A stretch of DNA of 64,000 nt from Jiangella endophytica (lineage in GTDB: Bacteria; Actinomycetota; Actinomycetes; Jiangellales; Jiangellaceae): the NCBI RefSeq assembly GCF_003427025.1, contig NZ_QVAI01000011.1, forward strand, positions 1 through 64,000, read 5' to 3'. The notes below the pieces were generated by a model, which was given only the letters and a program-made list of their open reading frames with translations, made no database searches and was not told the origin of the DNA. This document shows, in pieces, positions 1 through 64,000 of the stretch (positions are counted from its first letter, which is position 1; each line of letters starts with the position of its first letter). Position numbers and translations under genes: made by a program.

Positions 1-12
1 GCGGGAGCTCTC

Positions 13-1632
13 ATGAGACCGTTTCCCACCCGCACTCTGGCCGCCGCCGTCACGATCCTGCTGCTGAGCGCATGCGGCGGCACGGACGGCGGTGAGGTCA
101 CCGACCCGGCGGGCGCCGGCGACACGACGCCGCGATCCGGCGGCACGCTGCGCTACGCGCTCTCGTCAGCGCCGGTCTGCCCCGACCCGCACCAGGCCGG
201 CCAGAACATGGCCATCTACATCGCCCGCCAGGTGGCCGACTCGCTCACCGACCAGGACCCGGAGACCGGGGAGATCGTGCCGTGGCTGGCCGAGAGCTGG
301 GAGGCCGGCCCCGCGGCCACCGAGTTCACCTTCCACCTGCGCCACGGCGTCACCTTCAGCGACGGCACGCCCCTGACGGCGGAGTCGGTCCGGGCGAACT
401 TCGACGCGATCGTCGGGCTGGGCGCGGCGGCACCGCTGGGCAACAGCTACCTGGCCGGCTACGTGGAGACCCGCGTGGCCGACGACCGCACGGCGACCGT
501 GGTCTTCGAGCAGCCGAACGCCCAGTTCCTGCAGGCGACCGCCACCCACTCGCTGGCCCTCCTGAGCGACGCGACGCTGGCCACGCCGCCGGAGCAGCGC
601 TGCCAGGGCGGCGTCGTCGGCAGCGGCCCGTTCGTGGTCGAGGACTACGTGCAGGACCAGAGCGCGACGCTGGTCCGGCGCGACGGATACGCGTGGGGCT
701 CCGCCGTGTTCGGCCACGACGGCGAGGCGTACCTCGACGGCATCGAGTTCAGCATCGTCCCGGAGTCGGGCGTCCGCGCCGGTGGCCTGGCGTCGGACCA
801 GCTGGACGCCATCAGTGACGTGCTCCCCCAGGACCAGCCGGCCATCGAGGGCGCCGGCGGGCAGGTGCTGACGACGGCGAACCCGGGCGTCGTCTTCGTG
901 CTGCACGTCAACGTCTCGCGCGGGCCGCTCGCCGATCCGGCCGTGCGCCGCGCGCTGCTCCCGGCGATCGACCGGCAGCAGCTGGTCGACACCGTCCTGG
1001 GCGCGAACTTCCATCCCGCGACGAGCATCCTCGGCCACCGCACGCCGGGCTGGGTGGACCTGTCCGACCGGCTGGCGTTCGACCCTGACGCCGCCGCGGC
1101 CCAGCTCGACGCGGCCGGCTGGACGGCCGGCGCCGACGGCATCCGGGAGAAGGACGGGCAGCCGCTGAGCATCGACGTCGTGTACGGGCTGGCGTTCAAC
1201 GGCAGCCAGGCGGTGCTCGAGCTCGTGCAGCAGCAGTTGCGCGCCGTCGGCGTCGACCTGCGGCTGCGTCAGACGACGCCGGCCGAGAGCGAGGCGGCGC
1301 TGTCGGCGGGCGACTACGACACCTTCTACTACAACACCACCCGGGCCGACCCGGACATCCTGCGCACGGCGTTCTCGTCCACCACGACCAACCGCAACCG
1401 GTTCCCGGGCCCGACCCCGCTGGACCCGGTCCTCGAGCGGCAGGCCGCCACCCTCGACGCGGCCGAGCGCGACCAGCTGGTGGCCACCGCACAGGAGTCG
1501 ATCCTCGACGAGGCCTACGCCGTCCCGCTGTTCGAGCTGTCGCAGGCCATCGGGGTGACCGGGAGCGTCCGGGACCTGAGGTTCGAGGCGTCGGCCCGGC
1601 TGCAGTTCTTCGACACCTGGCTCGCGGAGTGA
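13..1632 (+). CDS. ABC transporter substrate-binding lipoprotein (SBP_bac_5 family)
   Basis: Extracellular solute-binding component of an oligopeptide/dipeptide/nickel-type importer, 539 aa. The N-terminus is a lipoprotein signal with lipobox LLSAC, so Cys21 would be lipidated. A Gly/Asp/Thr-rich linker follows, then a full-length family 5 fold starting near SGGTLRYAL. A GGGAG Shine-Dalgarno lies 5 bases before the ATG, so the gene starts inside the window. It opens an operon with two permeases, a fused ATPase and four LLM monooxygenases. This suggests that the bound ligand is a small molecule attacked by flavin monooxygenases rather than an ordinary peptide. The ligand cannot be named from sequence. 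Confidence 0.93.
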   Translation: MRPFPTRTLAAAVTILLLSACGGTDGGEVTDPAGAGDTTPRSGGTLRYALSSAPVCPDPHQAGQNMAIYIARQVADSLTDQDPETGEIVPWLAESWEAGPAATEFTFHLRHGVTFSDGTPLTAESVRANFDAIVGLGAAAPLGNSYLAGYVETRVADDRTATVVFEQPNAQFLQATATHSLALLSDATLATPPEQRCQGGVVGSGPFVVEDYVQDQSATLVRRDGYAWGSAVFGHDGEAYLDGIEFSIVPESGVRAGGLASDQLDAISDVLPQDQPAIEGAGGQVLTTANPGVVFVLHVNVSRGPLADPAVRRALLPAIDRQQLVDTVLGANFHPATSILGHRTPGWVDLSDRLAFDPDAAAAQLDAAGWTAGADGIREKDGQPLSIDVVYGLAFNGSQAVLELVQQQLRAVGVDLRLRQTTPAESEAALSAGDYDTFYYNTTRADPDILRTAFSSTTTNRNRFPGPTPLDPVLERQAATLDAAERDQLVATAQESILDEAYAVPLFELSQAIGVTGSVRDLRFEASARLQFFDTWLAE

Positions 1633-1635
1633 CCG

Positions 1636-2592
1636 GTGGGACGGTATCTGGCCCGCCGGCTCGCCCAGGCCGTGTTCGTCCTGTGGGCGGCGTTCACCGT
1701 CGCGTTCGCCCTGCTGTACCTGCTGCCCAGCGACCCGGTGGCGATCATGCTGGACTCCGGCGGCGAGGGAACGTTCGTCGATCCCGAGCAGCGGGCCGAG
1801 CTGACCGCCCGGTACGGCCTGGACGAGCCGGTGCACGTGCAGTACCTCACGATGCTGGCCGACGCCGCCCGCGGCGACTTCGGCGTCTCGATCAGCACCG
1901 GCGCGCCGGTGCGCTCCATGATCGTCGAGGCCCTGCCGGAGACGCTGGAGCTGGCCGGCACGGCACTGGTGCTCGCGCTCGTCCTGGGCGCGGGCACCGC
2001 CCTCGCCGCCACCTACACGCGCCGTCCCTGGCTGCGGCAGCTGCTGCTCGCGCTGCCGCCGCTGGGCGTGTCGGTGCCGACGTTCTGGACCGGGCTGCTC
2101 CTGCTGCAGCTCGTGTCGTTCCGGTGGGGGCTGCTGCCGGCCATGGGCGACGACGGCGTCCGCGCTCTGGTGCTGCCGGCGATCACGCTGGCGTTGCCCA
2201 CGGCCGCCGTCATCGCGCAGGTGCTGGCGAAGAGCCTGGCGCTCACCTGGTCCGAGCCGTACATCGGCACCGCGCGGGCGAAGGGCGTGAGCCGTTCGGG
2301 CATCCTGCTCGGCCACGCGGCCCGCAACGCGGCCATCCCGGTCCTGACGCTCGTCGGTGTCACCGTCGGCAATCTGGTCGCCGGCTCGGTGATCGTCGAG
2401 ACGGTCTTCTCGCGGGCCGGGATCGGCCGGCTCACCCAGGCCGCGGTCGGAGCGCAGGACATCCCCGTCGTGCAGGGGCTGGTCGTGCTCGCCGCCGTGA
2501 TCTTCGTGGTGGTGAACCTGGCCGTCGACCTCGTCTACCCGCTCGTCGATCCCCGGATCACCCGGGCCCGGACCCTGGCGGTGGCGTCGTGA
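1636..2592 (+). CDS. ABC transporter permease (DppB type)
   Basis: Inner-membrane permease, 318 aa, from a GTG start three bases after the preceding stop. It opens with the typical DppB start (YLARRLAQAVFVLW) and a first membrane helix. The cytoplasmic EAA loop is visible as YIGTARAKGVSRSGILLGHA, the contact for the ATPase. The protein ends with the family motif DLVYPLVDPRI. Its stop codon overlaps the start of the next permease by 4 bases. The membrane pair is formed with the DppC-type protein. Confidence 0.94.
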   Translation: MGRYLARRLAQAVFVLWAAFTVAFALLYLLPSDPVAIMLDSGGEGTFVDPEQRAELTARYGLDEPVHVQYLTMLADAARGDFGVSISTGAPVRSMIVEALPETLELAGTALVLALVLGAGTALAATYTRRPWLRQLLLALPPLGVSVPTFWTGLLLLQLVSFRWGLLPAMGDDGVRALVLPAITLALPTAAVIAQVLAKSLALTWSEPYIGTARAKGVSRSGILLGHAARNAAIPVLTLVGVTVGNLVAGSVIVETVFSRAGIGRLTQAAVGAQDIPVVQGLVVLAAVIFVVVNLAVDLVYPLVDPRITRARTLAVAS

Positions 2593-3488
2593 CCGAGCTG
2601 ATCACCCCTGTCGCTCCGGCGCCGCCCGGCGGTCCGGCCGAGCCCGTCCCGGCGGCGGAGCGCCGCGACCGCGGCCTGGTGCGCCGGCTGCTGCGCCCCG
2701 GACTGGTCGTGGCGATCGCCGTCGTCTCCGTCGCGCTGCTCTGGGCGTTCGTGCCGGGGTGGTTCACGGGGCACGACCCGATCACCGGCGTGCCGGCGCA
2801 GAACCTCCGCCCGCCCGGCGCCGACCACTGGTTCGGCACCGACCACCTGGGCCGTGACCTGTTCGCCCGGGTCGTGCACGGCTCGGCGCTGTCGCTGCAG
2901 GCGGCGCTGATCGCGGTGCTCATCGGGCTGCTGGCCGGATCGACGATCGGGCTGCTGTCCGGGTTCGCCGGCGGCGCCGTCGACGACGTCCTGATGCGCG
3001 TCGTCGACGTGCTGCTCGCCATCCCCGGCCTGCTGCTCTCGCTCGCCGTGGTGACGGTGCTGGGGTTCGGCACCGTCAACGTGGCGGTCGCCGTCGGGGT
3101 CGCCTCGGTGGCCACGTTCGCCCGGGTGATGCGCGGCGAGGTGCTGCGGGTCCGGCAGGCCACCTACATCGAGGCCGCGTTCGCCTCGGGCGTGCGCTGG
3201 ACCGGTGTCCTGCGCCGGCACGTCCTGCCGAACTCGGCCGGTCCGGTGGTCGTGCTGGCGGCGCTGGAGTTCGGCCAGGCGATCCTCGCGGTGTCGGCGC
3301 TGAGCTTCCTCGGCTTCGGCGCCGCTCCACCCGCGCCTGAGTGGGGCTCGCTGATCTCCGAGGGCCGCAACCACCTCGCGACGTCCTGGTGGCTGACCAC
3401 ACTGCCGGGACTGGTCGTCATCGCCGTGGTACTGGCCACCAGCCGGATCAGCCGGGCGCTGGGCGGCGACGGGAGCACGACGTGGTGA
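2589..3488 (+). CDS. ABC transporter permease (DppC type)
   Basis: Second permease, 299 aa, from a GTG start that overlaps the preceding stop by 4 bases (GTGA). A Pro-rich cytoplasmic tail of about 35 residues precedes the first helix. The DppC motif [19 protein letters not shown] lies after that helix, and an EAA loop ([19 protein letters not shown]) near residue 200. The family ending with EWGSLISEG is present. The reading frame is open much further upstream, but that part only shadows the DppB gene, so the coupled GTG is chosen. Confidence 0.94.
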
Positions 3489-5101
3489 GCCTCGACGCGT
3501 CCCCGCCGGTGCTGGACGTGCGGGACCTGCGGGTCTCGTACCGCGGCCGTGGGCGCGTGGTCGAGGCGGTGCGCGGGGTCAGCCTTCGCGTCGACCCGGG
3601 CGAGGTGGTCGCGCTGGTCGGTGAGTCGGGCTCGGGCAAGTCGACGACGGCGCACGCCGTGCTCGGGCTGCTGCCGCCGGGCGGGACCGTCGACGGCGGA
3701 CGCGTCCACATCGCCGGCCAGGACGTCACCGGCTGGCCGGACCGCCGGTTGCGGGCCGTGCGCGGGCTGCGGGCCGGTCTGGTGCCCCAGGATCCGACGG
3801 TCTCGCTCAACCCCGTCCGGCGGGTCGGCCACCAGGTCGCCGAGGCGCTGCGGGCGCACGGCCTCGCCGACCGGCGGACGGCGGCCGCCCGGTCCGTCGA
3901 GCTGCTCGACGAGGTGGGGCTGCCCGACCCGGCGACCCGCGCCCGGCAGTACCCGCACGAGTTGTCCGGCGGGATGCGCCAGCGCGTGCTCATCGCCATC
4001 GCGCTGGCCTGCCGGCCCGACCTGGTCATCGCCGACGAGCCGACCAGCGGCCTCGACGTCACCGTGCAGAAGCACGTGCTCGACCAGTTCGACCGGCTCA
4101 CCGGCGAGCGCGGCGCCGCAGTCCTGTTCGTCACCCACGACCTCGGCGTCGCCGCCGACCGCGCCCGCCGCATCGTCGTGATGCGCCACGGCGTCATCGT
4201 CGAGGACGGGCCCGCGGCGCAGGTGCTCGGCACTCCACGGCACGACTACACCCGGCGGCTCATCGCGGCCGCGCCGAGCCTCACCAGCGCGCGACTCCGG
4301 CCGCGGGCCGCGCACGCGACGCCGTCGCCGCCGCTCGTCGTCGCCCGCGACCTGGTGAAGGAGTTCCGGCTGCCGGCCGGGCGGCGCCTGCGAGCCGTCG
4401 ACGGGGTGAGCTTCGAGATCGCCCGTGGCACGACGTTCGCGCTGGTCGGCGAGTCCGGTTCCGGCAAGTCGACGACCGCGCGGCTGGTGGCCCGGCTGAC
4501 AACGCCCGGCGCCGGGACGCTCGAGTTCGACGGGCAGGACCTCGGACGGCTGCGCGGGCCGGCCGTGCGCCGGCTGCGCGCCCGGCTCCAGCTGGTCTAC
4601 CAGAATCCGTACGGCTCGCTGGACCCCCGGCTGGCGGTCGAGGACGTCGTCGCCGAGCCGCTGACGGCCTTCGGCGCCGGCAGCCGGGCCGAGCGGCGCG
4701 CTCGCGTCGCGGAGCTGCTCGACCTGGTGGCGCTGCCGGCCGGAACCGCGCGACGGCGGCCGCCGGAGCTCTCCGGCGGGCAGCGCCAGCGCGTCGCCAT
4801 CGCGCGCGCCGTCGCCCTGCGGCCGGACCTGCTGATCCTCGACGAACCCGTCTCCGCGCTCGACGTGTCCGTCCAGGCGCAGATCCTCCAGCTGCTGGCC
4901 GGCCTGCAGTCCGATCTCGGCCTGACCTACCTGTTCATCTCGCACGACCTCGCCGTCGTGCGGCAGGTGTCGGACATCGTCGGCGTGATGCGCCACGGCC
5001 GGCTGGTCGAGACCGGCACCGCCGACCAGGTCTTCACCGCTCCTCGGCACGAGTACACCGCCGAACTGCTCGACGCGATCCCCGGAAGGACCCACCGATG
5101 A
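3485..5101 (+). CDS. Fused double ABC ATPase (DppD-DppF type)
   Basis: Cytoplasmic energy subunit with two complete nucleotide-binding domains in one chain of 538 aa. Domain 1 has Walker [10 protein letters not shown], signature LSGGMRQRV and Walker [13 protein letters not shown]. Domain 2 has [18 protein letters not shown] and [12 protein letters not shown]. Each is followed by a THD or SHD switch His. The fusion replaces the usual separate D and F subunits; the Dpp-type importer near 28-32 kb keeps them separate. The GTG start overlaps the DppC stop by 4 bases; another GTG lies one codon upstream. The downstream ATGA overlap links it to the monooxygenases. Confidence 0.93.
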
Positions 5102-6246
5102 GCGTGACACCGCTGTCCGTCCTGGACCTCTCCCCCATCTCGTCCGGCTCCACCGCCGCGGCGGCACTGCGGAACACGCTGGACCTGGCGCGGCACACCG
5201 AGCGGCTCGGCTATCGGCGCTACTGGCTGGCCGAACACCACCTCGCGCCCGGTGTGGCGTCGTCGGCGCCCGCGGTGCTGGCCGGGCTCGTCGCCGCCGC
5301 GACGACGCGCATCCGCGTCGGGTCCGCGGCCGTCCAGCTGGGCCACGTCGCGCCGCTGGCGGTGGCCGAGCAGTTCGGCACCCTCGCCCAGCTGCACCCG
5401 GACCGCGTCGACGTCGGGTTGGGCCGGTCGCCACTGGCAGGGCTCGCCGCGGGCACGAGCCCGGCCCGGCCGCCGCGCAAGGGGCCGGCCGCCGACCGCG
5501 TGGCCGACGGCCTGCTGATCCCGGCGGTGCCGGCGTTCGACGTCGAGAAGGAGTCGTTCCAGCGGATCTTCCGGCTGATCGGCTCGAACAGCGCCACCCA
5601 CCGCGACTACCACGCCGACGTCGGCGCCGTGCTCGACTTCCTGGACGGCGGGCACGTCGAGGCGGAGTCCGGGGTGACGACGCACAGCCCCGTCGCCGAG
5701 GGCGTCGACGCGCAGGTGTGGATCCTCGGCTCCAGCGGCGGCGAGAGCGCCCGTACGGCCGGCGCGCTCGGCCTGCCGTTCGGCGCGAACTACCACGTCA
5801 GCCCGTCGACCATCCTCGAGACCGTGCGCGCCTATCGCGAGGCGTTCCGTCCGTCGCGCCGGCTGGCCGAGCCGTACGTCGTCGTGTCCGTGGACGTCGT
5901 GGTCGGGCCCGACGACGACACCGCACGCGAGCTGGCGTCGCCGTTCGGCCAGTGGGTGCTGAGCATCCGGGCCGGCGAGGGCGCCATCCGGTACCCGAGC
6001 CCGAAGGAGGCCGCGCAGTTCCCCTGGACCGACGAGCAGCGGCGCATCGTGCGGGACCGGACCGCGACGCAGCTGGTCGGGAGTCCGGACACCGTCGCCC
6101 GAGGTCTCGCCGTCCTGCGCGACGCCACCGCCGCCGATGAGCTGCTCGTCACGACGATCACCCACGAGCACGCCGACCGCGTCCGCTCGTACGACCTGCT
6201 GGCCGCCGCCTGGGGGCTCGGAACGTCCGAAGGAGAGCACCGATGA
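5098..6246 (+). CDS. LLM class flavin-dependent oxidoreductase (MsnO8-like)
   Basis: Luciferase-like TIM-barrel monooxygenase, 382 aa, which would use reduced FMN supplied by a separate reductase. The N-terminus ([20 protein letters not shown]), the YWLAEHH motif and the DVGLGRSPL segment are those of the MsnO8 subgroup. That subgroup is often found in sulfur-scavenging or secondary-metabolite clusters. It overlaps the ATPase by ATGA and the next LLM gene by ATGA, so it is translated together with the importer. The substrate is unknown. No flavin reductase gene is seen nearby. Confidence 0.88.
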
Positions 6247-7376
6247 GCACACTGCGCCTCGCCGTCGAGATCGGCGGCGCCGGCCACCACCCCGGCGCGT
6301 GGCGCCACGACGACGCGCACCCGGGCCGGCTCGTCGACGCGGGGTACCACGTCGAGCTGGCCCGCACCGCCGAGCGCGCGACACTCGACTTCGTCGCGAT
6401 CCCCGACACCTTCGCACCGCCGCCGGCCGCGCTGCCCCCGTCGGCCCGTGGCCGCCTCGACGCCGTCGCGGTGGCCGCCAGGGTCGCGCCGGTCACCAGC
6501 GGCATCGGGCTGGTCCCCACGGCCACCACCACGCACACCGAGCCGTTCCATCTCTCCAAGGCGATCGCGACGCTCGACTACGTCAGCCACGGCCGGGCCG
6601 GGTGGGAGGCCGACGTCTCGCGCACCGAGGCCGAGGCCCGGCACTTCGGCCGCAAGCACGCCGCCCCGGCCGAGGATCTCTACGCCGAGGCCGGCGACGC
6701 GATCGAGGTGGTGACGCGGCTGTGGGACAGCTGGGAGGATGACGCGGTCATCCGTGACGTCGCCACCGGCCGCTATGTCGACCGCGACAGGCTCCACCCG
6801 ATCGACTTCACCGGCGCGTTCTTCTCCGTCAGGGGCCCGTCGATCACCCCGCGGCCGCCGCAGGGGCGGCCGCTGGTCGTGGTGCGGGTCGACGACGACC
6901 CCGCCTGGGTGCCCGCGGCCCGCTACGCCGACGTCGTCCGCACCTCGGCGCCGGACCTGGAGACCGCGCGCTCGTTCCGGGCCCGGATCCGCGCCGCCGT
7001 CGAGGCCGCGGGCCGCGATCCGGACGCCGTCGCCGTCCTCGTCGACATCGCCACCCAGCTCGGCCGGTCCGCCGACGACGCGCAGCGCACCTGGAACGAG
7101 CTGGACCGGCTCGGCGGGCGGCCGTGGCGCCCGGAGTCGTCGCGGTTCGCCGGCACGCCGTCCGGCCTGGCCGACCTCGTCGAGGAGTGGTTCCACGAGG
7201 GCGCGGCCGACGGGTTCGTCGTCCGGCCGGCGCTGCTGCCGGCCGGGCTGACGGCGCTGGCCGACGGCCTCGTGCCGGTGCTGCGCGAGCGCGACCTGTT
7301 CCGCCACGCGTATCCCGGCCGCACGCTGCGCGACACCTTCGGCCTGGCCCGCCCCGCCAGCCGCTACGCCGCCTGA
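6243..7376 (+). CDS. LLM class flavin-dependent oxidoreductase (SnaA/NtaA group)
   Basis: Second monooxygenase of the operon, 377 aa, starting in an ATGA overlap. It resembles the SnaA/NtaA/DszA side of the bacterial luciferase superfamily. Family signs are the early [20 protein letters not shown] segment, the [14 protein letters not shown] segment, and an insertion before the [10 protein letters not shown] strand that shapes the active site. Family members oxidise aminopolycarboxylates, dibenzothiophene sulfone or pristinamycin precursors; none of these substrates can be assigned here. A gap of 23 bases separates it from the next LLM gene. Confidence 0.87.
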
Positions 7377-7399
7377 TCCCCGCCCGTCCCCCGGAGATG

Positions 7400-8710
7400 A
7401 TGACTGTGGAGCGACCCCTCAAGCAGATCCACCTCGCGGCGCACTTCCCCGGCGTCAACAACACGACCGTGTGGAGCGATCCGGCCGCAGGCAGCCAGAT
7501 CGAGTTCGACTCGTTCGTGCACCTGGCCCGGACCGCCGAACGCGGCCTGTTCGACTTCTTCTTCCTCGCCGAAGGGCTGCGCCTGCGGGAGCACCGCGGC
7601 CGCATCCACGACCTCGACGTCGTCGGCCGGCCCGACACGCTCACCGTCCTGAACGCCCTGGCCGCCGTGACCACGCACCTCGGCCTGGCCGGGACCGTCA
7701 ACACCACCTTCAACGAGCCGTACGAGCTGGCCCGCCAGTTCGCCTCGCTGGACCATCTGTCCGCCGGCCGCGCGGCCTGGAACATGGTCACCTCGTCCGA
7801 CGCGTTCACCGGCGAGAACTTCCGCCGCGGCGGCTACCTCGACCACGCCGACCGGTACGGGCGCGCGGCGGAGACCATCGCCACCGCTCGCGAGCTCTGG
7901 GACGCGCCGAACGGCCGGTTCACCCACCACGGCCCGCAGTTCGACATCGCCGGCGTCTTCGACGTCCCGCGCAGCCCACAGGGGCACCCCGTCCTCATCC
8001 AGGCCGGCGACTCCGACGCCGGGCGCGATTTCGGGGCCGCGCACGCCGACGCGATCTTCACGATCCACTCCACCCTCGAGGCGGGGCAGGCGTTCCACGC
8101 CGACATGAGGGCCAGGCTCCTGCGGCACCGGCGCGGAGCGGACGAGCTGCGCATCCTGCCCGGCGCGACGTTCGTGCTCGGTGACACCGACGCCGACGCC
8201 CACGAGCGGGCCGACGTGATCCGCCACCAGCAGGTCGGGCCGCAGACCGCGATCGCGTTCCTCGAGCAGATCTGGGGCCGGGACCTGTCCGCCCACGACC
8301 CGGACGGCCCGCTTCCCGACGTCGACCCGGACCCCGACGCCGTCATCACCCGCGGCCGGGTGCGGCACGGCGACCCCGCCGCCGTCGCGAAACTGTGGCG
8401 CGAGACCGCGGAGGCGAAGAAGCTGTCGATCCGCGAGCTGGTCATCGAGCTGACCGGCCGGCAGTCGTTCGTCGGCAGCCCGGCGACGGTGGCCGCGCAG
8501 ATCGACGAGTACGTGCAGAGCGACGCCTGTGACGGGTTCATCCTCGTGCCCCACCTCACGCCCGCGGGGCTGGACGAGTTCGTCGACACCGTCGTGCCGC
8601 TGCTGCAGGAGCGCGGCTCGTTCCGCACCTCGTACACCGGCACGACCCTCCGTGACCACCTGGGCCTGCGCCGCCCCGACCACGCCGCCGGCCGCGCCGC
8701 GGCGTCCTGA
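7400..8710 (+). CDS. NtaA/DmoA-family FMN-dependent monooxygenase
   Basis: Third LLM monooxygenase, 436 aa, close to the usual 440-450 aa of the NtaA/SnaA/SoxA/DszA family. Diagnostic stretches are QIHLAAHFPGVNNTTVW at the N-terminus, HLARTAERGLFDFFFLAEG, SLDHLSAGRAAWNMVTS and IRELVIELTGRQSFVGSP. The start is uncertain: ATG at 7397 or 7400, or a GTG at 7406 that sits 9 bases from the GGAG at 7393-7396. Known relatives cleave C-N or C-S bonds using FMNH2 and oxygen. Its place between an importer and other LLM enzymes fits a scavenging pathway. Confidence 0.88.
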   Translation: MTVERPLKQIHLAAHFPGVNNTTVWSDPAAGSQIEFDSFVHLARTAERGLFDFFFLAEGLRLREHRGRIHDLDVVGRPDTLTVLNALAAVTTHLGLAGTVNTTFNEPYELARQFASLDHLSAGRAAWNMVTSSDAFTGENFRRGGYLDHADRYGRAAETIATARELWDAPNGRFTHHGPQFDIAGVFDVPRSPQGHPVLIQAGDSDAGRDFGAAHADAIFTIHSTLEAGQAFHADMRARLLRHRRGADELRILPGATFVLGDTDADAHERADVIRHQQVGPQTAIAFLEQIWGRDLSAHDPDGPLPDVDPDPDAVITRGRVRHGDPAAVAKLWRETAEAKKLSIRELVIELTGRQSFVGSPATVAAQIDEYVQSDACDGFILVPHLTPAGLDEFVDTVVPLLQERGSFRTSYTGTTLRDHLGLRRPDHAAGRAAAS

Positions 8711-8724
8711 TCGAAGGAGACCCG

Positions 8725-9507
8725 ATGACGCAGACCACCCTGCTGGACGAGTGGACCACCTGGCATGCCGCCCGCGAGGACGACCTGCGCCAGCCGTACG
8801 GCTGGCTCAGCCTGGTCGCGTACCAGTGGCTGCCCGCGGAGCCGGTCCGGTTCCCCGGCCTGCCCGGTGAGTGGAGCGCGAGCGACGCGGCCGCCCGAGT
8901 GACGGCGTCGGCGGCGGACGCGCTCGTGGTCGACGGGACTCGGCTGGACGGCACCGCCGAGCTGTCCGTCGCCGAGTCGGCGTCGCACCTGTGGGCGGAG
9001 TTCGGCGCCGCGAAGGTCGAGGTCGGGCTGCGCGGCGGCCGGTACGCGCTGCGCGTGCGCGACCCGCAGGCGCCGGTCCGGGCCGCGTTCGTCGGCGTGC
9101 CGGCGTTCGACTTCGACGAGCGCTGGATCGTCACGGGGCGGTTCGTCCCGGCGGCCGAGCGGCACACCGTCGTCGTCGGGTCCGCTCGCACCGACCTGTC
9201 CCACACGCAACGCGTCGCCGGGACCGTGGTGTTCACCCTCGACGGCGCCGCGCACATGCTGACGGCGATCGACGGCGGCGACGGCGCCCTCGTGCTGCCG
9301 TTCCACGACCGCACCAACGGCCGCGAGACGTGGACCTGGCGGGTCCTGCACGCCGGCCCGGCCGGTCCGGACGGCGCCGTCACCCTGGATTTCAACCGGG
9401 CCGTCAACCCGCCGTCCTCGTTCACCGCCTACGGCACCTGCCCGCGGCCGCCGGCCGGCAGCACCCTCGCCGTCGCGGTGCGGGCCGGTGAGCGGGCACC
9501 GCGGTGA
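8725..9507 (+). CDS. DUF1684 domain protein
   Basis: A 260-aa soluble protein preceded by a GAAGGAGA ribosome-binding site. The N-terminal W-x-AAREDDLRQPYGWLSLV block and the C-terminal block with DFNRAVNPPSSFTAYGTC followed by P-rich residues are the two conserved ends of DUF1684. In this family an N-P-P and Tyr-x-x-Cys-Pro element sits near the C-terminus. The function of DUF1684 is not established. Here it lies between LLM monooxygenases and overlaps the next one by 4 bases, so a role in the same oxidation pathway is a reasonable inference only. Confidence 0.85.
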   Translation: MTQTTLLDEWTTWHAAREDDLRQPYGWLSLVAYQWLPAEPVRFPGLPGEWSASDAAARVTASAADALVVDGTRLDGTAELSVAESASHLWAEFGAAKVEVGLRGGRYALRVRDPQAPVRAAFVGVPAFDFDERWIVTGRFVPAAERHTVVVGSARTDLSHTQRVAGTVVFTLDGAAHMLTAIDGGDGALVLPFHDRTNGRETWTWRVLHAGPAGPDGAVTLDFNRAVNPPSSFTAYGTCPRPPAGSTLAVAVRAGERAPR

Positions 9508-10556
9508 GGTTCCTCGCGGTCGACCTGATCGCGAACGCCCCGCACCTGCTGACCGGGCGGACGCCGAGCCAGCACGAGCGCTTCCGGCGGGTCGTCGACA
9601 ACGCGCGCTACGCCGAGGAGCTGGGCTTCGACGCGATCGGGATCGGCGAACGGCACGCGCAGCCGTTCCTGTCGTCGTCGCCGCCGGTGGTGCTGGCGCA
9701 CCTCGCCGCCGTCACGTCACGGGTGCGGCTGGTGACGACGGTGACGGTGCTCAGCCTGCTCGACCCGGTCCGGGTGGCCGAGGACTACGCCACGCTGGAC
9801 CACCTCTCCGGCGGCCGGCTCGAGCTGATCATCGGCAAGGGCAACGACCCGCACCAGTCCGCGCTGTTCGGCTACGACGTGAGCGACCAGTGGGAGCGCA
9901 ACCGGGAGAACCACGAGTTGCTGCGCCGGCTCTGGCGGGAGGAGCGGGTGACCTGGACCGGGACCTACCGGCCGCCGCTGGTGGGCGCGACGACGCAGCC
10001 GCGGCCACTGCAGCGGCCCACCATCCCGATCTGGCACGGCAGCGCGACCAGCGAGGAGTCGACCGAGCTGGCGGCGACGTGGGGCGAACCGCTGTTCTCC
10101 GCCAACGGCTTCCACCCGCTGGAGAAGTACGCCGCGCTGGTGCGCCACTACCGGCGCCGCTACGAGGAGCACGGCCACGGGCCGGCGTCGTCGGCCCTGG
10201 TGGGCGCCGGCGCCGGCGCGAGCGGGCTGCACCTCGAGCCCGACTCGCGCCGGGCGGTCGAGACGTTCCGGCCGTACTACGAGGCGTTCACCCGCACCGA
10301 GGGGTTCCGGCACAACGGGTCGCCGTTCGTCACGCTGGAGGACAACATCGCCGGAGGCCCGGCGCTCGTCGGCAGCCCGCAGCAGGTGCTGGAGAAGATC
10401 CACCTGCAGTACGAGGCGTTCGGCCACCAGGTGCTGGCCCTGGGCATCGAAGGCTTCGGGCTGCCCGAGGCGCAGCGACGCGCCAGCCTCGAGCTGTTCT
10501 TCGGCGAGGTGGCGCCGGTCCTGCGCAAGGAGCTGCCGAGCACGGTGTGGACCTGA
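9504..10556 (+). CDS. CE1758-family FMN-dependent luciferase-like monooxygenase
   Basis: Fourth LLM enzyme of the operon, 350 aa, from a GTG overlapping the DUF1684 stop. It begins MRFLAVDLI and has the segments AIGIGERHAQPFLSSSPPVV, RLVTTVTVLSLLDPVRVAED and ELIIGKGNDPHQ, which mark the CE1758 subgroup. The late segment GGPALVGSPQQVLEKI is the usual phosphate-binding turn of the barrel. It appears to be the last gene of the operon; a 64-base gap separates it from an unrelated lipoprotein. The substrate is unknown. Confidence 0.88.
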   Translation: MRFLAVDLIANAPHLLTGRTPSQHERFRRVVDNARYAEELGFDAIGIGERHAQPFLSSSPPVVLAHLAAVTSRVRLVTTVTVLSLLDPVRVAEDYATLDHLSGGRLELIIGKGNDPHQSALFGYDVSDQWERNRENHELLRRLWREERVTWTGTYRPPLVGATTQPRPLQRPTIPIWHGSATSEESTELAATWGEPLFSANGFHPLEKYAALVRHYRRRYEEHGHGPASSALVGAGAGASGLHLEPDSRRAVETFRPYYEAFTRTEGFRHNGSPFVTLEDNIAGGPALVGSPQQVLEKIHLQYEAFGHQVLALGIEGFGLPEAQRRASLELFFGEVAPVLRKELPSTVWT

Positions 10557-10620
10557 CCCGCACCCGCCCGAAACCCGAGGAGTGCCGCGGAGCGGCCGGG
10601 CCACGTGACAGGGTGGACCG

Positions 10621-11217
10621 ATGCCGGTACGACAGGTGACCCTCGTGGCAGTCGCGGTCATCGCCCTCGCGATGACGGCCGGTTGCAGCATCCGCGTCGG
10701 CGGCGAGAGGGACGACGACGGAGCGCAGGTGTTCGGCGAGGACGCCGGCCTGCGGTGGGACCTCACCCGGCCGCTCGAGTCGGAGCCGCTCGGCCTCCCG
10801 TCGGACCAGCTGGCGATCGCCGACGTGCCCGAGGACGCCACCGTGGAGCTCACGCTCCCCAGCGGCACCTGGTCCGGGCGCGCCGAGCAGTTCACCGTGA
10901 CCACCCGGCACGGCTACGTCGACCAGGTCAACGTCTACTGGACCGAAGCGGACGGGCAGGCCGCCGCCGACCGGATGGTGGCCGACGCGGACCTGCTCGG
11001 TGTCGACGCCGCTCAGGTCGCCGAATGGGCCGAGGTCGCGGAGTGGGCCGAGACCGCCGACATCAACGAGACCCGCACGGAGGACAACTACAACGGCTCG
11101 AACGGCGCGGTGTCCACCTCGATCAAACCCGGCATGGCCGTGGGCGAGGGCGCGGGGACACCGGTGCGGCTCTGGTACCACTTCTACGTCCGCGACGTGG
11201 TCGAGGCGGCGGACTGA
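10621..11217 (+). CDS. Hypothetical lipoprotein
   Basis: A 198-aa exported protein with a clear lipoprotein signal: hydrophobic stretch VTLVAVAVIALAM followed by TAGC, so Cys22 would be the anchor. The mature part is acidic and Ser/Asp rich and carries a near-tandem motif (VAEWAEVAEWAE) near residues 137-148. I do not recognise a family. It stands alone on the + strand after the LLM operon, followed by a long stretch without a supported gene. Confidence 0.7.
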   Translation: MPVRQVTLVAVAVIALAMTAGCSIRVGGERDDDGAQVFGEDAGLRWDLTRPLESEPLGLPSDQLAIADVPEDATVELTLPSGTWSGRAEQFTVTTRHGYVDQVNVYWTEADGQAAADRMVADADLLGVDAAQVAEWAEVAEWAETADINETRTEDNYNGSNGAVSTSIKPGMAVGEGAGTPVRLWYHFYVRDVVEAAD

Positions 11218-11688
11218 GCAGGCAAGGCCGTGCAGATCGGATTCCGGACCCGCTCGGTGCCGCAGGCCGAGCCGTTCTCCGCGAGTGCGCCCAGGCAGCG
11301 GATCGGTCGCCAGCCCGCGGCGCCGTAGTTCGGGGACGACCAGCTTCCCGGCGATCTGGGGGGCCTTGCCCGGGCGTGGGTTCGCTCTGCGAGGCGTGCA
11401 TGCCTGGTGGTGCGGGATGACGCCTGGTGAGGTAGCGGATCGTTGATGATCATCGCCGCCCACGCTCCGGCGAAACGGGGCACAACGGGAGCCAGGCGGG
11501 TGAAGCGTGCCCAGATCCTCCCCAGCCCACTGACGATCCAGCCCACTGACGACTCGGCGCACCCCGGTGTCCTGGCCACGACCGACTCGGCAACCAGCGG
11601 CGGCTGCGGGCATCGCCCCGCCTGAATACCCCCCCGGAGCGCCGTCGTGATCCGTGCGACGTCGCCCGGCCGATACGATCGGCGTTCG
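11218..11688. other. 471-base stretch without a supported gene
   Basis: Frames are open on both strands here, but their translations are compositionally odd (many Arg, Pro, Ser and Trp) and match nothing I recognise. No start has a convincing ribosome-binding site. It contains the 16-mer GGATCGTTGATGATCA at 11437-11452, whose reverse complement recurs at 33159-33174 in another gene-poor stretch. It may be the scar of an old insertion. A weak TACGAT -10-like element at 11674-11679 could give the GNAT gene a nearly leaderless start. Confidence 0.4.
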
Positions 11689-12468
11689 ATGAGCATCTAC
11701 GAGTTCCGCATCGACGGCCGGCTGAACGCCCGCGGAGGCGCCGCGCCGAGCGAGTTGCGCGTGGAGCACCACGGAGACGGCACGACCACGCTGACCGGCC
11801 CGGTGGGCGACCAGGCGGCGTTGCACGGCATGCTGGCTCGGCTGCGCGACGCCGACGCCACCCTGCTCTCGGTCCGCGCCCTCCCCGACCCGGTCCCCGG
11901 CGCGCTCGAGCGCGTCGACTGGCCGGTCCGTACCGAGCGCCTCACACTGCGCCCCGCCCGTGCGGACGACGCCGGCGCCGTCTGGCAGTACCGCCGCCTC
12001 GAGCCGGTGGCGCGCTGGCTCACCGAGCTGCCGGCCGACGCCGATGTCTTCCGTCGCCGGTTCGCGGCCCCCGAACGCCTGGCCACCACGCTGCTCGTCG
12101 AGCACCGAGGCACCGTGATCGGCGATCTCATGCTGCGCGTCGAGGACGCCTGGGCCCAGACCGAGGTGGCCGAGGCCGCCCGCGCCGTTCAGGCCGAGCT
12201 GGGCTGGGTCTTCGACCCGCACCACCACGGCCACGGCTACGCCACCGAGGCCGTGCGCGAACTGCTCCGGCTCTGCTTCGCCGACCTGGGCCTGCGCCGG
12301 GTCACCGCCCTCTGCTTCGCCGACAACGAGCCGTCCTGGCGGTTGATGGAACGCCTCGGCATGCGCCGCGAGTCGCACGAGGTCCGCGACTCCCTGCACC
12401 GCTCCGGCCAGTGGCTCGACGGCCTCGGCTACGCGCTCCTCGCCGAAGAGTGGAAGTCCCAGGCCTGA
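11689..12468 (+). CDS. GNAT N-acetyltransferase with a small N-terminal domain
   Basis: A two-part protein of 259 aa. Residues 1-65 (starting MSIYEFRIDGRL) form a small alpha/beta domain that also exists alone in actinobacteria. From about residue 80 a RimJ-like GNAT domain follows: ERLTLRPARADDAG, then LGWVFDPHHHGHGYATEAV with the acetyl-CoA pyrophosphate loop, and NEPSWRLMERLGM at the C-terminus. It should acetylate an amino group using acetyl-CoA; the acceptor is unknown. The frame is open upstream to 11647, but the ATG at 11689 begins the conserved domain and is preferred. Confidence 0.85.
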   Translation: MSIYEFRIDGRLNARGGAAPSELRVEHHGDGTTTLTGPVGDQAALHGMLARLRDADATLLSVRALPDPVPGALERVDWPVRTERLTLRPARADDAGAVWQYRRLEPVARWLTELPADADVFRRRFAAPERLATTLLVEHRGTVIGDLMLRVEDAWAQTEVAEAARAVQAELGWVFDPHHHGHGYATEAVRELLRLCFADLGLRRVTALCFADNEPSWRLMERLGMRRESHEVRDSLHRSGQWLDGLGYALLAEEWKSQA

Positions 12469-12504
12469 ACTCGCTGGGGCCGGCCTGTATCGCGACGGCT
12501 CGTC

Positions 12505-12927
12505 TCAGCCCTCGGCATCCCCGGTGGACTGGCTGTCGGCCTCCGAGCACGTGCCGTTGGCGTACTCGAAGAAGGCCATGATGTCGGCGGCTTCGTCCTC
12601 GGTGATCCCGTAGATCTCCGCGAGACTGCTCTCGTCGGCGGCGGCCTGCTCCAACGACTCGAGATCGTCCCGATCGACCTCGGAGAGCGCGTCGACGAAC
12701 ACCTCGAAGCCGGCGCGCGCGGCGTCATCGACGTCCTCGGGCGTGCCGACCTCCTCGAGCCGCTCCGCGGACGCGTGCACCTCGTCGACCGTGCCACCTC
12801 GGCCATCGGTCCACGTGGCACAGAACTCCTCGGCGCCGGCATCGTCAGGAGCGCCGCCGCAAGCCGCTAGCGAGAGAGCGGCGAGAACCGCTGTCGACCC
12901 GATCCTGACCTGGCGGTTGAACGGCAT
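12505..12927 (-). CDS. Small acidic lipoprotein
   Basis: Predicted lipoprotein of 140 aa. The ATG at 12927 follows an AAAGGAC ribosome-binding site. The signal VLAALSLAAC puts the lipid Cys at residue 23. The mature chain is strongly acidic and mostly helical in appearance, with EEFCATW near the start and a second Cys near the end (GTCSEADS) that could pair with it. The frame is open much further upstream, but that extension is an Arg/Thr repeat from a hexanucleotide repeat, so it is rejected. Family not recognised. It converges on the GNAT gene. Confidence 0.65.
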   Translation of the reverse strand: MPFNRQVRIGSTAVLAALSLAACGGAPDDAGAEEFCATWTDGRGGTVDEVHASAERLEEVGTPEDVDDAARAGFEVFVDALSEVDRDDLESLEQAAADESSLAEIYGITEDEAADIMAFFEYANGTCSEADSQSTGDAEG

Positions 12928-13067
12928 CGCGTGTCCTTTCGGTCCTTCGCGGGTCGGGCTCATCGGGCGATACATCCTCGTCGCTCCCCATTCATTCACG
13001 CCAGCCCGCCGGACCGGCGAACGACGCGCGCTTCCCGCGGCCAGTCCGCACCGGCCCGACATCGACG

Positions 13068-13097
13068 CCCGCGCCCGCGTCCGCGTCCGCGTCCGCG
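13068..13097. repeat. Five-copy hexanucleotide repeat
   Basis: Five tandem units of YCCGCG (two CCCGCG, then three TCCGCG) followed by CGCG. It lies in the 299-base divergent intergenic region between the acidic lipoprotein and the holin-like membrane protein. Slippage could alter promoter spacing, but no -10/-35 pair is evident around it. Confidence 0.7.
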
Positions 13098-13226
13098 CGC
13101 GAACGCTGAGATCCCCAACGATCAGGAGACGTCGGACGGACATCTCGCGCCGCCGCGTCGGCGCATACGCCGCCGGGGTGATCAGCTCTCCACTACAGTG
13201 ATCTCCGCGAACGAAAGGGGTCCACG

Positions 13227-13640
13227 ATGATCCGCTTCGCGATCCGCGCCGTGGTCTTCATCGGGTCGGCCGCCATCGGCCTGCTCGTCGCGAAGGCTCT
13301 CGTGGACGAGATGACCATCGACTGGGCCGACGTCTTCTGGGTCGTCGTGATCTTCGCGGTGCTGCAGTCGGTCCTCGCCCCGTTCATCGCGAACACGGCA
13401 TCGCGCAACGCTCCAGCGCTGCTGGGCGCCGCGGGACTGATCAGCACCGTCGTCGCCCTGTTGATCACGTCCGTGGTCACCGGGCTGAGCATCAGCGGCG
13501 GCCCGGGGCCGTGGATCTACGCCAGCGTCGTCGTCTGGATCGTCACGATGCTCGCCACACTCCTGTTGCCGATCCTCCTGGTGAAGGCCGGCATCCGGCG
13601 CCGCCGCGATCGCGACCCGGACGCCACGTCACCACCCTGA
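13227..13640 (+). CDS. Phage-holin-family-like membrane protein (4 TM)
   Basis: A 137-aa integral membrane protein with four hydrophobic helices (about residues 5-25, 33-52, 62-85 and 92-118) and a short Arg-rich cytoplasmic tail. Length and topology resemble the Phage_holin_4_2 group found in many actinobacterial chromosomes, but no phage genes are nearby and lysis is not implied. A GAAAGGGG ribosome-binding site precedes the ATG. It starts a + strand run of envelope proteins. Confidence 0.65.
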   Translation: MIRFAIRAVVFIGSAAIGLLVAKALVDEMTIDWADVFWVVVIFAVLQSVLAPFIANTASRNAPALLGAAGLISTVVALLITSVVTGLSISGGPGPWIYASVVVWIVTMLATLLLPILLVKAGIRRRRDRDPDATSPP

Positions 13641-13736
13641 CGTCGGGCCGTGACGGGCCGCCGCGGGTGGCGTTGGGTCGATCTCCTCTGCGCAAGATGC
13701 CTGACATACGCCACACTCGGACATCGCTGTAGCAAT

Positions 13737-13742
13737 TTGACA
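13737..13742 (+). promoter_or_regulatory. Candidate -35 element (TTGACA)
   Basis: A perfect TTGACA about 90 bases upstream of the 93-aa membrane protein gene, in a locally less GC-rich patch. No good -10 lies at 16-18 bases; the nearest weak candidate is CAGCAT at 13764. It may therefore belong to an alternative sigma factor or be chance. Confidence 0.25.
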
Positions 13743-13828
13743 GGAACTACAGACAGTCGCTCACAGCATGCGCTAACGTCACCGACAGTGATCATCGGGG
13801 CGGTGGTCATGACAGGGGGTGGTGGGCA

Positions 13829-14110
13829 GTGGAGTCCGGCATCGACGAGCAGCCGTCGGCCGACAGCGCCCAACGCGTCACCGGACTCATGCCGAGCCTC
13901 GTCGAGGATCTGAAGCGCCTGGCCCGCGTCCCGCCCCTCGCCTCCCCCGGTCTTCCTTCCGAGCCGTGGTTCGAGGCGCACGACTTCGCCGCCGGCCCAG
14001 CGCCGGCGAAGGTGGGCAACGACGCCTACCCGCGCTTCGTCGCACCGTTGCTGGGCATCCTCGCGCTCTACGCCTGCCTCGTGCTGTTCGTCGCCGCCGG
14101 ATTCGGCTGA
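13829..14110 (+). CDS. Small tail-anchored membrane protein
   Basis: A 93-aa protein from a GTG start. Its first 65 residues are soluble and include a motif around LMPSLVEDLKRLARVPPL. A single hydrophobic helix of about 22 residues (FVAPLLGILALYACLVLFVA) ends the chain, leaving almost no tail. This suggests a C-terminally anchored protein. No family recognised. It is followed 51 bases later by the DUF1269 gene on the same strand. Confidence 0.55.
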   Translation: MESGIDEQPSADSAQRVTGLMPSLVEDLKRLARVPPLASPGLPSEPWFEAHDFAAGPAPAKVGNDAYPRFVAPLLGILALYACLVLFVAAGFG

Positions 14111-14161
14111 GCCGGCGTTTCGACGTCCCACCCGACACCCGACCATCCGCAGGGAGACAGC

Positions 14162-14647
14162 ATGTCCGAGCTCATCGTCATCGGGTACGACGACCACGAC
14201 ACCGCCAAGAACGCCTATGCAGAGGTCCAGCGGCTGCAGAGCGACTTCATCGTCGATCTCACCGGCCTGGCCGTGGTCACGGTCGACGACGACGGCAAGC
14301 AGCATGTCGACACCCCGGGACGCATCGTCAGCGCGTCGGCTGCCTCCGGCGCCCTGTGGGGCGCGCTGTTCGGCCTGCTGTTCCTCATCCCCGGCATGGG
14401 CCTGCTGCTCGGCGGCGCGATGGGCGCGCTCCTGGGCAAGCTGAACAAGTCCGGCATCGACGAGGCGTTCCGCAACCGCGTGCACGCCATGCTGCAGCCC
14501 GGCCGGGCCGCGGTCGTGATCATGGCCGCGAAGATCACCGAGGACAAGTTCGCCGCCGCGCTGCGGCCCTACGGCGGGGAGATCCTGCAGACGTCGCTGT
14601 CCAAGGAGCACGAGGAGGAACTGGCCTCCGAGCTCCGTGCGGGCTGA
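14162..14647 (+). CDS. DUF1269 family membrane protein
   Basis: A 161-aa protein with the typical DUF1269 start (SELIVIGYDDHDTAKNAY) and the conserved core in which a basic-residue linker leads to a Gly-rich hydrophobic hairpin (ALFGLLFLIPGMGLLLGGAM). The C-terminal half (RAAVVIMAAKITEDKFAAAL) is also family-like. The family is common in actinobacterial genomes and has no settled biochemical role. A GGGAGACAGC ribosome-binding site precedes the ATG. Confidence 0.88.
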   Translation: MSELIVIGYDDHDTAKNAYAEVQRLQSDFIVDLTGLAVVTVDDDGKQHVDTPGRIVSASAASGALWGALFGLLFLIPGMGLLLGGAMGALLGKLNKSGIDEAFRNRVHAMLQPGRAAVVIMAAKITEDKFAAALRPYGGEILQTSLSKEHEEELASELRAG

Positions 14648-14701
14648 CCGCCGCGGGCCGTTCCGCATCGACGGCTCGGGCCCGGCCGCCCGGCCGGCGC
14701 C

Positions 14702-16630
14702 ATGACCGTCCGGTGGGCTCTGGCCGGCATCGTCGCGGCGACCGCGGCCACCGTCGGCGTGCTCGTCCCTGCCGCGCAGCCGGCCCGTGCGCAGGACGTC
14801 GCGGATCCAGCCGCCGAACTGGCCGAACGGTACGCACCCGTCCTGCGGATCCGCGCTCAGGCCGAACCGTGCGGCGAGGGCCAGCCGTACCTGCCGGTCG
14901 ACATCGACACCGTCCTGGACAACCGCGACGTCGCCCTGCGCGGGCCGTGGTCCACCGACGACCTCGCCGGCATCGCGCCGTCGGCGACGGACATCGGCGA
15001 CGGCCTGGGCCGCTACCACCTCGACTTCCCCGGCGACGCACTCGAGCCGGGCTGCGACTTCGAGGAGTGGTCGCGAGAGCTCAGCGCCGGCAGCCGGCCG
15101 ACCGCCTACGCCCGCGTCGTCGGCGACCCGGACCGACCCGGCCGGGTCGCGCTGCAGTACTGGTTCTTCTACGTCTTCAACGACTGGAACAACAACCACG
15201 AGGGCGACTGGGAGATGATCCAGCTCGTCTTCGACGCCCCCGACGCGGCCGGCGCTCTGCGCACCGAGCCGACGATGGTCGGGTACAGCCAGCACTCCGG
15301 CGGCGAGGGCACCACCTGGGCGTCGGACGTCATGGAGATCATCGACGGCACCCACCCCGTCGTTCATCCGGCCGAGGGCTCGCACGCCAACTTCTTCGGC
15401 GCCGCGCTCTACCTCGGCCGCAGCGCCGACACAGGCGTCGGCTGCGACGACACCCGCGAACCGCACACCGACCTGCGCCCCGACATCGCGCTCATGCCGA
15501 CGGACCAGGCCGCCTACCTCGACGCGTTTCCCTGGCTGGGGTTCCAGGGCCGGTGGGGTGAGCGGCACGAGGCCTTCTACAACGGTCCCACCGGCCCGAA
15601 CATGAAGCACCAGTGGACCGAGCCGATCCAGTGGGCCGAAGAGACCTGGCGCGACGGCAGCGTCACCGTGCCCCTGTCGTCCGCCATCGGCCCGAACGTC
15701 ACCAACGCCTTCTGCGGCGTCGTCGAGACCGGCTCCAACCTGCTGCGGGCCGTCGTCCGCAACCCCGGTGCCGCACTCGCCGTCCTGGCCGGACTGGTCG
15801 CCATCGTCATCGCCGCCGCCAGCCGTACCCGGTGGACCGGCGCCGCGCCGTACCCGGTCGTACGCCGCCGCGCCTGGGGTCAGGTGCTGAGCGCCGCATG
15901 GCAGATGTACGCCCGGCACTGGCCGCTGTTCACCGGCATCGGGCTGGTGTACCTGCCGGTCATGGCGCTGGCCACCGGCGCCCAGTGGATCGCCGTCACC
16001 GCCGCCGACCTCACCACGCTGGTCGGCCCGGACGGCGACCACAACGCCCTGACCGTCCTGGTGGTCGTGCTACTCGGCGACGCCATCTCCCTGCTGGCCT
16101 ACCTGTGCGTCCTCGCCGCCGTGAGCCACTCGGTGGGCGCGCTCAGCGGCGGCCGGGTGCCCTCGCCCCTCGACGCCTACCGTGCCGTCGTCCAGCGACT
16201 ACGTCCCCTGAGCAGTGTGGCGGTACGCATCGCCGTCGTCGTCGCACTGCTGCTCGTCGCGATCGTCACGGCCCCCTTCGCGCTGGTCTACGCGGTGCGC
16301 CGCGCCTTCGCCGTCCCGATCGTCATGATCGAGGACGAACCCGCGACCGGCGCGCTGCGACGCAGCCGCCAGCTGGTGCGCGGCCAGTGGTGGCGCACCG
16401 CGATGCTGCTCGTCCTCGTCGTCGGACTCGGCGCGGTCATCGGGCCGCTGGTCGGCATCGTCATCCTGCTGGTCTCGGGCGGCACGACCTTCTGGCTGAT
16501 CAACCTCGTCGCCGGCCTCGTCTACGCGGCCACCATGCCCTACGTCGCCCTCGTCATCGCCTACCAGTACGCCGATCTCACCGACCGAAGCGTCGCCGAG
16601 GACGACCGGGAACCGGCGCTGGTCTCGTGA
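14702..16630 (+). CDS. Secreted Vps62-like domain fused to a polytopic membrane domain
   Basis: A 642-aa two-part protein. Residues 1-31 look like a signal peptide ending near ARAQ. Residues 35 to about 325 resemble Vps62-related domains: APVLRIRAQ, YVFNDWNNNHEGDWEMIQL, and HPVVHPAEGSHANFFGA with conserved His and Asp/Glu residues that look like a metal site. After a helix near residue 355-375 comes a cytoplasmic linker and a five- or six-helix region resembling the membrane part of glycerophosphodiester phosphodiesterases. No GDPD catalytic domain is present. The function is unknown. It overlaps the next gene by GTGA. Confidence 0.7.
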   Translation: MTVRWALAGIVAATAATVGVLVPAAQPARAQDVADPAAELAERYAPVLRIRAQAEPCGEGQPYLPVDIDTVLDNRDVALRGPWSTDDLAGIAPSATDIGDGLGRYHLDFPGDALEPGCDFEEWSRELSAGSRPTAYARVVGDPDRPGRVALQYWFFYVFNDWNNNHEGDWEMIQLVFDAPDAAGALRTEPTMVGYSQHSGGEGTTWASDVMEIIDGTHPVVHPAEGSHANFFGAALYLGRSADTGVGCDDTREPHTDLRPDIALMPTDQAAYLDAFPWLGFQGRWGERHEAFYNGPTGPNMKHQWTEPIQWAEETWRDGSVTVPLSSAIGPNVTNAFCGVVETGSNLLRAVVRNPGAALAVLAGLVAIVIAAASRTRWTGAAPYPVVRRRAWGQVLSAAWQMYARHWPLFTGIGLVYLPVMALATGAQWIAVTAADLTTLVGPDGDHNALTVLVVVLLGDAISLLAYLCVLAAVSHSVGALSGGRVPSPLDAYRAVVQRLRPLSSVAVRIAVVVALLLVAIVTAPFALVYAVRRAFAVPIVMIEDEPATGALRRSRQLVRGQWWRTAMLLVLVVGLGAVIGPLVGIVILLVSGGTTFWLINLVAGLVYAATMPYVALVIAYQYADLTDRSVAEDDREPALVS

Positions 16631-17535
16631 CGCCGGTCGAGGACAGGGCCGGACGGCCACGATGGCGCTCCGTCGTCGCCGGCGTGCTGCTCTCGGTGGG
16701 CTGCCTGCTCGCGATCCCGGCCACGGCGGCGGTCTGGCTGGACGCCGTCGTCAACGACACCGACGGCTACGTCGACGCCGTCGGCCCGCTCGCGAACGAC
16801 CCGGCCATCCAGAACGCCGTCGCCGCGCGCGTCACCGACCGCGTCATGACCGCCGTCGGCGGCTCCGGGCCCGCGACCGACCGCCTCCGCGGCCGGGTCG
16901 AGGAGCAGGTCGGCGCCGTCGTCGCCAGTGACCGCTTCGCGACCATCTGGACCGAGGCGAACCGCGCCGTCCACGGCCACGTCGTCGCCCTGCTCACCAG
17001 CGACGACGACAGCGGCGTGCTCGCGGTCCAGGACGACACCGTCACCGTCCGGCTCGGCGCCGTCGTCGCCGCCGTCCGGGAGCGCCTCGTCGCCGCCGGC
17101 ATCCCCGCCGCCGACCGGCTCACGGCCGGCGACGCCGACCTCGTCGTGCTCCAGTCCGAGCACCTGCCCACCGCGCGGGACTGGCTCGCCCGCATCGACC
17201 GCCTCGGCACCTGGCTCCCGGTGGTCACCGCGGCTCTCCTCGTCGCCGGGCTGGCGGCCGCGCGGAACCGCCTCCGCGCCGCCGCGGCCGCCGGCGCCGG
17301 TCTGGCCCTGGGCATGCTCGCGCTGGTCGTCCTGCTGGCCGTCGTGCGCTCCCGCTACCTCGCCACGCGCGCGCCGACAGCCGACCGCGACGCCGTCGCA
17401 GCCGTCTACGACCAGCTCACCGACCCGCTGCGGACCATGTCGGCCGCCCTGATCATCGCCGGACTGGCACTGGCGCTGGCTGCCGTCGTGGTGCTCCGGC
17501 TCAGACGGCGCCCCGCCGACCGCGGGCCCGCCTGA
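16627..17535 (+). CDS. Actinobacterial membrane protein, unknown function
   Basis: A 302-aa protein from a GTG overlapping the previous stop. One N-terminal helix (residues about 15-38) is followed by an extracytoplasmic domain of about 165 residues with the recognisable pattern DTDGYVDAVGPLANDPAIQNA. Three C-terminal helices end in a basic tail (RLRRRPADRG). Proteins of this layout are widespread in actinobacteria and uncharacterised. Tight coupling with the Vps62-like protein suggests a shared envelope function. It converges on the TcuA-like gene with only 21 bases between them. Confidence 0.6.
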   Translation: MTPVEDRAGRPRWRSVVAGVLLSVGCLLAIPATAAVWLDAVVNDTDGYVDAVGPLANDPAIQNAVAARVTDRVMTAVGGSGPATDRLRGRVEEQVGAVVASDRFATIWTEANRAVHGHVVALLTSDDDSGVLAVQDDTVTVRLGAVVAAVRERLVAAGIPAADRLTAGDADLVVLQSEHLPTARDWLARIDRLGTWLPVVTAALLVAGLAAARNRLRAAAAAGAGLALGMLALVVLLAVVRSRYLATRAPTADRDAVAAVYDQLTDPLRTMSAALIIAGLALALAAVVVLRLRRRPADRGPA

Positions 17536-17556
17536 GGCCGTGCTCCGTGCGACGGG

Positions 17557-19041
17557 TCAGGCGACGCTGCCGGCTCGGTGCCCGAAGACCGCACCGGCGG
17601 CCAGGCCCGTGCCGCCCGGGTAATTGCCGCTGAACAGCCCGCCCAGCATCTCGCCCGCGACCAGCAGGCCCGGAATCGGAGCGTCGTCGTCGGTGAGGAC
17701 CCGCCCATGCGTGTCGGCTCGCAGGCCGCCGAACGTGAAGGTGATGCCGCACGTCACCGGGTAGGCGTAGTACGGCGGCGTCCGCAGCGGAGCGGCCCAG
17801 TTGCTCTTCGGCGGGCGGACGTCGGAGCGCCGGCCGTCCTTGACGGTCGGGTCGAACCGTGCCGTGGTGTCGATGGCGGCGTTGTACTCGGCCACCGTCT
17901 TGCGCAGTCCCGGCTCGTCGATGCCGGCCTGCCGCGCGAGCTCCTCGATCGTGTCGGCCACGACGACGGTGATGCCGGGCATGTCGTACTCCTCGGCCCG
18001 CAGCAGCGGCCGCAGCTCGGCGTCGAACAGCTGGAAGGCGACCGAGCCGGGCTGCTCGAGGATCTGGCTGCCGTACTTGGCGTAGGTGTAGTTGCGGAAG
18101 TCCTCGCCCTCGTCGACGAAGCGCTCGCCGTCGACGTTGACGACGATGCCGAGCGGATAGCTCTGCCGGGTCAGCCGGTTGGTCAGCTCGCGGTTGCTCT
18201 CGTTGTTCGGGTGGCCCGCGTCCCAGGCGACGGCGTGGCAGGTCGACCAGTCTCCGGACCGCCCGGCGCCGATCCGCAGCGCTTCGACCAACACCTCGCC
18301 GGTGTTGTTCTGCGTGCCGCGGACCCGGGCGTTGGCCCAGCCGCGGCCGAGGTGACGCTCGCGCAGCTGCGGGTCGGCCTCGAACCCGCCGGCGGCCAGG
18401 ACCACCGACTCCGCCGCCAGCTCGCCGCGGGTGCCGTCGCTCGTCACGTAGGCGACCCCGGTGACGGTGCCGTCGTCGACCAGCAGCTCCTGGACGGCGT
18501 GGCCGAAGCGGAGGTCGACGCCGAGAGCGGCGGCGGCGCGGGCGTGGTCGGCCATGAGGCCCTGCCCGCCGTCGACGTTGCCGACGTGCAGCCCGCCCCA
18601 GAACAGGTAGGTGCCGTCGTCGCGCTGGTAGGCCTGCCGCTCGTACATCAGCCGGTACCGCAGCCCGTGCCCGTGCAGCCAGCGCAGGACCCGGCGGCTC
18701 TCGGCCACCAGCACCCGGGTGAGATCCGGGTCGTTGCGCCCGCCGGTCACCTTGGCGAGATCCGCGGCGTACTCGTCGGCGGAGTAGGGCGGCACCTCTG
18801 TGAGCCCGTGGCGGTCGTCGGGCTCGACGATGTCGAGCAGGTCGGACAGCCCGTCGTGCACGATGCGGGTCGCGCCCGCCGTGTAGTAGCTGTTGCCGCC
18901 CGCGTGCTCGCGGTCGCCCTTCTCCAGCAGGACGACCGAACGGCCGCGCTCGGCGGCGGCGAGCGCGGCGCAGAAGCCGGCGTTGCCGCCGCCCACGACG
19001 ACGACGTCGGCGAACGGCCGGGCGGTTCCCAGTCGGTTCAA
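17557..19041 (-). CDS. FAD-dependent dehydrogenase, TcuA (tricarballylate dehydrogenase)-like
   Basis: Flavoprotein of the fumarate reductase/succinate dehydrogenase superfamily, 494 aa from a TTG with a GGAG site 6 bases upstream. A GTG at 19092 overlapping the ALDH stop would add 17 residues. The FAD dinucleotide motif is VVVGGGNAGFCAALAAAERG near the N-terminus. The C-terminus has TFGGLRADTHGRVL and GEMLGGLFSGNYPGGTG, the second FAD/substrate region. Similarity is closest to TcuA, which oxidises tricarballylate to cis-aconitate. No TcuB-like electron-transfer gene is present, so the acceptor and exact substrate are open. It is the last gene of a long operon. Confidence 0.8.
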   Translation of the reverse strand: MNRLGTARPFADVVVVGGGNAGFCAALAAAERGRSVVLLEKGDREHAGGNSYYTAGATRIVHDGLSDLLDIVEPDDRHGLTEVPPYSADEYAADLAKVTGGRNDPDLTRVLVAESRRVLRWLHGHGLRYRLMYERQAYQRDDGTYLFWGGLHVGNVDGGQGLMADHARAAAALGVDLRFGHAVQELLVDDGTVTGVAYVTSDGTRGELAAESVVLAAGGFEADPQLRERHLGRGWANARVRGTQNNTGEVLVEALRIGAGRSGDWSTCHAVAWDAGHPNNESNRELTNRLTRQSYPLGIVVNVDGERFVDEGEDFRNYTYAKYGSQILEQPGSVAFQLFDAELRPLLRAEEYDMPGITVVVADTIEELARQAGIDEPGLRKTVAEYNAAIDTTARFDPTVKDGRRSDVRPPKSNWAAPLRTPPYYAYPVTCGITFTFGGLRADTHGRVLTDDDAPIPGLLVAGEMLGGLFSGNYPGGTGLAAGAVFGHRAGSVA

Positions 19042-19088
19042 GATGTACTCCGCTTCTCCGGTGGACGGGCTGACGCGCGGACGCGGCG

Positions 19089-20507
19089 TCACGGGCCGAG
19101 CGTCAGCAACGTCTCCTCGGTCATCTCGCGGATGGCGTAGGCCGGACCCTCGTGGCCGAACCCGCTGGCCTTGACGCCACCGAAGGGCATGAGGTCGACG
19201 CGGGCGCTGGAGGTCTCGTTGACGTGCACGGTGCCGACGCGCAGCCGGCCGGCGACGTGCAGCGCCCGGCCGATGTCTGACGTGAACAGGCCGGCCGCGA
19301 GGCCGTAGGGGGTGTCGTTGGCCTCGTCGATCGCCTTGTCGACGTCGGTGAACGGCCGGATGGACACGACCGGGCCGAAGATCTCGCGGCACATGACGTT
19401 CATGTCCGGCGCGACGTCGGTGAGCACGGTGGGCTGGACGACGGCGCCCTTCCTCGTCCCGCCGGTGACGACCTCGGCGCCGCCGCCGGCCGCGGCCGAC
19501 ACCCAGCTCTCGACCCGCTCGGCCGCCTGCTCGTCGATGAGCGGGCCGATGAACGTGTCCGGTTCGCGCGGGTCACCGATCGCCCGGCCGTCCAGCGCGG
19601 CCTCCAGCGCCGCGGTGAAGTCGCCGGCGACGGCCTCGTGCACGTAGAGCCGCTGCACCGACGTGCACACCTGGCCGGCCTTGCGGAAGGCGGCGTTGAC
19701 GCACAGCCGCACCGCGCGGGCGAGGTCGGCGTCCTCGCAGACGATGGTGCTGGCCAGGCTGCCCAGCTCGAGCTGGGCCCGGCGCACGCCGATGGTGCGC
19801 TGGATGTGCTCGCCGACGGCCGTGCTGCCGGTGAACGCGTAGTACGCGGGCACCTCGTCCTCGAGCAGCCACTGGCCCACCGTGGGACCGTCGCCGTACA
19901 GGACGCTGATCAGGTCCGGCGGCAGGCCGGCGTCGAGCAGCACCCGCAGCAGCAGGTCCGCCGTCAGCGGCGTCTGCACGGCCGGCTTCAGGACGACGCC
20001 GTTCCCGGCCGCCAGCGCCGGCGCGATCTTGTGGGCGACGGTGTTGAGCGGCGAGTTGAACGGGGTGATGGCGCACACGACGCCGACCGGGCGCCGCACC
20101 GTGAACGCGACCCGTGCCGGCCCGCTCGGGTCGGCGTCGATGGGCACCACCTCGCCCCGCAGCCGCTTGGCCTCCTCGCCGGACAACAGCAGCGTCTGCG
20201 CCGTCCGCTCCACCTCCCGCCGGGCGTCCACGGTGGTGAAGCCGGTGTCGGTGACGATCGACTCGACCAGTTCGCCGGCCCGCTCGAGCACCAGCTCGCC
20301 GGCACGGGCGAGGATCCGGTAACGGTCGTACGGCGAGAGGGCCTGCCCGGCCTGCGCGGCGGCGACGGCCCGGGTGGCCTCCGCGACCTGCGCGCGGCCG
20401 GGCGACTGGATGTCGGCCACCGGCTCGCGCGTGTAGGTGTCGCGGGCGACGGCGCTCTGCTCGCCGTCGACCCAGTCACCCGCCACGAACGGGCGCAGCT
20501 GCTTCAT
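19089..20507 (-). CDS. Aldehyde dehydrogenase family protein
   Basis: NAD(P)-dependent aldehyde dehydrogenase, 472 aa. Catalytic residues are visible: Cys281 in GQVCTSVQR, general base Glu247 in QLELGS, and Asn151 in TPFNSPLN. The cofactor-binding GSTAVG motif is at residues 227-232. The layout (short N-terminus, PFNSPLN) resembles the lactaldehyde/glyceraldehyde-3-phosphate (GapN-like) side of the family. It lies 14 bases downstream of the ThDP enzyme and would oxidise an aldehyde made by that decarboxylase or by an LLM enzyme. Confidence 0.9.
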   Translation of the reverse strand: MKQLRPFVAGDWVDGEQSAVARDTYTREPVADIQSPGRAQVAEATRAVAAAQAGQALSPYDRYRILARAGELVLERAGELVESIVTDTGFTTVDARREVERTAQTLLLSGEEAKRLRGEVVPIDADPSGPARVAFTVRRPVGVVCAITPFNSPLNTVAHKIAPALAAGNGVVLKPAVQTPLTADLLLRVLLDAGLPPDLISVLYGDGPTVGQWLLEDEVPAYYAFTGSTAVGEHIQRTIGVRRAQLELGSLASTIVCEDADLARAVRLCVNAAFRKAGQVCTSVQRLYVHEAVAGDFTAALEAALDGRAIGDPREPDTFIGPLIDEQAAERVESWVSAAAGGGAEVVTGGTRKGAVVQPTVLTDVAPDMNVMCREIFGPVVSIRPFTDVDKAIDEANDTPYGLAAGLFTSDIGRALHVAGRLRVGTVHVNETSSARVDLMPFGGVKASGFGHEGPAYAIREMTEETLLTLGP

Positions 20508-20521
20508 GCTTCTCCTCCGTG

Positions 20522-22129
20522 TCAGAACTGCGACGCGTACTGGGCCGGGTCGATGCGCGCCTCGACGACCAGTGGGCGGGTCAGGCCGGCGACGCCCTCG
20601 ATGGCGCGGTCCAGCTCGGCCCGCGACTCCACCCTGATGCCGTCGCAGCCCATCGCCCCGGCCAGCTGGACGAGGTCGGTGTCCTCGATGCGGGTCGCGA
20701 CGCTCGGGTAGCTGACCGCCATCTGCTTGAGCTCGATCCGGTTGAGGCTGCCGTCGACGAACACGACCACGACGATCGGCAGTCCGAGCGCCGCCGCCAG
20801 CCGCATCTCCGTCGCGACCATGGCGAAGCCGCCGTCGCCGACGAGGGCCGCGACCGGCCGGTCCGGGTGCAGCAGCTTCGCGGCGATGGCCGCCGGCACG
20901 CCGAAGCCCATCGCCGACAGGCCGTTGGTCATGAGCACGCTGCGCGGCCGGGTGGCCGGCCAGCCCTGCCCGACCAGCAGCTTGTGCGATCCGACGTCGG
21001 AGGTGACGATCGCGGTCGCGGCCAGCCGGCCGGCCACCACGTCCACCACGTCGGTGGGGTTGAGCCGATCGGCCACGCGGCCGTCGTAGTAGGCATCGCG
21101 CAGCCGGGCGCGGTGCTCCTTGACCTCCCGCTCGGTCCAGCGCGGCTCACCGGTCCAGCCGTCGGCCAGCCAGCCGAGCCCGGCCGCGACGTCGCCGACC
21201 ACCTCGCTGGCGGCGGCGTAGATCTGGTCGGTGTTCGGTGTGGTGTCCACGTGCAGCACCGGGGTGGTGAGCCGCCACGGCTTGATCAGCTCGACCGGGT
21301 CGAAGCCGGCCGCCACGATGAGGTCGGCGGACCCCAGGAAGTCCCACACCACCTGGTTGCAGGCCATGTCGAGGACGCCGGCGAACATCGGCGAGTCCTC
21401 CGGGACGACACCCTTGGCCATCGGCGCCACGACCACCGGCAGGCCGGCGGTCTCGGCCAGCCGGAGCAGTTGCTCCGTGGCCTCGCAGCGCGCCGCGCCG
21501 ATGCCGGCCAGCAGCACCGGGCGGCGCGCGGCCGCGAGCAGCCGCGCCGGGTCCGCGCCGCTGACTCCGACTCCCCCACGCACCGGCCCGAGCGGCGGGA
21601 CCGCCACCTCGGCGTCGCGTGCGGTGGCCTTGAACGTGTCCGACCCGACGGTCAGGTGCACGGCACCGGGCCGCTCGGCGGTCGCGGTGCGCAGGGCCTT
21701 GCGCATGACGGTGGCGGCGGCGCCGGCGTCCATGCGTCCGGCCCACTTGGTGACCGGCGCGAACAACGCCTGGTGGTCGACGACCTGATGGGTGAAGAAC
21801 GGCTCGCGGGCCGACTCGATCTGCCCCGACACCGCGAGCAGTGGCACGCGGTCCAGCGTGGCCGCCGCGACGCCGTTGACCAGCGCGGTCGACCCGGGGC
21901 CCAGGGTGGACAGGCAGACCCCGGGCCGGCCGGTGACCATGCCGTACGCCTCGGCCATGAACGCCGCCGTGCCCTCCCGCCGGGCCAGCACGACGTCGAT
22001 GCCGCGCACCCGCGAACGCTCCATGAACTCGATGATCGGATCACCGGGATAGGCGAAGATCGCCTCGGTGCCCGCCTCCGCGAGGTAAGCCGCCATCACA
22101 TCCGCGGTGCTCGCCGCCTCGGCCGCCAT
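20522..22129 (-). CDS. Thiamine diphosphate-dependent enzyme (acetolactate synthase/decarboxylase superfamily)
   Basis: A 535-aa enzyme with all three domains of the pyruvate oxidase/acetolactate synthase family. The catalytic ThDP-activating Glu is Glu52 in RREGTAAFMAEAYG. The ThDP/Mg motif begins GDGGFAMVATEM and ends SLNR in the C-terminal third. The middle domain lacks an obvious FAD-binding signature. Candidates are a 2-oxoacid decarboxylase, carboligase or sulfoacetaldehyde acetyltransferase-like enzyme; sequence alone does not decide. It starts 3 bases after the stop of the F420-type LLM gene, in the same operon. Confidence 0.85.
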   Translation of the reverse strand: MAAEAASTADVMAAYLAEAGTEAIFAYPGDPIIEFMERSRVRGIDVVLARREGTAAFMAEAYGMVTGRPGVCLSTLGPGSTALVNGVAAATLDRVPLLAVSGQIESAREPFFTHQVVDHQALFAPVTKWAGRMDAGAAATVMRKALRTATAERPGAVHLTVGSDTFKATARDAEVAVPPLGPVRGGVGVSGADPARLLAAARRPVLLAGIGAARCEATEQLLRLAETAGLPVVVAPMAKGVVPEDSPMFAGVLDMACNQVVWDFLGSADLIVAAGFDPVELIKPWRLTTPVLHVDTTPNTDQIYAAASEVVGDVAAGLGWLADGWTGEPRWTEREVKEHRARLRDAYYDGRVADRLNPTDVVDVVAGRLAATAIVTSDVGSHKLLVGQGWPATRPRSVLMTNGLSAMGFGVPAAIAAKLLHPDRPVAALVGDGGFAMVATEMRLAAALGLPIVVVVFVDGSLNRIELKQMAVSYPSVATRIEDTDLVQLAGAMGCDGIRVESRAELDRAIEGVAGLTRPLVVEARIDPAQYASQF

Positions 22130-22132
22130 CGG

Positions 22133-23122
22133 TCAGCTCGCCAGCTCGCGCAGGCGCGGCAGCACGTTCTCGCCGATGAGCTTGATGGTGGCCACCGGGT
22201 CGTTGCTGGCCACCTGGATCGAGACCCACTCCGCGTCGATCTGCTCGACCAGCGGACGGTACGCCTCCACCAGCGCGTCGGCGTCGGATACCAGCGTGTA
22301 GCTGCCGAGCACCTCCGCGCGGTCCATCGCGTCGGCCCGCTCGCGCAGAACGGCGGGGTCGGCCGCTTCCAGCCGGCCCGGTGCGCGCAGGCCGCGCATC
22401 GGCCCGAGCGCCCGCCAGGCCTCCTCCTCGTCGCCGGCCAGGACGGTCCACCGGGTGGCCAGGATCCGCGGGTCGTGGTTGCCGCGCTCGGCGGCCGCGG
22501 CCCGGAACGGCTCGATGACCTTGGCGATGGTGTCCTGCGGGTTCTTGACGCTGGTGATGAGGCCGTCGGCGTTGGCACCTGCGAACGCGGCCGACTTCGG
22601 CCCGCCGGCCGCGAGCAGCGTCGGCACCTTGGACGTCGGCGGGCTGTAGAGCTTGGCGGTGGTCGTCTTGTAGTACTCGCCGGCGAAGTCCAGCTTCTCA
22701 CCGTCATGCAGCCGGCGGATGATCTCCAGCGCCTCGCGCATGCGGCCCATCCGCTCGCCGTAGCCGGGGAACTCCCACCCGAGCGGCGTCTCGTTGATGG
22801 CCTCGCCGCTACCGACGCCCAGCAGCAGCCGGCCGCCGGACAGCCGCTGGACGGTGGCCGAGGCCTGGGCGACCAGGCCGGGGTGGTAGTGGAACAGCGG
22901 GCAGGTGACAGACGTACCGAGCTCGACCCGCTCGGTGCGGGCCGCCACCGTGCCCAGCCAGCTCCACACGAAGCCCGCGGCGGACGTGTCGTCGACCCAC
23001 GGGTGGAAGTGGTCGGACCCCAGGACGGTGTCGAACCCGGCCTGCTCGGCCAGGACGGCCTGCTCGACCAGCTCCTCCGGCTGGTACGACTCGTGACTGC
23101 ACAACCACGCGAACTTGACCAT
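22133..23122 (-). CDS. LLM F420-dependent oxidoreductase, G6PDH-like family
   Basis: A 329-aa barrel enzyme whose pattern matches the Fgd-like group (TIGR03557 type): YQPEELVEQAVLAEQAGFD, then SDHFHPW, TERVELGTSVTCPLFHYHPG, and GVGSGEAINE. These positions surround the deazaflavin in F420-dependent glucose-6-phosphate dehydrogenase, so coenzyme F420 is a better guess than FMN. That fits an actinomycete, although no F420 biosynthesis genes are in the window. It follows the first of the DUF3830 genes by 12 bases. Confidence 0.88.
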   Translation of the reverse strand: MVKFAWLCSHESYQPEELVEQAVLAEQAGFDTVLGSDHFHPWVDDTSAAGFVWSWLGTVAARTERVELGTSVTCPLFHYHPGLVAQASATVQRLSGGRLLLGVGSGEAINETPLGWEFPGYGERMGRMREALEIIRRLHDGEKLDFAGEYYKTTTAKLYSPPTSKVPTLLAAGGPKSAAFAGANADGLITSVKNPQDTIAKVIEPFRAAAAERGNHDPRILATRWTVLAGDEEEAWRALGPMRGLRAPGRLEAADPAVLRERADAMDRAEVLGSYTLVSDADALVEAYRPLVEQIDAEWVSIQVASNDPVATIKLIGENVLPRLRELAS

Positions 23123-23134
23123 GCGCTCTTCCCT

Positions 23135-23563
23135 TCAGGCCCGGCCGACGACGATGGCCGACGGGCCCTGGTCGGCCGTACGGGCCACGACGGACAGGAA
23201 CTCCGACCGGTTCGTGACGATCTTGGCCAGGCGGGTGGTGTAGTCGACGCCGACCGCCCAGCGGTACTCGCCGACGCCGTAGCCGATGAGGATCTCGCTG
23301 CCGCGAGGGCGCATCACGAGCGTGCCCGGGTAGATCGACGTGACCGGGTTCTCCAGCTCCGCGACCTCGCGCAGCGGCCCCTCGCCCGGGTGCAGCACGC
23401 CCACGTCGCCGGACCACTTGGCCGAGATGAGCTTGCGCTCGATCGGCTCGGCGAGCATCTCCCACAGCGCGGCGGTGGCCTTCGGCGCGTTCGCCTCCAG
23501 CAGCAGCGCCTCCGCGGCCACGCCGCCGGACTCCAGCCGGATCCGCTTCTCCGTCATCGTCAC
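23135..23563 (-). CDS. DUF3830 family protein (copy 1 of 3)
   Basis: A 142-aa protein of the DUF3830 family, a small beta-barrel fold related to cyclophilins, with no proven activity. Family blocks are visible: an N-terminal IRLESGG strand, PKATAALWEMLAEPI, and the core TSIYPGTLVMRPRG followed by IGYGVGEYRW. The GTG at 23563 overlaps the stop of copy 2; an ATG two codons inside is an alternative. Three such genes in a row suggest a multi-subunit or multi-ligand function inside this operon. Confidence 0.85.
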   Translation of the reverse strand: MTMTEKRIRLESGGVAAEALLLEANAPKATAALWEMLAEPIERKLISAKWSGDVGVLHPGEGPLREVAELENPVTSIYPGTLVMRPRGSEILIGYGVGEYRWAVGVDYTTRLAKIVTNRSEFLSVVARTADQGPSAIVVGRA

Positions 23564-23970
23564 TCCCCCTGCTCGATCCGCACGTCAAGCGCTCCACGGT
23601 CGCGGGTGTCCTGGAGCTTCGCCGCCAGCTCGGCGGCGTTCTCGACCACGTCGCCCAGGTACGTCACCCAATGGGTGCCGGTGCTGCTGCGCGCCTGGCC
23701 CTGGCCGTAGGCGAACACCAGATAGCCGCGGACGGGGTCGTAGGCGACCATGCCCGGGTAGTACATGGAGACCTGGCCCTCGATGCCGGCCGACTCGTCA
23801 CGCAACGCGGCGTCGTGCACGACGGCGCAGTTGCCGCTGCGGCTGGCGTGCACGACCCGGGTCTGCAGGGGCAGCGCGCCCAGGACCGCGGCCACGCCGT
23901 TGGGAGCGGCGGCGTCCTTCAGTTCGGCGACGGCGGTGACGCCGTCGACGGTGATCCGCAGCTTCGTCAC
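23560..23970 (-). CDS. DUF3830 family protein (copy 2 of 3)
   Basis: Middle copy, 136 aa, the most divergent. It keeps the fold pattern: KLRITVDGVTAVAEL, PNGVAAVLGALPLQ, then VSMYYPGMVAYDP and LVFAYGQGQA. The TSIYPGT core of the other two copies has become SMYYPGM, and the Arg-Pro pair after it is replaced. This copy may have a different ligand or a structural role. GTGA overlaps join it to both neighbours. The frame is open far upstream, but only the coupled GTG at 23970 gives a family-like N-terminus. Confidence 0.8.
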   Translation of the reverse strand: MTKLRITVDGVTAVAELKDAAAPNGVAAVLGALPLQTRVVHASRSGNCAVVHDAALRDESAGIEGQVSMYYPGMVAYDPVRGYLVFAYGQGQARSSTGTHWVTYLGDVVENAAELAAKLQDTRDRGALDVRIEQGE

Positions 23971-24395
23971 GACTCGTCCTCCGCTCGGGTGATCGACACC
24001 TCGGTGGAACCGCCCTGCCAGGTGGCGCCGAAGGCGGCCAGCAGCTCGGCGCCGTCGCCGTCCAGCTCGGCCACCGGTGTGGCGTAGGTGCGTCCCACCG
24101 GTCCGCGCGACTCGGCCACGCCGTACGACAGGAACAGCTCGGCGACGCCGCGCGGGTTGGGCCGCACCACGATCGTGCCGGGGTAGATCGACGTCACCGG
24201 CAGTTCGATGTCGTCGAGGGCGGCGATCGGCTGGTTCGGTGTCTTGACCCACACCGCCGATCCGGCCCACCGGGCGTGCGTGATGGTGCCCTCGATCGGC
24301 AGCGACTCCCAGAAGGCGTCGGCCGTCTTCGGCGCGTCCTCGAGCAGGGTGTAACGCGCCGTGGCGTCGCCCACCCGGACTTCGATCCTCTTCAT
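23967..24395 (-). CDS. DUF3830 family protein (copy 3 of 3)
   Basis: First of the trio in transcription order, 142 aa. It carries the family start MKRIEVRVGD, the segment PKTADAFWESLPIEGTITHA and the core TSIYPGTIVVRPNP, then LSYGVAESRGPVG. An in-frame ATG four codons upstream (24407) is possible, but the chosen ATG has a GGGA 6 bases before it and matches the family N-terminus. It lies 39 bases after the LLM gene that starts the operon. Confidence 0.83.
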   Translation of the reverse strand: MKRIEVRVGDATARYTLLEDAPKTADAFWESLPIEGTITHARWAGSAVWVKTPNQPIAALDDIELPVTSIYPGTIVVRPNPRGVAELFLSYGVAESRGPVGRTYATPVAELDGDGAELLAAFGATWQGGSTEVSITRAEDES

Positions 24396-24434
24396 TCCCC
24401 ATCCCATCGGTCGTCTCGATGTGTGCCGGCCGCG

Positions 24435-25418
24435 CTACGCGAACTGCGGGAGGACCTCCTTCCCGAGCAGCTGGATCTGCTCGAGCACCTGCTCCGGGGT
24501 GTTCCCGCTCGGGATGAGCCCGACGTGCTGCATGCCGGCCTGCTCGTACTCCCGCAGCCGGGCCGCGACGTCGGCCGGCGACCCGACGATGTAGGACGTC
24601 TCGGCCGACCGGCCGCGCGCCGCGCCCAGGCCTCGGGCCAGCGAGCTCTCCCACTGTTCCTGGGCCTGCGCGCGCGTCGGCGCGACGAGCACGTCGAACT
24701 GCAGACTGACGTCGATCTCGCCCGGGTCGCGGCCCACCTGGTCGCACGCCGCGCGCAGCGCCTGGATGCGCTCGGTCAGCTGCTCCGGCGTGATGTGCAT
24801 GTGGATCCAGCCCGCGCCCCACCGGGCCGTGCGGCGCAGCATCTCGTCACCGGCACCGGTCATGTACAGCGGGAACGGTCGCTGCACCGGCTTGGGGAAG
24901 ACCTCCGCGCCCTGGACGCTGAAGTACTCGCCGTCGTGGTCGACGACCTGCTCGGTGAGCAGTTTCTCCAGCAGCTCCAGCGACTCCTCGAGCCAGCGGC
25001 CGCGGTTGATCGTGCTGCTGAACCGGCCACGCAGGCGGTCCAGCTCGGTGCGCTTCCCGCCCAGCCCGAGGCCGAGCGCGTACCGCCCGCCGGACAGCAC
25101 GTCGAGGGTGGCCACCTGCTTGGCCAGCAGGATCGGGTCGCGCAACGGCACCGTGATGGCCGACGTGACGAACCGGATCCGCTCGGTGCGGGCGGCCAGG
25201 AACGCCAGTGTCGTCTGGGCCTCGAAGAAGTTCGGCGTGGCGCGGGCCTGACCCGACAACGCCTCGTCGAAGGTGGACTGCAGGTCGTTGGCCCACAGCG
25301 AGTCGAACCCGCTCGCCTCCGCTGTCACCGCGATGTCGGTGAGCACCTGGGGCGTGGTGAACCCCGGTGGATAGACCTTGCCTTCGCGACAGTTCGGTAT
25401 GGCTGCTCCGAAACGCAT
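24435..25418 (-). CDS. LLM class oxidoreductase (F420- or FMN-type)
   Basis: A 327-aa luciferase-like enzyme, first gene of the DUF3830 operon. Motifs are GFDSLWANDLQ, RIRFVTSAITVPLRDPILLAKQ, SGGRYALGLGLGGKR, and the late SYIVGSPADVAARLREYE phosphate-binding turn. The pattern resembles TIGR03619-type enzymes, many of which use F420, but FMN cannot be excluded. A GCATCC-N4-GTATAC site lies 27 bases upstream of its ATG, in the position of an operator for the neighbouring GntR regulator. Confidence 0.86.
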   Translation of the reverse strand: MRFGAAIPNCREGKVYPPGFTTPQVLTDIAVTAEASGFDSLWANDLQSTFDEALSGQARATPNFFEAQTTLAFLAARTERIRFVTSAITVPLRDPILLAKQVATLDVLSGGRYALGLGLGGKRTELDRLRGRFSSTINRGRWLEESLELLEKLLTEQVVDHDGEYFSVQGAEVFPKPVQRPFPLYMTGAGDEMLRRTARWGAGWIHMHITPEQLTERIQALRAACDQVGRDPGEIDVSLQFDVLVAPTRAQAQEQWESSLARGLGAARGRSAETSYIVGSPADVAARLREYEQAGMQHVGLIPSGNTPEQVLEQIQLLGKEVLPQFA

Positions 25419-25444
25419 ACGCGAGAACCTCCGTGTCTACGATT

Positions 25445-25460
25445 GCATCCCAATGTATAC
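25445..25460. promoter_or_regulatory. Candidate GntR/FCD operator (site 1)
   Basis: GCATCC-CAAT-GTATAC, 10 of 12 arm bases matching the perfect site at 31939-31954. It lies 27 bases upstream of the ATG of the LLM-DUF3830 operon, directly next to the GntR gene that ends at 25513. Confidence 0.6.
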
Positions 25461-25512
25461 CGTCGCGCGCAATGCCGTCCAGACTCCGCCGGCATGCGCC
25501 CTCAGGCCTTGC

Positions 25513-26184
25513 TCAGTCGGTCTCCCAGAGCTTCAGCCGGATGTCGCGGGCCGCGGTGAAGTGCTGCCCGGCCAGCTCGGCGGCGAGCTCTCCGTTGCGT
25601 GCCTCGATGGCGTCGACCAACTGCTCGTGCTCGCGATTGGACGTCTCCCACCGGCCCGGATAGGCCAGCGTCGTCGCCGGGTAGCGGCCCAGGTGCATGC
25701 TCAGCCGGCCGAGCAGGTCGATGAGCGAGCCGTTGTGGCTGGCCCGCCAGACCAGCCGGTGGAACTCGGCGTTGACGGCCGCCTTCGTGGTGGCGTCGGC
25801 GTCGGCCAGCTTGGCCATGCGCGGGATCATCCGGCGCATCAGCAACAGGTCGTTCTGGTTACGCCGGTCGGCGGCGAACCGGGCCGCCGTGGCCTCCAGC
25901 ACGATGCGGGTCTCGTAGATGTCGAGGATCTCCTCGGGGCTGCTCTCCCGCACCACCAGGCCGCGGTCGCCGCGTCGGATCAGGCCGTCCTGCTCGAGGC
26001 GGGTCAGGGCCTCGCGCACCGGCGTGCGGCTGACCTGACACCACTCGGCGAGCGTGGCCTCGACGAGCGCCTGCCCCGGCTCGAGTTCGCCGGAGAGGAT
26101 CGCCTGCCGGATCTTCTCGTAGGGGTTCGGCCGGCGGTCCGGCGGCGGGAATCGTCGCTGATCGTCGCTAGGGGCCGTGACCAT
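25513..26184 (-). CDS. GntR family transcriptional regulator (FCD subfamily)
   Basis: A 223-aa regulator. The N-terminal winged helix-turn-helix is the region PNPYEKIRQAILSGELEPGQ to SRTPVREALTRLEQDGLI. The C-terminal all-helical FCD ligand domain has the metal-binding pattern with Glu/Asp and His residues in YETRIVLEATAA, VNAEFHRLVWRASHN and NREHEQLVDAIEARN. The ATG at 26184 has AAAGG 8 bases upstream and is preferred to the ATG at 26202. It sits between the importer operon and the LLM-DUF3830 operon and most likely represses both until the substrate or an intermediate binds. Confidence 0.92.
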   Translation of the reverse strand: MVTAPSDDQRRFPPPDRRPNPYEKIRQAILSGELEPGQALVEATLAEWCQVSRTPVREALTRLEQDGLIRRGDRGLVVRESSPEEILDIYETRIVLEATAARFAADRRNQNDLLLMRRMIPRMAKLADADATTKAAVNAEFHRLVWRASHNGSLIDLLGRLSMHLGRYPATTLAYPGRWETSNREHEQLVDAIEARNGELAAELAGQHFTAARDIRLKLWETD

Positions 26185-26306
26185 CGGTGCTGCCTTTCTC
26201 ATGGACGTCGGCACCTGGCCCGTGATCCGCGCCCGATCCGCGACCGGTGCGGTGGCCAGGGCCGACACAGGATGAGCATTCGAGACTAGCCGATCTTGAC
26301 CGATCG

Positions 26307-27911
26307 TCACGGCTCCAACGCGCTCCAGGTGAGGTCGCCCGAGAGCGCCCCTGACAGGAACTCGTCGATGCCGCCGAAGCTCGACCGGATGGCGTCCGGC
26401 TGGTCGGCCTGCAGGAGCGTGATCGCCGGCAGGTCCTCGGCGATGAGTGCCTGGGCCTGTGCGTAGATCCCGGCCCGCTGCCCCTGGTCCTGCGTGCGAG
26501 CGGCCTCGGCGAACAACCCGTCCAGCTCCTCGTTGCAGTAGCCGGTCGGGTTGTTGAACGCCAGCTTGTTCGGGTTGCACTTGTAGACCCGCCCGATGCC
26601 GAACTCCGGGTCCGGACGCGTGTCGAGGGAGAGCAGGTTGGTGCCGAAGTCCTGCTGGACGAAGAGCGCGTCGCTGTTGACCGTCGCCTCGTCCTGGGTG
26701 GGCTCGGCCTGCACCCCGATCGCTCGCCAGTTGTCGGCGATGATCGCGGCCAGCGCCTGTGTGTACGGCTGGGTGGCCACGTAGCGGAGCCGGACGCTGA
26801 ACCGGGTGCCGTCGCTCTGCTCCGGGTACCCCGCCTGGTCCAGCAGCGCGGCGGCCGCGTCGGGGTCGTAGCCGTAGGTGTCCAGGTAGTCGACCCCGGT
26901 GTCGGTGGCCCAGAGCCCCGTCGGGAACGACCCCGCCGCCGGATCGGTGAAGTCCGGGTCCGCCGACTTCGACATCAGGTCGCGGTCCAGCGCCATGAAC
27001 AGCGCCTTGCGCACGTCCGGGTCGCCCAGCGGCTCCTCGTTCTGGTTGAGCCACATGGTCATGAACGTCGCCGAGACCCGGCCGTTCTGCAGGGTGATCT
27101 CGTCGTTGCCGTCCAGTGCCTTGACGATGGTGTCGTCGACGTCGAACTTGTTGATGTAGTCGATCTCACCGCTGACCAGGGCGTTGGCGCGCGAGTTGCT
27201 GTCCGGGATCACCTTGTAGATCAGCCGGTCGATGGCCGGCGCGCCGTCCCAGTAGTCCGGGTTGGCCGTCAGGGTGATGGTGTCGCCGCTCCAGCTGTCG
27301 AACACGTAGGGGCCGGTGCCCACCGGGGCGCGGTTGTTCGGGTTCGTCAGCAGGTCGGTGCCCGCGTAGATGTGCTCGGGCTGGATGCTGAAGTCCTGCG
27401 GTCCCAGCGCCAGCAGCAGCGGCGCCAGCGGCTGCTTCAGGGTGACGACGACGGTCGCGTCGTCCGGCGCCGCGACGGAGGCGATGGTGCTGGTCAGCAC
27501 GGCGCCGGTCGGCGACAGCGGCAGCACCTCCTGGAAGCTGAAGACGACGTCGGCCGACGTGAACGGCTCACCGTCGTGCCAGGTGACGCCCTGGCGCAGG
27601 TGGAAGGTGTAGGTCAGGCCGTCGTCGGAGATGTCCCACGACTCCGCCAACGCCGGCACGACGTCCTTGTCCTTCGTGGTGCGCACCAGGCCCTCGGCGA
27701 CGGCCAGGCCGACGGTGGCCGTGAGGGCGTCGGAGGTGAAGCTGCGCACCAGCATCTCCGGCTGGCTGGCCAGGCCGGTGACGAACGTGGTCTCCTCGCC
27801 GCTGCCGCCACCGGTGGAATCGGTGCCGGTGCCGCCGCAGGCGGCCAGTAGCAGCGCCGTGGCCGCGATGGCCGGCACGATGCCGGCCCGCCGCGCGAAC
27901 GTGATGGTCAT
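26307..27911 (-). CDS. ABC transporter substrate-binding lipoprotein (SBP_bac_5 family)
   Basis: A 534-aa lipoprotein with lipobox LLAACGG (lipid Cys25), a Gly/Ser linker and a full family 5 binding domain. Landmarks are ALAESWDISDDGLTYTFHLR and APVGTGPYVFDSWSGDT. It is the last gene of the importer operon; SBP genes more often come first. It overlaps the ATPase gene by ATGA. A 17-base hairpin (CCGCACCG-A-CGGTGCGG, 27928-27944) inside the end of the upstream gene lies just before its start. The ligand is unknown; by position it feeds the LLM-DUF3830 pathway. Confidence 0.93.
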   Translation of the reverse strand: MTITFARRAGIVPAIAATALLLAACGGTGTDSTGGGSGEETTFVTGLASQPEMLVRSFTSDALTATVGLAVAEGLVRTTKDKDVVPALAESWDISDDGLTYTFHLRQGVTWHDGEPFTSADVVFSFQEVLPLSPTGAVLTSTIASVAAPDDATVVVTLKQPLAPLLLALGPQDFSIQPEHIYAGTDLLTNPNNRAPVGTGPYVFDSWSGDTITLTANPDYWDGAPAIDRLIYKVIPDSNSRANALVSGEIDYINKFDVDDTIVKALDGNDEITLQNGRVSATFMTMWLNQNEEPLGDPDVRKALFMALDRDLMSKSADPDFTDPAAGSFPTGLWATDTGVDYLDTYGYDPDAAAALLDQAGYPEQSDGTRFSVRLRYVATQPYTQALAAIIADNWRAIGVQAEPTQDEATVNSDALFVQQDFGTNLLSLDTRPDPEFGIGRVYKCNPNKLAFNNPTGYCNEELDGLFAEAARTQDQGQRAGIYAQAQALIAEDLPAITLLQADQPDAIRSSFGGIDEFLSGALSGDLTWSALEP

Positions 27912-28957
27912 GATCTGTCACTCTCTGCCGCACCGACGGTGCGGCGGTCATGGGCCGGCGGCGAAGCCGGCGACTCGGACAGCAGATGACATGCCGCCAG
28001 TCCGTGGTTCGGGACGGGCAGCAACGGGGGGTCGACCCTCGCGCAGATCTCCATGGCGGACGGGCAGCGCGGGTGGAACCGGCAGCCGCTCGGCGGGGCG
28101 AGGGCTGACGGCGGGTCGCCGGCGAGGGTGCGCCGGGACGGTGCGGAGCCACCCCGCCGGATCCGCGGCGTCGCGGCCAGCAGGGCCTGGGTGTAGGGGT
28201 GCCGGGGCGACCGGAAGATCCGTTCCGTCGGCCCCTGCTCGACGATGCGGCCGAGGTACATGACCGCGACGTCCTGGGCGGTCGAGGCGACGACCGACAG
28301 GTCGTGCGTGATGAGGAGCACGCTGATGCCGCGCTCGGCGCGGATGTCGGCGAGCAGGTTGAGGATCTGGCCCCGGATGGACACGTCCAGTGCGGAGACC
28401 GGCTCGTCGGCGATGATGACGTCGGGCTCGACGGCCAGCGCGCGGGCGATGCCGACCCGTTGCAGCTGCCCGCCGCTGAGCTCGTGCGGGCGCCGGGCCA
28501 GGAACTGGCGCCCCGGCTGCAACCCCACCTGGTCGAGCAGCCGGGCCACGTCGTCCTGGGCGGACCCGCGCGACGTGCGGCCGTACAGCGCCATCGCGCT
28601 GTGCAGCGTCTCGAAGACGCTCTTGCGGGGGTTCAGCGCGGAGCCGGGATCCTGGAAGACGGCTTGCACCTTGGGCCGGAAGCTGCGCTGGTACTCGCGT
28701 CGGCTCAGCTGGTCGATCGGCCGGCCGTGCAGCGCGACCGTGCCGGTGTCGGGCCGCAGCAGGCCGAGCGCCATCCGTGCGGTGGTGCTCTTCCCGCACC
28801 CGCTCTCCCCCACCAGCCCGAGCATCCGGGAGCGGTGCAGCTGCAGGTCGACGCCGTCGACGGCGAGCGCCTGGCCGGGTCCGCGGGACAGGACGCCGCG
28901 GCGGATGCCGTAGCGCTTGCTCACCCCGGACAGGCTGAGCACGGGTTCGCCGGTCAC
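27908..28957 (-). CDS. ABC transporter ATP-binding protein (DppF type)
   Basis: A 349-aa ATPase with Walker [16 protein letters not shown], signature LSGGQLQRVGIARAL, Walker [14 protein letters not shown] and switch His in LITHDLSVV. The C-terminal oligopeptide-transporter domain has the Cys pattern GCRFHPRCPSAMEIC that can hold an iron-sulfur cluster in this family. The GTG start overlaps the DppD-type gene by 4 bases; the longer open frame upstream is not used. Confidence 0.93.
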   Translation of the reverse strand: MTGEPVLSLSGVSKRYGIRRGVLSRGPGQALAVDGVDLQLHRSRMLGLVGESGCGKSTTARMALGLLRPDTGTVALHGRPIDQLSRREYQRSFRPKVQAVFQDPGSALNPRKSVFETLHSAMALYGRTSRGSAQDDVARLLDQVGLQPGRQFLARRPHELSGGQLQRVGIARALAVEPDVIIADEPVSALDVSIRGQILNLLADIRAERGISVLLITHDLSVVASTAQDVAVMYLGRIVEQGPTERIFRSPRHPYTQALLAATPRIRRGGSAPSRRTLAGDPPSALAPPSGCRFHPRCPSAMEICARVDPPLLPVPNHGLAACHLLSESPASPPAHDRRTVGAAESDRS

Positions 28958-29931
28958 TGCGCCTCCCCGTCGGTGTCGGCCCGCAGCCAGCAGCGGGCGG
29001 TGCGGTCCCCGCCGAGCCGCACGACCGGCGGGTCGGTGGCGCAGCGGTCGTGGGCGTCCGGACAGCGGGACCGGAACCGGCAGCCGGTGGTGATGCTGCC
29101 CGGCGGTGGGACCACGCCCGGGATGGTGCGCACCCGTTGCTCGACCGGCTCGTCGACGTCCAGGACGCACGCGAGCAACCCCTGGGTGTAGGGGTGACCA
29201 GGTGCGTCGAAGACGGCGTCGACCGGGCCGGACTCCACGATCTGCCCGGCGTACATCACGTAGACGTACTCGCAGGTCTCGGAGACCACGCCGAGGTCGT
29301 GCGTCACCACCAGCAGCGCCATGCCACGGGCGCGGACGACGTCGGTGATGGTGTCGAGGATCTGAGCCTGCACGGTGACATCGAGCGCCGTCGTCGGCTC
29401 GTCGGCCACCAGCAGCTCGGGGTCACCGGCCAGCGCGATCGCGATGAGTACCCGCTGGCGCATGCCGCCGCTGAGCTCGTGCGGGTAGCGCCGGCGGAAC
29501 GCTCGCGAGCTGTCCAGCCCGACGGAGCGGAACAGCGCCGTCACCTGCACCTCTCGCTCGCGCCGGCCCCGGGTGGCCAGCACCTCCTCGACCTGCTCGC
29601 CGACGGTCATCGTCGGATTGAGCCGGGCCAACGCGTCCTGGAACACCATCGCGATGCGACGACCGCGGTAGTCGCGCAGCTGCCGGTCGTCCAGCGCGGC
29701 GAGGTTCACGCCGTCGTAGCTCGCCTCACCGCTGACACCGTCCAGCGCCGACGGCGGGATGAACCGCAGGATGCCGCGCAGCGTCATCGACTTGCCGCAT
29801 CCGCTCTCACCGACCAACGCGACGCGCTGAGCCGGCCGTACCTCGATGCTCACCTCGTCGACAGGCCTGATCACCCCGGCCGGCGTCTTCAGCGCGACCG
29901 AGAAGTCGCGAACCGCGAGTCCTGTGCTCAT
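28954..29931 (-). CDS. ABC transporter ATP-binding protein (DppD type)
   Basis: A 325-aa ATPase partner of the DppF-type subunit. It has Walker [16 protein letters not shown], signature [15 protein letters not shown], Walker [13 protein letters not shown] and VTHDLGVV. The C-terminal Cys region ([15 protein letters not shown]) is present. It starts 26 bases after the DppC-type stop and overlaps the next gene by 4 bases. Confidence 0.93.
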
Positions 29932-29957
29932 CGCTAACTCCGTCTCGTCGGGTGCGG

Positions 29958-30881
29958 TCAGAGGTGGCTGCTCGTCGGCCGCAGCGCGCGGTTGAGACCG
30001 TCGCCGACGAAATTGGCGGCGAGGACGACGAGGAAGATCACGAGGCCCGCCGGAACGCTCATCCACCACGCGGACAGGTCGCGCTGAGCCTGCTGGAGGA
30101 TGTCGCCCCAGCTGAGGTTCGTCGGGTCGCCGAGGCCGAGAAACGCCAGGCCGGCCTGGAGCAGGATCGCGCTGCCCAGGTCGATGGTCGCCTGCACGAT
30201 CAGCGGCGGCAGCGCGTTGGGCAGGACGTCGGAGACGATGATCCGCCGGTTGGAGTGGCCCACCGTCCGGGCCGCGGCCACCATGTCGGTCGTCATGATC
30301 CGCAGGACCTCGCCGCGCACCAGCCTGGCCATCTGCGGCCACAACGCCATCACCAGGGCCGCGCAGATGTAGGCGAGGTTGGCTCCGAGCACCGCGACGA
30401 TGATCAGCGCCAGCGCGAAGCTCGGGATGACCTGGAAGACCTCGGCGATCCGCATGAGCACGGCGTCGACCCGGCCGCCGTAGAAGCCGGCGACCGCACC
30501 CACCAGCGAGCCGATCACGAGTGTGCCGAGCCCCGTGGCGAGGGCGACGATCAGCGAGACGCGGCCGCCGTGGATGAGCTGGGAGAGGATGTCCCGGCCG
30601 ACGGTGTCGGTGCCCAGCAGGTGCTCGCCGCTGGGCGGCTCCAGCAGCGACTGCGAGACCGCCTGCGGATCGTAGGGCGCGATCCAGTCGGCGGCGACGG
30701 CGACCACCACGACGACGACCAGGACGACCAGCCCGGCGACGGCGGGCGGATGACCGAGGAAGCGACGCAGGGCCTGCCGGCCGCCGGGGACCGGCGGGCG
30801 GCGCCGGCCCGGCCTCCACCGCGGGCCGGACGGTGCGGGCGCGGCGTCGAGGGTGTCCGTGACGTCACGGTCGAGGCTCAT
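29958..30881 (-). CDS. ABC transporter permease (DppC type)
   Basis: A 307-aa permease. A basic/Pro-rich N-terminal tail precedes helix 1 (VAGLVVLVVVVVVAVAA). The motif EHLLGTDTVGRDILSQLIHG and an EAA loop (MVAAARTVGHSNRRIIVSDV) are present, and the protein ends in the usual PAGLVIFLVVLAANFVGDG. The ATG at 30881 overlaps the DppB-type stop by 4 bases. Confidence 0.93.
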   Translation of the reverse strand: MSLDRDVTDTLDAAPAPSGPRWRPGRRRPPVPGGRQALRRFLGHPPAVAGLVVLVVVVVVAVAADWIAPYDPQAVSQSLLEPPSGEHLLGTDTVGRDILSQLIHGGRVSLIVALATGLGTLVIGSLVGAVAGFYGGRVDAVLMRIAEVFQVIPSFALALIIVAVLGANLAYICAALVMALWPQMARLVRGEVLRIMTTDMVAAARTVGHSNRRIIVSDVLPNALPPLIVQATIDLGSAILLQAGLAFLGLGDPTNLSWGDILQQAQRDLSAWWMSVPAGLVIFLVVLAANFVGDGLNRALRPTSSHL

Positions 30882-31864
30882 GCGCGACCTCCCGCACCGG
30901 CGCCGACCCGGATCCGCGGGTCGACGAGGCCGTAGACGAGATCGGTGAGGAGGTTCACCAGCACGACCGCGACGGCGATGAGCAGGACCACCCCGATGGT
31001 CACCGCGTTGTCGCGGTTGCGGATCGACTCGTAGAGCAGCTGGCCCATGCCCGGCCAGCCGAACACCGTCTCGACCAGCACCGACCCGGCCAGGACGAAG
31101 CCGAAGCTGTACCCGATGACGGTGACGGCCGGAAGCAGCGAGTTGCGCACCACGTGCCGGCGGATGATCGTCGCCCGGCTGAACCCCTTGGCCCGCGCGG
31201 TCTCGACGTACGGCAGCGTCAGCACGTCGTGCACGCTCGTGCGCACGATGCGCGCCACCACGCCGATCTCCCGCATCGCCAGCACCAGCGCCGGCAGCAG
31301 CAGGTGCGCGAGCAGGTCGGGCAGCCGGTCGAGCCCTTCGGCGGTCGAGCGGGTGGAGTACATGCCCTGGGACGGCAGCACCGACAGCTTGATCGCGAAG
31401 ACCAGCACCAGCATCTGGCCGAGCCAGAACATCGGGATCGAGAGCGAGCCGACGGCGACACCGGTGACCAGGTGATCCAGGAGCCGGGAGCGCGACACCC
31501 CGGCCCACACGCCCACGGCCACGCCGACGATCGCGGCGAACGTCATCGCGGTGACGGTCAGGATGAGCGTGTTGCCGAGCCGGTCGGCGATGAGGTCGGC
31601 CACCGGGACCCGGCCGGCCAGCGACTCGCCGAGGTTCAGCGTGAAGATCTGCTGCAGGTACTCCCAGTAGCGCACCAGCAGCGGCTGGTCGAGTCCGTAG
31701 GCCTCGGTGACCTGGGCGATGTACTCCGGCGTGGCCGGGTAGTCGCCGATGAGCGCCTGGATGGGATCTCCGGGCGCGAGCTGGAGCAGGAAGAACATCA
31801 GCGTCACCACGCCGAAGAGCAGCGGTACCGCATGAAGGAGCCGGCGTGCGGTGAAGCGGAGCAT
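30878..31864 (-). CDS. ABC transporter permease (DppB type)
   Basis: A 328-aa permease, first gene of the second importer operon. It starts MLRFTARRLLHAVPLLFGV, has the EAA loop YVETARAKGFSRATIIRRHV and ends VYGLVDPRIRVG. A GAGGTG ribosome-binding site precedes the ATG at 31864; an upstream ATG at 31942 is rejected because it lacks a site and would lie inside the operator region. The operator at 31939-31954 lies 75 bases upstream. Confidence 0.93.
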   Translation of the reverse strand: MLRFTARRLLHAVPLLFGVVTLMFFLLQLAPGDPIQALIGDYPATPEYIAQVTEAYGLDQPLLVRYWEYLQQIFTLNLGESLAGRVPVADLIADRLGNTLILTVTAMTFAAIVGVAVGVWAGVSRSRLLDHLVTGVAVGSLSIPMFWLGQMLVLVFAIKLSVLPSQGMYSTRSTAEGLDRLPDLLAHLLLPALVLAMREIGVVARIVRTSVHDVLTLPYVETARAKGFSRATIIRRHVVRNSLLPAVTVIGYSFGFVLAGSVLVETVFGWPGMGQLLYESIRNRDNAVTIGVVLLIAVAVVLVNLLTDLVYGLVDPRIRVGAGAGGRA

Positions 31865-31938
31865 GAACACCTCGCTCTCGCCTGACGGGGGATCTCGGCT
31901 GCCGAGCGCACCCGCGTCCTGATGCGCCGTAGACCATT

Positions 31939-31954
31939 GCATACCGAAGTATGC
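31939..31954. promoter_or_regulatory. Candidate GntR/FCD operator (site 2, perfect palindrome)
   Basis: GCATAC-CGAA-GTATGC, a perfect 6-base inverted repeat in the 118-base gap upstream of the importer operon and downstream of the DUF1932 dehydrogenase. It is the best copy of the three-site set. Confidence 0.7.
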
Positions 31955-31982
31955 GGCAGCGTACGACCGTGTCGGCGGAGCG

Positions 31983-32795
31983 TCAAGAGGTCTCTGCGGC
32001 CCAGCGCATCCGGCGCGCCGCCGCTTCGGCGAGCCACGGCTCGACCCCGGCGGCGGACAACGTCTTCGCGACCTCGTCGAGTTCGGCCGCCCGGCGTCGT
32101 CCGTGCTCGCGCACGCGGGACCGCAGGTAGGCCGACAGCGCCTGCCAGTCCGACGTGTCCGGAGTCCCGTCGAGGGAACTCAGCACCTCGCCGGTGACGC
32201 CGTAGTGCTCGGCGGCCGTCACGCATTCGACCACCAGCGACTCCAGGCCTTTGACCACCAGGCTGCGCAGCATCTTGACGGCCGCCGCCTGGCCGGGCTC
32301 GGCGCCGATGACCCGCAGGTTCATGCCCAGCCGCTCACCGTGGCGACGCAGATCGCCGGCGCCGCCGCCGCTGAGCAGCACCGGCACCCGATGGCCATGC
32401 GCGGGCACGGCCGCCATCACGGCGCCGTCGGCGAACCGGGCGCCGGTGGGCTCGACCACGGCGGCCACCCGCCGTTTGGTGTCCGGGCCGGCGGAGTTCC
32501 AGTCGGCGTAGAGGTGCCCGGGCCGCAGCTCACCGGTGATCTCCTCCGCCACCGCGACAGCGGACGAGCCGCTGGTGAGGGCGATGAGGATGTCGCATCG
32601 CGCGGCAAGCTCCGCCATAGTGCCGACCAGCGTGACGTCGCCGGCCGCGGCGCGCCGGCGTACTGCGGCGTCGCCGGACCGGACGTCGAACGCATACAGC
32701 CCCACGGCGGACGCGGACAGGCCGGCGGCGATGGCACCGGCGGCCTCGCCCAGACCGACGAAACCCCACCGGACGACGTCATGCGCGAACTCCAT
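31983..32795 (-). CDS. NAD(P)-binding dehydrogenase with DUF1932 C-terminal domain
   Basis: A 270-aa protein of the 6-phosphogluconate/3-hydroxyisobutyrate dehydrogenase superfamily. The dinucleotide motif GFVGLGEAAGAIAAGL lies near the N-terminus. The segment YADWNSAGPDTKRRV corresponds to the substrate loop. The catalytic-Lys helix has AAAVKMLRSLVVKGLESLVVE, characteristic of the DUF1932 branch. A GGGAGGG ribosome-binding site precedes the ATG. It is the first gene of the minus-strand island and has its own GCATAC-type site upstream, so it is probably co-regulated with the importer. Substrate unknown. Confidence 0.82.
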   Translation of the reverse strand: MEFAHDVVRWGFVGLGEAAGAIAAGLSASAVGLYAFDVRSGDAAVRRRAAAGDVTLVGTMAELAARCDILIALTSGSSAVAVAEEITGELRPGHLYADWNSAGPDTKRRVAAVVEPTGARFADGAVMAAVPAHGHRVPVLLSGGGAGDLRRHGERLGMNLRVIGAEPGQAAAVKMLRSLVVKGLESLVVECVTAAEHYGVTGEVLSSLDGTPDTSDWQALSAYLRSRVREHGRRRAAELDEVAKTLSAAGVEPWLAEAAARRMRWAAETS

Positions 32796-32835
32796 GGAAG
32801 TCCCTCCCACCGGCCACACCTGGTCGGACACCATG

Positions 32836-32851
32836 GCATACCGACGTACAC
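32836..32851. promoter_or_regulatory. Candidate GntR/FCD operator (site 3, imperfect)
   Basis: GCATAC-CGAC-GTACAC: the left arm is identical to site 2 and the right arm matches at 4 of 6 bases. It lies 41 bases upstream of the ATG of the DUF1932 dehydrogenase gene, a typical operator position. Confidence 0.5.
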
Positions 32852-33218
32852 CTGGAAAGGCCCCTTCGTGCCCGGCTGTGACGGGAGGACCGCACTGCCG
32901 CGGCGCCCCGGTGCAGCCCTCTCAGCCCACCGGGACGCCGACGGCAGCAGTCCAGGACGTCAACGGGCCGCCGCCCGGGCCGTCGTCGAGAGGACATGGT
33001 CTGCCTTGCCAAGGCAGGCCACCGACGCACACCTCGAGGACCAGCGCGCCGAACACGCGCTCCTTCATCGCTCACGACCACGAGAGATCATTCGGACGCA
33101 CTCATCGAGGAGGCGCCTCCCGAGGCCGGCGGAAAGTGCTCGTCAGCACGCACTTCCGTGATCATCAACGATCCAACCACCCATAGGGGGTCGAATCCTG
33201 GATGATCATGAGACCTAG
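32852..33218. other. Gene-poor stretch with an orphan palindrome and a repeated 16-mer
   Basis: No supported gene. It contains CTGCCTTG-C-CAAGGCAG (33001-33017), a 17-base near-perfect palindrome with no adjacent start codon. It also contains TGATCATCAACGATCC (33159-33174), the reverse complement of the 16-mer at 11437-11452. It ends at the broken AraC gene. Remains of an insertion or deletion event are the likeliest explanation. Confidence 0.4.
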
Positions 33219-33702
33219 ACGGTCACCCGTCGCAGCGGGCCGGAACACACCCACGAGCAGGCGGAACTGGTCTGGGACGTCACCGGCACGGTGGTCGCGG
33301 TCGCCTTCGACTTCGTCACGGATGCCGCCGGTCCCGGTCATCTCCCGCTCCCCACCGACCACCGCGCCCTCGTCGTCGCCCAGGCGCTGGTCGACGATCC
33401 CGCCGACGATCGCCACCTCACCGACTGGGCCCGGCTCGCCCACGCCAGCGTGCGGACGCTCAGCCGGCTGTTCGTGCACCAGACCGGGCTCACCTTCGCC
33501 CGCGTGGCGCTCGGAGCTGCGGTTGCGCCACTCGCTGGCGCTGCTGGCCGACGGCCACCCGATCGCGGCCGTCGCCGAACGCGTCGGCCACGACTCCACC
33601 AGCGCCTGCTCCGCGGCGTTCCGGCGCCCCCTCGGCCGATCCCCCGGCGCCTGCGCCCAGCCGCGCATCTCCGTCACCCCGGGACGGCCGTCCGCGCGTT
33701 GA
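33219..33702 (+). pseudogene. AraC family regulator remnant, truncated and frameshifted
   Basis: Two reading frames together give an AraC-type protein. Frame A, from a stop at 33216, reads GPEHTHEQAELVWD, a piece of a cupin sensor domain, then jumps to LPTDHRALVVAQALVDDPAD and the first helix-turn-helix (WARLAHASVRTLSRLFVHQT). About 100 residues of the sensor domain between these pieces appear deleted. At 33504 one extra base shifts the frame. Frame B continues WRSELRLRHSLALLADGHPI and AVAERVGHDSTSACSAAFRR, the second helix-turn-helix, to the stop at 33702. No start codon with a ribosome-binding site is found. The gene is most likely dead. Confidence 0.8.
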
Positions 33703-33716
33703 CGGACGCGGCCCGG

Positions 33717-34916
33717 TCAGCGCCGCCCGGTGCCGCCGATCGGGGTGGCCGCACCGGCGAACGGATCCAGCTGGATGTACGCGGCCGTGGGGTTCGCGTC
33801 GTGCACGAGGGACTCGTGGTTGCCGACGTCGTCGAAGGCGAACGCGTAGGCCCGGCCGTCGGCCATCTGCGCGTGGATGTGCTTGGCGTAGTGGTTGGTC
33901 ACGGCGTCCTGGTAGAACGCGCCACCGTCAGGGTCGGGCTGCTGCGAGTTGACCAGCAGCGTGGACCGGTTGAACCCGGCGCACAGGGTCCGCGCGATCG
34001 CCCCGACGTCGTCGTTGGGGGCGGCGAGGTCGCGGTGGCACCCCAGGATCGAGTCGCTCGAGGGCCGGTTGAACGTGGTGACGACAGCACCGGCCGCGTC
34101 GGTGATCGTCATGACGTCGCCCGAGACTCGTCCGGAGAACACCCGGCCCGGCTCGTGGGCGTAGGGCCGGACGGTCAGGGTCTCGGCGCCGTACCGGGCC
34201 CAGACCTGATCGACGTAGGAGGCGAGCACGTCCGGGTCGAGCTGCCCGTTCCCCACCGCGTGCCCGGGCGACAGGACGCGCAGCACGGAGCCGTCCGCCG
34301 CGTTCTGCGCCAGGCCGCCCCACCCGGGGGTCGCCGCCAGGGCGGAGACCACGGCGGCGAAACCGTCCGGCTCGAGCATGCCGGTCCCGGCCACCGAGCC
34401 GTCCGGGCGACGCAGGCCGGTCTGGTACGGCGCGGAGAAGAAGTCGACCTGCGTGCTGTTGATCCACAGCCCGGAGTCGTTGAGGGTGTACTCGGTCCAG
34501 TTGAACAGGATGTCGCGATTCGGGTCGGTCGGGTTCTGCACCGCCGGCTGGACGAGCCGGCCGTCATCGACCACCTTGAAGACGAGCTTCCGGCCGTAGG
34601 AGAAGTAGACGCGTCCGGACAGCGGCGGCAGCGCGATGGTGATCGACTGCCCGTCGGCCGGCCCCGGGATCGACGCGTCCGGAGCATCGACCGGGACCTC
34701 GCCGACAGCGGGCCACGGGTGGAACGTGCCGGCGGCGTCGGCGTACCCGAGCCGGCCGTCCCGCTCCCCGAGGACGTAGACGTAGACGGGATCGCCACGG
34801 CCGGAGTCGTTGGTGATCGTGAGCGGGACGGCCTCGGCGGCGGCCGCGGGTGCCGCGGCGATCGATCCGGACGCGACGACGGCGAATGCGGCGAGAGCGC
34901 TGGCGAGCTTCCTCAT
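33717..34916 (-). CDS. Secreted glycoside hydrolase family 64 beta-1,3-glucanase
   Basis: A 399-aa exported enzyme. Residues 1-30 are a Sec signal peptide (KLASALAAFAVVASGSIAAA, cleavage near AAAA). The mature part shows the thaumatin-like GH64 pattern of laminaripentaose-producing glucanases: VPLTITNDSGRGDPVYVYVL, GRVYFSYGRKLVFKV, NWTEYTLNDSGLWINSTQVD, LGCHRDLAAP, and the C-terminal AYAFAFDDVGNHESLVHD. It has no extra carbohydrate-binding module. It should release oligosaccharides from fungal or plant beta-1,3-glucan outside the cell. An AT-rich site with GGAAAGCTTCC lies upstream. Confidence 0.88.
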   Translation of the reverse strand: MRKLASALAAFAVVASGSIAAAPAAAAEAVPLTITNDSGRGDPVYVYVLGERDGRLGYADAAGTFHPWPAVGEVPVDAPDASIPGPADGQSITIALPPLSGRVYFSYGRKLVFKVVDDGRLVQPAVQNPTDPNRDILFNWTEYTLNDSGLWINSTQVDFFSAPYQTGLRRPDGSVAGTGMLEPDGFAAVVSALAATPGWGGLAQNAADGSVLRVLSPGHAVGNGQLDPDVLASYVDQVWARYGAETLTVRPYAHEPGRVFSGRVSGDVMTITDAAGAVVTTFNRPSSDSILGCHRDLAAPNDDVGAIARTLCAGFNRSTLLVNSQQPDPDGGAFYQDAVTNHYAKHIHAQMADGRAYAFAFDDVGNHESLVHDANPTAAYIQLDPFAGAATPIGGTGRR

Positions 34917-34994
34917 GGCGGACGACGAGCCTCCTCCGGGCTTCCAGAGGTCCCGGCGGCCGTCCGCCGGACACCTCACCCGGCCGTGACAATA

Positions 34995-35010
34995 TTGGAA
35001 AGCTTCCTTT
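34995..35010. promoter_or_regulatory. Candidate operator upstream of the GH64 gene
   Basis: TTGGAAAGCTTCCTTT lies 79 bases before the GH64 ATG, in a patch much richer in A/T than its surroundings. It is centred on AAGCTT with GGA/CC flanks, similar in style to LacI-family operators of actinomycete polysaccharide genes. One base is missing for a perfect palindrome. Confidence 0.35.
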
Positions 35011-35054
35011 CTGTAAACCCTCTTGTCATATCCGACGCTGCGAGTGCCCCGGGT

Positions 35055-35774
35055 TCAGCGACGCGGTTCCCACCGGAACATCCGGCCGGCCAGGGCGACG
35101 GCGACGACGACCCAGCTCAGCGTCGGCGCCAGGAGCAGCAGCGAGTCGCCGAGCGCCACCCCGCCGTTCCAGGCGTTGACGACCAGCTCGGTCGCGGCGC
35201 CGCCCGGCAGCAGCCGCTTGAGGGTCGCGAGGTCCTCGGTGCCGGCGATACCGACCCAGCTGGCGACGGCGATGACGCCGAGGCTGACCGGCAGCGTGGT
35301 CACCTGGGCGTGCTCGGGTGAGTTCGTCAGACCGGCGGTGGCCAGGCCGAGGCCCAGCATCATCGCCACCATCGCCAGTACCGCAACGGCCAGCAGGAGC
35401 ACGTTGTCCGGCGATCCGGCGACGGCGGACAGGACGATCAGGATGACGACCACCTGGATCAGCGAGATCACGGTGATCGGCAGGAGCAGCCCGGAGATGA
35501 TGCCGGTGTCGCTCTCCGCGGTCGAGCGCAGGCGCTTGAGGAAGAGGTTCTGCCGCCGCGACGCCAGGGTCGTGACGGTGGTGGCGTAGAGACCGAACGC
35601 CCCGACGGTGAACATCACGATCGCCGCGATGTAGCCGAGGCTCGCCAGGTCGGCGAAGACCTCGTGCTGGTAGACGAAGTACGTGCTCACGGCGACGGGC
35701 ATGACGAGACTGGTGACCAGAACCAGCCGGTTCCGGAAGATCTGGATCAGCTCGCTGAGAGCGATCGAGAGCAT
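35055..35774 (-). CDS. ABC-2 type transporter permease
   Basis: A 239-aa membrane protein with six hydrophobic segments and the ABC-2 exporter layout, starting with a short cytoplasmic helix (ALSELIQIFRNRLVLVTSLV). It forms an exporter with the ATPase encoded 38 bases upstream. The two-component genes alongside suggest inducible export of a toxic compound or antibiotic-like signal. Confidence 0.88.
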   Translation of the reverse strand: MLSIALSELIQIFRNRLVLVTSLVMPVAVSTYFVYQHEVFADLASLGYIAAIVMFTVGAFGLYATTVTTLASRRQNLFLKRLRSTAESDTGIISGLLLPITVISLIQVVVILIVLSAVAGSPDNVLLLAVAVLAMVAMMLGLGLATAGLTNSPEHAQVTTLPVSLGVIAVASWVGIAGTEDLATLKRLLPGGAATELVVNAWNGGVALGDSLLLLAPTLSWVVVAVALAGRMFRWEPRR

Positions 35775-35812
35775 GACTGTGGTGTCCTTTCGTCCTGACG
35801 GGTGCGGTGTGG

Positions 35813-36697
35813 TCAGTTCTCGCCGATGGCGCGGAAGACGTCGTCGAGCCGGGTCGGGCCGGCCTGCAGCTCCCGCAGTTCCACGTCGTGGTCGTGGGCC
35901 CAGTCGAGCAGGACCCGCAGGTCCTGTTGCAGGCTGAACGTCTCGACGACGAGGGCGCCGCCCGCCGCCCGGGTGGTTCGCACCGGCGGTGCCGGCGCGA
36001 AGTCAGGCAGCGCGAAGCGGATCACCGCAGGAAGCGTCTGGGTCAGCTCCACGACGGTGCCCTCGCGGTGAAAGGTCCCCTCGTGCATGAGCCCGATGCG
36101 GTCGGCCCGCTGCTGGGCCTCCTCCAGGTAGTGCGTGGTGAGCACGATGGTGGAGCCCTCCTCGCGCAGCTTGTCCACCGACGCCCACAACGCATCCCTG
36201 GACTGGATGTCCAGGCCCGTCGTCGGCTCGTCCAGGAACACCAGCTCAGGTGCGCCGTAGATGGCGGTGGCGAAGTCCAGCCGCCGCTTCTCGCCGCCGG
36301 ACAGCTGCGACACCTTGGTGCCCGCCTTGCGGGTCAGGCCCGCGACGTCGAGCACGCGCCCGACGTCGTCCGCGCGCCGGGTGAGCCGGCCGATGAGCCG
36401 GACCGACTCACGGACCGTCAGGTCCGGGCTGAACCCGCTCTCCTGCAGCATGATGCCCATCCGCGGGCGTACGGCGCCGCGGTCGTCCGGGCTCTGCCCG
36501 AAGACGCGGACCGTGCCCGACGACGCCGGCCGGTGCCCCTCGACGACCTCCAGCGTCGACGTCTTGCCGGCGCCGTTGGTGCCGAGCAGCGCGTAGAGCT
36601 CGCCGCGTCGCACCTGGAAGGACAGGTCCTTCACGGCGTGGAAGTCGCCGTAGCGGACGTTGAGGTTCTCGACCTCGATGACAGGTGTAGTGGACAT
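35813..36697 (-). CDS. ABC exporter ATP-binding protein
   Basis: A 294-aa ATPase of the drug-exporter (DrrA/CcmA-like) group. It has Walker A GTNGAGKTSTLEVVEG, signature LSGGEKRRLDFATAI, Walker B LVFLDEPTTGLDI and TTHYLEEAQQRADRI. The C-terminal 70 residues are a regulatory extension typical of such exporters. It is divergent from the histidine kinase gene with a 133-base intergenic region, where a shared regulated promoter is expected. Confidence 0.92.
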   Translation of the reverse strand: MSTTPVIEVENLNVRYGDFHAVKDLSFQVRRGELYALLGTNGAGKTSTLEVVEGHRPASSGTVRVFGQSPDDRGAVRPRMGIMLQESGFSPDLTVRESVRLIGRLTRRADDVGRVLDVAGLTRKAGTKVSQLSGGEKRRLDFATAIYGAPELVFLDEPTTGLDIQSRDALWASVDKLREEGSTIVLTTHYLEEAQQRADRIGLMHEGTFHREGTVVELTQTLPAVIRFALPDFAPAPPVRTTRAAGGALVVETFSLQQDLRVLLDWAHDHDVELRELQAGPTRLDDVFRAIGEN

Positions 36698-36830
36698 GCT
36701 TCGATCCCACCGGCCGGGGCGAGCTTCCGGTAGTGCGCGGCGTCACGAGCGCGCCATGACATTCCTGGCCCGGGCGTATGACGCAGTGTCACTGGTGAAC
36801 CAGGGGCTCGGCACGAATACTGGACGAACG

Positions 36831-37955
36831 ATGTCCGAAGTCACCGAGGCCACGCAGGGACGGCTGCGCAGGCTCAACCTGCTCATGGTCCTCCCGGCGG
36901 TCACCGTCGGCGGCGTGCTCGCGGTGGCGCTGGACGTCGAGACCTGGCGCGACGGCGTCGTCCTGGGCCTGGGCGTCGTCGCCGCTCTGGTGGCGTTCGT
37001 GTTCTGGACGAGGGGTGAACTCGCCCGGGTCGCCGTGCCGTGCCTGGTCGTCGTCGCCGGTGTCTGGCTGTTCGGCGTGCTGGTGGCCGGCAGCGGCAAG
37101 GCGATCTTCGGCCTGTCCATCGTGGGGCCCATGGTGGTGCCCCAGCTGCGTCGTCACCGCGGCGCGGCCGCCGTCGTCCTGATCGTCTTCGTCGCGCTCG
37201 TCGGAGCGGCCCGGTTCCTGGTGACGCAGGACGACCCGCGTGACGTGCTGATCGAGTACGTCATCCTCCCCACCGGCGTCACCGCCATCGTGACCGGGCT
37301 GATGTTCCCCAACAAGCGGTTCTACGACGTCGTCGAGGAGCTCGAGGAGTCGCGCCGGCGCGATGCGGAGCTCGCCGTCGTGCGTGAGCGCATGCGCTTC
37401 GCCAGCGACCTGCACGACATCCAGGGCCACACGCTGCACGTCGTGAAGCTCAAGGTCGCACTCGCGCAGAAGCTGGTCCATCGCGACGCCGGCCGCGCCG
37501 AGCAGGAGCTGCGCGAGATCCACGCCCTGGTCAGCGACACCATCACGCAGACCAAGGAGCTCGTCTACGCCCAACGCCGCCTCAACCTCAGCGCGGAGAT
37601 GGAGAACGCGAAGAACCTCTTCGAGGCCGCCGGCATCGACGTGCGGATCGACCGCGACGGCGACGTCGATCCACGCGCGAACGAGCTGCTCGGTCAGGTG
37701 CTGCGCGAGACGACGACCAACATCCTGCGGCACGCGCAGGCCCGGCAGGTCCGGATCACGCTCACCCCGTCCGGCATCGCCATCGCCAACGACGGCGCGC
37801 CGGAGTCGCCGCTGCCGGAGCTCAGCGGGCTCGCCGCGCTCAGGGAACGCGTGGCCGACGGCGGCGGCGAACTGACCGTGGAGCAGCGCGACGGACGTTT
37901 CCTGACCGCCGCGGCGTTCCCCCGACAGGCGCCCGAGACACAGGAGGTTCGATGA
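36831..37955 (+). CDS. Two-component sensor histidine kinase (NarL-type partner)
   Basis: A 374-aa membrane kinase with five or six N-terminal helices (residues 17-155) and no large extracellular loop, so it likely senses the membrane or a lipophilic ligand. The HisKA_3 dimerisation box RMRFASDLHDIQGHTLHVVK carries the phosphorylated His195. The ATPase domain has RETTTNILRHAQARQV. The frame is open further upstream with an ATG at 36756, but the ATG at 36831 leaves a promoter region toward the divergent ABC exporter. The stop overlaps the response regulator start. Confidence 0.9.
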   Translation: MSEVTEATQGRLRRLNLLMVLPAVTVGGVLAVALDVETWRDGVVLGLGVVAALVAFVFWTRGELARVAVPCLVVVAGVWLFGVLVAGSGKAIFGLSIVGPMVVPQLRRHRGAAAVVLIVFVALVGAARFLVTQDDPRDVLIEYVILPTGVTAIVTGLMFPNKRFYDVVEELEESRRRDAELAVVRERMRFASDLHDIQGHTLHVVKLKVALAQKLVHRDAGRAEQELREIHALVSDTITQTKELVYAQRRLNLSAEMENAKNLFEAAGIDVRIDRDGDVDPRANELLGQVLRETTTNILRHAQARQVRITLTPSGIAIANDGAPESPLPELSGLAALRERVADGGGELTVEQRDGRFLTAAAFPRQAPETQEVR

Positions 37956-38554
37956 CGACCGTCGTGCTGGCCGACGACGAGGCGCTCCTGCGCAAGGCGC
38001 TGGCCGCGCTGCTGCCGCTGGAGGGCGACGTCACCGTCGTCGCCGAGGCCGAGAACGGCGAGGACGCCGTCAGCGCGACGCTGCGGCACCAGCCCGACGT
38101 GCTCGTCATCGACCTGGAGATGCCCGGCGTCGACGGACTCGGCGCCGTCTCGGCGATCCGCCGGGTCCGGCCCGGCCAGGTGATCCTCATGCTGACCCGG
38201 CACGCCCGGCCCGGGGTGCTGCGCAAGGCGCTGAAACTGGGCGTCCAGGGATTCGTCAGCAAGTCCGCGGAGCCGGCGCACATCACGTCCGTCATCGCGA
38301 CCCTCGACGCGGGCCGGCGCTGGATCGACCCGGACGTCTCCGCGCTGGCCCTCGTCGACGACTGCCCGCTCACCGACCGCGAGATCGACGTCCTGCGCGC
38401 CACGGCCGACGGCTACTCCGCCGCCGACATCGCCGGTCAGCTGCACCTCGCCGAGGGCACCGTCCGCAACTACCTCTCCAACGCGATGCAGAAGACCCAG
38501 ACGCAGACCCGGCACGAGGCGGCGCGTTACGCCCGCGAGCACGACTGGCTCTGA
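37952..38554 (+). CDS. LuxR/NarL-type response regulator
   Basis: A 200-aa regulator. The receiver domain has acidic Asp8-Asp9, phosphorylation site Asp54 (VLVIDLEMPGVDG) and Lys near FVSKSAEPAH. The C-terminal LuxR helix-turn-helix reads LTDREIDVLRATADGYSAAD with LHLAEGTVRNYLSNAMQKT. It overlaps the kinase gene by ATGA and most likely controls the adjacent ABC-2 exporter. It converges on aroQ with 5 bases between stops. Confidence 0.93.
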   Translation: MTTVVLADDEALLRKALAALLPLEGDVTVVAEAENGEDAVSATLRHQPDVLVIDLEMPGVDGLGAVSAIRRVRPGQVILMLTRHARPGVLRKALKLGVQGFVSKSAEPAHITSVIATLDAGRRWIDPDVSALALVDDCPLTDREIDVLRATADGYSAADIAGQLHLAEGTVRNYLSNAMQKTQTQTRHEAARYAREHDWL

Positions 38555-38559
38555 CCCGG

Positions 38560-39036
38560 TCACGTCCCGGGCTGCTGGGCGCGGCGGCGCGCGAGGGCGT
38601 CGATGGCGTAGGCGTACCCGTCGGGCCCCATGCCGGCGATGACGCCGATGGCCACGGGCGCCAGGTAGGAACGGCCGCGGAACGCCTCCCGCGCGTGCAC
38701 GTTGGACAGGTGCACCTCGATCACGGGCAGCGACACCCCGCTGACCGCGTCACGCAGCGCGATCGAGGTGTGGGTGTAGGCGCCGAGGTTCAGCACGGCG
38801 CCCAGGCTCACGCCCGCGGCGGTCTCCCGGCCGGCCTCGTGCACCCAGTCGATCAGCTCGCCCTCGTGGTTGGACTGCCGGACGTCCGCCTCGACGCCCA
38901 GGGCCGCGGCGGCCGCCTCGCACCGCCGGCGGAGGTCGTCGAGCGTGCCGGTGCCGTAGAGGCCGGGTTCCCGGGTGCCGAGCAGGTTGAGGTTCGGCCC
39001 GTTGAGGACGTGGACCTTCGTGGCGGCCGCGGTCAT
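38560..39036 (-). CDS. aroQ: Type II 3-dehydroquinate dehydratase
   Basis: A 158-aa enzyme that interconverts 3-dehydroquinate and 3-dehydroshikimate. Type II features are the lid [16 protein letters not shown] with catalytic Arg22 and Tyr27, [16 protein letters not shown], and [14 protein letters not shown] with the catalytic His. The length is normal for the dodecameric enzyme. Its place after qsuB, with overlapping ATGA, marks it as the catabolic QsuC-type copy that channels quinate toward protocatechuate rather than the biosynthetic copy. Confidence 0.95.
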
Positions 39037-40868
39037 CGCCGACCCAATCGCTGGTCGTGCACGTGCTGCGCGGCCAGCCGGACGGCCGCGTTGGGGGCGC
39101 CGTACCCGTCGTAGCCGCCGCGTCGCTGCGTCACCTCGAAGAACACGCCTCCGATCGTCTCGGTGTAGAAGTGCAGGAAGTCGCCGTTCTCGTCGCGGTC
39201 GTAGAGCACTCCGAGTTCGCGCATCTCCTCCACCAGGCCGGCCGGCAGGTCGAACCGCGCGGCGAGGTCGTCGTAGTAGTTGCCGGGGATCGGCAGCGAG
39301 CGCAGGCCGCGGGCCCGGGCCGTGCGCGCCGCGAGCATGACGTCGGAGCTGGCGAAGGCCACGTGCTGCGGGAACCCGCGCGGGTGGTCGTACGCGAGCG
39401 GCGCGACGTTCAGGGCCAGCCGGACGGCTCCGTTCTCGCCGCGGATCACCTGGCTGCGCACCAGGCCCGTCGGCGCGGCGACGTCCTGGGAGCTGCCGGA
39501 GCGCAGGGCGAGCACGCTGCTGTAGAAGAGGACGGCTTCGTCGAAGGACTGCCACGGCTCGGCGAGGTTCACGTGGTCGATGCCGGTCAGCAGCGGTTCC
39601 TCGGCGCCGACGCCGGCGTCGTCGCTCTCGAACTCCGCGACCCACGCCGGCTCGCCGTCGCCCGCTCCGGAGAGGAACACCTCGGTGCCGTCGGGCGCGC
39701 GGAACGCCGGCAGCGGCTGCTCGCCGGCGTAGGTGCGGCGGAAGACGGGCGGCGCCTCGAGCTCGCCGGCCCGCTGCGTGGCGGCCTTCGGGTCGGTCAC
39801 CTCGAAGCCGACCGCGGCCAGCGTCGGCGGCCACTCCCGCGCGAGGTTCTCGTTGCACACGACCCGGGCCGGACCGTGCGCCCACAGCCGGACGGGTTTG
39901 CTGCGGTGCCGGCCGCGGAACGTGAAGCCCAGCTGCCGCAACAGGGTGTCGACCTCGCCGGCGTCCTCCGCCTTCACCTCGACGAAGTCGAAGCCGGTGG
40001 GCTGGTCCACGTCAGGCAGCCGCTCGGGCCCGCCCGGCCGGGACAGCCGGCCGGACCTCCGGGCCACCTGGTCCTCGAGCCAGCGCAGCGACCGTTTGGC
40101 CTGCTGGGCGGTCCGCAGCACGTCGGTCTGGCGGAAGGTGTCGTTGAACACCTCCAGCGACAGCGGACCCCGGTAGCCGGCCGCGAGCACGTGCCCGACG
40201 AACCGGGAGAGGTCGAAGGCGCCCTCGCCGGGGAACAACCGGTGGTGCCGGCTCCACGAGAGGACGTCCATGGTGAGCGCCGGCGCGTCGGCGAGCTGGA
40301 GGAAGAAGATCTTCTCGCCGGGGATGTCCTCGATGGCGGCGGGGTCGTGGCCCCGCGACAGGATGTGGAAGCTGTCCAGGCAGACGCCCACGTTGGGGTG
40401 ATCGGCCAGCTCCGTGATCCGCCAGGCGCGCCGGTAGTCGTCGACGTAGCGGCCCCAGGCCAGGGCCTCGAACGCCAGCCGGACGCCGTACGGCGCTGCC
40501 TCATCGCCGAGCCGGCGCAGCTGCGCCGCCGAGTGCTCGTCGTCGTCGACGGTGGCGGTCGCGACGTTGCTGCACACCAGCATCGTGTCGATGCCGAGCC
40601 GGCGCATCAGGCGGAACTTGGACCGCGCGCGGTGCAGCACCGCCGCGAACGACTCGTCGCTGACGCCCTCGGCGTCGCGGAACGGCTGGTAGAGGTCGAG
40701 GGAGAGCCCGAGCCGGTGGGCCAGGGCGGCGATCTCCTCCGGGCTCTCCGGAGCCGCGACGAGATCGGGTTCGAAGATCTCCACGCCGTCGAAGCCGGCC
40801 TCGGCGCAGGCGTGCAGCTTCTGCGTCAGGGTCCCGCTCAGGCAGACGGTGGCGATGGACGTGCGCAC
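39033..40868 (-). CDS. qsuB: 3-dehydroshikimate dehydratase, QsuB-type fusion
   Basis: A 611-aa bifunctional-looking protein. The N-terminal TIM barrel (1-280) is a sugar-phosphate-isomerase-like dehydroshikimate dehydratase with its divalent-metal ligands at Glu134, Asp165, Gln191 and Glu239. It converts 3-dehydroshikimate to protocatechuate. From about residue 300 a VOC domain pair resembling 4-hydroxyphenylpyruvate dioxygenase follows, with intact metal ligands in [20 protein letters not shown] and [10 protein letters not shown]. The same fusion occurs in Corynebacterium QsuB. The role of the C-terminal half is unclear. The GTG start lies two bases after the preceding stop. Confidence 0.92.
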
Positions 40869-40870
40869 GG

Positions 40871-41881
40871 TCAGCTCTCCTCGTCGTCGGGCCGGCCGCC
40901 ACCGAGGCCCGGCGCCAGCAGGCGCGCGGGATTGGTCACGAGCAGCTGGTGGATGTCGGCCTCCGTGGCGCCGGCGGCGAGCAGCCGCGGCACGATCCGG
41001 CGCGGGATGTTCTCCATGTGCCAGTTCGGTGCGTGGACGGCGCGCCACGACGGCGGCGTCACCTGGCTGAAGAACGCGGCGTCGTGCGAGAGCACCATCC
41101 GGTCGGCGTAGCCGAGCCGCAGCAGGTCGAGCACGACGCCGATCCGCCGCTCGTCCGGCAGCACGTGCTCCATGCCGAAGCGGTCCATGCCGATCGTCGC
41201 GCCGGCGTCCATCAGCGCGCGGAGGTAGTCGAGGTCCTCGCTGTCCCCGCTGTGACCGACGACGATCCGCTCGGGCGCCACTCCCCTGGCGGTGAGGAAG
41301 CGCAACTGGTCCAGGCCGCCCCGCGAGGCCGCGTGCGTGTGCGTCGTGATGGGGACGCCGGTCTGCCGGTGCGCGATCGCGGCCGCCGTCAGCACCCGCC
41401 GCACATCCGGCGTGAGACCGGGCCGGTCGGTGACGACCTTCAGCATGCCGGCCCGGACCCCGGTGTCCGCGACCCCGTGCTCGATGTCGCGGACGAAGAA
41501 CTCGACCAGCGGGTCCGGGCCGTCGATCAGCAGGCCCGGGCCGTGGGTGTGGAAGTAGGCGGGCAGCACGTCGGCCGTGTAGTAGCCGGTCGACACCACG
41601 ATCCGCACCGGGCTGCGTTCCGCCACGCGGGCCACCCGGGCGACGTCGCGGCCCAGGCCGAGGACCGTGAGGTCGACGACGGTCCGGACGCCGAGGTCCC
41701 AGAGTCGCTGGAGGCCGTCGGCCGCCCGCTCCTCCGCGGCCCGCTCGTCCCATTCGGGGTGGGGGAAGTTCAGCTGCAACTCCGGGTGCTGGACGAACAC
41801 GTGCTCGTGGATCAGCGTGGTGCCGAGGTCGCCGGCACCGACCACACCCCGGACCGTCTGGACCTCCCCCGCTCCGCTCAC
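40871..41881 (-). CDS. Phosphotriesterase-family metal hydrolase
   Basis: A 336-aa amidohydrolase-superfamily protein. The binuclear metal site is visible: HEH near the N-terminus (TLIHEHVFV), a bridging Lys in AGMLKVVTDRPG, His in THTHA and VGHSGD, and Asp in LSHDAAFF. Family members act as lactonases or arylesterases more often than true phosphotriesterases. Inside the TRAP/qsu operon a lactonase acting on a quinate or shikimate derivative (for example quinide) is plausible but unproven. It overlaps dctP by GTGA. Confidence 0.85.
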   Translation of the reverse strand: MSGAGEVQTVRGVVGAGDLGTTLIHEHVFVQHPELQLNFPHPEWDERAAEERAADGLQRLWDLGVRTVVDLTVLGLGRDVARVARVAERSPVRIVVSTGYYTADVLPAYFHTHGPGLLIDGPDPLVEFFVRDIEHGVADTGVRAGMLKVVTDRPGLTPDVRRVLTAAAIAHRQTGVPITTHTHAASRGGLDQLRFLTARGVAPERIVVGHSGDSEDLDYLRALMDAGATIGMDRFGMEHVLPDERRIGVVLDLLRLGYADRMVLSHDAAFFSQVTPPSWRAVHAPNWHMENIPRRIVPRLLAAGATEADIHQLLVTNPARLLAPGLGGGRPDDEES

Positions 41882-42906
41882 TCCGCCGTGCTCCTGATGC
41901 CCTCGTAGACGGCCAGCTGCTCGTCGTTGAAGTTCTCGCGCAGGTAGGTGTCGGCCCGGGTGCGGAACGCCTCGACGTCGACGTCGTCGACGACCTCGAT
42001 GGCGCCGGCGTCCTGCCAGTCGGTGAGCGTCGTCTGCTCGTCCTCGTCGACGCAGCCGGGCACCTGCGCGACCGCGGAGTCGACCGCCGCCTGCAGCGCC
42101 TCCTGCTGCTCCGCGGAGAGCTCGTCCCACACCCCGCCGATGATCACCAGGTTCGAGTTGGCCTGGTGCGAGGAGAGGCTGAGGTAGTCCTGGACCTCCT
42201 GGATGCTGTTCGCCGCGATGTTGACGATCGGGTTCTCCTGGCCGTCCGCGGTGCCCTGCTGCAGGGCGAGGAACAGCTCCTCGTAGGCGATCTCGACGGC
42301 CTGGGCGCCCAGCGCCTTGGCGTTCATGAGGAACTGCGGCGAGGCCGGGAACCGCATGCGCAGGCCGTCGAGGTCGTCCGGGGTCCGGATCGGCTCGTTC
42401 GCGGTGAAGTGGCGCATCCCGGCCGACCAGGCGCCGAGCGTCCGCACGCCGGTCTCCTCTGCGAAGCTCTCGATCAGGTCGTCGGAGGCCTCGCTCTCGA
42501 AGTACCGCGCCAGGTGGTCGGCGTCGTCGATGGCGTAGGCCGCGTCGAGGACGCTGACCGGCTCGTAGATCGCGCCGAGCGCCGAGGCGCCCTGGATGTC
42601 GATGTCGATGTCGCCCGAGACCACCGAGCTGATCCGGTCGGCGTCTCCGCCGAGCTGGCTGGACGGGAAGACCTCGACCCGCAGGCCGACGCCGGCCTGC
42701 TCGACCTCGTCGGCGATCACCTGGGCGCCGCAGCGGTGCTGCGGCTGCGTGTCGGTGTAGCTGTGCGCCAGGGTCAGCTCGACGTCGCCGCCCTCGCCGG
42801 CCGAGCCGGCCTCGGTGTCGTCGTCTCCGCAGGCCGCGAGTGCGAACAGGGGGACGGCGGCACAGAGCGCGAGCAGTGTGCGGGTGCGGTTGCTGGAATC
42901 GGGCAT
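41878..42906 (-). CDS. dctP: TRAP transporter solute-binding lipoprotein (DctP)
   Basis: A 342-aa periplasmic-type binding protein anchored as a lipoprotein (lipobox ALAAC, lipid Cys26). The DctP core has LTLAHSYTDTQPQH, FPSSQLGGDADRISSVVSGD, and the carboxylate-binding Arg region GLRMRFPASPQF. It would bind an organic acid; by context quinate, shikimate or a hydroxybenzoate. It is separated from the dctQ-dctM pair by qsuD, an unusual order inside one operon. Confidence 0.92.
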   Translation of the reverse strand: MPDSSNRTRTLLALCAAVPLFALAACGDDDTEAGSAGEGGDVELTLAHSYTDTQPQHRCGAQVIADEVEQAGVGLRVEVFPSSQLGGDADRISSVVSGDIDIDIQGASALGAIYEPVSVLDAAYAIDDADHLARYFESEASDDLIESFAEETGVRTLGAWSAGMRHFTANEPIRTPDDLDGLRMRFPASPQFLMNAKALGAQAVEIAYEELFLALQQGTADGQENPIVNIAANSIQEVQDYLSLSSHQANSNLVIIGGVWDELSAEQQEALQAAVDSAVAQVPGCVDEDEQTTLTDWQDAGAIEVVDDVDVEAFRTRADTYLRENFNDEQLAVYEGIRSTAE

Positions 42907-42908
42907 CT

Positions 42909-43820
42909 CTACGGCTTCCTCTCGTGACTGAGCTCCTGATGAGGGGGCACGTTCTCGACCTCGGCGGCGATCAGGTCGTCGAGGTCGCCGAACATCGCCT
43001 CACGATGCGCCGGCTGTCCGGTGATCAGCTCGAACGCGTCCGCGGCTTGGTGGACGGCCATGCCTGCCCCGGTCAGGGTCCGGCAGCCGGTCCGCTGGGC
43101 GTGCTGGAGTAGCGGAGTCATGACCGGGCGGTAGACGATGTCGGCCACCCACAGACCCGGGTGCAGCAGGCCGGGTTCGACGGGGCTGCCCGGGTGGCCG
43201 GCCATGCCGACCGGCGAGGCGTTCACCAGGCCGTCGGCGCCGGCCAGCGCCTCCGTCAGGTCGGCGGCGGCCAGTACCTCCAGCCTGACGTCCTCGCCCG
43301 AGCCCGCGAGCGTCCCGGCCAGGGCCGCGACCCGGGACACGTCGGGGTCGGTGACGGCGAGCCGGCGGACGCCCAGACGGACGAGGGCGTGCGCCACCGC
43401 GGTGCCGGCGCCGCCGGCGCCCAGCAGCACCACGTGGTCGAGGCCGGCGTCGGGCAGCCCTTGGCCGAACGCGCTGGCGAACCCCGTGACGTCGGTGTTG
43501 TGGCCGATGGTGGCGCCGTCGGCGATGAGGATCGTGTTGAGCGCGCCGATCGCCGCGACGTCCGGCGCGACCTCGTCGACCAGCGGCACCATCACCTGCT
43601 TGAGCGGGTGGGTGACGTTGAGCCCGTCGAAGCCCAGGGCGATGGCGTGGTCGAGCAATTGCTCGAGGTGTTCCACCGGCAGTTGCGCGTCGGCGAGATC
43701 GACGACCTTGTAGACGTAGCGCAGCCCGTGCCGCTGTGCTTCGCGCTCGTGCAGCTCCGGAGTCAGCGACGGCTTCACGCCCTGGCCGAACAGACCGGCC
43801 AGCACCGACCGCCCCGTCAC
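42909..43820 (-). CDS. qsuD: Quinate/shikimate dehydrogenase (QsuD-type)
   Basis: A 303-aa enzyme of the AroE/QDH family. Catalytic Lys74 (NVTHPLKQ) and Asp110 (GHNTDVTG) are in place. The nucleotide motif is GAGGAGTAVAHAL at 134-146. The second strand ends in Asp158 (LAVTDPDVSR) instead of the Asn-Arg-Thr/Ser of NADP-dependent AroE, which points to NAD+ and to a degradative role oxidising quinate or shikimate. The GTG start overlaps dctM by 4 bases; the stop lies 2 bases before dctP. Confidence 0.9.
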   Translation of the reverse strand: MTGRSVLAGLFGQGVKPSLTPELHEREAQRHGLRYVYKVVDLADAQLPVEHLEQLLDHAIALGFDGLNVTHPLKQVMVPLVDEVAPDVAAIGALNTILIADGATIGHNTDVTGFASAFGQGLPDAGLDHVVLLGAGGAGTAVAHALVRLGVRRLAVTDPDVSRVAALAGTLAGSGEDVRLEVLAAADLTEALAGADGLVNASPVGMAGHPGSPVEPGLLHPGLWVADIVYRPVMTPLLQHAQRTGCRTLTGAGMAVHQAADAFELITGQPAHREAMFGDLDDLIAAEVENVPPHQELSHERKP

Positions 43821-45091
43821 AGCCCGAGCTCCCGCGGCAGGTACAGGATCGCGTCCGGCCAGAAGATGATCGCGAGGCACAGCAGGACGAACGGGACGAG
43901 GAACGGCAGCGATCCCCAGAAGACCTCCGACATCCGCGCCTTGGTGATGGCCTGGAGCACGAAGATCACCGTGCCGACCGGCGGGGTCAGCAGGCCGATC
44001 ATCTGCGACAGGATCATGAGGACGCCCAGGGCGATCGGGTCGACGCCGTAGACCTCGCTCAGCGGCAGCAGGATCGGGACCGTCAGGGTCAGGACCGCCA
44101 CGGCGTCCAGGGCGGTGCCGAGCACGAACGACAGCAGCAGCACCAGCAGCATGAAGACGGTGGGGTCGGTCGTCAGGCCGAGCACCCACTCGGAGATGTG
44201 CTGCGGGACCTGCTCGCGGGCGAAGATGTAGCCGAGCAGGTTCGCCGACGCGACGATGAGCATGACGGCGCCGGTCGTCAGCACCGCCTCGGTGAGCACC
44301 TTCGGCAGATCGCGCAGCCGCAGCGTCCGGTAGGCGAAGCCCAGCACGGCCATGTACGCGGCGCCGACCGCGGCCGCCTCCGTCGGCGTGAACACGCCGC
44401 CGAGGATGCCGCCGATGATGACCACCGGAGCGCCGAGCGGGGCGATGACCCGCACGCCCGTCTGGCGCACCCGGGCCCAGCTGAACTCCGACCGCTGGAT
44501 GTTCGGGTCGCGGCGCACCAGCAGGAAGACGACGACGCACAGGCCCAGGGCCATCAGCAGGGCGGGCACGACGGAGGCCGCGAACAGGGCGCCGGTCGAC
44601 ACCGCCGCGAGCCCCGCGTAGATGACGGCCGGGATGCTCGGCGGCATGACCGGAGCGATCAGCGACGCCGATCCGGTGACGCCGAGCGCGAACCGCTTGG
44701 AGTAGCCGCTGCGCAGCATGGCGGGGATCTGCACCTTGCCGAGCGCCGCCGCGTCGGCGACGGCCGATCCGCTCATCCAGGAGAACCCCAGGGAGGTTCC
44801 GACGCTGACGTAGCCGAGGCTCCCCCGCACCCGGCTGAGCAGCGCCAGCGCGAAGTCGAACAGCCGGGTGGCGATGCCCGCGTGGTTGGCCAGGCAGCCG
44901 AGCAGGATGAACAGCGGCACGGCGAGCAATGGGAAGCTCGCGGTCGACTGGGCGACCAGCCGCAGAGCGTGCCCCGTCGAGTGGTCCGAGGTGACCATGT
45001 AGAGCAGCGCCGGGCCGATGAAGGCGAACGCGACCGGTACCCGGATGACCAGCAGCAGCGTGATCAGCAGGCAGAGGACGAGGATGCTCAT
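43817..45091 (-). CDS. dctM: TRAP transporter large permease (DctM)
   Basis: A 424-aa membrane protein with about 12 helices and the DctM features SASFPLLAVPLFILLGCLANHAG in the first third, GSASLIAPVMPPSIP in the middle, and LTPPVGTVIFVLQ near the end. It forms the sodium-driven importer with DctQ and DctP. It overlaps dctQ by ATGA. Confidence 0.93.
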   Translation of the reverse strand: MSILVLCLLITLLLVIRVPVAFAFIGPALLYMVTSDHSTGHALRLVAQSTASFPLLAVPLFILLGCLANHAGIATRLFDFALALLSRVRGSLGYVSVGTSLGFSWMSGSAVADAAALGKVQIPAMLRSGYSKRFALGVTGSASLIAPVMPPSIPAVIYAGLAAVSTGALFAASVVPALLMALGLCVVVFLLVRRDPNIQRSEFSWARVRQTGVRVIAPLGAPVVIIGGILGGVFTPTEAAAVGAAYMAVLGFAYRTLRLRDLPKVLTEAVLTTGAVMLIVASANLLGYIFAREQVPQHISEWVLGLTTDPTVFMLLVLLLSFVLGTALDAVAVLTLTVPILLPLSEVYGVDPIALGVLMILSQMIGLLTPPVGTVIFVLQAITKARMSEVFWGSLPFLVPFVLLCLAIIFWPDAILYLPRELGL

Positions 45092-45663
45092 TCCGCCGCC
45101 ACCTCGAGGTCGTCGTACTGCGGGGCGGGGACGCCGTTGAGCCCGTAGTCGACGGCCGCCACGGCGGCGCGAAGCGTGGTGCTGACGAAGCCGATCAGCG
45201 AGATGCCGTAGAGCCACGACATCGGCATCCCCATGGCCGGCGACTTCAGGATGGCCTGGTCGTCGATCAGCGCCCACGCCTCGGCCGACAGCCCGACGCC
45301 GATGGCGGCGACGATCACGCACGACACGACCCGCACGATCCGCCGCATCACGGGGCTGTCGATGCCGTCGATCATCTCGATGGAGATGTGCGAGTCCCGC
45401 GTCACCAGCACGCCGGCGACCACGAACGTCAGCCAGACCAGGCAGAACCGGGCGAGCTCACCGGTCCACGGCCAGCCGTCGATCGGCAGATAGCGCTGCA
45501 GCGTCTGGACCAGGAGCAGGACGAAGATGGTCACCAGTGCGAGCGCGCCGATCCCCAGCTCGATGGCGGTGAGCACGCGAACGGGCCGCGCTGCCCAGGC
45601 CGGCAGGTCAAAGCGTCTCGACGTCGAGGTCGTGGGCCCCGATTCCCGTGTGGCGGCTGTCAC
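45088..45663 (-). CDS. dctQ: TRAP transporter small permease (DctQ)
   Basis: A four-helix membrane subunit of 191 aa from a GTG at 45663. It shows the DctQ pattern VLLLVQTLQRYLPIDGWPWTGELARFCLVWLTF, here cited as two blocks: QTLQRYLPIDGWPWTGE and LARFCLVWLTFVVAG. An ATG at 45711 would add 16 Cys/Pro-rich residues and would lie on the GTTGCCA repeats, so the inner GTG is preferred. It is the first gene of the dctQM-qsuD-dctP-PTE-qsuB-aroQ operon, divergent from the LacI gene. Confidence 0.88.
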   Translation of the reverse strand: MTAATRESGPTTSTSRRFDLPAWAARPVRVLTAIELGIGALALVTIFVLLLVQTLQRYLPIDGWPWTGELARFCLVWLTFVVAGVLVTRDSHISIEMIDGIDSPVMRRIVRVVSCVIVAAIGVGLSAEAWALIDDQAILKSPAMGMPMSWLYGISLIGFVSTTLRAAVAAVDYGLNGVPAPQYDDLEVAAE

Positions 45664-45703
45664 AGGACGCAACGTAGGGAGGGCACAGAACGGACAGCAA
45701 GGG

Positions 45704-45736
45704 GTTGCCATCAGGTTGCCAAATGGTTACGTTGCC
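45704..45736. promoter_or_regulatory. GTTGCCA repeat array between dctQ and the LacI gene
   Basis: GTTGCCA at 45704-45710 and 45715-45721, and GTTGCCT at 45731-45737, all in the same orientation with spacings of 11 and 16 bases. The last forms GGTTACGTTGCC, a CG-centred imperfect palindrome ending just before the LacI ATG. The first two fall in the promoter region of the divergent dctQ operon. Confidence 0.6.
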
Positions 45737-45738
45737 TC

Positions 45739-46728
45739 ATGCCCCGGCCGACGATCTACGACGTGGCCGCCGCCGCCGGCGTCGCCACGTCGACCGTGTC
45801 CCGCGCCTTCTCCAGCCCGAACCGGGTCAACGCCCGCACCCGCGAGCACATCTTCGCGGTGGCCGCCGACCTGGGCTATCGGCCCAATCCGCATGCCCGC
45901 GCGCTGTTGTCGGGCCGCCATCACACCGTGGCGATGGTGGTGTCCGACATCACCAACCCGCACTACTTCGAGCTCATCCGCGGCGCCGAGCTGCGGGCCA
46001 AGGCCTCCGAGTACACCCTCGTCCTGGTCAACGCCGAGGAGTCGCCGCGGGTCGAGTACGACCAGATCCAGCGCCTGGTCCCGTCCGTCGACGGCTTCGT
46101 CCTGGGGGCCAGCCGGTTACCGGACGAGAACCTGGTGCAGATCGCCGGGCAGCGCCCGGTGGTGCTCATGAGCCGGGAACTGCCGGGCCTGCCCAGCGTC
46201 GTGCTCGAGCACACGCAGGGCTGCCACCAGATCGTCGAGCACCTGGCCTCGCTCGGCCACCGGCACCTGATCTACCTGGCCGGACCACGCAACTCGTGGA
46301 TGGCCGCCACCCGCTGGTCCGCGCTGAGGACGGCCGCCGAGGAACTGGGCCTGCGCGCCGAGCGCATCGGCCCGTTCACGCCCAAGGCCTCGCACGGCGC
46401 GGCCGCGGCGGACAGCGCGATCCGCGCCGGGGCGACGGCGATCGTCGCGCACAACGACCTGCTGGCCATCGGCGTGATGCGGCGCCTGAAGCAACGCTCG
46501 GTCCAGGTGCCGCAGGAGGTCAGCGTGGTCGGCTTCGACAACATCTTCGCGGCCGACCTGTGCACGCCGGGCCTGACCACACTCGGCGGCGCCCATGCCG
46601 ACGTCGGCCGGGTGGCGATCGAGATCCTGCTCCAGGCGACCGGCCCGCAACAGCCGACCGGCACGTCACCCCAGGTGGCGTTGCCCACGGAGCTCGTGAT
46701 GCGGGAGTCGACCGGCCCCTGCGCCTGA
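45739..46728 (+). CDS. LacI family transcriptional regulator
   Basis: A 329-aa regulator. The N-terminal helix-turn-helix and hinge read PTIYDVAAAAGVATSTVSRA and REHIFAVAADLGYRPNPHAR. The periplasmic-binding-protein-like core follows (VAMVVSDITNPHYFELIRGA), with AIVAHNDLLAIGVMRRL and VVGFDNIFAADLCTPGLTT near the C-terminus. It is divergent from dctQ and sits among GTTGCCA half-sites. It probably represses itself and the TRAP/qsu operon and responds to an imported acid or its metabolite. Confidence 0.93.
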   Translation: MPRPTIYDVAAAAGVATSTVSRAFSSPNRVNARTREHIFAVAADLGYRPNPHARALLSGRHHTVAMVVSDITNPHYFELIRGAELRAKASEYTLVLVNAEESPRVEYDQIQRLVPSVDGFVLGASRLPDENLVQIAGQRPVVLMSRELPGLPSVVLEHTQGCHQIVEHLASLGHRHLIYLAGPRNSWMAATRWSALRTAAEELGLRAERIGPFTPKASHGAAAADSAIRAGATAIVAHNDLLAIGVMRRLKQRSVQVPQEVSVVGFDNIFAADLCTPGLTTLGGAHADVGRVAIEILLQATGPQQPTGTSPQVALPTELVMRESTGPCA

Positions 46729-46749
46729 CCCGCGGTTCGACAACCCGGC

Positions 46750-46764
46750 GGCAACCCGTTGCCA
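46750..46764. promoter_or_regulatory. GGCAAC-CC-GTTGCC palindrome
   Basis: Perfect 6-base inverted repeat of the same half-site found upstream of dctQ and the esterase gene. It lies in the 44-base gap between the convergent LacI and LysR genes. It could be a remote operator for looping or a weak hairpin; no T-run follows. Confidence 0.45.
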
Positions 46765-46772
46765 GGCGGAGG

Positions 46773-47675
46773 TCATCGGGCGCCGTCGGCCCTCGGGGCG
46801 AGGACGGACGGGAGGACCTCGAGCACGCGCCGGACGTGCGGCGACCGCTCACCGGCCCGGGTGGCCACCGCGAGCTCCACCTCCTCGTCCTGGAGCAGGG
46901 GCCGATAGGCCGCGCCGGCGATCTCGAGCGACCGGACGGCGTCAGGCACCAGCGCCACGCCCAGGCCGGCCGCCACGGTGACGACGAGCGTCGAGGTCTC
47001 GGCGATCTCCTGGACCCGACGAGGCCGGAAGCCCGCGCGATGGCAGGCGTCGAGCACCAGCTCGTACATGACCGACCGATGATGCGACGGATAGCAGAGG
47101 AATCGCTCGGCCTCGAGAGCGGCGAGGTCGACGTGGTCCGCCGCGGCGAGCGGATGAGTCTCGGGCAGCACCGCGACGAGTCGTTCCCGGCGCAGGACCC
47201 GTACGTCGAGGTCGGGGTCGCCGACCGGCGGGCGGATGATCGCCACGTCGAGCGAGCGGTCGTGGAGGCCGCCGATCAGGGCCGGCGTCAGCTGTTCGCC
47301 GCGCAGGTCGAGGTCCAGGCCGGGCGCGGCGGCGCGGACCGCGCTCGCGAGTGCCGGCAGCACGGCGTAGGTGGCGGTGCCGACGAAGCCGACGGCGACA
47401 CGTCCCACCTCACCGGCCGCGACCCGGGCGGCTTCCGCGGCCGCCGACTCCGCGCTGGCCAGGATGGCGCGGGCCCGGTCGAGGAAGCGGCCCCCGGCCG
47501 GCGTCAGGTCCACCCGCCGGGTGGACCGGCTCAGCAGCGCGACGCCCAGCTCGGCTTCGAGGCGCTGGATCTGCTGGGACAACGGCGGTTGGGCCATGTG
47601 CAGGCGGGCCGCGGCCCGGCCGAAGTGGCGTTCCTCGGCGACGGCGACGAAGTACCTCAGGTGCCTCAGTTCCAT
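46773..47675 (-). CDS. LysR family transcriptional regulator
   Basis: A 300-aa regulator with helix-turn-helix MELRHLRYFVAVAEERHFG and QPPLSQQIQRLEAELG, then a two-lobed sensor domain (VAVGFVGTATYAVLP, VVTVAAGLGVALVP). The pattern resembles the CatR/BenM group that binds aromatic acids or muconates. It is divergent from pcaF with 112 bases between, so it likely activates pcaFIJ in response to an intermediate of the beta-ketoadipate route. Confidence 0.92.
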   Translation of the reverse strand: MELRHLRYFVAVAEERHFGRAAARLHMAQPPLSQQIQRLEAELGVALLSRSTRRVDLTPAGGRFLDRARAILASAESAAAEAARVAAGEVGRVAVGFVGTATYAVLPALASAVRAAAPGLDLDLRGEQLTPALIGGLHDRSLDVAIIRPPVGDPDLDVRVLRRERLVAVLPETHPLAAADHVDLAALEAERFLCYPSHHRSVMYELVLDACHRAGFRPRRVQEIAETSTLVVTVAAGLGVALVPDAVRSLEIAGAAYRPLLQDEEVELAVATRAGERSPHVRRVLEVLPSVLAPRADGAR

Positions 47676-47702
47676 GCCCGGACGCCCTTTGAGATGTCGC
47701 GG

Positions 47703-47728
47703 ATATCAATCATGCTTCGATCAATATT
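47703..47728. promoter_or_regulatory. Candidate LysR operator upstream of pcaF
   Basis: AT-rich island in the LysR-pcaF gap with the direct repeat ATCAAT at 47705-47710 and 47720-47725, 15 bases apart start to start, flanked by ATAT. Position and composition fit a LysR recognition/activation site. Confidence 0.45.
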
Positions 47729-47787
47729 TCACGCAGCCGAATGAGCCGTCTAGCGTCGTCCGCACCGGAAGGACGATCGGAGGCACC

Positions 47788-49008
47788 GTGCCGGACGTGG
47801 TCATCTGCAATCCCGTACGAACGCCGGTCGGGCGCATGGGCGGCGCACTCGCCTCGCTCGACGCGGCGGCGCTGGCCGTCTCGGCGTTGACGACGCTGGT
47901 CGAGCGCACCGGCCTGGACGGCGACGCGGTCGACGACGTCGTCCTCGGGCACTGCTCCCCGAACGCGGAGGCGCCGGCCATCGGCCGCGTGGCCGCTCTC
48001 GACGCCGGCCTCGGCGACGGCGTGCCGGGAGCTCAGGTCGACCGGCGCTGCGGATCGGGCCTGCAGGCGGTGCTGAACGCCGCGATGCAGGTGGCCACCG
48101 GTTCCGCCCGGCTGATCGTCGCGGGCGGCGTGGAGTCCATGTCGTCCACGGAGCACTACGCGATCGGGCTGCGGCAGGGTGTGCGGGCGGGCGGCATCGA
48201 GTTGATGGACCGGCTCGACCGCGCCCGGGTGACCGCGGGCGGGCGCCTCCGGCCGCTCGCGGGCGGGATGGTGGAGACCGCCGAGAACGTGCGGCGGGTC
48301 TACGGCATCGGCCGCGAGGAGCAGGACGGCTGGGCACTGCGCTCGCAGCAGCGCGCCGCGCAGGCCGCCCGTGCCGGCCGGTTCGACGCCGAGACGGTCC
48401 CCGTCGAGGTGCCCGGCCGCGGCCGCGCCGCCGCCACGACCGTCACCGAGGACGAGCACCCTCGCCCCGGCACGACCCTCGACGCCCTCGCGGCGCTGCG
48501 CCCGGTCCGCGCGGGCATCGATCCGGACGCCACCGTCACGGCCGGCAACGCCAGTGGTCAGAACGACGGCGCCGCGCTGTGCGTCGTCACCACCGCCGAG
48601 GAGGCCGAACGACGCGGCCTGGACCCGATGCTCAGGCTCCGGTCCTGGGCGGTGGCCGGCGTCGACCCGGCGCTCATGGGCATCGGCCCGGTCCCGGCGA
48701 CCGCGGCCGCGCTGGCCCGGGCCGGACTGACCATGGACGATCTCGACCTCATCGAGCTCAACGAGGCGTTCGCCGTGCAGGTGATCGCGTGCCTGCGGGA
48801 CTGGGGGCTCGAGCCGGGCGACGTCGAGGAGCGGGTGAACGTGAACGGTTCCGGCATCGCCCTCGGCCATCCGCTGGGCGCCACGGGAGCACGCATCCTC
48901 GCGACCCTGGCCCACGAGCTGCGCCGCCGCGGCGGCCGCTACGCGCTGGAGACCATGTGCATCGGCGGCGGCCAGGGGCTCGCCGCCGTCGTCGAGGGGG
49001 TCCGGTGA
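47788..49008 (+). CDS. pcaF: Beta-ketoadipyl-CoA thiolase
   Basis: A 406-aa thiolase that cleaves 3-oxoadipyl-CoA to succinyl-CoA and acetyl-CoA. The acyl-enzyme Cys88 lies in DRRCGSGLQAV; the NEAFAVQV and GHPLGATGAR motifs and the C-terminal catalytic Cys in ETMCIGGGQG are present. The GTG start follows a GGAGG. The gene is followed by the two CoA-transferase subunits with a GTGA overlap. A general acetyl-CoA acetyltransferase cannot be excluded by sequence, but the context fits PcaF. Confidence 0.9.
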   Translation: MPDVVICNPVRTPVGRMGGALASLDAAALAVSALTTLVERTGLDGDAVDDVVLGHCSPNAEAPAIGRVAALDAGLGDGVPGAQVDRRCGSGLQAVLNAAMQVATGSARLIVAGGVESMSSTEHYAIGLRQGVRAGGIELMDRLDRARVTAGGRLRPLAGGMVETAENVRRVYGIGREEQDGWALRSQQRAAQAARAGRFDAETVPVEVPGRGRAAATTVTEDEHPRPGTTLDALAALRPVRAGIDPDATVTAGNASGQNDGAALCVVTTAEEAERRGLDPMLRLRSWAVAGVDPALMGIGPVPATAAALARAGLTMDDLDLIELNEAFAVQVIACLRDWGLEPGDVEERVNVNGSGIALGHPLGATGARILATLAHELRRRGGRYALETMCIGGGQGLAAVVEGVR

Positions 49009-49808
49009 GCGCCGGCAAGGTGGTACCGAGCGCGGCCGAGGCGGTGGCCGACATCCCGGACGGCGCCAGCCTGGCGGTGGGCGGCTTCGGGCTGGCGGGC
49101 ATCCCCTGGATCCTGATCGAGGCGCTGCTCGACCAGGGCGCGGCGGACCTCACGATCGTGTCGAACAACTGCGGCGTCGACGGTGCGGGCCTGGGCCTGC
49201 TGCTGGAGCGGCGCCGGGTCCGCCGGGTCATCGCGTCCTACGTCGGCGACAACAAGGAGTTCGCCCGCCAGTACCTCGCCGGTGAGCTGGAGGTGGAGCT
49301 GACGCCGCAGGGCACGCTCGCCGAACGCCTGCGCGCCGGCGGCGCCGGCCTGGGCGCGTTCTTCACCCCCACCGGCGTCGGCACGCTGGTCGCCGACGGC
49401 GGGCTGCCGTGGCGCCATCGCCCCGACGGCTCCGTAGCGGTGGCCTCGCCCGCGAAGGAGGTGCGGACCTTCCGCGGCCGGGAGATGGTGCTCGAGGAGG
49501 CGATCGTCACCGACGTCGCGCTGGTGCGCGCCGCGGTGGCCGACCGGCAGGGCAACGCGCTCTTCCACGCCTCGGCACGCAACTTCAACCCGCCGGCCGC
49601 GATGGCCGGCCGGCTCACGATCCTCGAGGCCGAGCGCGTGGTCGAGGTGGGCGAGATCGACCCGGGCGCCGTCCACCTGCCGGGCGTCTTCGTCCAGCGG
49701 GTGGTCGCGCTGACGCCGGAGCAGGCGGCCCGCAAGGGCGTGGAGAAGCGCACGGTGCGGCCGCGTCCGGACCGGACGGAGGAGGACGGCCATGCCGTGG
49801 ACCGCTGA
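49005..49808 (+). CDS. pcaI: 3-oxoadipate CoA-transferase subunit A
   Basis: A 267-aa CoA-transferase alpha subunit. It has the CoA-binding [16 protein letters not shown] near the N-terminus, [33 protein letters not shown] and FFTPTGVGT. It transfers CoA from succinyl-CoA to 3-oxoadipate together with subunit B. The GTG overlaps pcaF by 4 bases and the end overlaps subunit B by 17 bases. Related succinyl-CoA:acetoacetate transferases look alike; the gene neighbourhood decides. Confidence 0.9.
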
Positions 49809-50421
49809 CCGGATGGCGGCCCGTGCGGCGGCCGAGCTCGCCGACGGGCAGTACGTGAACCTCGGCATCGGCCTGCCGACGCTGGTGCCCGGCCACCTGC
49901 GGCCCGGCGCCCAAGTCGTCGTCCACTCCGAGAACGGCATCCTCGGTGTCGGCCCGTATCCGTTCGACGACGAGGTCGACCCCGATCTGATCAACGCTGG
50001 CAAGGAGACGGTCACCGTCCGGCCGGGCGGGTCGTTCTTCGACTCGGCCACCAGTTTCGCCATGATCCGCGGCGGGCACATCGACGTCGCCGTCCTGGGC
50101 GGCCTGCAGGTCTCCGCCGAGGGCGATCTCGCCAACTGGCTCGTCCCCGGGGCGATGGTCAAGGGCATGGGCGGCGCGATGGACCTGCTGTCCGGCGCGG
50201 ACCGGGTGATCGTGCTCATGACGCACGTCACGAAGAAGGGCGAGCCCAAGCTGCTCGACCGGTGCACGCTGCCGCTGACCGGCCGCCGGCGGGTGCACCG
50301 GGTCATCACCGACCTCGCCGTCCTGGACGTCGCCGGTGGCCGTTTCGACGTCGTGGAACTGGCCGACGGCGTCACCGCCGCCGACCTGGAGAGGGCGACG
50401 GCGGCGCAGCTGTCGTTCTGA
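49792..50421 (+). CDS. pcaJ: 3-oxoadipate CoA-transferase subunit B
   Basis: A 209-aa beta subunit with the active-site Glu47 in [11 protein letters not shown] and the conserved GIGLPTLVP and [15 protein letters not shown] blocks. It ends the pcaFIJ operon; an 8-base-pair hairpin follows its stop. Confidence 0.92.
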
Positions 50422-50441
50422 GCCGCGCCCGCAGGCGCGGC
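50422..50441 (+). terminator. Hairpin after pcaJ
   Basis: GCCGCGCC and GGCGCGGC form a perfect 8-base-pair stem with a CGCA loop directly after the stop codon. There is no T-run, as is common in high-GC actinomycetes, so terminator strength is uncertain. Confidence 0.45.
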
Positions 50442-50452
50442 CATGGTCGCCG

Positions 50453-50582
50453 GTTGCCGCCCGTTGCCACAAGCTGTTGCCAGAGGGTTGCCACCGCGGA
50501 TGTCATGCCCGGACGACAAGTGCGGATCCGAGCCGGACGAGGCGCGTGGCAACGGATGGCAACGCATTGACCATGGTTGCCA
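50453..50582. promoter_or_regulatory. Array of seven GTTGCC half-sites upstream of the Tat esterase
   Basis: GTTGCC occurs at 50453, 50463, 50476 and 50487 in one orientation (steps of 10, 13 and 11 bases). GGCAAC, the complement, is at 50548 and 50558. GTTGCC returns at 50576. TGGCAAC at 50557-50563 and GTTGCCA at 50576-50582 form a perfect 7-base inverted repeat spaced by 12. The same half-site flanks the LacI gene. The array ends 59 bases before the esterase ATG. Confidence 0.65.
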
Positions 50583-50641
50583 CACGCCCGCATGCTCACG
50601 GCGACCAGGCAGGTACGTGGGTAGGCAAGGAGGCCACCTTC

Positions 50642-52573
50642 ATGACCACCATCGACCGACGTCAGCTCCTTCGTGGCGCCGCCGTGACCGCCGTCGCCGC
50701 CACGGTGGCCAAGGGCACGCTCGCAGCGCCGGCCGGCGCGGCCGCCGCGCCGCCGAGCGCCGGACGCGGGACCCCGCTCGGTGCGCCCCGGCCGCTGGAC
50801 GGCCGGCCCTTCCCGGAGTACGACTACACCCGCGCCAACAAGCTCCCGCGGGAGATGACCGGCTACTGGGAGAAGACCTTCGACGTGGGCGGCGTGACCC
50901 GCACGGCGAAGGCCTACATCTCGCCGGAGACGCCGATCCGCTCCTACTACACGGTGATCGCCGTCCCCGGCGGCGTCGACACCACGGACTTCCTGCGCCG
51001 GTCGGGCTGGCGCGAGGTCGCCGACGAACGCGAGGAGGGCCTGTTCGTCCTCGAGCCCGGCGACGGCGGCTGGGGCGACGCCGGCGCCGAACTGGCCTAC
51101 GTCGAGGCCGCGATGAGCTTCTACGAGTCCAACCGCTACTTCTCGATCTTCGGCGAGCACTATCTCGCCGGCTACGGCGACGGCGCGCCGGCGCTGGAGG
51201 CGTGGGCCGTCGCCCACCCGCTGCGGGTCATCGGCCAGGTGTACCTCGACTCCCCCGGGCTGCCCGAGGACTACCTCGGCGCCCACGCCGGCGTCGAGTT
51301 CGACGGCACGACGGCGCCGACCTACACCACCGTCGTCTTCCCCGAGGGCTTCGAGCTCATCCGGCACGACGAGGTCGTGCTGCCGACCTGGTACGTCAAC
51401 CCCGCGGCGTCCGCCGGCGCGAGCCTGGCCTACTGGAAGCGCGCGAACGACACCGCCGGCGACGGCGAGCGCGACGGCACGCTCGGCACGGTGTTCCGGC
51501 AGCGGCACGACTCCGGCCGCTGGATGACGTCACACGCGGGCCCGATCGCCCAGGTCGCGGTGCGGCCACGGCCGCTGGAGCACGCCAAGCCGCACACCAC
51601 CGACCGCGTCGTCGCCTTCCTCACCCGGTACACCCGGTACGAGAACTTCTTCGCCTACGGCAACCAGCTCTACGAACGCGCCGACTACAAGCGCCTCGGG
51701 GTCGAGGTCCGCACGATGACCGTCGAGGGGCACGTCCGCGAGTACCTCGTGCACGTGCCCCGCAGCGCCCGCCGGATCTGGCGCGGCCAGGCCCCGGTGG
51801 TCGTCGTCTGGCCCGGCAACAGCCAGACCGACAAGGTGTTCATGGACGCCGCTCAGTGGTGGGACGTGGCCGAGCGCGAGGGGTGCGTCGTCGTCATCGT
51901 GTGCGAGCAGTACAGCAACACGTCGATCTCGGTGAGCCATCGCGACTCCCACGCGTTCTTCCGCCAGCTGCGTGACGTCCTGACCCGCGAGTACGCGGTC
52001 GATCCGGCCCGGTTCTACTCCACCGGGCAGTCCGCCGGCAGCGGCGTGACCCAGAACTTCGCCATCGCCTTCCCCGAGTACTTCGCCGCCGTCGCCTCGA
52101 CGTCGTTCACGGTGGCGCCCAACGCGGCGGGGACGGTGAGCCTGGACGGCGTCGCCCACCCCGCCAGCCACCGGCCCATCCCCAACTACCAGATCTACGG
52201 CTACGGCGACCTCGGGTTCCTCGAGGGCGGGCTCTGGGACGACCTCGACAACCAGCTCGACGGGTGGGCGCGATACCACCTGGCGGCCAACGGCCTCACG
52301 CTGGCCGACGTCGACACCGCCGACGGCGTGGCCGGCGGCTGGCAGGACCGGTACCAGACCTGGACCTGGCACGCCGCCGGCACCGCGGTCCCGATGCTGA
52401 AGCTGACCAGGAACAACTACCGCTCGCACAACACCATCCCGGAGGAGACGCCGCTGCTGTGGGACTTCCTGCGCCACTACAGCCACGAGGTCCGCGCTGA
52501 CGGCGACGTGGTCCGCTATTACAGCCCGTCGGGCTTCCGCCGCGGCGGGGACCGGATCCGGATCGCGTCCTGA
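50642..52573 (+). CDS. Tat-exported two-domain alpha/beta-hydrolase-like protein
   Basis: A 643-aa exported protein. DRRQLLRGAAVTAVAA at residues 5-20 is a twin-arginine signal. Two hydrolase-like halves follow. The second (about 360-643) has the nucleophile elbow GQSAGSG with Ser464 and the block APVVVVWPGNSQ, as in PHB-depolymerase/feruloyl-esterase-like enzymes. The first (about 85-330) has GYGDG at the equivalent place, with Gly179 where Ser is expected, so it is probably non-catalytic. An AAGGAGG site precedes the ATG. In a protocatechuate/quinate block, hydrolysis of chlorogenate- or ferulate-type esters is the best guess. Confidence 0.75.
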   Translation: MTTIDRRQLLRGAAVTAVAATVAKGTLAAPAGAAAAPPSAGRGTPLGAPRPLDGRPFPEYDYTRANKLPREMTGYWEKTFDVGGVTRTAKAYISPETPIRSYYTVIAVPGGVDTTDFLRRSGWREVADEREEGLFVLEPGDGGWGDAGAELAYVEAAMSFYESNRYFSIFGEHYLAGYGDGAPALEAWAVAHPLRVIGQVYLDSPGLPEDYLGAHAGVEFDGTTAPTYTTVVFPEGFELIRHDEVVLPTWYVNPAASAGASLAYWKRANDTAGDGERDGTLGTVFRQRHDSGRWMTSHAGPIAQVAVRPRPLEHAKPHTTDRVVAFLTRYTRYENFFAYGNQLYERADYKRLGVEVRTMTVEGHVREYLVHVPRSARRIWRGQAPVVVVWPGNSQTDKVFMDAAQWWDVAEREGCVVVIVCEQYSNTSISVSHRDSHAFFRQLRDVLTREYAVDPARFYSTGQSAGSGVTQNFAIAFPEYFAAVASTSFTVAPNAAGTVSLDGVAHPASHRPIPNYQIYGYGDLGFLEGGLWDDLDNQLDGWARYHLAANGLTLADVDTADGVAGGWQDRYQTWTWHAAGTAVPMLKLTRNNYRSHNTIPEETPLLWDFLRHYSHEVRADGDVVRYYSPSGFRRGGDRIRIAS

Positions 52574-52587
52574 CACCGGGCCGCGAT

Positions 52588-52623
52588 GACGGGGTCCGCC
52601 GGAGCGCGCCGGCGGACCCCGTC
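52588..52623. terminator. Bidirectional hairpin terminator
   Basis: Perfect 15-base-pair stem (GACGGGGTCCGCCGG paired with CCGGCGGACCCCGTC) with a 6-base loop. It lies between the convergent esterase and pcaC genes and starts 14 bases after the esterase stop. Confidence 0.8.
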
Positions 52624-52624
52624 G

Positions 52625-53011
52625 TCACGAGTCCGGCTCGTCGCCGAGGACGGCCTTCGCGATCGAGAACGCGTGGTTGGCGGCCGGTACACCGCAGTAC
52701 ACGGCGCCCTGCAGGATCACCTCGCCGATCTCGTGGGCCGTCAGCCCGTTGCGGCGGGCCGCCGCGATGTGCATCGCCAACTCCTCCCAGTGGCCGTTCG
52801 CCATCAGCGCCGTCACCGTGATCGCGCTGCGCATGCGCCGGTCGAGACCGGGCCGGGTCCAGATCTCGCCCCAGGCGTAGCGGGTGATCAGCGACTGGAA
52901 GTCCTCGGTGAAGGCGGTCGTGGCGGCGACCGCGCGGTCGACGTGCGCGTCGCCCAGGACCTCGCGCCGGACCGTCATCCCCGCGGCGTGGCGATCGTCG
53001 TCGTCGGTCAT
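52625..53011 (-). CDS. pcaC: 4-carboxymuconolactone decarboxylase
   Basis: A 128-aa all-helical protein of the CMD/AhpD family, normal PcaC length. Family blocks are FQSLITRYAWGEIWTRPGLD, ITVTALMANGHWEELAMHI and GEVILQGAVYCGVPAANHAF. The His in NGHWEEL and residues around VYCG line the active site. It removes CO2 from 4-carboxymuconolactone to give the enol-lactone used by PcaD. It ends the pcaHGBDC operon and overlaps pcaD by ATGA. Confidence 0.95.
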   Translation of the reverse strand: MTDDDDRHAAGMTVRREVLGDAHVDRAVAATTAFTEDFQSLITRYAWGEIWTRPGLDRRMRSAITVTALMANGHWEELAMHIAAARRNGLTAHEIGEVILQGAVYCGVPAANHAFSIAKAVLGDEPDS

Positions 53012-53784
53012 GGTGCCGCTTCCTCACTGGTCAGGAGGCCGGTCAGGAGGCCGGCCATCGCTTCGGGGACCTCGGCGGGCGGCAGGTGGCCGCAGCCCGG
53101 GAGCACCCGGACGTCCGTCGCCGGGACGCGCTCGGCCGCCGCGGGCGGCACGACGGGGTCGTGCTCGCCGGCCACCACGTACAGCGGCACGGTGCCCGCT
53201 CCCCCGGCCCCGGTGAGATCGAACCCGGCGAGCGCCTCGCAGGCCCACGCGTAGGACCACCGGTCCGCCTCCGCGAGCGACGTCAGCAGCGCCGCGGCCG
53301 TTGCGGGGTCCCGGTCGGTGAAGCCCGGCGCGAACCAGCGCCGCGCCGACGGACCGACCATCACGGGTGTCCCGGCCCGCCGCACCAGTGCGGCGCGTTC
53401 ACGCCAGCCGGCCGGCTCGCCGATGCGCGGTGCCGACGCGACCGCGACCAGCAGGCCGAACGGCCCCGGCCGGGACGCGAGGTCGAACGCCACCGCGCCA
53501 CCCAGCGAGACACCGGCGTAGGCGACGTCCCGGCCGGCGGCCAGCTCGGTCGCGGCCTCGCGAACCGCGCCGGCGAGCTCGGCCACCGTGAACGGGCCGG
53601 CCGCGGGCCGGCTCGACCCGTGCCCGGGGAGGTCCCAGCCGACGACGTCGAAGCGGTCCGCGAGCAGCCGTGCGCAGCCGCTCCAGAGCGCGGCCACCGA
53701 GGTCCCCAGCGAGGGGCCGACGACGAGCAGCGGGCGATCGTCGCCGGCTCCGCCGACCTGCGTCAGCGTCAGGTCAGGTGTCAT
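53008..53784 (-). CDS. pcaD: 3-oxoadipate enol-lactonase
   Basis: A 258-aa alpha/beta hydrolase. Ser93 in AYAGVSLGGAVAF is the nucleophile, with Asp in VVAGEHDPVVP and His in LPGCGHLPP. The oxyanion region reads VVGPSLGTSVAALW. It hydrolyses 3-oxoadipate enol-lactone to 3-oxoadipate. The ATG at 53784 overlaps the pcaB end by 11 bases; in many actinomycetes PcaD and PcaC are fused, but here they are separate. Confidence 0.93.
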   Translation of the reverse strand: MTPDLTLTQVGGAGDDRPLLVVGPSLGTSVAALWSGCARLLADRFDVVGWDLPGHGSSRPAAGPFTVAELAGAVREAATELAAGRDVAYAGVSLGGAVAFDLASRPGPFGLLVAVASAPRIGEPAGWRERAALVRRAGTPVMVGPSARRWFAPGFTDRDPATAAALLTSLAEADRWSYAWACEALAGFDLTGAGGAGTVPLYVVAGEHDPVVPPAAAERVPATDVRVLPGCGHLPPAEVPEAMAGLLTGLLTSEEAAP

Positions 53785-54976
53785 CCGTCCGCTCCTCGTC
53801 GTAGCGCCGGAGCACCGCGTCGACGAAGGCCTCGCTCGCGCCGAGGTAGGTCGCGGGGTCGCCGCCGGTCCCACCCGGCCGCTCGGCGAGCAGGTGGGCC
53901 GCGGCGTCGTCGGCGCGCCGGCGCATCACGTCGGCGTGCACCCGCAGGCCGCGCACCAGCTCGGCGGACTGCGCCGCGGCCACGACGGTCACCTCCAGGA
54001 GCCGCAGCAGCGCGGGCCACTCGGCCTGCCAGGCGCCGTCGGGGCGCTGGTCGACGCTGCGGGCCGCGGCCAGGTGCAGCTGGGCGGCCAGTTGTGGGGC
54101 CTGCAGCGCGGTGCCGTTCACCAGCACCGCCAGCACCGGATTCCGCTTGTGCGGCATCGTCGAGGAGCCGCCCCGCCCGGCGACGGCGCCCTCGGCGACC
54201 TCGCCGATCTCCGGGCGGCCGAGGGTGAGCACGTCCGCGGCGAGGACCCCGAGGGCGTCGCAGGTCTCGGCCAGCGCGTCGCCCAGCCGGGTCACCGGCG
54301 TTCGGCGCACGTGCCACGGCAGGGCGGGCGCGCGCAGCCCCAGGTGCCGCGCGAAGGCGGCCGCCGTCGCAGCCGGGTCGGGGACGACGGCGCTCACGCG
54401 GGCCAGCGTCCCGGCGGCGCCTCCGCACTGGACCGGCAGCGAGCGGCGGACGTCGCCGAGCCGCTCGGCGGCGTCGAGGATCGCGGCCAGCCACTGGGCC
54501 GCGGTCAGCCCGAAGGTCACGGGGACGGCGTACTGGGTGAGCGTGCGACCGGCCATCACCGTGGACCGGTGCTCCCGCGCGAGCCGGGCCAGCGCCGCGG
54601 CGCCCTGCCCCAGCTCCGTGCGGATCCGGCCGAGCGCCTCCCCGGCCAGCAGCTGCAGCGCGGAGTCGAGGACGTCCTGGCTGGTCAAGCCGGCGTGAAC
54701 GAGTGCCGCCACCTCGGGGTCGGCGACGCGTTCGCGCAGCGCGGTCACGAGCGGCAGGACCGGATTGCCGGCGTCCTCGACGTCGCCCGGGTCGAGCAGC
54801 GGTGACCACCCGGCGGCGGCCCGTTCCACCGCCGCGGCCTGGGCGGCCGTGGCCCCGCCGGTCTCGCTCAACGCCCGCGACCACGCCACCTCGACGCTCA
54901 GCATCGCCCGGACCAGTGCCGCGTCGTCGAGCAGGCCGCGGGCGCGATGCGCGCCAGGGACGAGCAGGTCCGCCAT
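53774..54976 (-). CDS. pcaB: 3-carboxy-cis,cis-muconate cycloisomerase
   Basis: A 400-aa member of the fumarase/aspartase superfamily, with signature GGSSTMPHKRNP at residues 269-280 holding the catalytic Ser loop, and the TSQDVLDSA block near residue 98. It lactonises 3-carboxymuconate. The length is a little below the usual 440-450 aa. The ATG at 54976 directly follows pcaG by one base. Confidence 0.93.
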   Translation of the reverse strand: MADLLVPGAHRARGLLDDAALVRAMLSVEVAWSRALSETGGATAAQAAAVERAAAGWSPLLDPGDVEDAGNPVLPLVTALRERVADPEVAALVHAGLTSQDVLDSALQLLAGEALGRIRTELGQGAAALARLAREHRSTVMAGRTLTQYAVPVTFGLTAAQWLAAILDAAERLGDVRRSLPVQCGGAAGTLARVSAVVPDPAATAAAFARHLGLRAPALPWHVRRTPVTRLGDALAETCDALGVLAADVLTLGRPEIGEVAEGAVAGRGGSSTMPHKRNPVLAVLVNGTALQAPQLAAQLHLAAARSVDQRPDGAWQAEWPALLRLLEVTVVAAAQSAELVRGLRVHADVMRRRADDAAAHLLAERPGGTGGDPATYLGASEAFVDAVLRRYDEERTDDT

Positions 54977-54977
54977 G

Positions 54978-55544
54978 TCAGCTCCGGTGACCCGGAAAAG
55001 TGAGGAAGACGGTCTCGGCGTCACCCTGCAGGTGGATGTCGAAGCGCAGGCCGCCGTCCGGCTCGCGCCGGGCGACGAGACCGGCCCGCCGGCCGGGGTC
55101 CAGGCCGGCGAGCAGCGGGTCGGCGGCCAGGGCCGCCTCGTGCTCCGGCAGGTAGCAACGGGTGAACACGCGGTTCAGCAACCCACGGGCGAAGACGGTG
55201 ACCGCGAAGAACGCGGCGGCGCCCGGGCGGACCGGGCCGGGGTCGACGGTGCTGAACCAGTAGTGGCCGGTGCGGTCGGTGCTGCCGCGTCCCCAGCCCG
55301 TGAACGCGGCCCCGAGGCGGCAGAGCGATCCCTCCGTCGTGGGGACGACGCCGGCCGCGTCCGCCTGCCGGATCTCCACCAGGGCGTCCGGCGCCCCTGC
55401 GCCCGCGCCGTCGTACACGTACCCGTGCAGCCGGATCGCGCCGGCACCGCCCGGCGGGACGAGCTCGCGGTCGTGGTCGTAGGGCAGCGCCTCGTGGAAG
55501 AACGGGCCGATGGTCTGTCCCGGCGTGGCGATCAACTCAGCCAT
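54978..55544 (-). CDS. pcaG: Protocatechuate 3,4-dioxygenase alpha subunit
   Basis: A 188-aa subunit with the typical start TPGQTIGPFFHEALPY, the beta core IRLHGYVYDGAGAGAPDALV and VFTRCYLPEH. It lacks the iron ligands, which are on PcaH, and completes the active-site pocket. The ATG at 55544 overlaps the end of pcaH by 8 bases; an ATG at 55574 is rejected because it would extend further into pcaH without family similarity. Confidence 0.95.
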   Translation of the reverse strand: MAELIATPGQTIGPFFHEALPYDHDRELVPPGGAGAIRLHGYVYDGAGAGAPDALVEIRQADAAGVVPTTEGSLCRLGAAFTGWGRGSTDRTGHYWFSTVDPGPVRPGAAAFFAVTVFARGLLNRVFTRCYLPEHEAALAADPLLAGLDPGRRAGLVARREPDGGLRFDIHLQGDAETVFLTFPGHRS

Positions 55545-56304
55545 CGTGGTCCTCCGGCTCCAGATAGGTGGCATGGCTGCCGGTGAGCACGATGTCCCAG
55601 CGGTAGCCCAGCAGCCACTCGTGCTCGGAGAGGTCGTGGTCGTACCCGGCCACCAGCCGCTCGCGCGCCGCCGGGTCGGTGACGGACTGGTAGATCGGGT
55701 CCAGCGCGAACAGCGGATCGCCCGGGAAGTACATCTGGGTGATCAGCCGCTGGGTGAAGTCGGTGCCGAAGAGCGAGAAGTGGATGTGCGCCGGCCGCCA
55801 GGCGTTGCGGTGGTTCCGCCAGGGATAGGCGCCGGGCTTGATCGTCGTGAAGGCGTAGCCCCCGTCGTCGTCGGTGAGGCACCGGCCGAGGCCGGTGAAG
55901 TGGGGGTCGACCGGCGCCGGGTGCTGATCGCGCTGGTGGACGTAGCGTCCCGCCGCGTTGGCCTGCCAGATCTCGACCAGCTGCCGGCGGACGGGCCGAC
56001 CGTCGCCGTCGACCACACGGCCGCGCACCAGCATCCGCTCACCGATCGGCTCCCCACCGCTCTGAACGGTCAGGTCGGCCTCCAGCGGGTCGACGTCGGA
56101 ATGCCCGAACACCGGTGCCACCAGCTCCGCGCCCTCCGGGTCCGCGGGCCGCGGGTTCTTGGTGGGATGGCGCAGCAGCGAGCTGCGGTAGGGCGGGAAG
56201 TGCAGCCGTGGCTGGGTCTCCCCCACTTCGGCGGCGTCGTGCAGCGCCACGATCTCCGCGCTGATGTCGCGCTGGCTGGGCAGCGCCTCGGTCCGCTCCG
56301 TCAC
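55537..56304 (-). CDS. pcaH: Protocatechuate 3,4-dioxygenase beta subunit
   Basis: A 255-aa catalytic subunit that opens the protocatechuate ring between the hydroxyls. The non-haem Fe(III) ligands are visible as Tyr121 (GRYVHQRDQH), Tyr160 (KPGAYPWRNH), His173 and His175 (RPAHIHFS). The N-terminal PPYRSSLLRHPT is typical. It is the first gene of pcaHGBDC and divergent from the IclR regulator, with a 68-base shared promoter region. Confidence 0.96.
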   Translation of the reverse strand: MTERTEALPSQRDISAEIVALHDAAEVGETQPRLHFPPYRSSLLRHPTKNPRPADPEGAELVAPVFGHSDVDPLEADLTVQSGGEPIGERMLVRGRVVDGDGRPVRRQLVEIWQANAAGRYVHQRDQHPAPVDPHFTGLGRCLTDDDGGYAFTTIKPGAYPWRNHRNAWRPAHIHFSLFGTDFTQRLITQMYFPGDPLFALDPIYQSVTDPAARERLVAGYDHDLSEHEWLLGYRWDIVLTGSHATYLEPEDHDG

Positions 56305-56348
56305 GCCGCCGACGCTAGGGAGCCGAGGATCGGCCGGTCAATCGTAGA

Positions 56349-56365
56349 CTTCCGCTGAGTGGAAG
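56349..56365. promoter_or_regulatory. Candidate IclR operator
   Basis: CTTCCGC-TGA-GTGGAAG, an inverted repeat with 6 of 7 arm positions matching. It lies in the pcaH-IclR gap and overlaps the ribosome-binding region of the IclR gene, so autoregulation and control of pcaH are both possible. Confidence 0.5.
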
Positions 56366-56372
56366 GAGCGCG

Positions 56373-57140
56373 ATGGCCGGCAACACGTCTCCACCGGGCG
56401 CGACGGTGACCTCGCGCACCGTCGCGCTGCTCACCGCGTTCGACGAGCAGCACCGCCGCCTGACGCTCACCGAGCTCGCCCGCCGCGCCGGCCTCGCCGT
56501 GCCGACGGCGCATCGGCTGTTGCGCGAGCTGACCTCGCTGGGAGCGCTCGCGCGCACACCGTCCGGCGAGTACGTCGTCGGACGCCGATTGTGGGACGTC
56601 GGGCTGCTGGCGCCGACCCCGACCGACCTGCGCGAGGTGGCGTCGCCGTTCCTCCACGATCTCTACGCCGCCACGCTGGCCACGGTGCACCTCGCCGTGC
56701 GCGACGGCACCCGGGTGCTGTACGTCGAGCGGCTGGCCGGGCGCCGCAGCGTCCCGGTGGTCAGCACCGTCGGCTCGCGGCTGCCGCTGCACGCCACGGG
56801 CGTCGGCAAGGTGCTGCTCGCTCATGCGCCGGCCGACGTCCAGGCGGAGGTGGCCGGGTCGCTCACCCCGGTCACCGTGCACACCATCACCCAGCCCGGT
56901 CTGCTGCGGTCGCAGCTCCAGGCCGTCGTCGCCGACGGCTACGCCACCACGGTGGAGGAGATGACGCTCGGCGCCTGCTCCGTCGCCGTGCCGGTCCACC
57001 GGGACGCCGACGTCGTCGCCGCGCTGGGGATCGTCGTGCGCAGCCTGCGGCGCGACAAGCAACGGCTCGTCTCCGCCCTCAAGGTCGCCGCCCATGGCAT
57101 CGGCCGGAGCCTCGGCGCCGGCGACAGGAGGAGCCGATGA
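56373..57140 (+). CDS. IclR family transcriptional regulator (PcaR-like)
   Basis: A 255-aa regulator with the winged helix-turn-helix LTLTELARRAGLAVPTAHRL and the IclR effector domain (LPLHATGVGKVLLAHAP, GACSVAVPVHR). The position beside pcaH matches PcaR/PcaU regulators that respond to beta-ketoadipate or protocatechuate. It overlaps the next gene by ATGA, so the two may be co-expressed. Confidence 0.9.
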   Translation: MAGNTSPPGATVTSRTVALLTAFDEQHRRLTLTELARRAGLAVPTAHRLLRELTSLGALARTPSGEYVVGRRLWDVGLLAPTPTDLREVASPFLHDLYAATLATVHLAVRDGTRVLYVERLAGRRSVPVVSTVGSRLPLHATGVGKVLLAHAPADVQAEVAGSLTPVTVHTITQPGLLRSQLQAVVADGYATTVEEMTLGACSVAVPVHRDADVVAALGIVVRSLRRDKQRLVSALKVAAHGIGRSLGAGDRRSR

Positions 57141-58123
57141 CGGCGCCGAGCATGCGCGGCGTCTCGTACGCGGTCAGCCACCCGCCCGCCGTCGTCAGGC
57201 GCGTGATGACCACGATCCGCGACGACCTGCACGCCACGGCCGTGATGGTCCTCGACACCGACCCCCGCGCGCTCGTCGCCGCCTGCCGCATCGCCCTCGA
57301 GGAGGGCCTCGACGTCCTCGTGCGCCCGAGCCTGGAGAACGCGCGGCTGCCCGAGCTCACCCGCCATCTCCGCCAGGTGGCCGAAGGCGCCGAACAGCTG
57401 CGGCGCCAGCATCCCGGGCAGGTCACGCTGCTCCTGGGCAGCGAGTTCTCGCTGACGTCGCGGACCGTGCTCCCTGGACGGCACACGTTCGTCCGCCTGC
57501 AGTTGCTGCTGCGCTCGGGGCCGCTGCTCAGGCGTCGCATCCGCACCCGCCTCGCGCCCGTGCTCGCCGCCCTGCTCGCCACCGCGCGGGCGGAGTTCCG
57601 CGGCCCGGTCACCTACGCAGCCGGCGCCTGGGAACAGCTCGACTGGTCCGGTTTCGACGTCGTCGGCGTCAATCTCTACCGGTCCGGGCGCAACACCGCC
57701 CGCTACGCGGACCTCCTGCACACCCGCGTCTCGGCCGCGAGAGCGGCCGGCAAGCCGTTCATCGTCACCGAGTTCGGCTGCGGCGCGTTCACCGGCGCTG
57801 ACGTCCAGGGCCCCGGATCGTTCCGCATCGTCAACTGGTTCACCGACCCGCCGGCCATCCGCGGCGACCACCCCCGCGACGAGCACACCCAGGCGGCCTA
57901 CCTCAGCGGCCTCATCGAGCTCTACGGCGCCGCGGGCGTCGACGGCTGCTTCGCGTTCACCTTCGTCATGCCCGAGTTCCCCCGCGGCGACGACCCGCGG
58001 CACGATCTCGACCGCGCCGGCTTCGGACTCGTCTCGGTCCGCCCCGGCGAGCCGGACGCCTGGGCGCCGAAGGAGGCCTTCCACGCCGTGGCCCGCGCGT
58101 TCGACCCGTCCGCGGGTCGGTGA
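57137..58123 (+). CDS. Glycosidase-like TIM-barrel protein
   Basis: A 328-aa cytoplasmic protein starting RGVSYAVSHPP. The pattern suggests a (beta/alpha)8 glycosidase fold: VTYAAGAWEQLDWSGFDVVG with a possible acid/base Glu, VGVNLYRSGRN, and FIVTEFGCGAF with a possible nucleophile Glu. A late GVDGCFAFTFVMPEFPRGDD forms the last strand. Similar actinobacterial proteins are sometimes labelled abortive-infection proteins without evidence. It has no signal peptide, and its coupling to an IclR gene is unexplained. Confidence 0.6.
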   Translation: MTAPSMRGVSYAVSHPPAVVRRVMTTIRDDLHATAVMVLDTDPRALVAACRIALEEGLDVLVRPSLENARLPELTRHLRQVAEGAEQLRRQHPGQVTLLLGSEFSLTSRTVLPGRHTFVRLQLLLRSGPLLRRRIRTRLAPVLAALLATARAEFRGPVTYAAGAWEQLDWSGFDVVGVNLYRSGRNTARYADLLHTRVSAARAAGKPFIVTEFGCGAFTGADVQGPGSFRIVNWFTDPPAIRGDHPRDEHTQAAYLSGLIELYGAAGVDGCFAFTFVMPEFPRGDDPRHDLDRAGFGLVSVRPGEPDAWAPKEAFHAVARAFDPSAGR

Positions 58124-58140
58124 GCGGCCGGGCGGCTCAC
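58120..58140. terminator. Weak hairpin between convergent genes
   Basis: GTGAGC and GCTCAC form a 6-base-pair stem around a 9-base GC loop across the stops of the glycosidase-like and HtaA-type genes. Its terminator function is uncertain. Confidence 0.3.
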
Positions 58141-60746
58141 GAGCGCATCCGGACCAGCGCGCCGCCGAGGCCGGCGAGCACCAGGACGGCGGCGATGACG
58201 GCCAGCGTGCCGAGCGACAGCCCGGTGTCGGGGAGCTGCCCGCCGCCCGGGCCGGGTGTGGTGTCGCCGGTCGGGGCAGGCGCCGGCGGCTCGGTCGTCG
58301 GCGCCGGGGACGCGGTTGGCGTGGGTGTCTGCGTGGGTGACGGTGACGGCGTGGGTGACGGCGTCGGCGGGCTGCTGACGGTGAGGGTCGCCGCGTCGGA
58401 ATGGACGGTCGCGACGTCGTTGGTGAGACGGGCGCGGACCCGCAGGCCGTCGTCGGCGGGGCCGGCCGACGGGACGGTGAGCGTGCCGGTGCCGACGTCG
58501 TAGCCGTCGGCGGAGGTGACGTCGGCCCAGGCGCCGTCGTGCTCGTGCTGCCAGGTCACCTCGGGTGCGGGGTCGCCACCGGGGATGACGGTGAAGGTGG
58601 CCGGTTCGCCCGCCGCGACGGCGACGTCGCGCGGGCCGACGACGACCGACGGCGCGGTGTGGACGGTGAGCGTGGCGGCCTCGGTGGCGAGCGCGCCCGC
58701 GGCGTTGCCGAACACGGCCCGGTACCGCGTGCCGGTCTCCCCCGCCCCGGCCTCGAGCCGGAGCTCCGGCGTGGTCGCGCCGGGGAGGTCGGCGAACGTG
58801 AGCGAGCCGGGGTCGCTGCGCTGCCAGCGCACCTGCGGCTCCGGGGTGCCGGTCGCCGCGGCGGTGAGGACCGCCGGGGTGGTGGACACGCCGGGGGCGA
58901 GGGCGACGGTGACGTCGGCGGGCTGCGTGGTGACCGACGGCGAGACGGCCGCGACGGCGAGCCGGGCGAGGCCGGCCAGCCGGTCGGCGGTGCGGACGGC
59001 GGTGAGCAGGGCGCCGTCCGCCGCGGTGGCGACCCGCGGGTACGGCGCGGCGTCGGCCGGCACGAAGGACGTGAGCACGGCGCCGCCGGCGACGGCCCAG
59101 TGGCGGCCCGACGCGGCGTCCTTCGCCCAGAACGTCGCGCCAGCCGGATCGAACGCGCCGGACACCGTCAGCCCGGCGGCCTCGTCCAGGACGACCGGCT
59201 CGTCCGCGACGCCGACGCCGTCGTCGCCGGCCGTGGCGGTGAGGACCCGCGTCGACGCCACGGTGGTGAAGTCGGAACCGGCGAACGCGAGCCGTCCGCC
59301 CGGCCCGGCGTAGACCTGCGACCACGCTCGCGTCGGGTCGCCGAGCGGCACCGCGCGGCTCGGCCCGGTGCCGGCGATCTCCGCGGTCTCGACGCCGTCG
59401 CCGCGCACGGTGAGGAGCAGCGCCGCCGGCTCGTCGAGGACGTGCTCGAAGGTGTCGTCGATGACCAGGCCGTTCGCGCGGGCCAGCACCAGGTCGCCGC
59501 CGGGCGTGACGGCGAGCGAGTCGTTCACGCTGCCCGGGCTGTACCAGTAGGCCAGCCAGCCCTCACGCGGCGGCAGCGGCCGCACGGCGGTCGTCCAGCC
59601 GTCGCCGGAACGGGTCCAGGAGACCAGCGTCGCGGCCTGGGCGGCGTCGGCCGTCAGCGCGTGCAGGGTGTCGCCGGCCGGGTCCCAGACGGGGTTCGCC
59701 TGGAGGGTGTGCGCCGTCGGCAGCTCGCCCACGACCTCGTCGGCGAACGCGCCGGCGGCGGCGTCCCAGCGCACCGCGCGCACGGTGGTCGACGTCCCCG
59801 ACCGCTCCGGCAGGAACAGCGCGCCGCCGGCAGCGTCGAACGCGCCGGCGAACTGGGCCGGCCCGAGACCGTCCGGCGCGTACGAGCCCAGCGGCTCCAG
59901 CGATGTGGCGTCCAGCGCCTGGACGTACGGCGCCAGCTGCGGCGTCGCCGGGTTCGCCACGACGTACGCGACGTCGCCGGTCAGGTCGGCGTGCACGCCG
60001 TTGACGACGGAGCCGGCGGTCGGGTTGAGCCACCGGGCGTCCTCCTCGTGGACCGGCGTGCCGGGCGGCGTCCACTGCTCGTCGAGGACCGGCCGGCCGC
60101 CGGGGCCGTCGTAGGTCACGTCCACCGGCGCGAACGGCGCGCCGGCCGGGTAGTTCCCGAACGCCGGCACCGCCTGCGCGGCCAGCCCGGTGGCGATGTC
60201 CGTCCACGCCGTCGCGCCGCCCGACACGTCCAGATCGGCGCCGGCGACGTCCAGCCGGACCAGCGGGATGACGCCGTGGTCGACGACGGCCGGGATCTCG
60301 GCGCCACCGCTGAGCGGGCGGCTGGTCACCCGGGCGTAGAGCGTCTGCTCGGCGGGGTCGATGACCAGCCGCAGCTCGCTCAGCGACAGGTCGAGCGCGC
60401 ACTCGTCGCCGGCCCAGCCGGGGAAGAATCCGCAGTAGGTGGCGTAGCGGACCGAGCCGTCCAGGTGCAGCTCGGTCGCGCCCGCCGCGGGGTCGAACGT
60501 GCCCTCGCGGACGGGGAACGCGAACCGCCCGTCCGGCTCGCGCGTGGCGCCGTCAGTCGCGGTGATGTTCCCGGCGCCGACGTAGTCGTTGAACGAACGG
60601 CGCACCTCCCAGAGCAGCGTGCCGTCGCCGATGCCGGCGGGCGGCTCGGTGCCGGAGCTCGCGGTCGCCGCGGGCAGCAGCGCGGTGGTCACCAGCACGA
60701 GGAGCGCGACCAGGACGCGGCCGGGCGTACGGAGCGGACGGGGCAT
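58137..60746 (-). CDS. HtaA-type haem-binding-like surface protein with LPxTG anchor
   Basis: An 869-aa exported protein. A signal peptide (VLVALLVLVTTALLPAATA) is followed by an HtaA-like domain (residues about 45-200: GTLLWEVRRSFNDYV, Tyr and His conserved). The middle has beta-rich repeats with many Asp/Gly turns, then two Ig-like domains (about 630-800). A Pro/Thr linker leads to the sortase signal LPDTG at about 838-842, a hydrophobic helix and a basic end. In corynebacteria HtaA proteins capture haem. The iron box upstream at 61383 supports an iron role. Confidence 0.82.
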   Translation of the reverse strand: MPRPLRTPGRVLVALLVLVTTALLPAATASSGTEPPAGIGDGTLLWEVRRSFNDYVGAGNITATDGATREPDGRFAFPVREGTFDPAAGATELHLDGSVRYATYCGFFPGWAGDECALDLSLSELRLVIDPAEQTLYARVTSRPLSGGAEIPAVVDHGVIPLVRLDVAGADLDVSGGATAWTDIATGLAAQAVPAFGNYPAGAPFAPVDVTYDGPGGRPVLDEQWTPPGTPVHEEDARWLNPTAGSVVNGVHADLTGDVAYVVANPATPQLAPYVQALDATSLEPLGSYAPDGLGPAQFAGAFDAAGGALFLPERSGTSTTVRAVRWDAAAGAFADEVVGELPTAHTLQANPVWDPAGDTLHALTADAAQAATLVSWTRSGDGWTTAVRPLPPREGWLAYWYSPGSVNDSLAVTPGGDLVLARANGLVIDDTFEHVLDEPAALLLTVRGDGVETAEIAGTGPSRAVPLGDPTRAWSQVYAGPGGRLAFAGSDFTTVASTRVLTATAGDDGVGVADEPVVLDEAAGLTVSGAFDPAGATFWAKDAASGRHWAVAGGAVLTSFVPADAAPYPRVATAADGALLTAVRTADRLAGLARLAVAAVSPSVTTQPADVTVALAPGVSTTPAVLTAAATGTPEPQVRWQRSDPGSLTFADLPGATTPELRLEAGAGETGTRYRAVFGNAAGALATEAATLTVHTAPSVVVGPRDVAVAAGEPATFTVIPGGDPAPEVTWQHEHDGAWADVTSADGYDVGTGTLTVPSAGPADDGLRVRARLTNDVATVHSDAATLTVSSPPTPSPTPSPSPTQTPTPTASPAPTTEPPAPAPTGDTTPGPGGGQLPDTGLSLGTLAVIAAVLVLAGLGGALVRMRS

Positions 60747-60778
60747 CGGGAGACCGTTCTGTGAGTCGGCGGACGGGG

Positions 60779-60810
60779 CGGGCGGCCCGGCACACGCGCC
60801 GGGCCGCCCG
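60779..60810 (-). terminator. Strong hairpin between neocarzinostatin-like and HtaA-type genes
   Basis: CGGGCGGCCCGGC pairs with GCCGGGCCGCCCG, a perfect 13-base-pair stem with a 6-base loop, 9 bases after the stop of the upstream gene. It could end most transcripts there and lower expression of the HtaA-type gene. Confidence 0.65.
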
Positions 60811-60818
60811 AACACGGA

Positions 60819-61307
60819 TCAGAAGACGATGTTCACGCCGTCGACGCCGACCGGGCCGCCGGTGGGCGGCCAGCTCGTGTACTCCGACGTCTGGAGCTGG
60901 CACTGCACGCCGCCGGTCGAGCACACCGTCGTGCCCGAGCTGGCGCCACCGGACAGGTTCACGTTCGTGAAGGTCCGGTGGACGGTGATCGTGGTGCTCC
61001 AGGTGCCGGACGCCGAGACCACGATCGGCGCGACGTAGTTGGTGCCGTCGCAGTGCGTGCCGTTCAACCCGCCCACGGTCGAGTTGCAGACCGCGAGGGT
61101 GACGACGTTGCCCGGCGTCCCGGTGCCGCTGACGGCGACGGTCTGGTTGTTGGTCACCGAGATCGGGCCGCTCGGCGTGGTGATGGTCGATGCGGACGCC
61201 GATCCGGCTCCGGCGAGCAGGACGGCGGGAAGGGCGAGCACGGAGACGAGCGCGGCGGCCCAGCCTCTGCGCGGGGACCGGCGTGCTGTCGTGCGGGCTG
61301 TACGCAT
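60819..61307 (-). CDS. Secreted neocarzinostatin-like beta-sandwich protein
   Basis: A 162-aa exported protein with a long signal peptide (about 40 residues, ending SASAS). The mature 120 residues match the neocarzinostatin apoprotein layout: an Ig-like start (SGTGTPGNVVTLAVC), a first Cys pair (VCNSTVG and HCDGTN), the strand pattern SGTWSTTITVHRTF, and a second pair in TTVCSTGGVQCQL. In the classical family this barrel binds an enediyne, but no enediyne genes are nearby. The iron box and promoter upstream suggest expression under iron limitation with the HtaA-type protein. Confidence 0.78.
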   Translation of the reverse strand: MRTARTTARRSPRRGWAAALVSVLALPAVLLAGAGSASASTITTPSGPISVTNNQTVAVSGTGTPGNVVTLAVCNSTVGGLNGTHCDGTNYVAPIVVSASGTWSTTITVHRTFTNVNLSGGASSGTTVCSTGGVQCQLQTSEYTSWPPTGGPVGVDGVNIVF

Positions 61308-61382
61308 GCTGAAGACCTCTCTGACGGGGTCGGACAGTGCTGATACCCGGCGAATGCGGCCGCAGCGCCTTGATCAGTGCTA

Positions 61383-61401
61383 TCAGGTAAGGCTAACCTA
61401 A
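61383..61401. promoter_or_regulatory. IdeR/DtxR iron box
   Basis: TCAGGTAAGGCTAACCTAA matches the DtxR/IdeR consensus TTAGGTTAGGCTAACCTAA at 17 of 19 positions. On the minus strand it fills the spacer of a promoter with -35 TTGACT (61406-61401) and a weak -10 near 61383-61378. Iron-loaded repressor would block the neocarzinostatin-like/HtaA genes, and probably the siderophore-interacting gene on the other side. Confidence 0.85.
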
Positions 61402-61439
61402 GTCAACGCAACCATCGACGGACCGGACAGGAGGGACGG

Positions 61440-61619
61440 ATGACGCGGACGGCCGCGCATCGGGCGGATCACCCCCGGTTCGCCCACGTCAGCCACCGGG
61501 TGGAGGTGCTCGGCCCGCTCACCGGCGACAACCGGGACCGCGGGACTACCATCGTCATGGTGTTGCACGATCTCGATCCCACCTCCGGCCGCCACCACAC
61601 CCGGGTGCCGACGCCGTGA
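61440..61619 (+). CDS. Small ORF upstream of the siderophore-interacting gene (possible FepC remnant)
   Basis: A 59-aa frame with an excellent ribosome-binding site (AGGAGGG, 5 bases before ATG) and a GTGA overlap with the next gene, so it is likely translated. Its middle, RGTTIVMVLHDLDP, resembles the Walker B/switch region of FepC-type siderophore ABC ATPases. The N-terminal 35 residues resemble nothing clear. It may be the fused remains of a deleted ATPase gene that now serves only to couple translation. Confidence 0.4.
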   Translation: MTRTAAHRADHPRFAHVSHRVEVLGPLTGDNRDRGTTIVMVLHDLDPTSGRHHTRVPTP

Positions 61620-62458
61620 GCGCGCCCGCTCCCCGCCGCCGCATCGGCGCCCAGACCGTGCTGACGGTCGAGGACGGCTGGTGGCTCGGTCCTCGGTTGC
61701 GCCGCGTCATCGCCGGCGGGCCCGAGTACGCCACGATCGTCGGCAACGACTTCACCGACGCGTACACGAAGCTGTTCTTCGCACACCCGGACACCGGCCT
61801 CACACCGCCCTACGACCTCGCCGAGCTGCGCCAGACGCTCCCGCCCGAGCTGTTGCCCAGCATGCGCACGTACACCGTCCGGCGCCTCGACGACACCAGC
61901 GGCCAGCTCACCATCGACTTCGTCGTCCACGGCGACGACGGCATCGCCGGGCCATGGGCGGCGACGGCGCGCAAGGGCGATCTGCTGGTGATGTCCGGCA
62001 TCGGCGGTGGCTACGCCCCCGACCCGGCGGCCGACTGGCACCTGCTCGCCGGCGACGACGCCGCCCTCCCGGCGATCGCCCGAGCCCTGGAGGCCATGCC
62101 GCCCGACGCCCGCGGCGTCGCCCTCATCGAGGTCGACGGCGACGACGACCACGTCCCGCTGACCGCCCCGTCCGGCGTGGGCGTCGAGTGGCTGCACCGC
62201 GACGGCGCCCACCCGGGCACCACGACGCTGCTGCCCGACGCCGTTCGCGGCCTCCCCTGGCGCGACGGCCACGTGCAGGTCTTCGCCCACGGCGAGCGCG
62301 GCGCGATGAAGACCCTGCGTCCGTACCTGACGACCGAGCGCGGCCTCGACCGCTCGCAGCTCTCGCTGTCGGCGTACTGGGCGTACGGCCGCGCCGAGGA
62401 CACCTTCCAGGCCGAGAAACGCCGGCCCGTCGGCCAGCTCTTCGACCCGGCCGGCTGA
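61616..62458 (+). CDS. Siderophore-interacting protein (ViuB-like flavin reductase)
   Basis: A 280-aa cytoplasmic protein of the SIP/ViuB family. The N-terminal FAD-binding barrel includes YATIVGNDFTDAYTKLFF and RTYTVRRLDDTSGQLTIDFV, followed by GDDGIAGPWAATARKGD. The C-terminal NAD(P)H domain has HLLAGDDAALPAIARALE and the final SAYWAYGRAEDTFQAEKR. It reduces ferric siderophores to release iron. The GTG start overlaps the small ORF. The upstream iron box predicts derepression at low iron. Confidence 0.92.
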   Translation: MSAPAPRRRIGAQTVLTVEDGWWLGPRLRRVIAGGPEYATIVGNDFTDAYTKLFFAHPDTGLTPPYDLAELRQTLPPELLPSMRTYTVRRLDDTSGQLTIDFVVHGDDGIAGPWAATARKGDLLVMSGIGGGYAPDPAADWHLLAGDDAALPAIARALEAMPPDARGVALIEVDGDDDHVPLTAPSGVGVEWLHRDGAHPGTTTLLPDAVRGLPWRDGHVQVFAHGERGAMKTLRPYLTTERGLDRSQLSLSAYWAYGRAEDTFQAEKRRPVGQLFDPAG

Positions 62459-62588
62459 CGGCCGACGCGCGACGGATCGGCGTGGTTGAGCGTTTGGTGT
62501 CGCCCTGGCAGCACCGAACCCTCACCCATCGAAGCGAACCGCCGAGGCGGCCGGAGATCCGTCCGCGCCATGGCAGATACTGAGGGCC

Positions 62589-63338
62589 ATGCGGTTGGTC
62601 TCCATCGGCGACAGCTTCACCGAAGGCGTGGGCGACGAACTCCCCGACGGGACGTCGCGGGGCTGGGCCGACCTGCTGGCGAGTGGGCTCGCCCGCGACA
62701 GCGGCGTGCCGGTCGAGTACGCGAACCTCGCCATCCGCGGCCGGCTGGCCGGTCAGATCGTGGCCGAGCAGCTCGAGCCGGCGCTGGCGCTGGCGCCGAC
62801 CGTCCTCACCTTCAACGGCGGCGGCAACGACCTCATGCGCCCGCGCGCCGACCTCGGCCGACTCCGCACCCTCACCGAGCACGTCATCCTGCGCTGCCTC
62901 GAGACCGGCGTCCGGCCGGTCGTCCTCAGCGGCGGCAACCCCAGCGGCGGCCTGCCCATGGGCCGGCGCATTCAGCGGCTCGGCGACCTGCTGACGGCGG
63001 TGGCCGAGGAGCTCACGGCGAAGTACGACGTGCCGTTCGCGGACAACTGGAGCGACGCCGAGCTCGCGCGGGCCGACTACTGGTCGGAGGACCGGCTGCA
63101 CCTGAACAGCGCCGGCCACCACCGCGTCGCGGCCCGCGTGCTGGCGACGCTGGGCGCCTCTTCACCGCCGGAGTGGACGGCCCCGATCGCGTCGGGCCGG
63201 CCGGCGCCGACCGTGCGCGAGAACGTCGTCTTCTACCGCCAGTACGTGGCGCCGTGGGTCCGCCGGCGCCTCACCGGGCGCTCGTCCGGCGACGACCGCA
63301 CCGCGAAGTACCTCGACTGGACCGTCGTCGGACCCTGA
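62589..63338 (+). CDS. SGNH/GDSL-family hydrolase
   Basis: A 249-aa enzyme with the four SGNH blocks: Ser9 in SIGDSFTEG, Gly in NLAIRGRLAG, Asn in FNGGGNDLMRP and the catalytic Asp-x-x-His in SEDRLHLNSAGH. It has no signal peptide, so an intracellular esterase or lipase of unknown substrate is expected. The C-terminal 50 residues are basic and family-typical. It stands 131 bases after the SIP gene. Confidence 0.9.
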   Translation: MRLVSIGDSFTEGVGDELPDGTSRGWADLLASGLARDSGVPVEYANLAIRGRLAGQIVAEQLEPALALAPTVLTFNGGGNDLMRPRADLGRLRTLTEHVILRCLETGVRPVVLSGGNPSGGLPMGRRIQRLGDLLTAVAEELTAKYDVPFADNWSDAELARADYWSEDRLHLNSAGHHRVAARVLATLGASSPPEWTAPIASGRPAPTVRENVVFYRQYVAPWVRRRLTGRSSGDDRTAKYLDWTVVGP

Positions 63339-63343
63339 GGCGG

Positions 63344-63826
63344 CTACTGCAGACCGGCGCGGACCGAGGTGATGCGCCGGGTGTTGAACCCGAGCCAGTG
63401 CATGCGGCCGACGTAGCGGGCGTGCTCGACCTTGAGGCAGCGGTCCATGACGACCGTGACGCCGCCGTCCTCGGCGATGCGCGCGCCCTCGTCGTTGACG
63501 ACACCGAACTGGGCCCACAGCGCCTTCGCCCCGATCGCGACGGCGTCGCGGGCGATGGCGGGCAGCGCGTCGGGCGCGCGGAAGACGTTGACGATGTCGA
63601 CCGGCTCGGGGACGTCGAGCAGGCTCGGGTGGCTGACCTCGCCGAGGATCGACGTCTCACGCGGGTTGACCGGGATGACGCGGTAGCCGTGGCGCCGCAG
63701 GTAGTAGCCGACGAAATGACTGGCCCGCAGCTCGTTGCCGGACAGGCCGACGATCGCGATGGTCGTCGCGCCGTGCAGCACGCGCTGGATCGTCAGCGGG
63801 TCCTGGTATCGGGTGAGATCGCTCAT
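63344..63826 (-). CDS. CoA-binding protein (YccU-like)
   Basis: A 160-aa Rossmann-fold protein with the CoA-binding domain [34 protein letters not shown], and the C-terminal [13 protein letters not shown]. It binds CoA but lacks the catalytic parts of acyl-CoA synthetases; its function is unknown. It overlaps the upstream sulfhydrylase gene by ATGA, an arrangement that hints at a link with sulfur amino acid metabolism. Confidence 0.9.
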
Positions 63827-64000
63827 CTCGTCGCCACCTTCGCGAAGCCCTGCTCGAGGTCCCAGATCAGGTCGGCCACCGACTCGGTGCCGACGGACAG
63901 CCGCACGGTCCCGGGCGACACGCCGGCCGCCGCCAGTTCGTCGTCGCCGAGCTGGCGGTGGGTGGTGCTGGCCGGGTGGATGATGAGGCTCTTCGCGTCG
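63823..64000 (-). CDS. O-acetylhomoserine sulfhydrylase, C-terminal part
   Basis: Only the last 58 codons are inside the window; the gene continues past its edge. The translation starts [19 protein letters not shown] and continues [18 protein letters not shown], the C-terminal signature of PLP-dependent O-acetylhomoserine/O-acetylserine sulfhydrylases. The active-site Lys is outside the window. Confidence 0.85.

Follow-up and report, generated by a model that had tools for sequence, protein, structure and literature searches.

A tightly packed operon on the minus strand of a 64,000-nucleotide stretch of Jiangella endophytica DNA (hereafter, the window) carries three adjacent, overlapping DUF3830 genes, D1, D2, and D3, whose products are, judged from their sequences, three separate ortholog families. 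A second DUF3830 trio was found in genomes of another class, and the triplication probably happened twice, each time next to a luciferase-like (LLM) enzyme. That triplets probably arose twice beside the same kind of redox enzyme suggests that the three proteins work together. The explanation we prefer, to which we assign a probability of about 40%, is a substrate-inducible import-and-oxidation pathway in which the trio would act as a hetero-oligomer on a C–N bond; its complex, substrate, activities, and order of steps are what we infer here, whereas the gene content, overlaps, synteny, orthology of each copy, second trio, family neighborhoods, and predicted fold are documented below. The observation itself proved stronger than the initial annotation of this DNA had stated.

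All genes named in that annotation are present on the minus strand. Transcription runs from position 26202 to 17557 through genes for a GntR/FCD regulator, LLM1, D1, D2, D3, the F420-type enzyme LLM2, a ThDP enzyme, an aldehyde dehydrogenase (ALDH), and a TcuA-like flavoprotein (Table 1). Upstream of the GntR gene, on the same strand and up to position 32834, lie genes for a solute-binding protein (SBP), two OppD/F-type ATPases, two Dpp-type permeases, and an NAD_binding_2/DUF1932 protein. Genes overlap by 4 bp at the D1/D2, D2/D3, and ALDH/TcuA junctions; the remaining spacers from LLM1 to ALDH are 3–27 bp long, and 94 bp separate the GntR and LLM1 genes. Promoter and terminator scans gave no excess over shuffled sequence, and the inverted repeats seen near the GntR and LLM1 genes were short and unconvincing. 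The SBP had 11 NCBIfam matches, all under their cut-offs. Gene content provides good support for the earlier proposal that this is a catabolic unit with its own importer and GntR regulator.

Table 1. Genes of the operon and its importer in the window, in order of transcription.
Feature	Position	Strand	Basis and remarks
NAD_binding_2 + DUF1932 protein (beta-hydroxyacid-dehydrogenase-like), probable first gene of the unit	31983..32834	-	Pfam
DppB-type permease	30878..31942	-	Pfam BPD_transp_1; syntenic
DppC-type permease	29958..30840	-	Pfam OppC_N + BPD_transp_1; start approximate, inside ORF 29958-31937
OppD-type ATPase	28954..29980	-	Pfam ABC_tran + oligo_HPY; start approximate, inside ORF 28954-30819
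OppF-type ATPase	27908..28930	-	Pfam ABC_tran + oligo_HPY; start approximate, inside ORF 27908-29170
SBP_bac_5 solute-binding protein (peptide/nickel/opine class)	26307..27911	-	Pfam, 291 bits
GntR/FCD regulator	25513..26202	-	Pfam; nearest NCBIfam PhnR_burk, under cut-off
LLM1, TIGR03619-family F420-type luciferase-like oxidoreductase	24435..25418	-	Above family cut-off
D1, DUF3830	23967..24407 (or from ATG 24395)	-	Pfam PF12903
D2, DUF3830, altered member	23560..23970, GTG start	-	Pfam PF12903; AF2 model
D3, DUF3830	23135..23563	-	Pfam PF12903; AF2 model
LLM2, TIGR03557 (F420 glucose-6-phosphate dehydrogenase-like)	22133..23122	-	Above family cut-off
ThDP enzyme, acetolactate-synthase-like (PRK08322-like, under cut-off)	20522..22129	-	Pfam/NCBIfam
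Aldehyde dehydrogenase (ALDH)	19089..20507	-	Pfam/NCBIfam
TcuA-like FAD dehydrogenase	17557..19092, GTG start	-	NF006130

The three overlapping paralogs all scored above the PF12903 cut-off of 26 bits (D1, 47.5 bits; D2, 46.7 bits; D3, 29.4 bits, the D3 match spanning residues 9–53 only), and a PF12903 search of the J. endophytica genome found no further DUF3830 place. Pairwise identities are 32% (D1/D2), 39% (D1/D3), and 33% (D2/D3). At E ≤ 0.001, 29 relatives of D1, 19 of D2, and 47 of D3 were recovered, two proteins being common to the D1 and D3 lists; a near-identical relative of D1 is from J. alkaliphila (96%). Seven contigs (lengths 58060, 24977, 16529, 13892, 10974, 6432, 2533) recurred in the lists of all three copies, and further contigs had two copies (D1+D2, three; D2+D3, two; D1+D3, one), the sameness of contigs being judged in both counts by equal size only.

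In an IQ-TREE tree of 73 rows, drawn from a 138-row alignment, D1 (99/94), D2 (99/99), and D3 (90/89) each formed one clade, and the three together made up one side of a branch (99/94); long branches were flagged. Rows of the second trio in both the tree and the alignment come from four of its six genomes, and one 79-residue protein (P0093) was omitted from the alignment. Because the three clades are deep, a recent simple duplication of D1–D3 is ruled out, as the initial annotation had held. Most D1 rows carry a PVTSIYPG-type core and a YGxAESR-type motif, D3 is characterized by LENPVTSIYPG and EYRW, and D2 by QVSMYYPGM-type, YGQGQARS, and HWV motifs. The further claim that copy 2 had lost its TSIYPGT core was right in that D2 reads VSMYYPGM at the place of the TSIYPGT of D1 and D3, but "lost" is the wrong emphasis: D2 retains YPG, and its orthologs conserve the variant. 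Since the motif is retained in orthologs, decay of D2 is ruled out as well.

In a sample of 393 genomes of the class, DUF3830 was found in 63 (62 above the cut-off). Six of these, all in the genus and J. endophytica among them, carry a tandem of three genes, whereas each of the remaining 57 carries a single gene. Within the genus, the trio is present in six of the 12 sampled genomes (again counting J. endophytica) and missing in six; the ThDP gene was found in 5/5 trio-bearing relatives and, at E ≤ 1e-60, in 0/6 trio-less members. Genes for the GntR regulator, LLM1, D1–D3, LLM2, the ThDP enzyme, ALDH, TcuA, the SBP, and the OppD-type ATPase are syntenic in the five relatives, at 83–98% identity, and the second ATPase was matched piecewise in one comparison and at 86–94% in another. 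The conserved triplet and gene order are thus more than chance. Four of the five relatives have a DUF1932 gene next to the importer (whole in L036/L056, partial at stretch ends in L054, L055, and L058), and none was found beside the importer in J. asiatica (L035/L057). A genome-contig scan with query A1 gave loci in two Jiangella only (J. asiatica and J. muralis), and a D3 search of plasmids gave no match. In J. muralis, an amidohydrolase gene lies downstream of TcuA; its product, which scores below the NCBIfam cut-off, matches the amidohydrolase of the second trio at 32%. An amidohydrolase of that type, the only type sought, was absent beside the operon in the other four relatives, which counts against a C–N reading.

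The second trio emerged from a search of 396 genomes of the phylum, which found DUF3830 in 43 (J. endophytica included) and turned up three adjacent genes in one more genome, G177, a member of another class. Query A3 matched six of the 138 genomes of its order, yielding five trio genomes beyond G177, and PF12903 matched 14 of the 296 genomes of its class, four of which (G177, G679, G683, and G686) had three adjacent genes. In the six genomes, the trio (trio B; D1'-D2'-D3', here B1, B2, and B3) is followed by an Amidohydro_3 protein and then by an LLM enzyme. The genes that precede it in G177 are those for a GntR protein and for an ABC importer accompanied by a RutB/biuret-hydrolase-like protein (RutB/BiuH-like, below cut-off). 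The LLM enzyme resembles F420 Mer-type proteins, below the cut-off. Four genomes in the genus of three trio-B genomes (G682, G685, G687, and G688) lack a trio and have two DUF3830 genes at scattered positions, which counts against our preferred explanation; one member of the family of G177 (G775) has a single short-type gene, on a 5986-base contig, and no trio. Five two-copy genomes (G065, G098, G163, G218, and G270) were rejected as tandem cases, since the two copies lie 18 kb from each other in G098 and on separate contigs in the rest. A search for adjacent DUF3830 genes and their neighbors, as the initial annotation had proposed, shows that triplets recur in other genomes and that their neighbors are non-random; the first outcome that it had named as refuting, unconserved triplets or randomly varying neighbors, was thus not obtained.

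AU tests rejected D1+B1 (p 0.0009), D3+B3 (p 0.0013), and D2+B3 (p 0.0049) as clades and left standing D2+B2 (p-AU 0.073) and B1+B2+B3 as one clade (0.26); the groupings were chosen after inspection of the tree, and long branches were flagged. A single ancestral trio inherited by both lineages was rejected on the first three of these results, D2+B2 being the pairing not rejected. The failure of one-to-one orthology for two of the three pairings is what makes a twofold triplication probable. The surviving D2+B2 grouping and the flagged long branches count against our preferred explanation.

Position 71 (D3 numbering) is Glu in 138/138 rows and is the only invariant site of the 28 tabulated. At position 50, Trp or Tyr is found in all D3 (47/47), B1 (4/4), B2 (4/4), long-type (18/18), and short-type (12/12) rows and in the one G438 row; of the 28 D1 rows, 19 have Trp and nine Leu. 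The same position is Arg in 20/20 D2 rows and Glu in 4/4 B3 rows. Position 90 is Val in all four B3 rows, Glu in seven of 20 D2 rows, and acidic in every row of the other groups, and position 34 is Trp in five of the 20 D2 orthologs. In the alignment, each trio has one member with a charged residue where the family is mostly aromatic, a pattern noticed post hoc and on related rows; because Glu90 and Trp34 persist in some D2 orthologs, it is at site 50 alone that D2 clearly stands out as an "altered subunit". The initial suggestion of a heteromeric enzyme is plausible and has gained ground from the probable independence of the two triplications, the altered member in each trio, and the 4-bp overlaps; toward such a complex, taken alone, we lean slightly.

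Outside the trios, DUF3830 usually occurs as a lone gene, in many cases adjoining C–N hydrolases (allantoinase, hydantoinase, amidase) in purine/ureide operons. Most short-type genes belong to ureide operons. The 28 short-type stretches contain uricase (20), M20 amidohydrolase (16), and an allantoinase-like protein (14), and in five of them DUF3830 is followed by a carbamoyltransferase, a carbamate kinase, and an asparaginase-like protein; scores above allantoinase cut-offs were obtained in L065, L067, and L069, and above the allantoate amidohydrolase cut-off in L067. The 19 long-type (3kop-like) stretches contain amidase (17), EutA/arylmalonate-decarboxylase-like proteins (17, below NCBIfam cut-offs), and class-III aminotransferase (13). 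DUF3830 is carried by 40 plasmid records. It is accompanied by dihydropyrimidinase or acetamidase/formamidase on plasmids of Alpha- and Betaproteobacteria and by a cyanuric acid amidohydrolase above the cut-off on a Skermanella plasmid, and none of these three lies near it on a Thalassospira plasmid. A C–N hydrolase was found within 4 kb of DUF3830 in 22/28 short-type, 17/19 long-type, and 10/14 plasmid stretches, counts in which some reference proteins were taken from the very loci counted (giving self matches), several of the loci are closely related, contig ends cut off some of the stretches, L064, L124, L127, and L131 fall outside the three groups, the window itself is the sole control, and the 14 plasmid stretches (five without annotation) were hand-picked from 22 listed rows (2 records, and 20 listed of 40). 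The window had no match to the C–N hydrolase reference set, which counts against a C–N reading. The association is one of the family, and its carry-over to the window's trio we infer.

AF2 models were obtained for D2 (pLDDT 94.5) and D3 (pLDDT 94.3), and the predicted DUF3830 folds, which contain a cyclophilin-like barrel as in 3kop, matched 3kop best, then the Pictet-Spenglerase domains of KslB and McbB, and then cyclophilins. By sequence, KslB and McbB were reached at E 0.1–0.3 only, and no counterpart of the McbB catalytic glutamate could be mapped on DUF3830 from the sequence comparison. The multi-domain long chain of the Pictet-Spenglerase/cucumopine synthase kind is absent: D1–D3 are single barrels of 136–146 amino acids, compared with 317–337 for the reference chains, the domain make-up of which was deduced from PDB names (these include "Cucumopine synthase") and match ranges. 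Those are long ring-closing chains, whereas Jiangella has three small chains in a catabolic operon. A shared fold in itself shows no function. The solved DUF3830 (PF12903) member 3kop is from Arthrobacter sp. FB24; long-type genes like that of 3kop and their short-type counterparts usually stand alone, next to amidase/EutA-like or uricase/allantoinase genes, in contrast to the three diverged copies and two LLM enzymes of Jiangella. A literature search that covered few subscription journals found no paper giving DUF3830 (3KOP/PF12903/YP_831253) a function, and none tying cyclophilin-like proteins to hydantoin or LLM, or KslB to cyclophilin. To this extent the family has no assigned chemistry, as was originally noted, but its neighborhoods and fold neighbors do point to C–N chemistry.

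LLM1 scored above the TIGR03619 cut-off, and no close solved relative of it was found. LLM2 reached 225.8 bits with TIGR03557 (cut-off 210.4 bits) and 195.4 bits with TIGR03554 (F420 glucose-6-phosphate dehydrogenase, FGD), under the cut-off of 420 bits. Its nearest relatives are F420 glucose-6-phosphate and hydroxymycolate dehydrogenases, and a gap-free alignment to FGD places its His38, Trp42, and Glu107, in SDHF, PW, and GEAxNE segments, at what we take to be the FGD catalytic triad. With these relatives and this alignment, LLM2 is likely a hydride-transferring alcohol or hemiacetal dehydrogenase. CofD was found above the cut-off in the J. endophytica genome, with a model that also matches 6/14 control genomes (E. 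coli included), three of them above the cut-off, a count that tells against our preferred explanation. The Rut pathway (LLM enzyme RutA and isochorismatase RutB) likewise has an LLM enzyme in a catabolic operon; however, LLM1 falls in TIGR03619, RutA is not among the best 25 matches listed for LLM1 or LLM2, and no isochorismatase-family match was found among the operon proteins scanned.

The ThDP enzyme is nearest to acetolactate-synthase-like proteins, with no cut-off reached among the best 25 matches listed (389 bits with NF006187, PRK08322 acetolactate synthase; cut-off 509 bits), and ALDH likewise reached no family cut-off among its best 25 matches listed. The NCBIfam scans of trio-B and paralogous loci, too, covered at most the 25 best matches of each protein. 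The TcuA-like flavoprotein scored 559.2 bits with NF006130 (cut-off 369 bits) and 267.4 bits with TIGR02485, under the cut-off of 372.55 bits; compared with tricarballylate utilization, scans of the operon genes found no TcuB. A paralogous locus of J. asiatica, without DUF3830, has ThDP (64%) and TcuA-like (41%, above the NF006130 cut-off) proteins, two PrpD proteins, a DUF1932 protein, an isopropylmalate/tartrate-dehydrogenase-like protein (below cut-offs), and a PEP-mutase-like protein. That this locus joins ThDP and TcuA-like enzymes to PrpD and the others speaks for a lower pathway that handles an oxo- or polycarboxylic acid. TcuA, ThDP, and DUF1932 are more suggestive of polycarboxylate than of nitrogen metabolism, which counts against our preferred explanation. 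Ureide/hydantoin operons (allantoinase, dihydropyrimidinase, carbamoylase) frequently contain DUF3830, whereas the window has no cyclic amidohydrolase match. For LLM2, ThDP, and ALDH, carbinol to ketone to aldehyde to acid would be a coherent order.

In the pathway that we prefer, a Dpp-class ABC importer would bring in a small polar substrate, to be activated by LLM1 (with F420 or flavin). D1–D3, produced from overlapping genes, would assemble as one hetero-oligomer of Pictet-Spenglerase-like/cyclophilin-like barrels and break or rearrange a C–N bond in a ring, amide, or ureide; D2, having lost the family's conserved aromatic residue, would be a structural or regulatory subunit. LLM2 with F420 would oxidize the exposed carbinol to a carbonyl, the ThDP enzyme would decarboxylate a 2-oxo acid, ALDH would yield an acid, and the TcuA-like flavoprotein would introduce a C=C bond on the way to central metabolism. 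Perhaps the trio acts on nitrogen-containing ring compounds. A bolder version is a long shot: DUF3830 would be a catabolic branch of the Pictet-Spenglerase-like fold that opens, closes, or isomerizes C–N bonds of heterocycles and ureides beside cyclic amidohydrolases, the trios would be hetero-oligomers that evolved twice alongside LLM enzymes (probably F420-type), each containing a subunit whose active site is altered, and in Jiangella a retro-Pictet-Spengler-type step would serve to break down a cyclic compound resembling an opine or alkaloid.

There is an appreciable, if minor, chance that D1–D3 are instead three separate enzymes for successive steps (e.g., a racemase/tautomerase, a lyase, and a hydrolase), each its own homo-oligomer. 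Each copy does have its own strongly conserved motif set, the copies share 32–39% identity, and DUF3830 is single in 57 of the 63 genomes bearing it in the class sample, but subunits are the better fit to the 4-bp overlaps, the unvarying gene order, and the substitution, in one member of each trio, at the same aromatic site. It seems unlikely that the operon degrades a polycarboxylate or hydroxy acid without nitrogen chemistry, with the trio as hydratase-/isomerase-like barrels acting on an unsaturated acid from the TcuA-like enzyme; the NF006130 score and the recurrence of ThDP, TcuA-like, and DUF1932 proteins at the J. asiatica PrpD locus would fit, whereas the C–N hydrolases next to most DUF3830 genes outside the trios and the amidohydrolase of trio B would not.

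We consider it decidedly unlikely that DUF3830 is a non-catalytic accessory that binds or delivers substrate or holds an adjacent amidohydrolase or LLM enzyme: KslB and McbB, the nearest fold relatives of known work, are enzymes, even if small single-domain barrels that mostly adjoin another enzyme, with Glu71 alone invariant among the tabulated sites, agree with such a role. An ordinary lineage-specific duplication with no joint function is scarcely credible. The lack of both the trio and the ThDP gene in the same six of 12 sampled genus genomes could be cited in its favor, but the trio and the ThDP gene come and go together, the clades are deep, and the copies co-occur on further contigs.

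DUF3830 is widespread (43/396 sampled phylum genomes; 40 plasmid records), a family for which the literature search found no function. By their neighborhoods, many members can be assigned to the catabolism of purines/ureides and amides, and this, together with a fold near recently solved enzymes, makes DUF3830 function directly testable. The two triplications, if independent, as is probable, would offer a compact example of how hetero-oligomers evolve.

Amidase genes and genes for EutA/arylmalonate-decarboxylase-like proteins were each found near long-type (3kop-like) DUF3830 in 17 of the 19 stretches containing it (L070-L072, L088-L102, L126), and a class-III aminotransferase was found in 13. 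Long-type DUF3830, amidase, and EutA/arylmalonate-decarboxylase-like genes form a further conserved catabolic cluster, which is uncharacterised. On a Skermanella plasmid (L077), genes for AtzD, acetamidase/formamidase and DUF3830 stand in the same row.

The second ThDP/TcuA-like/DUF1932 locus of J. asiatica (L128, G567:C58) also contains a pair of PrpD genes together with Iso_dh and PEP_mutase-like ones; no DUF3830 match was found within this stretch. In the window, the tRNA-Asp call falls within the reading frame of the DUF1932 gene; it is probably a false positive.

Features near the operon and on the Skermanella plasmid
Feature	Location	Remark
tRNA-Asp call	window 32670-32760	ARAGORN
Glycosyl hydrolase family 64 (beta-1,3-glucanase) gene	window 33717-34979	close to operon
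Cyanuric acid amidohydrolase (AtzD)	L077 5897-7006	over cut-off

Five other stretches (L065, L109, L110, L113, L117) share the gene row uricase, allantoinase, DUF3830, carbamoyltransferase, carbamate kinase, and asparaginase-like. DUF3830 of these operons is a candidate for a step missing from ureide breakdown, such as the racemisation of allantoin or the handling of ureidoglycolate or oxalurate.
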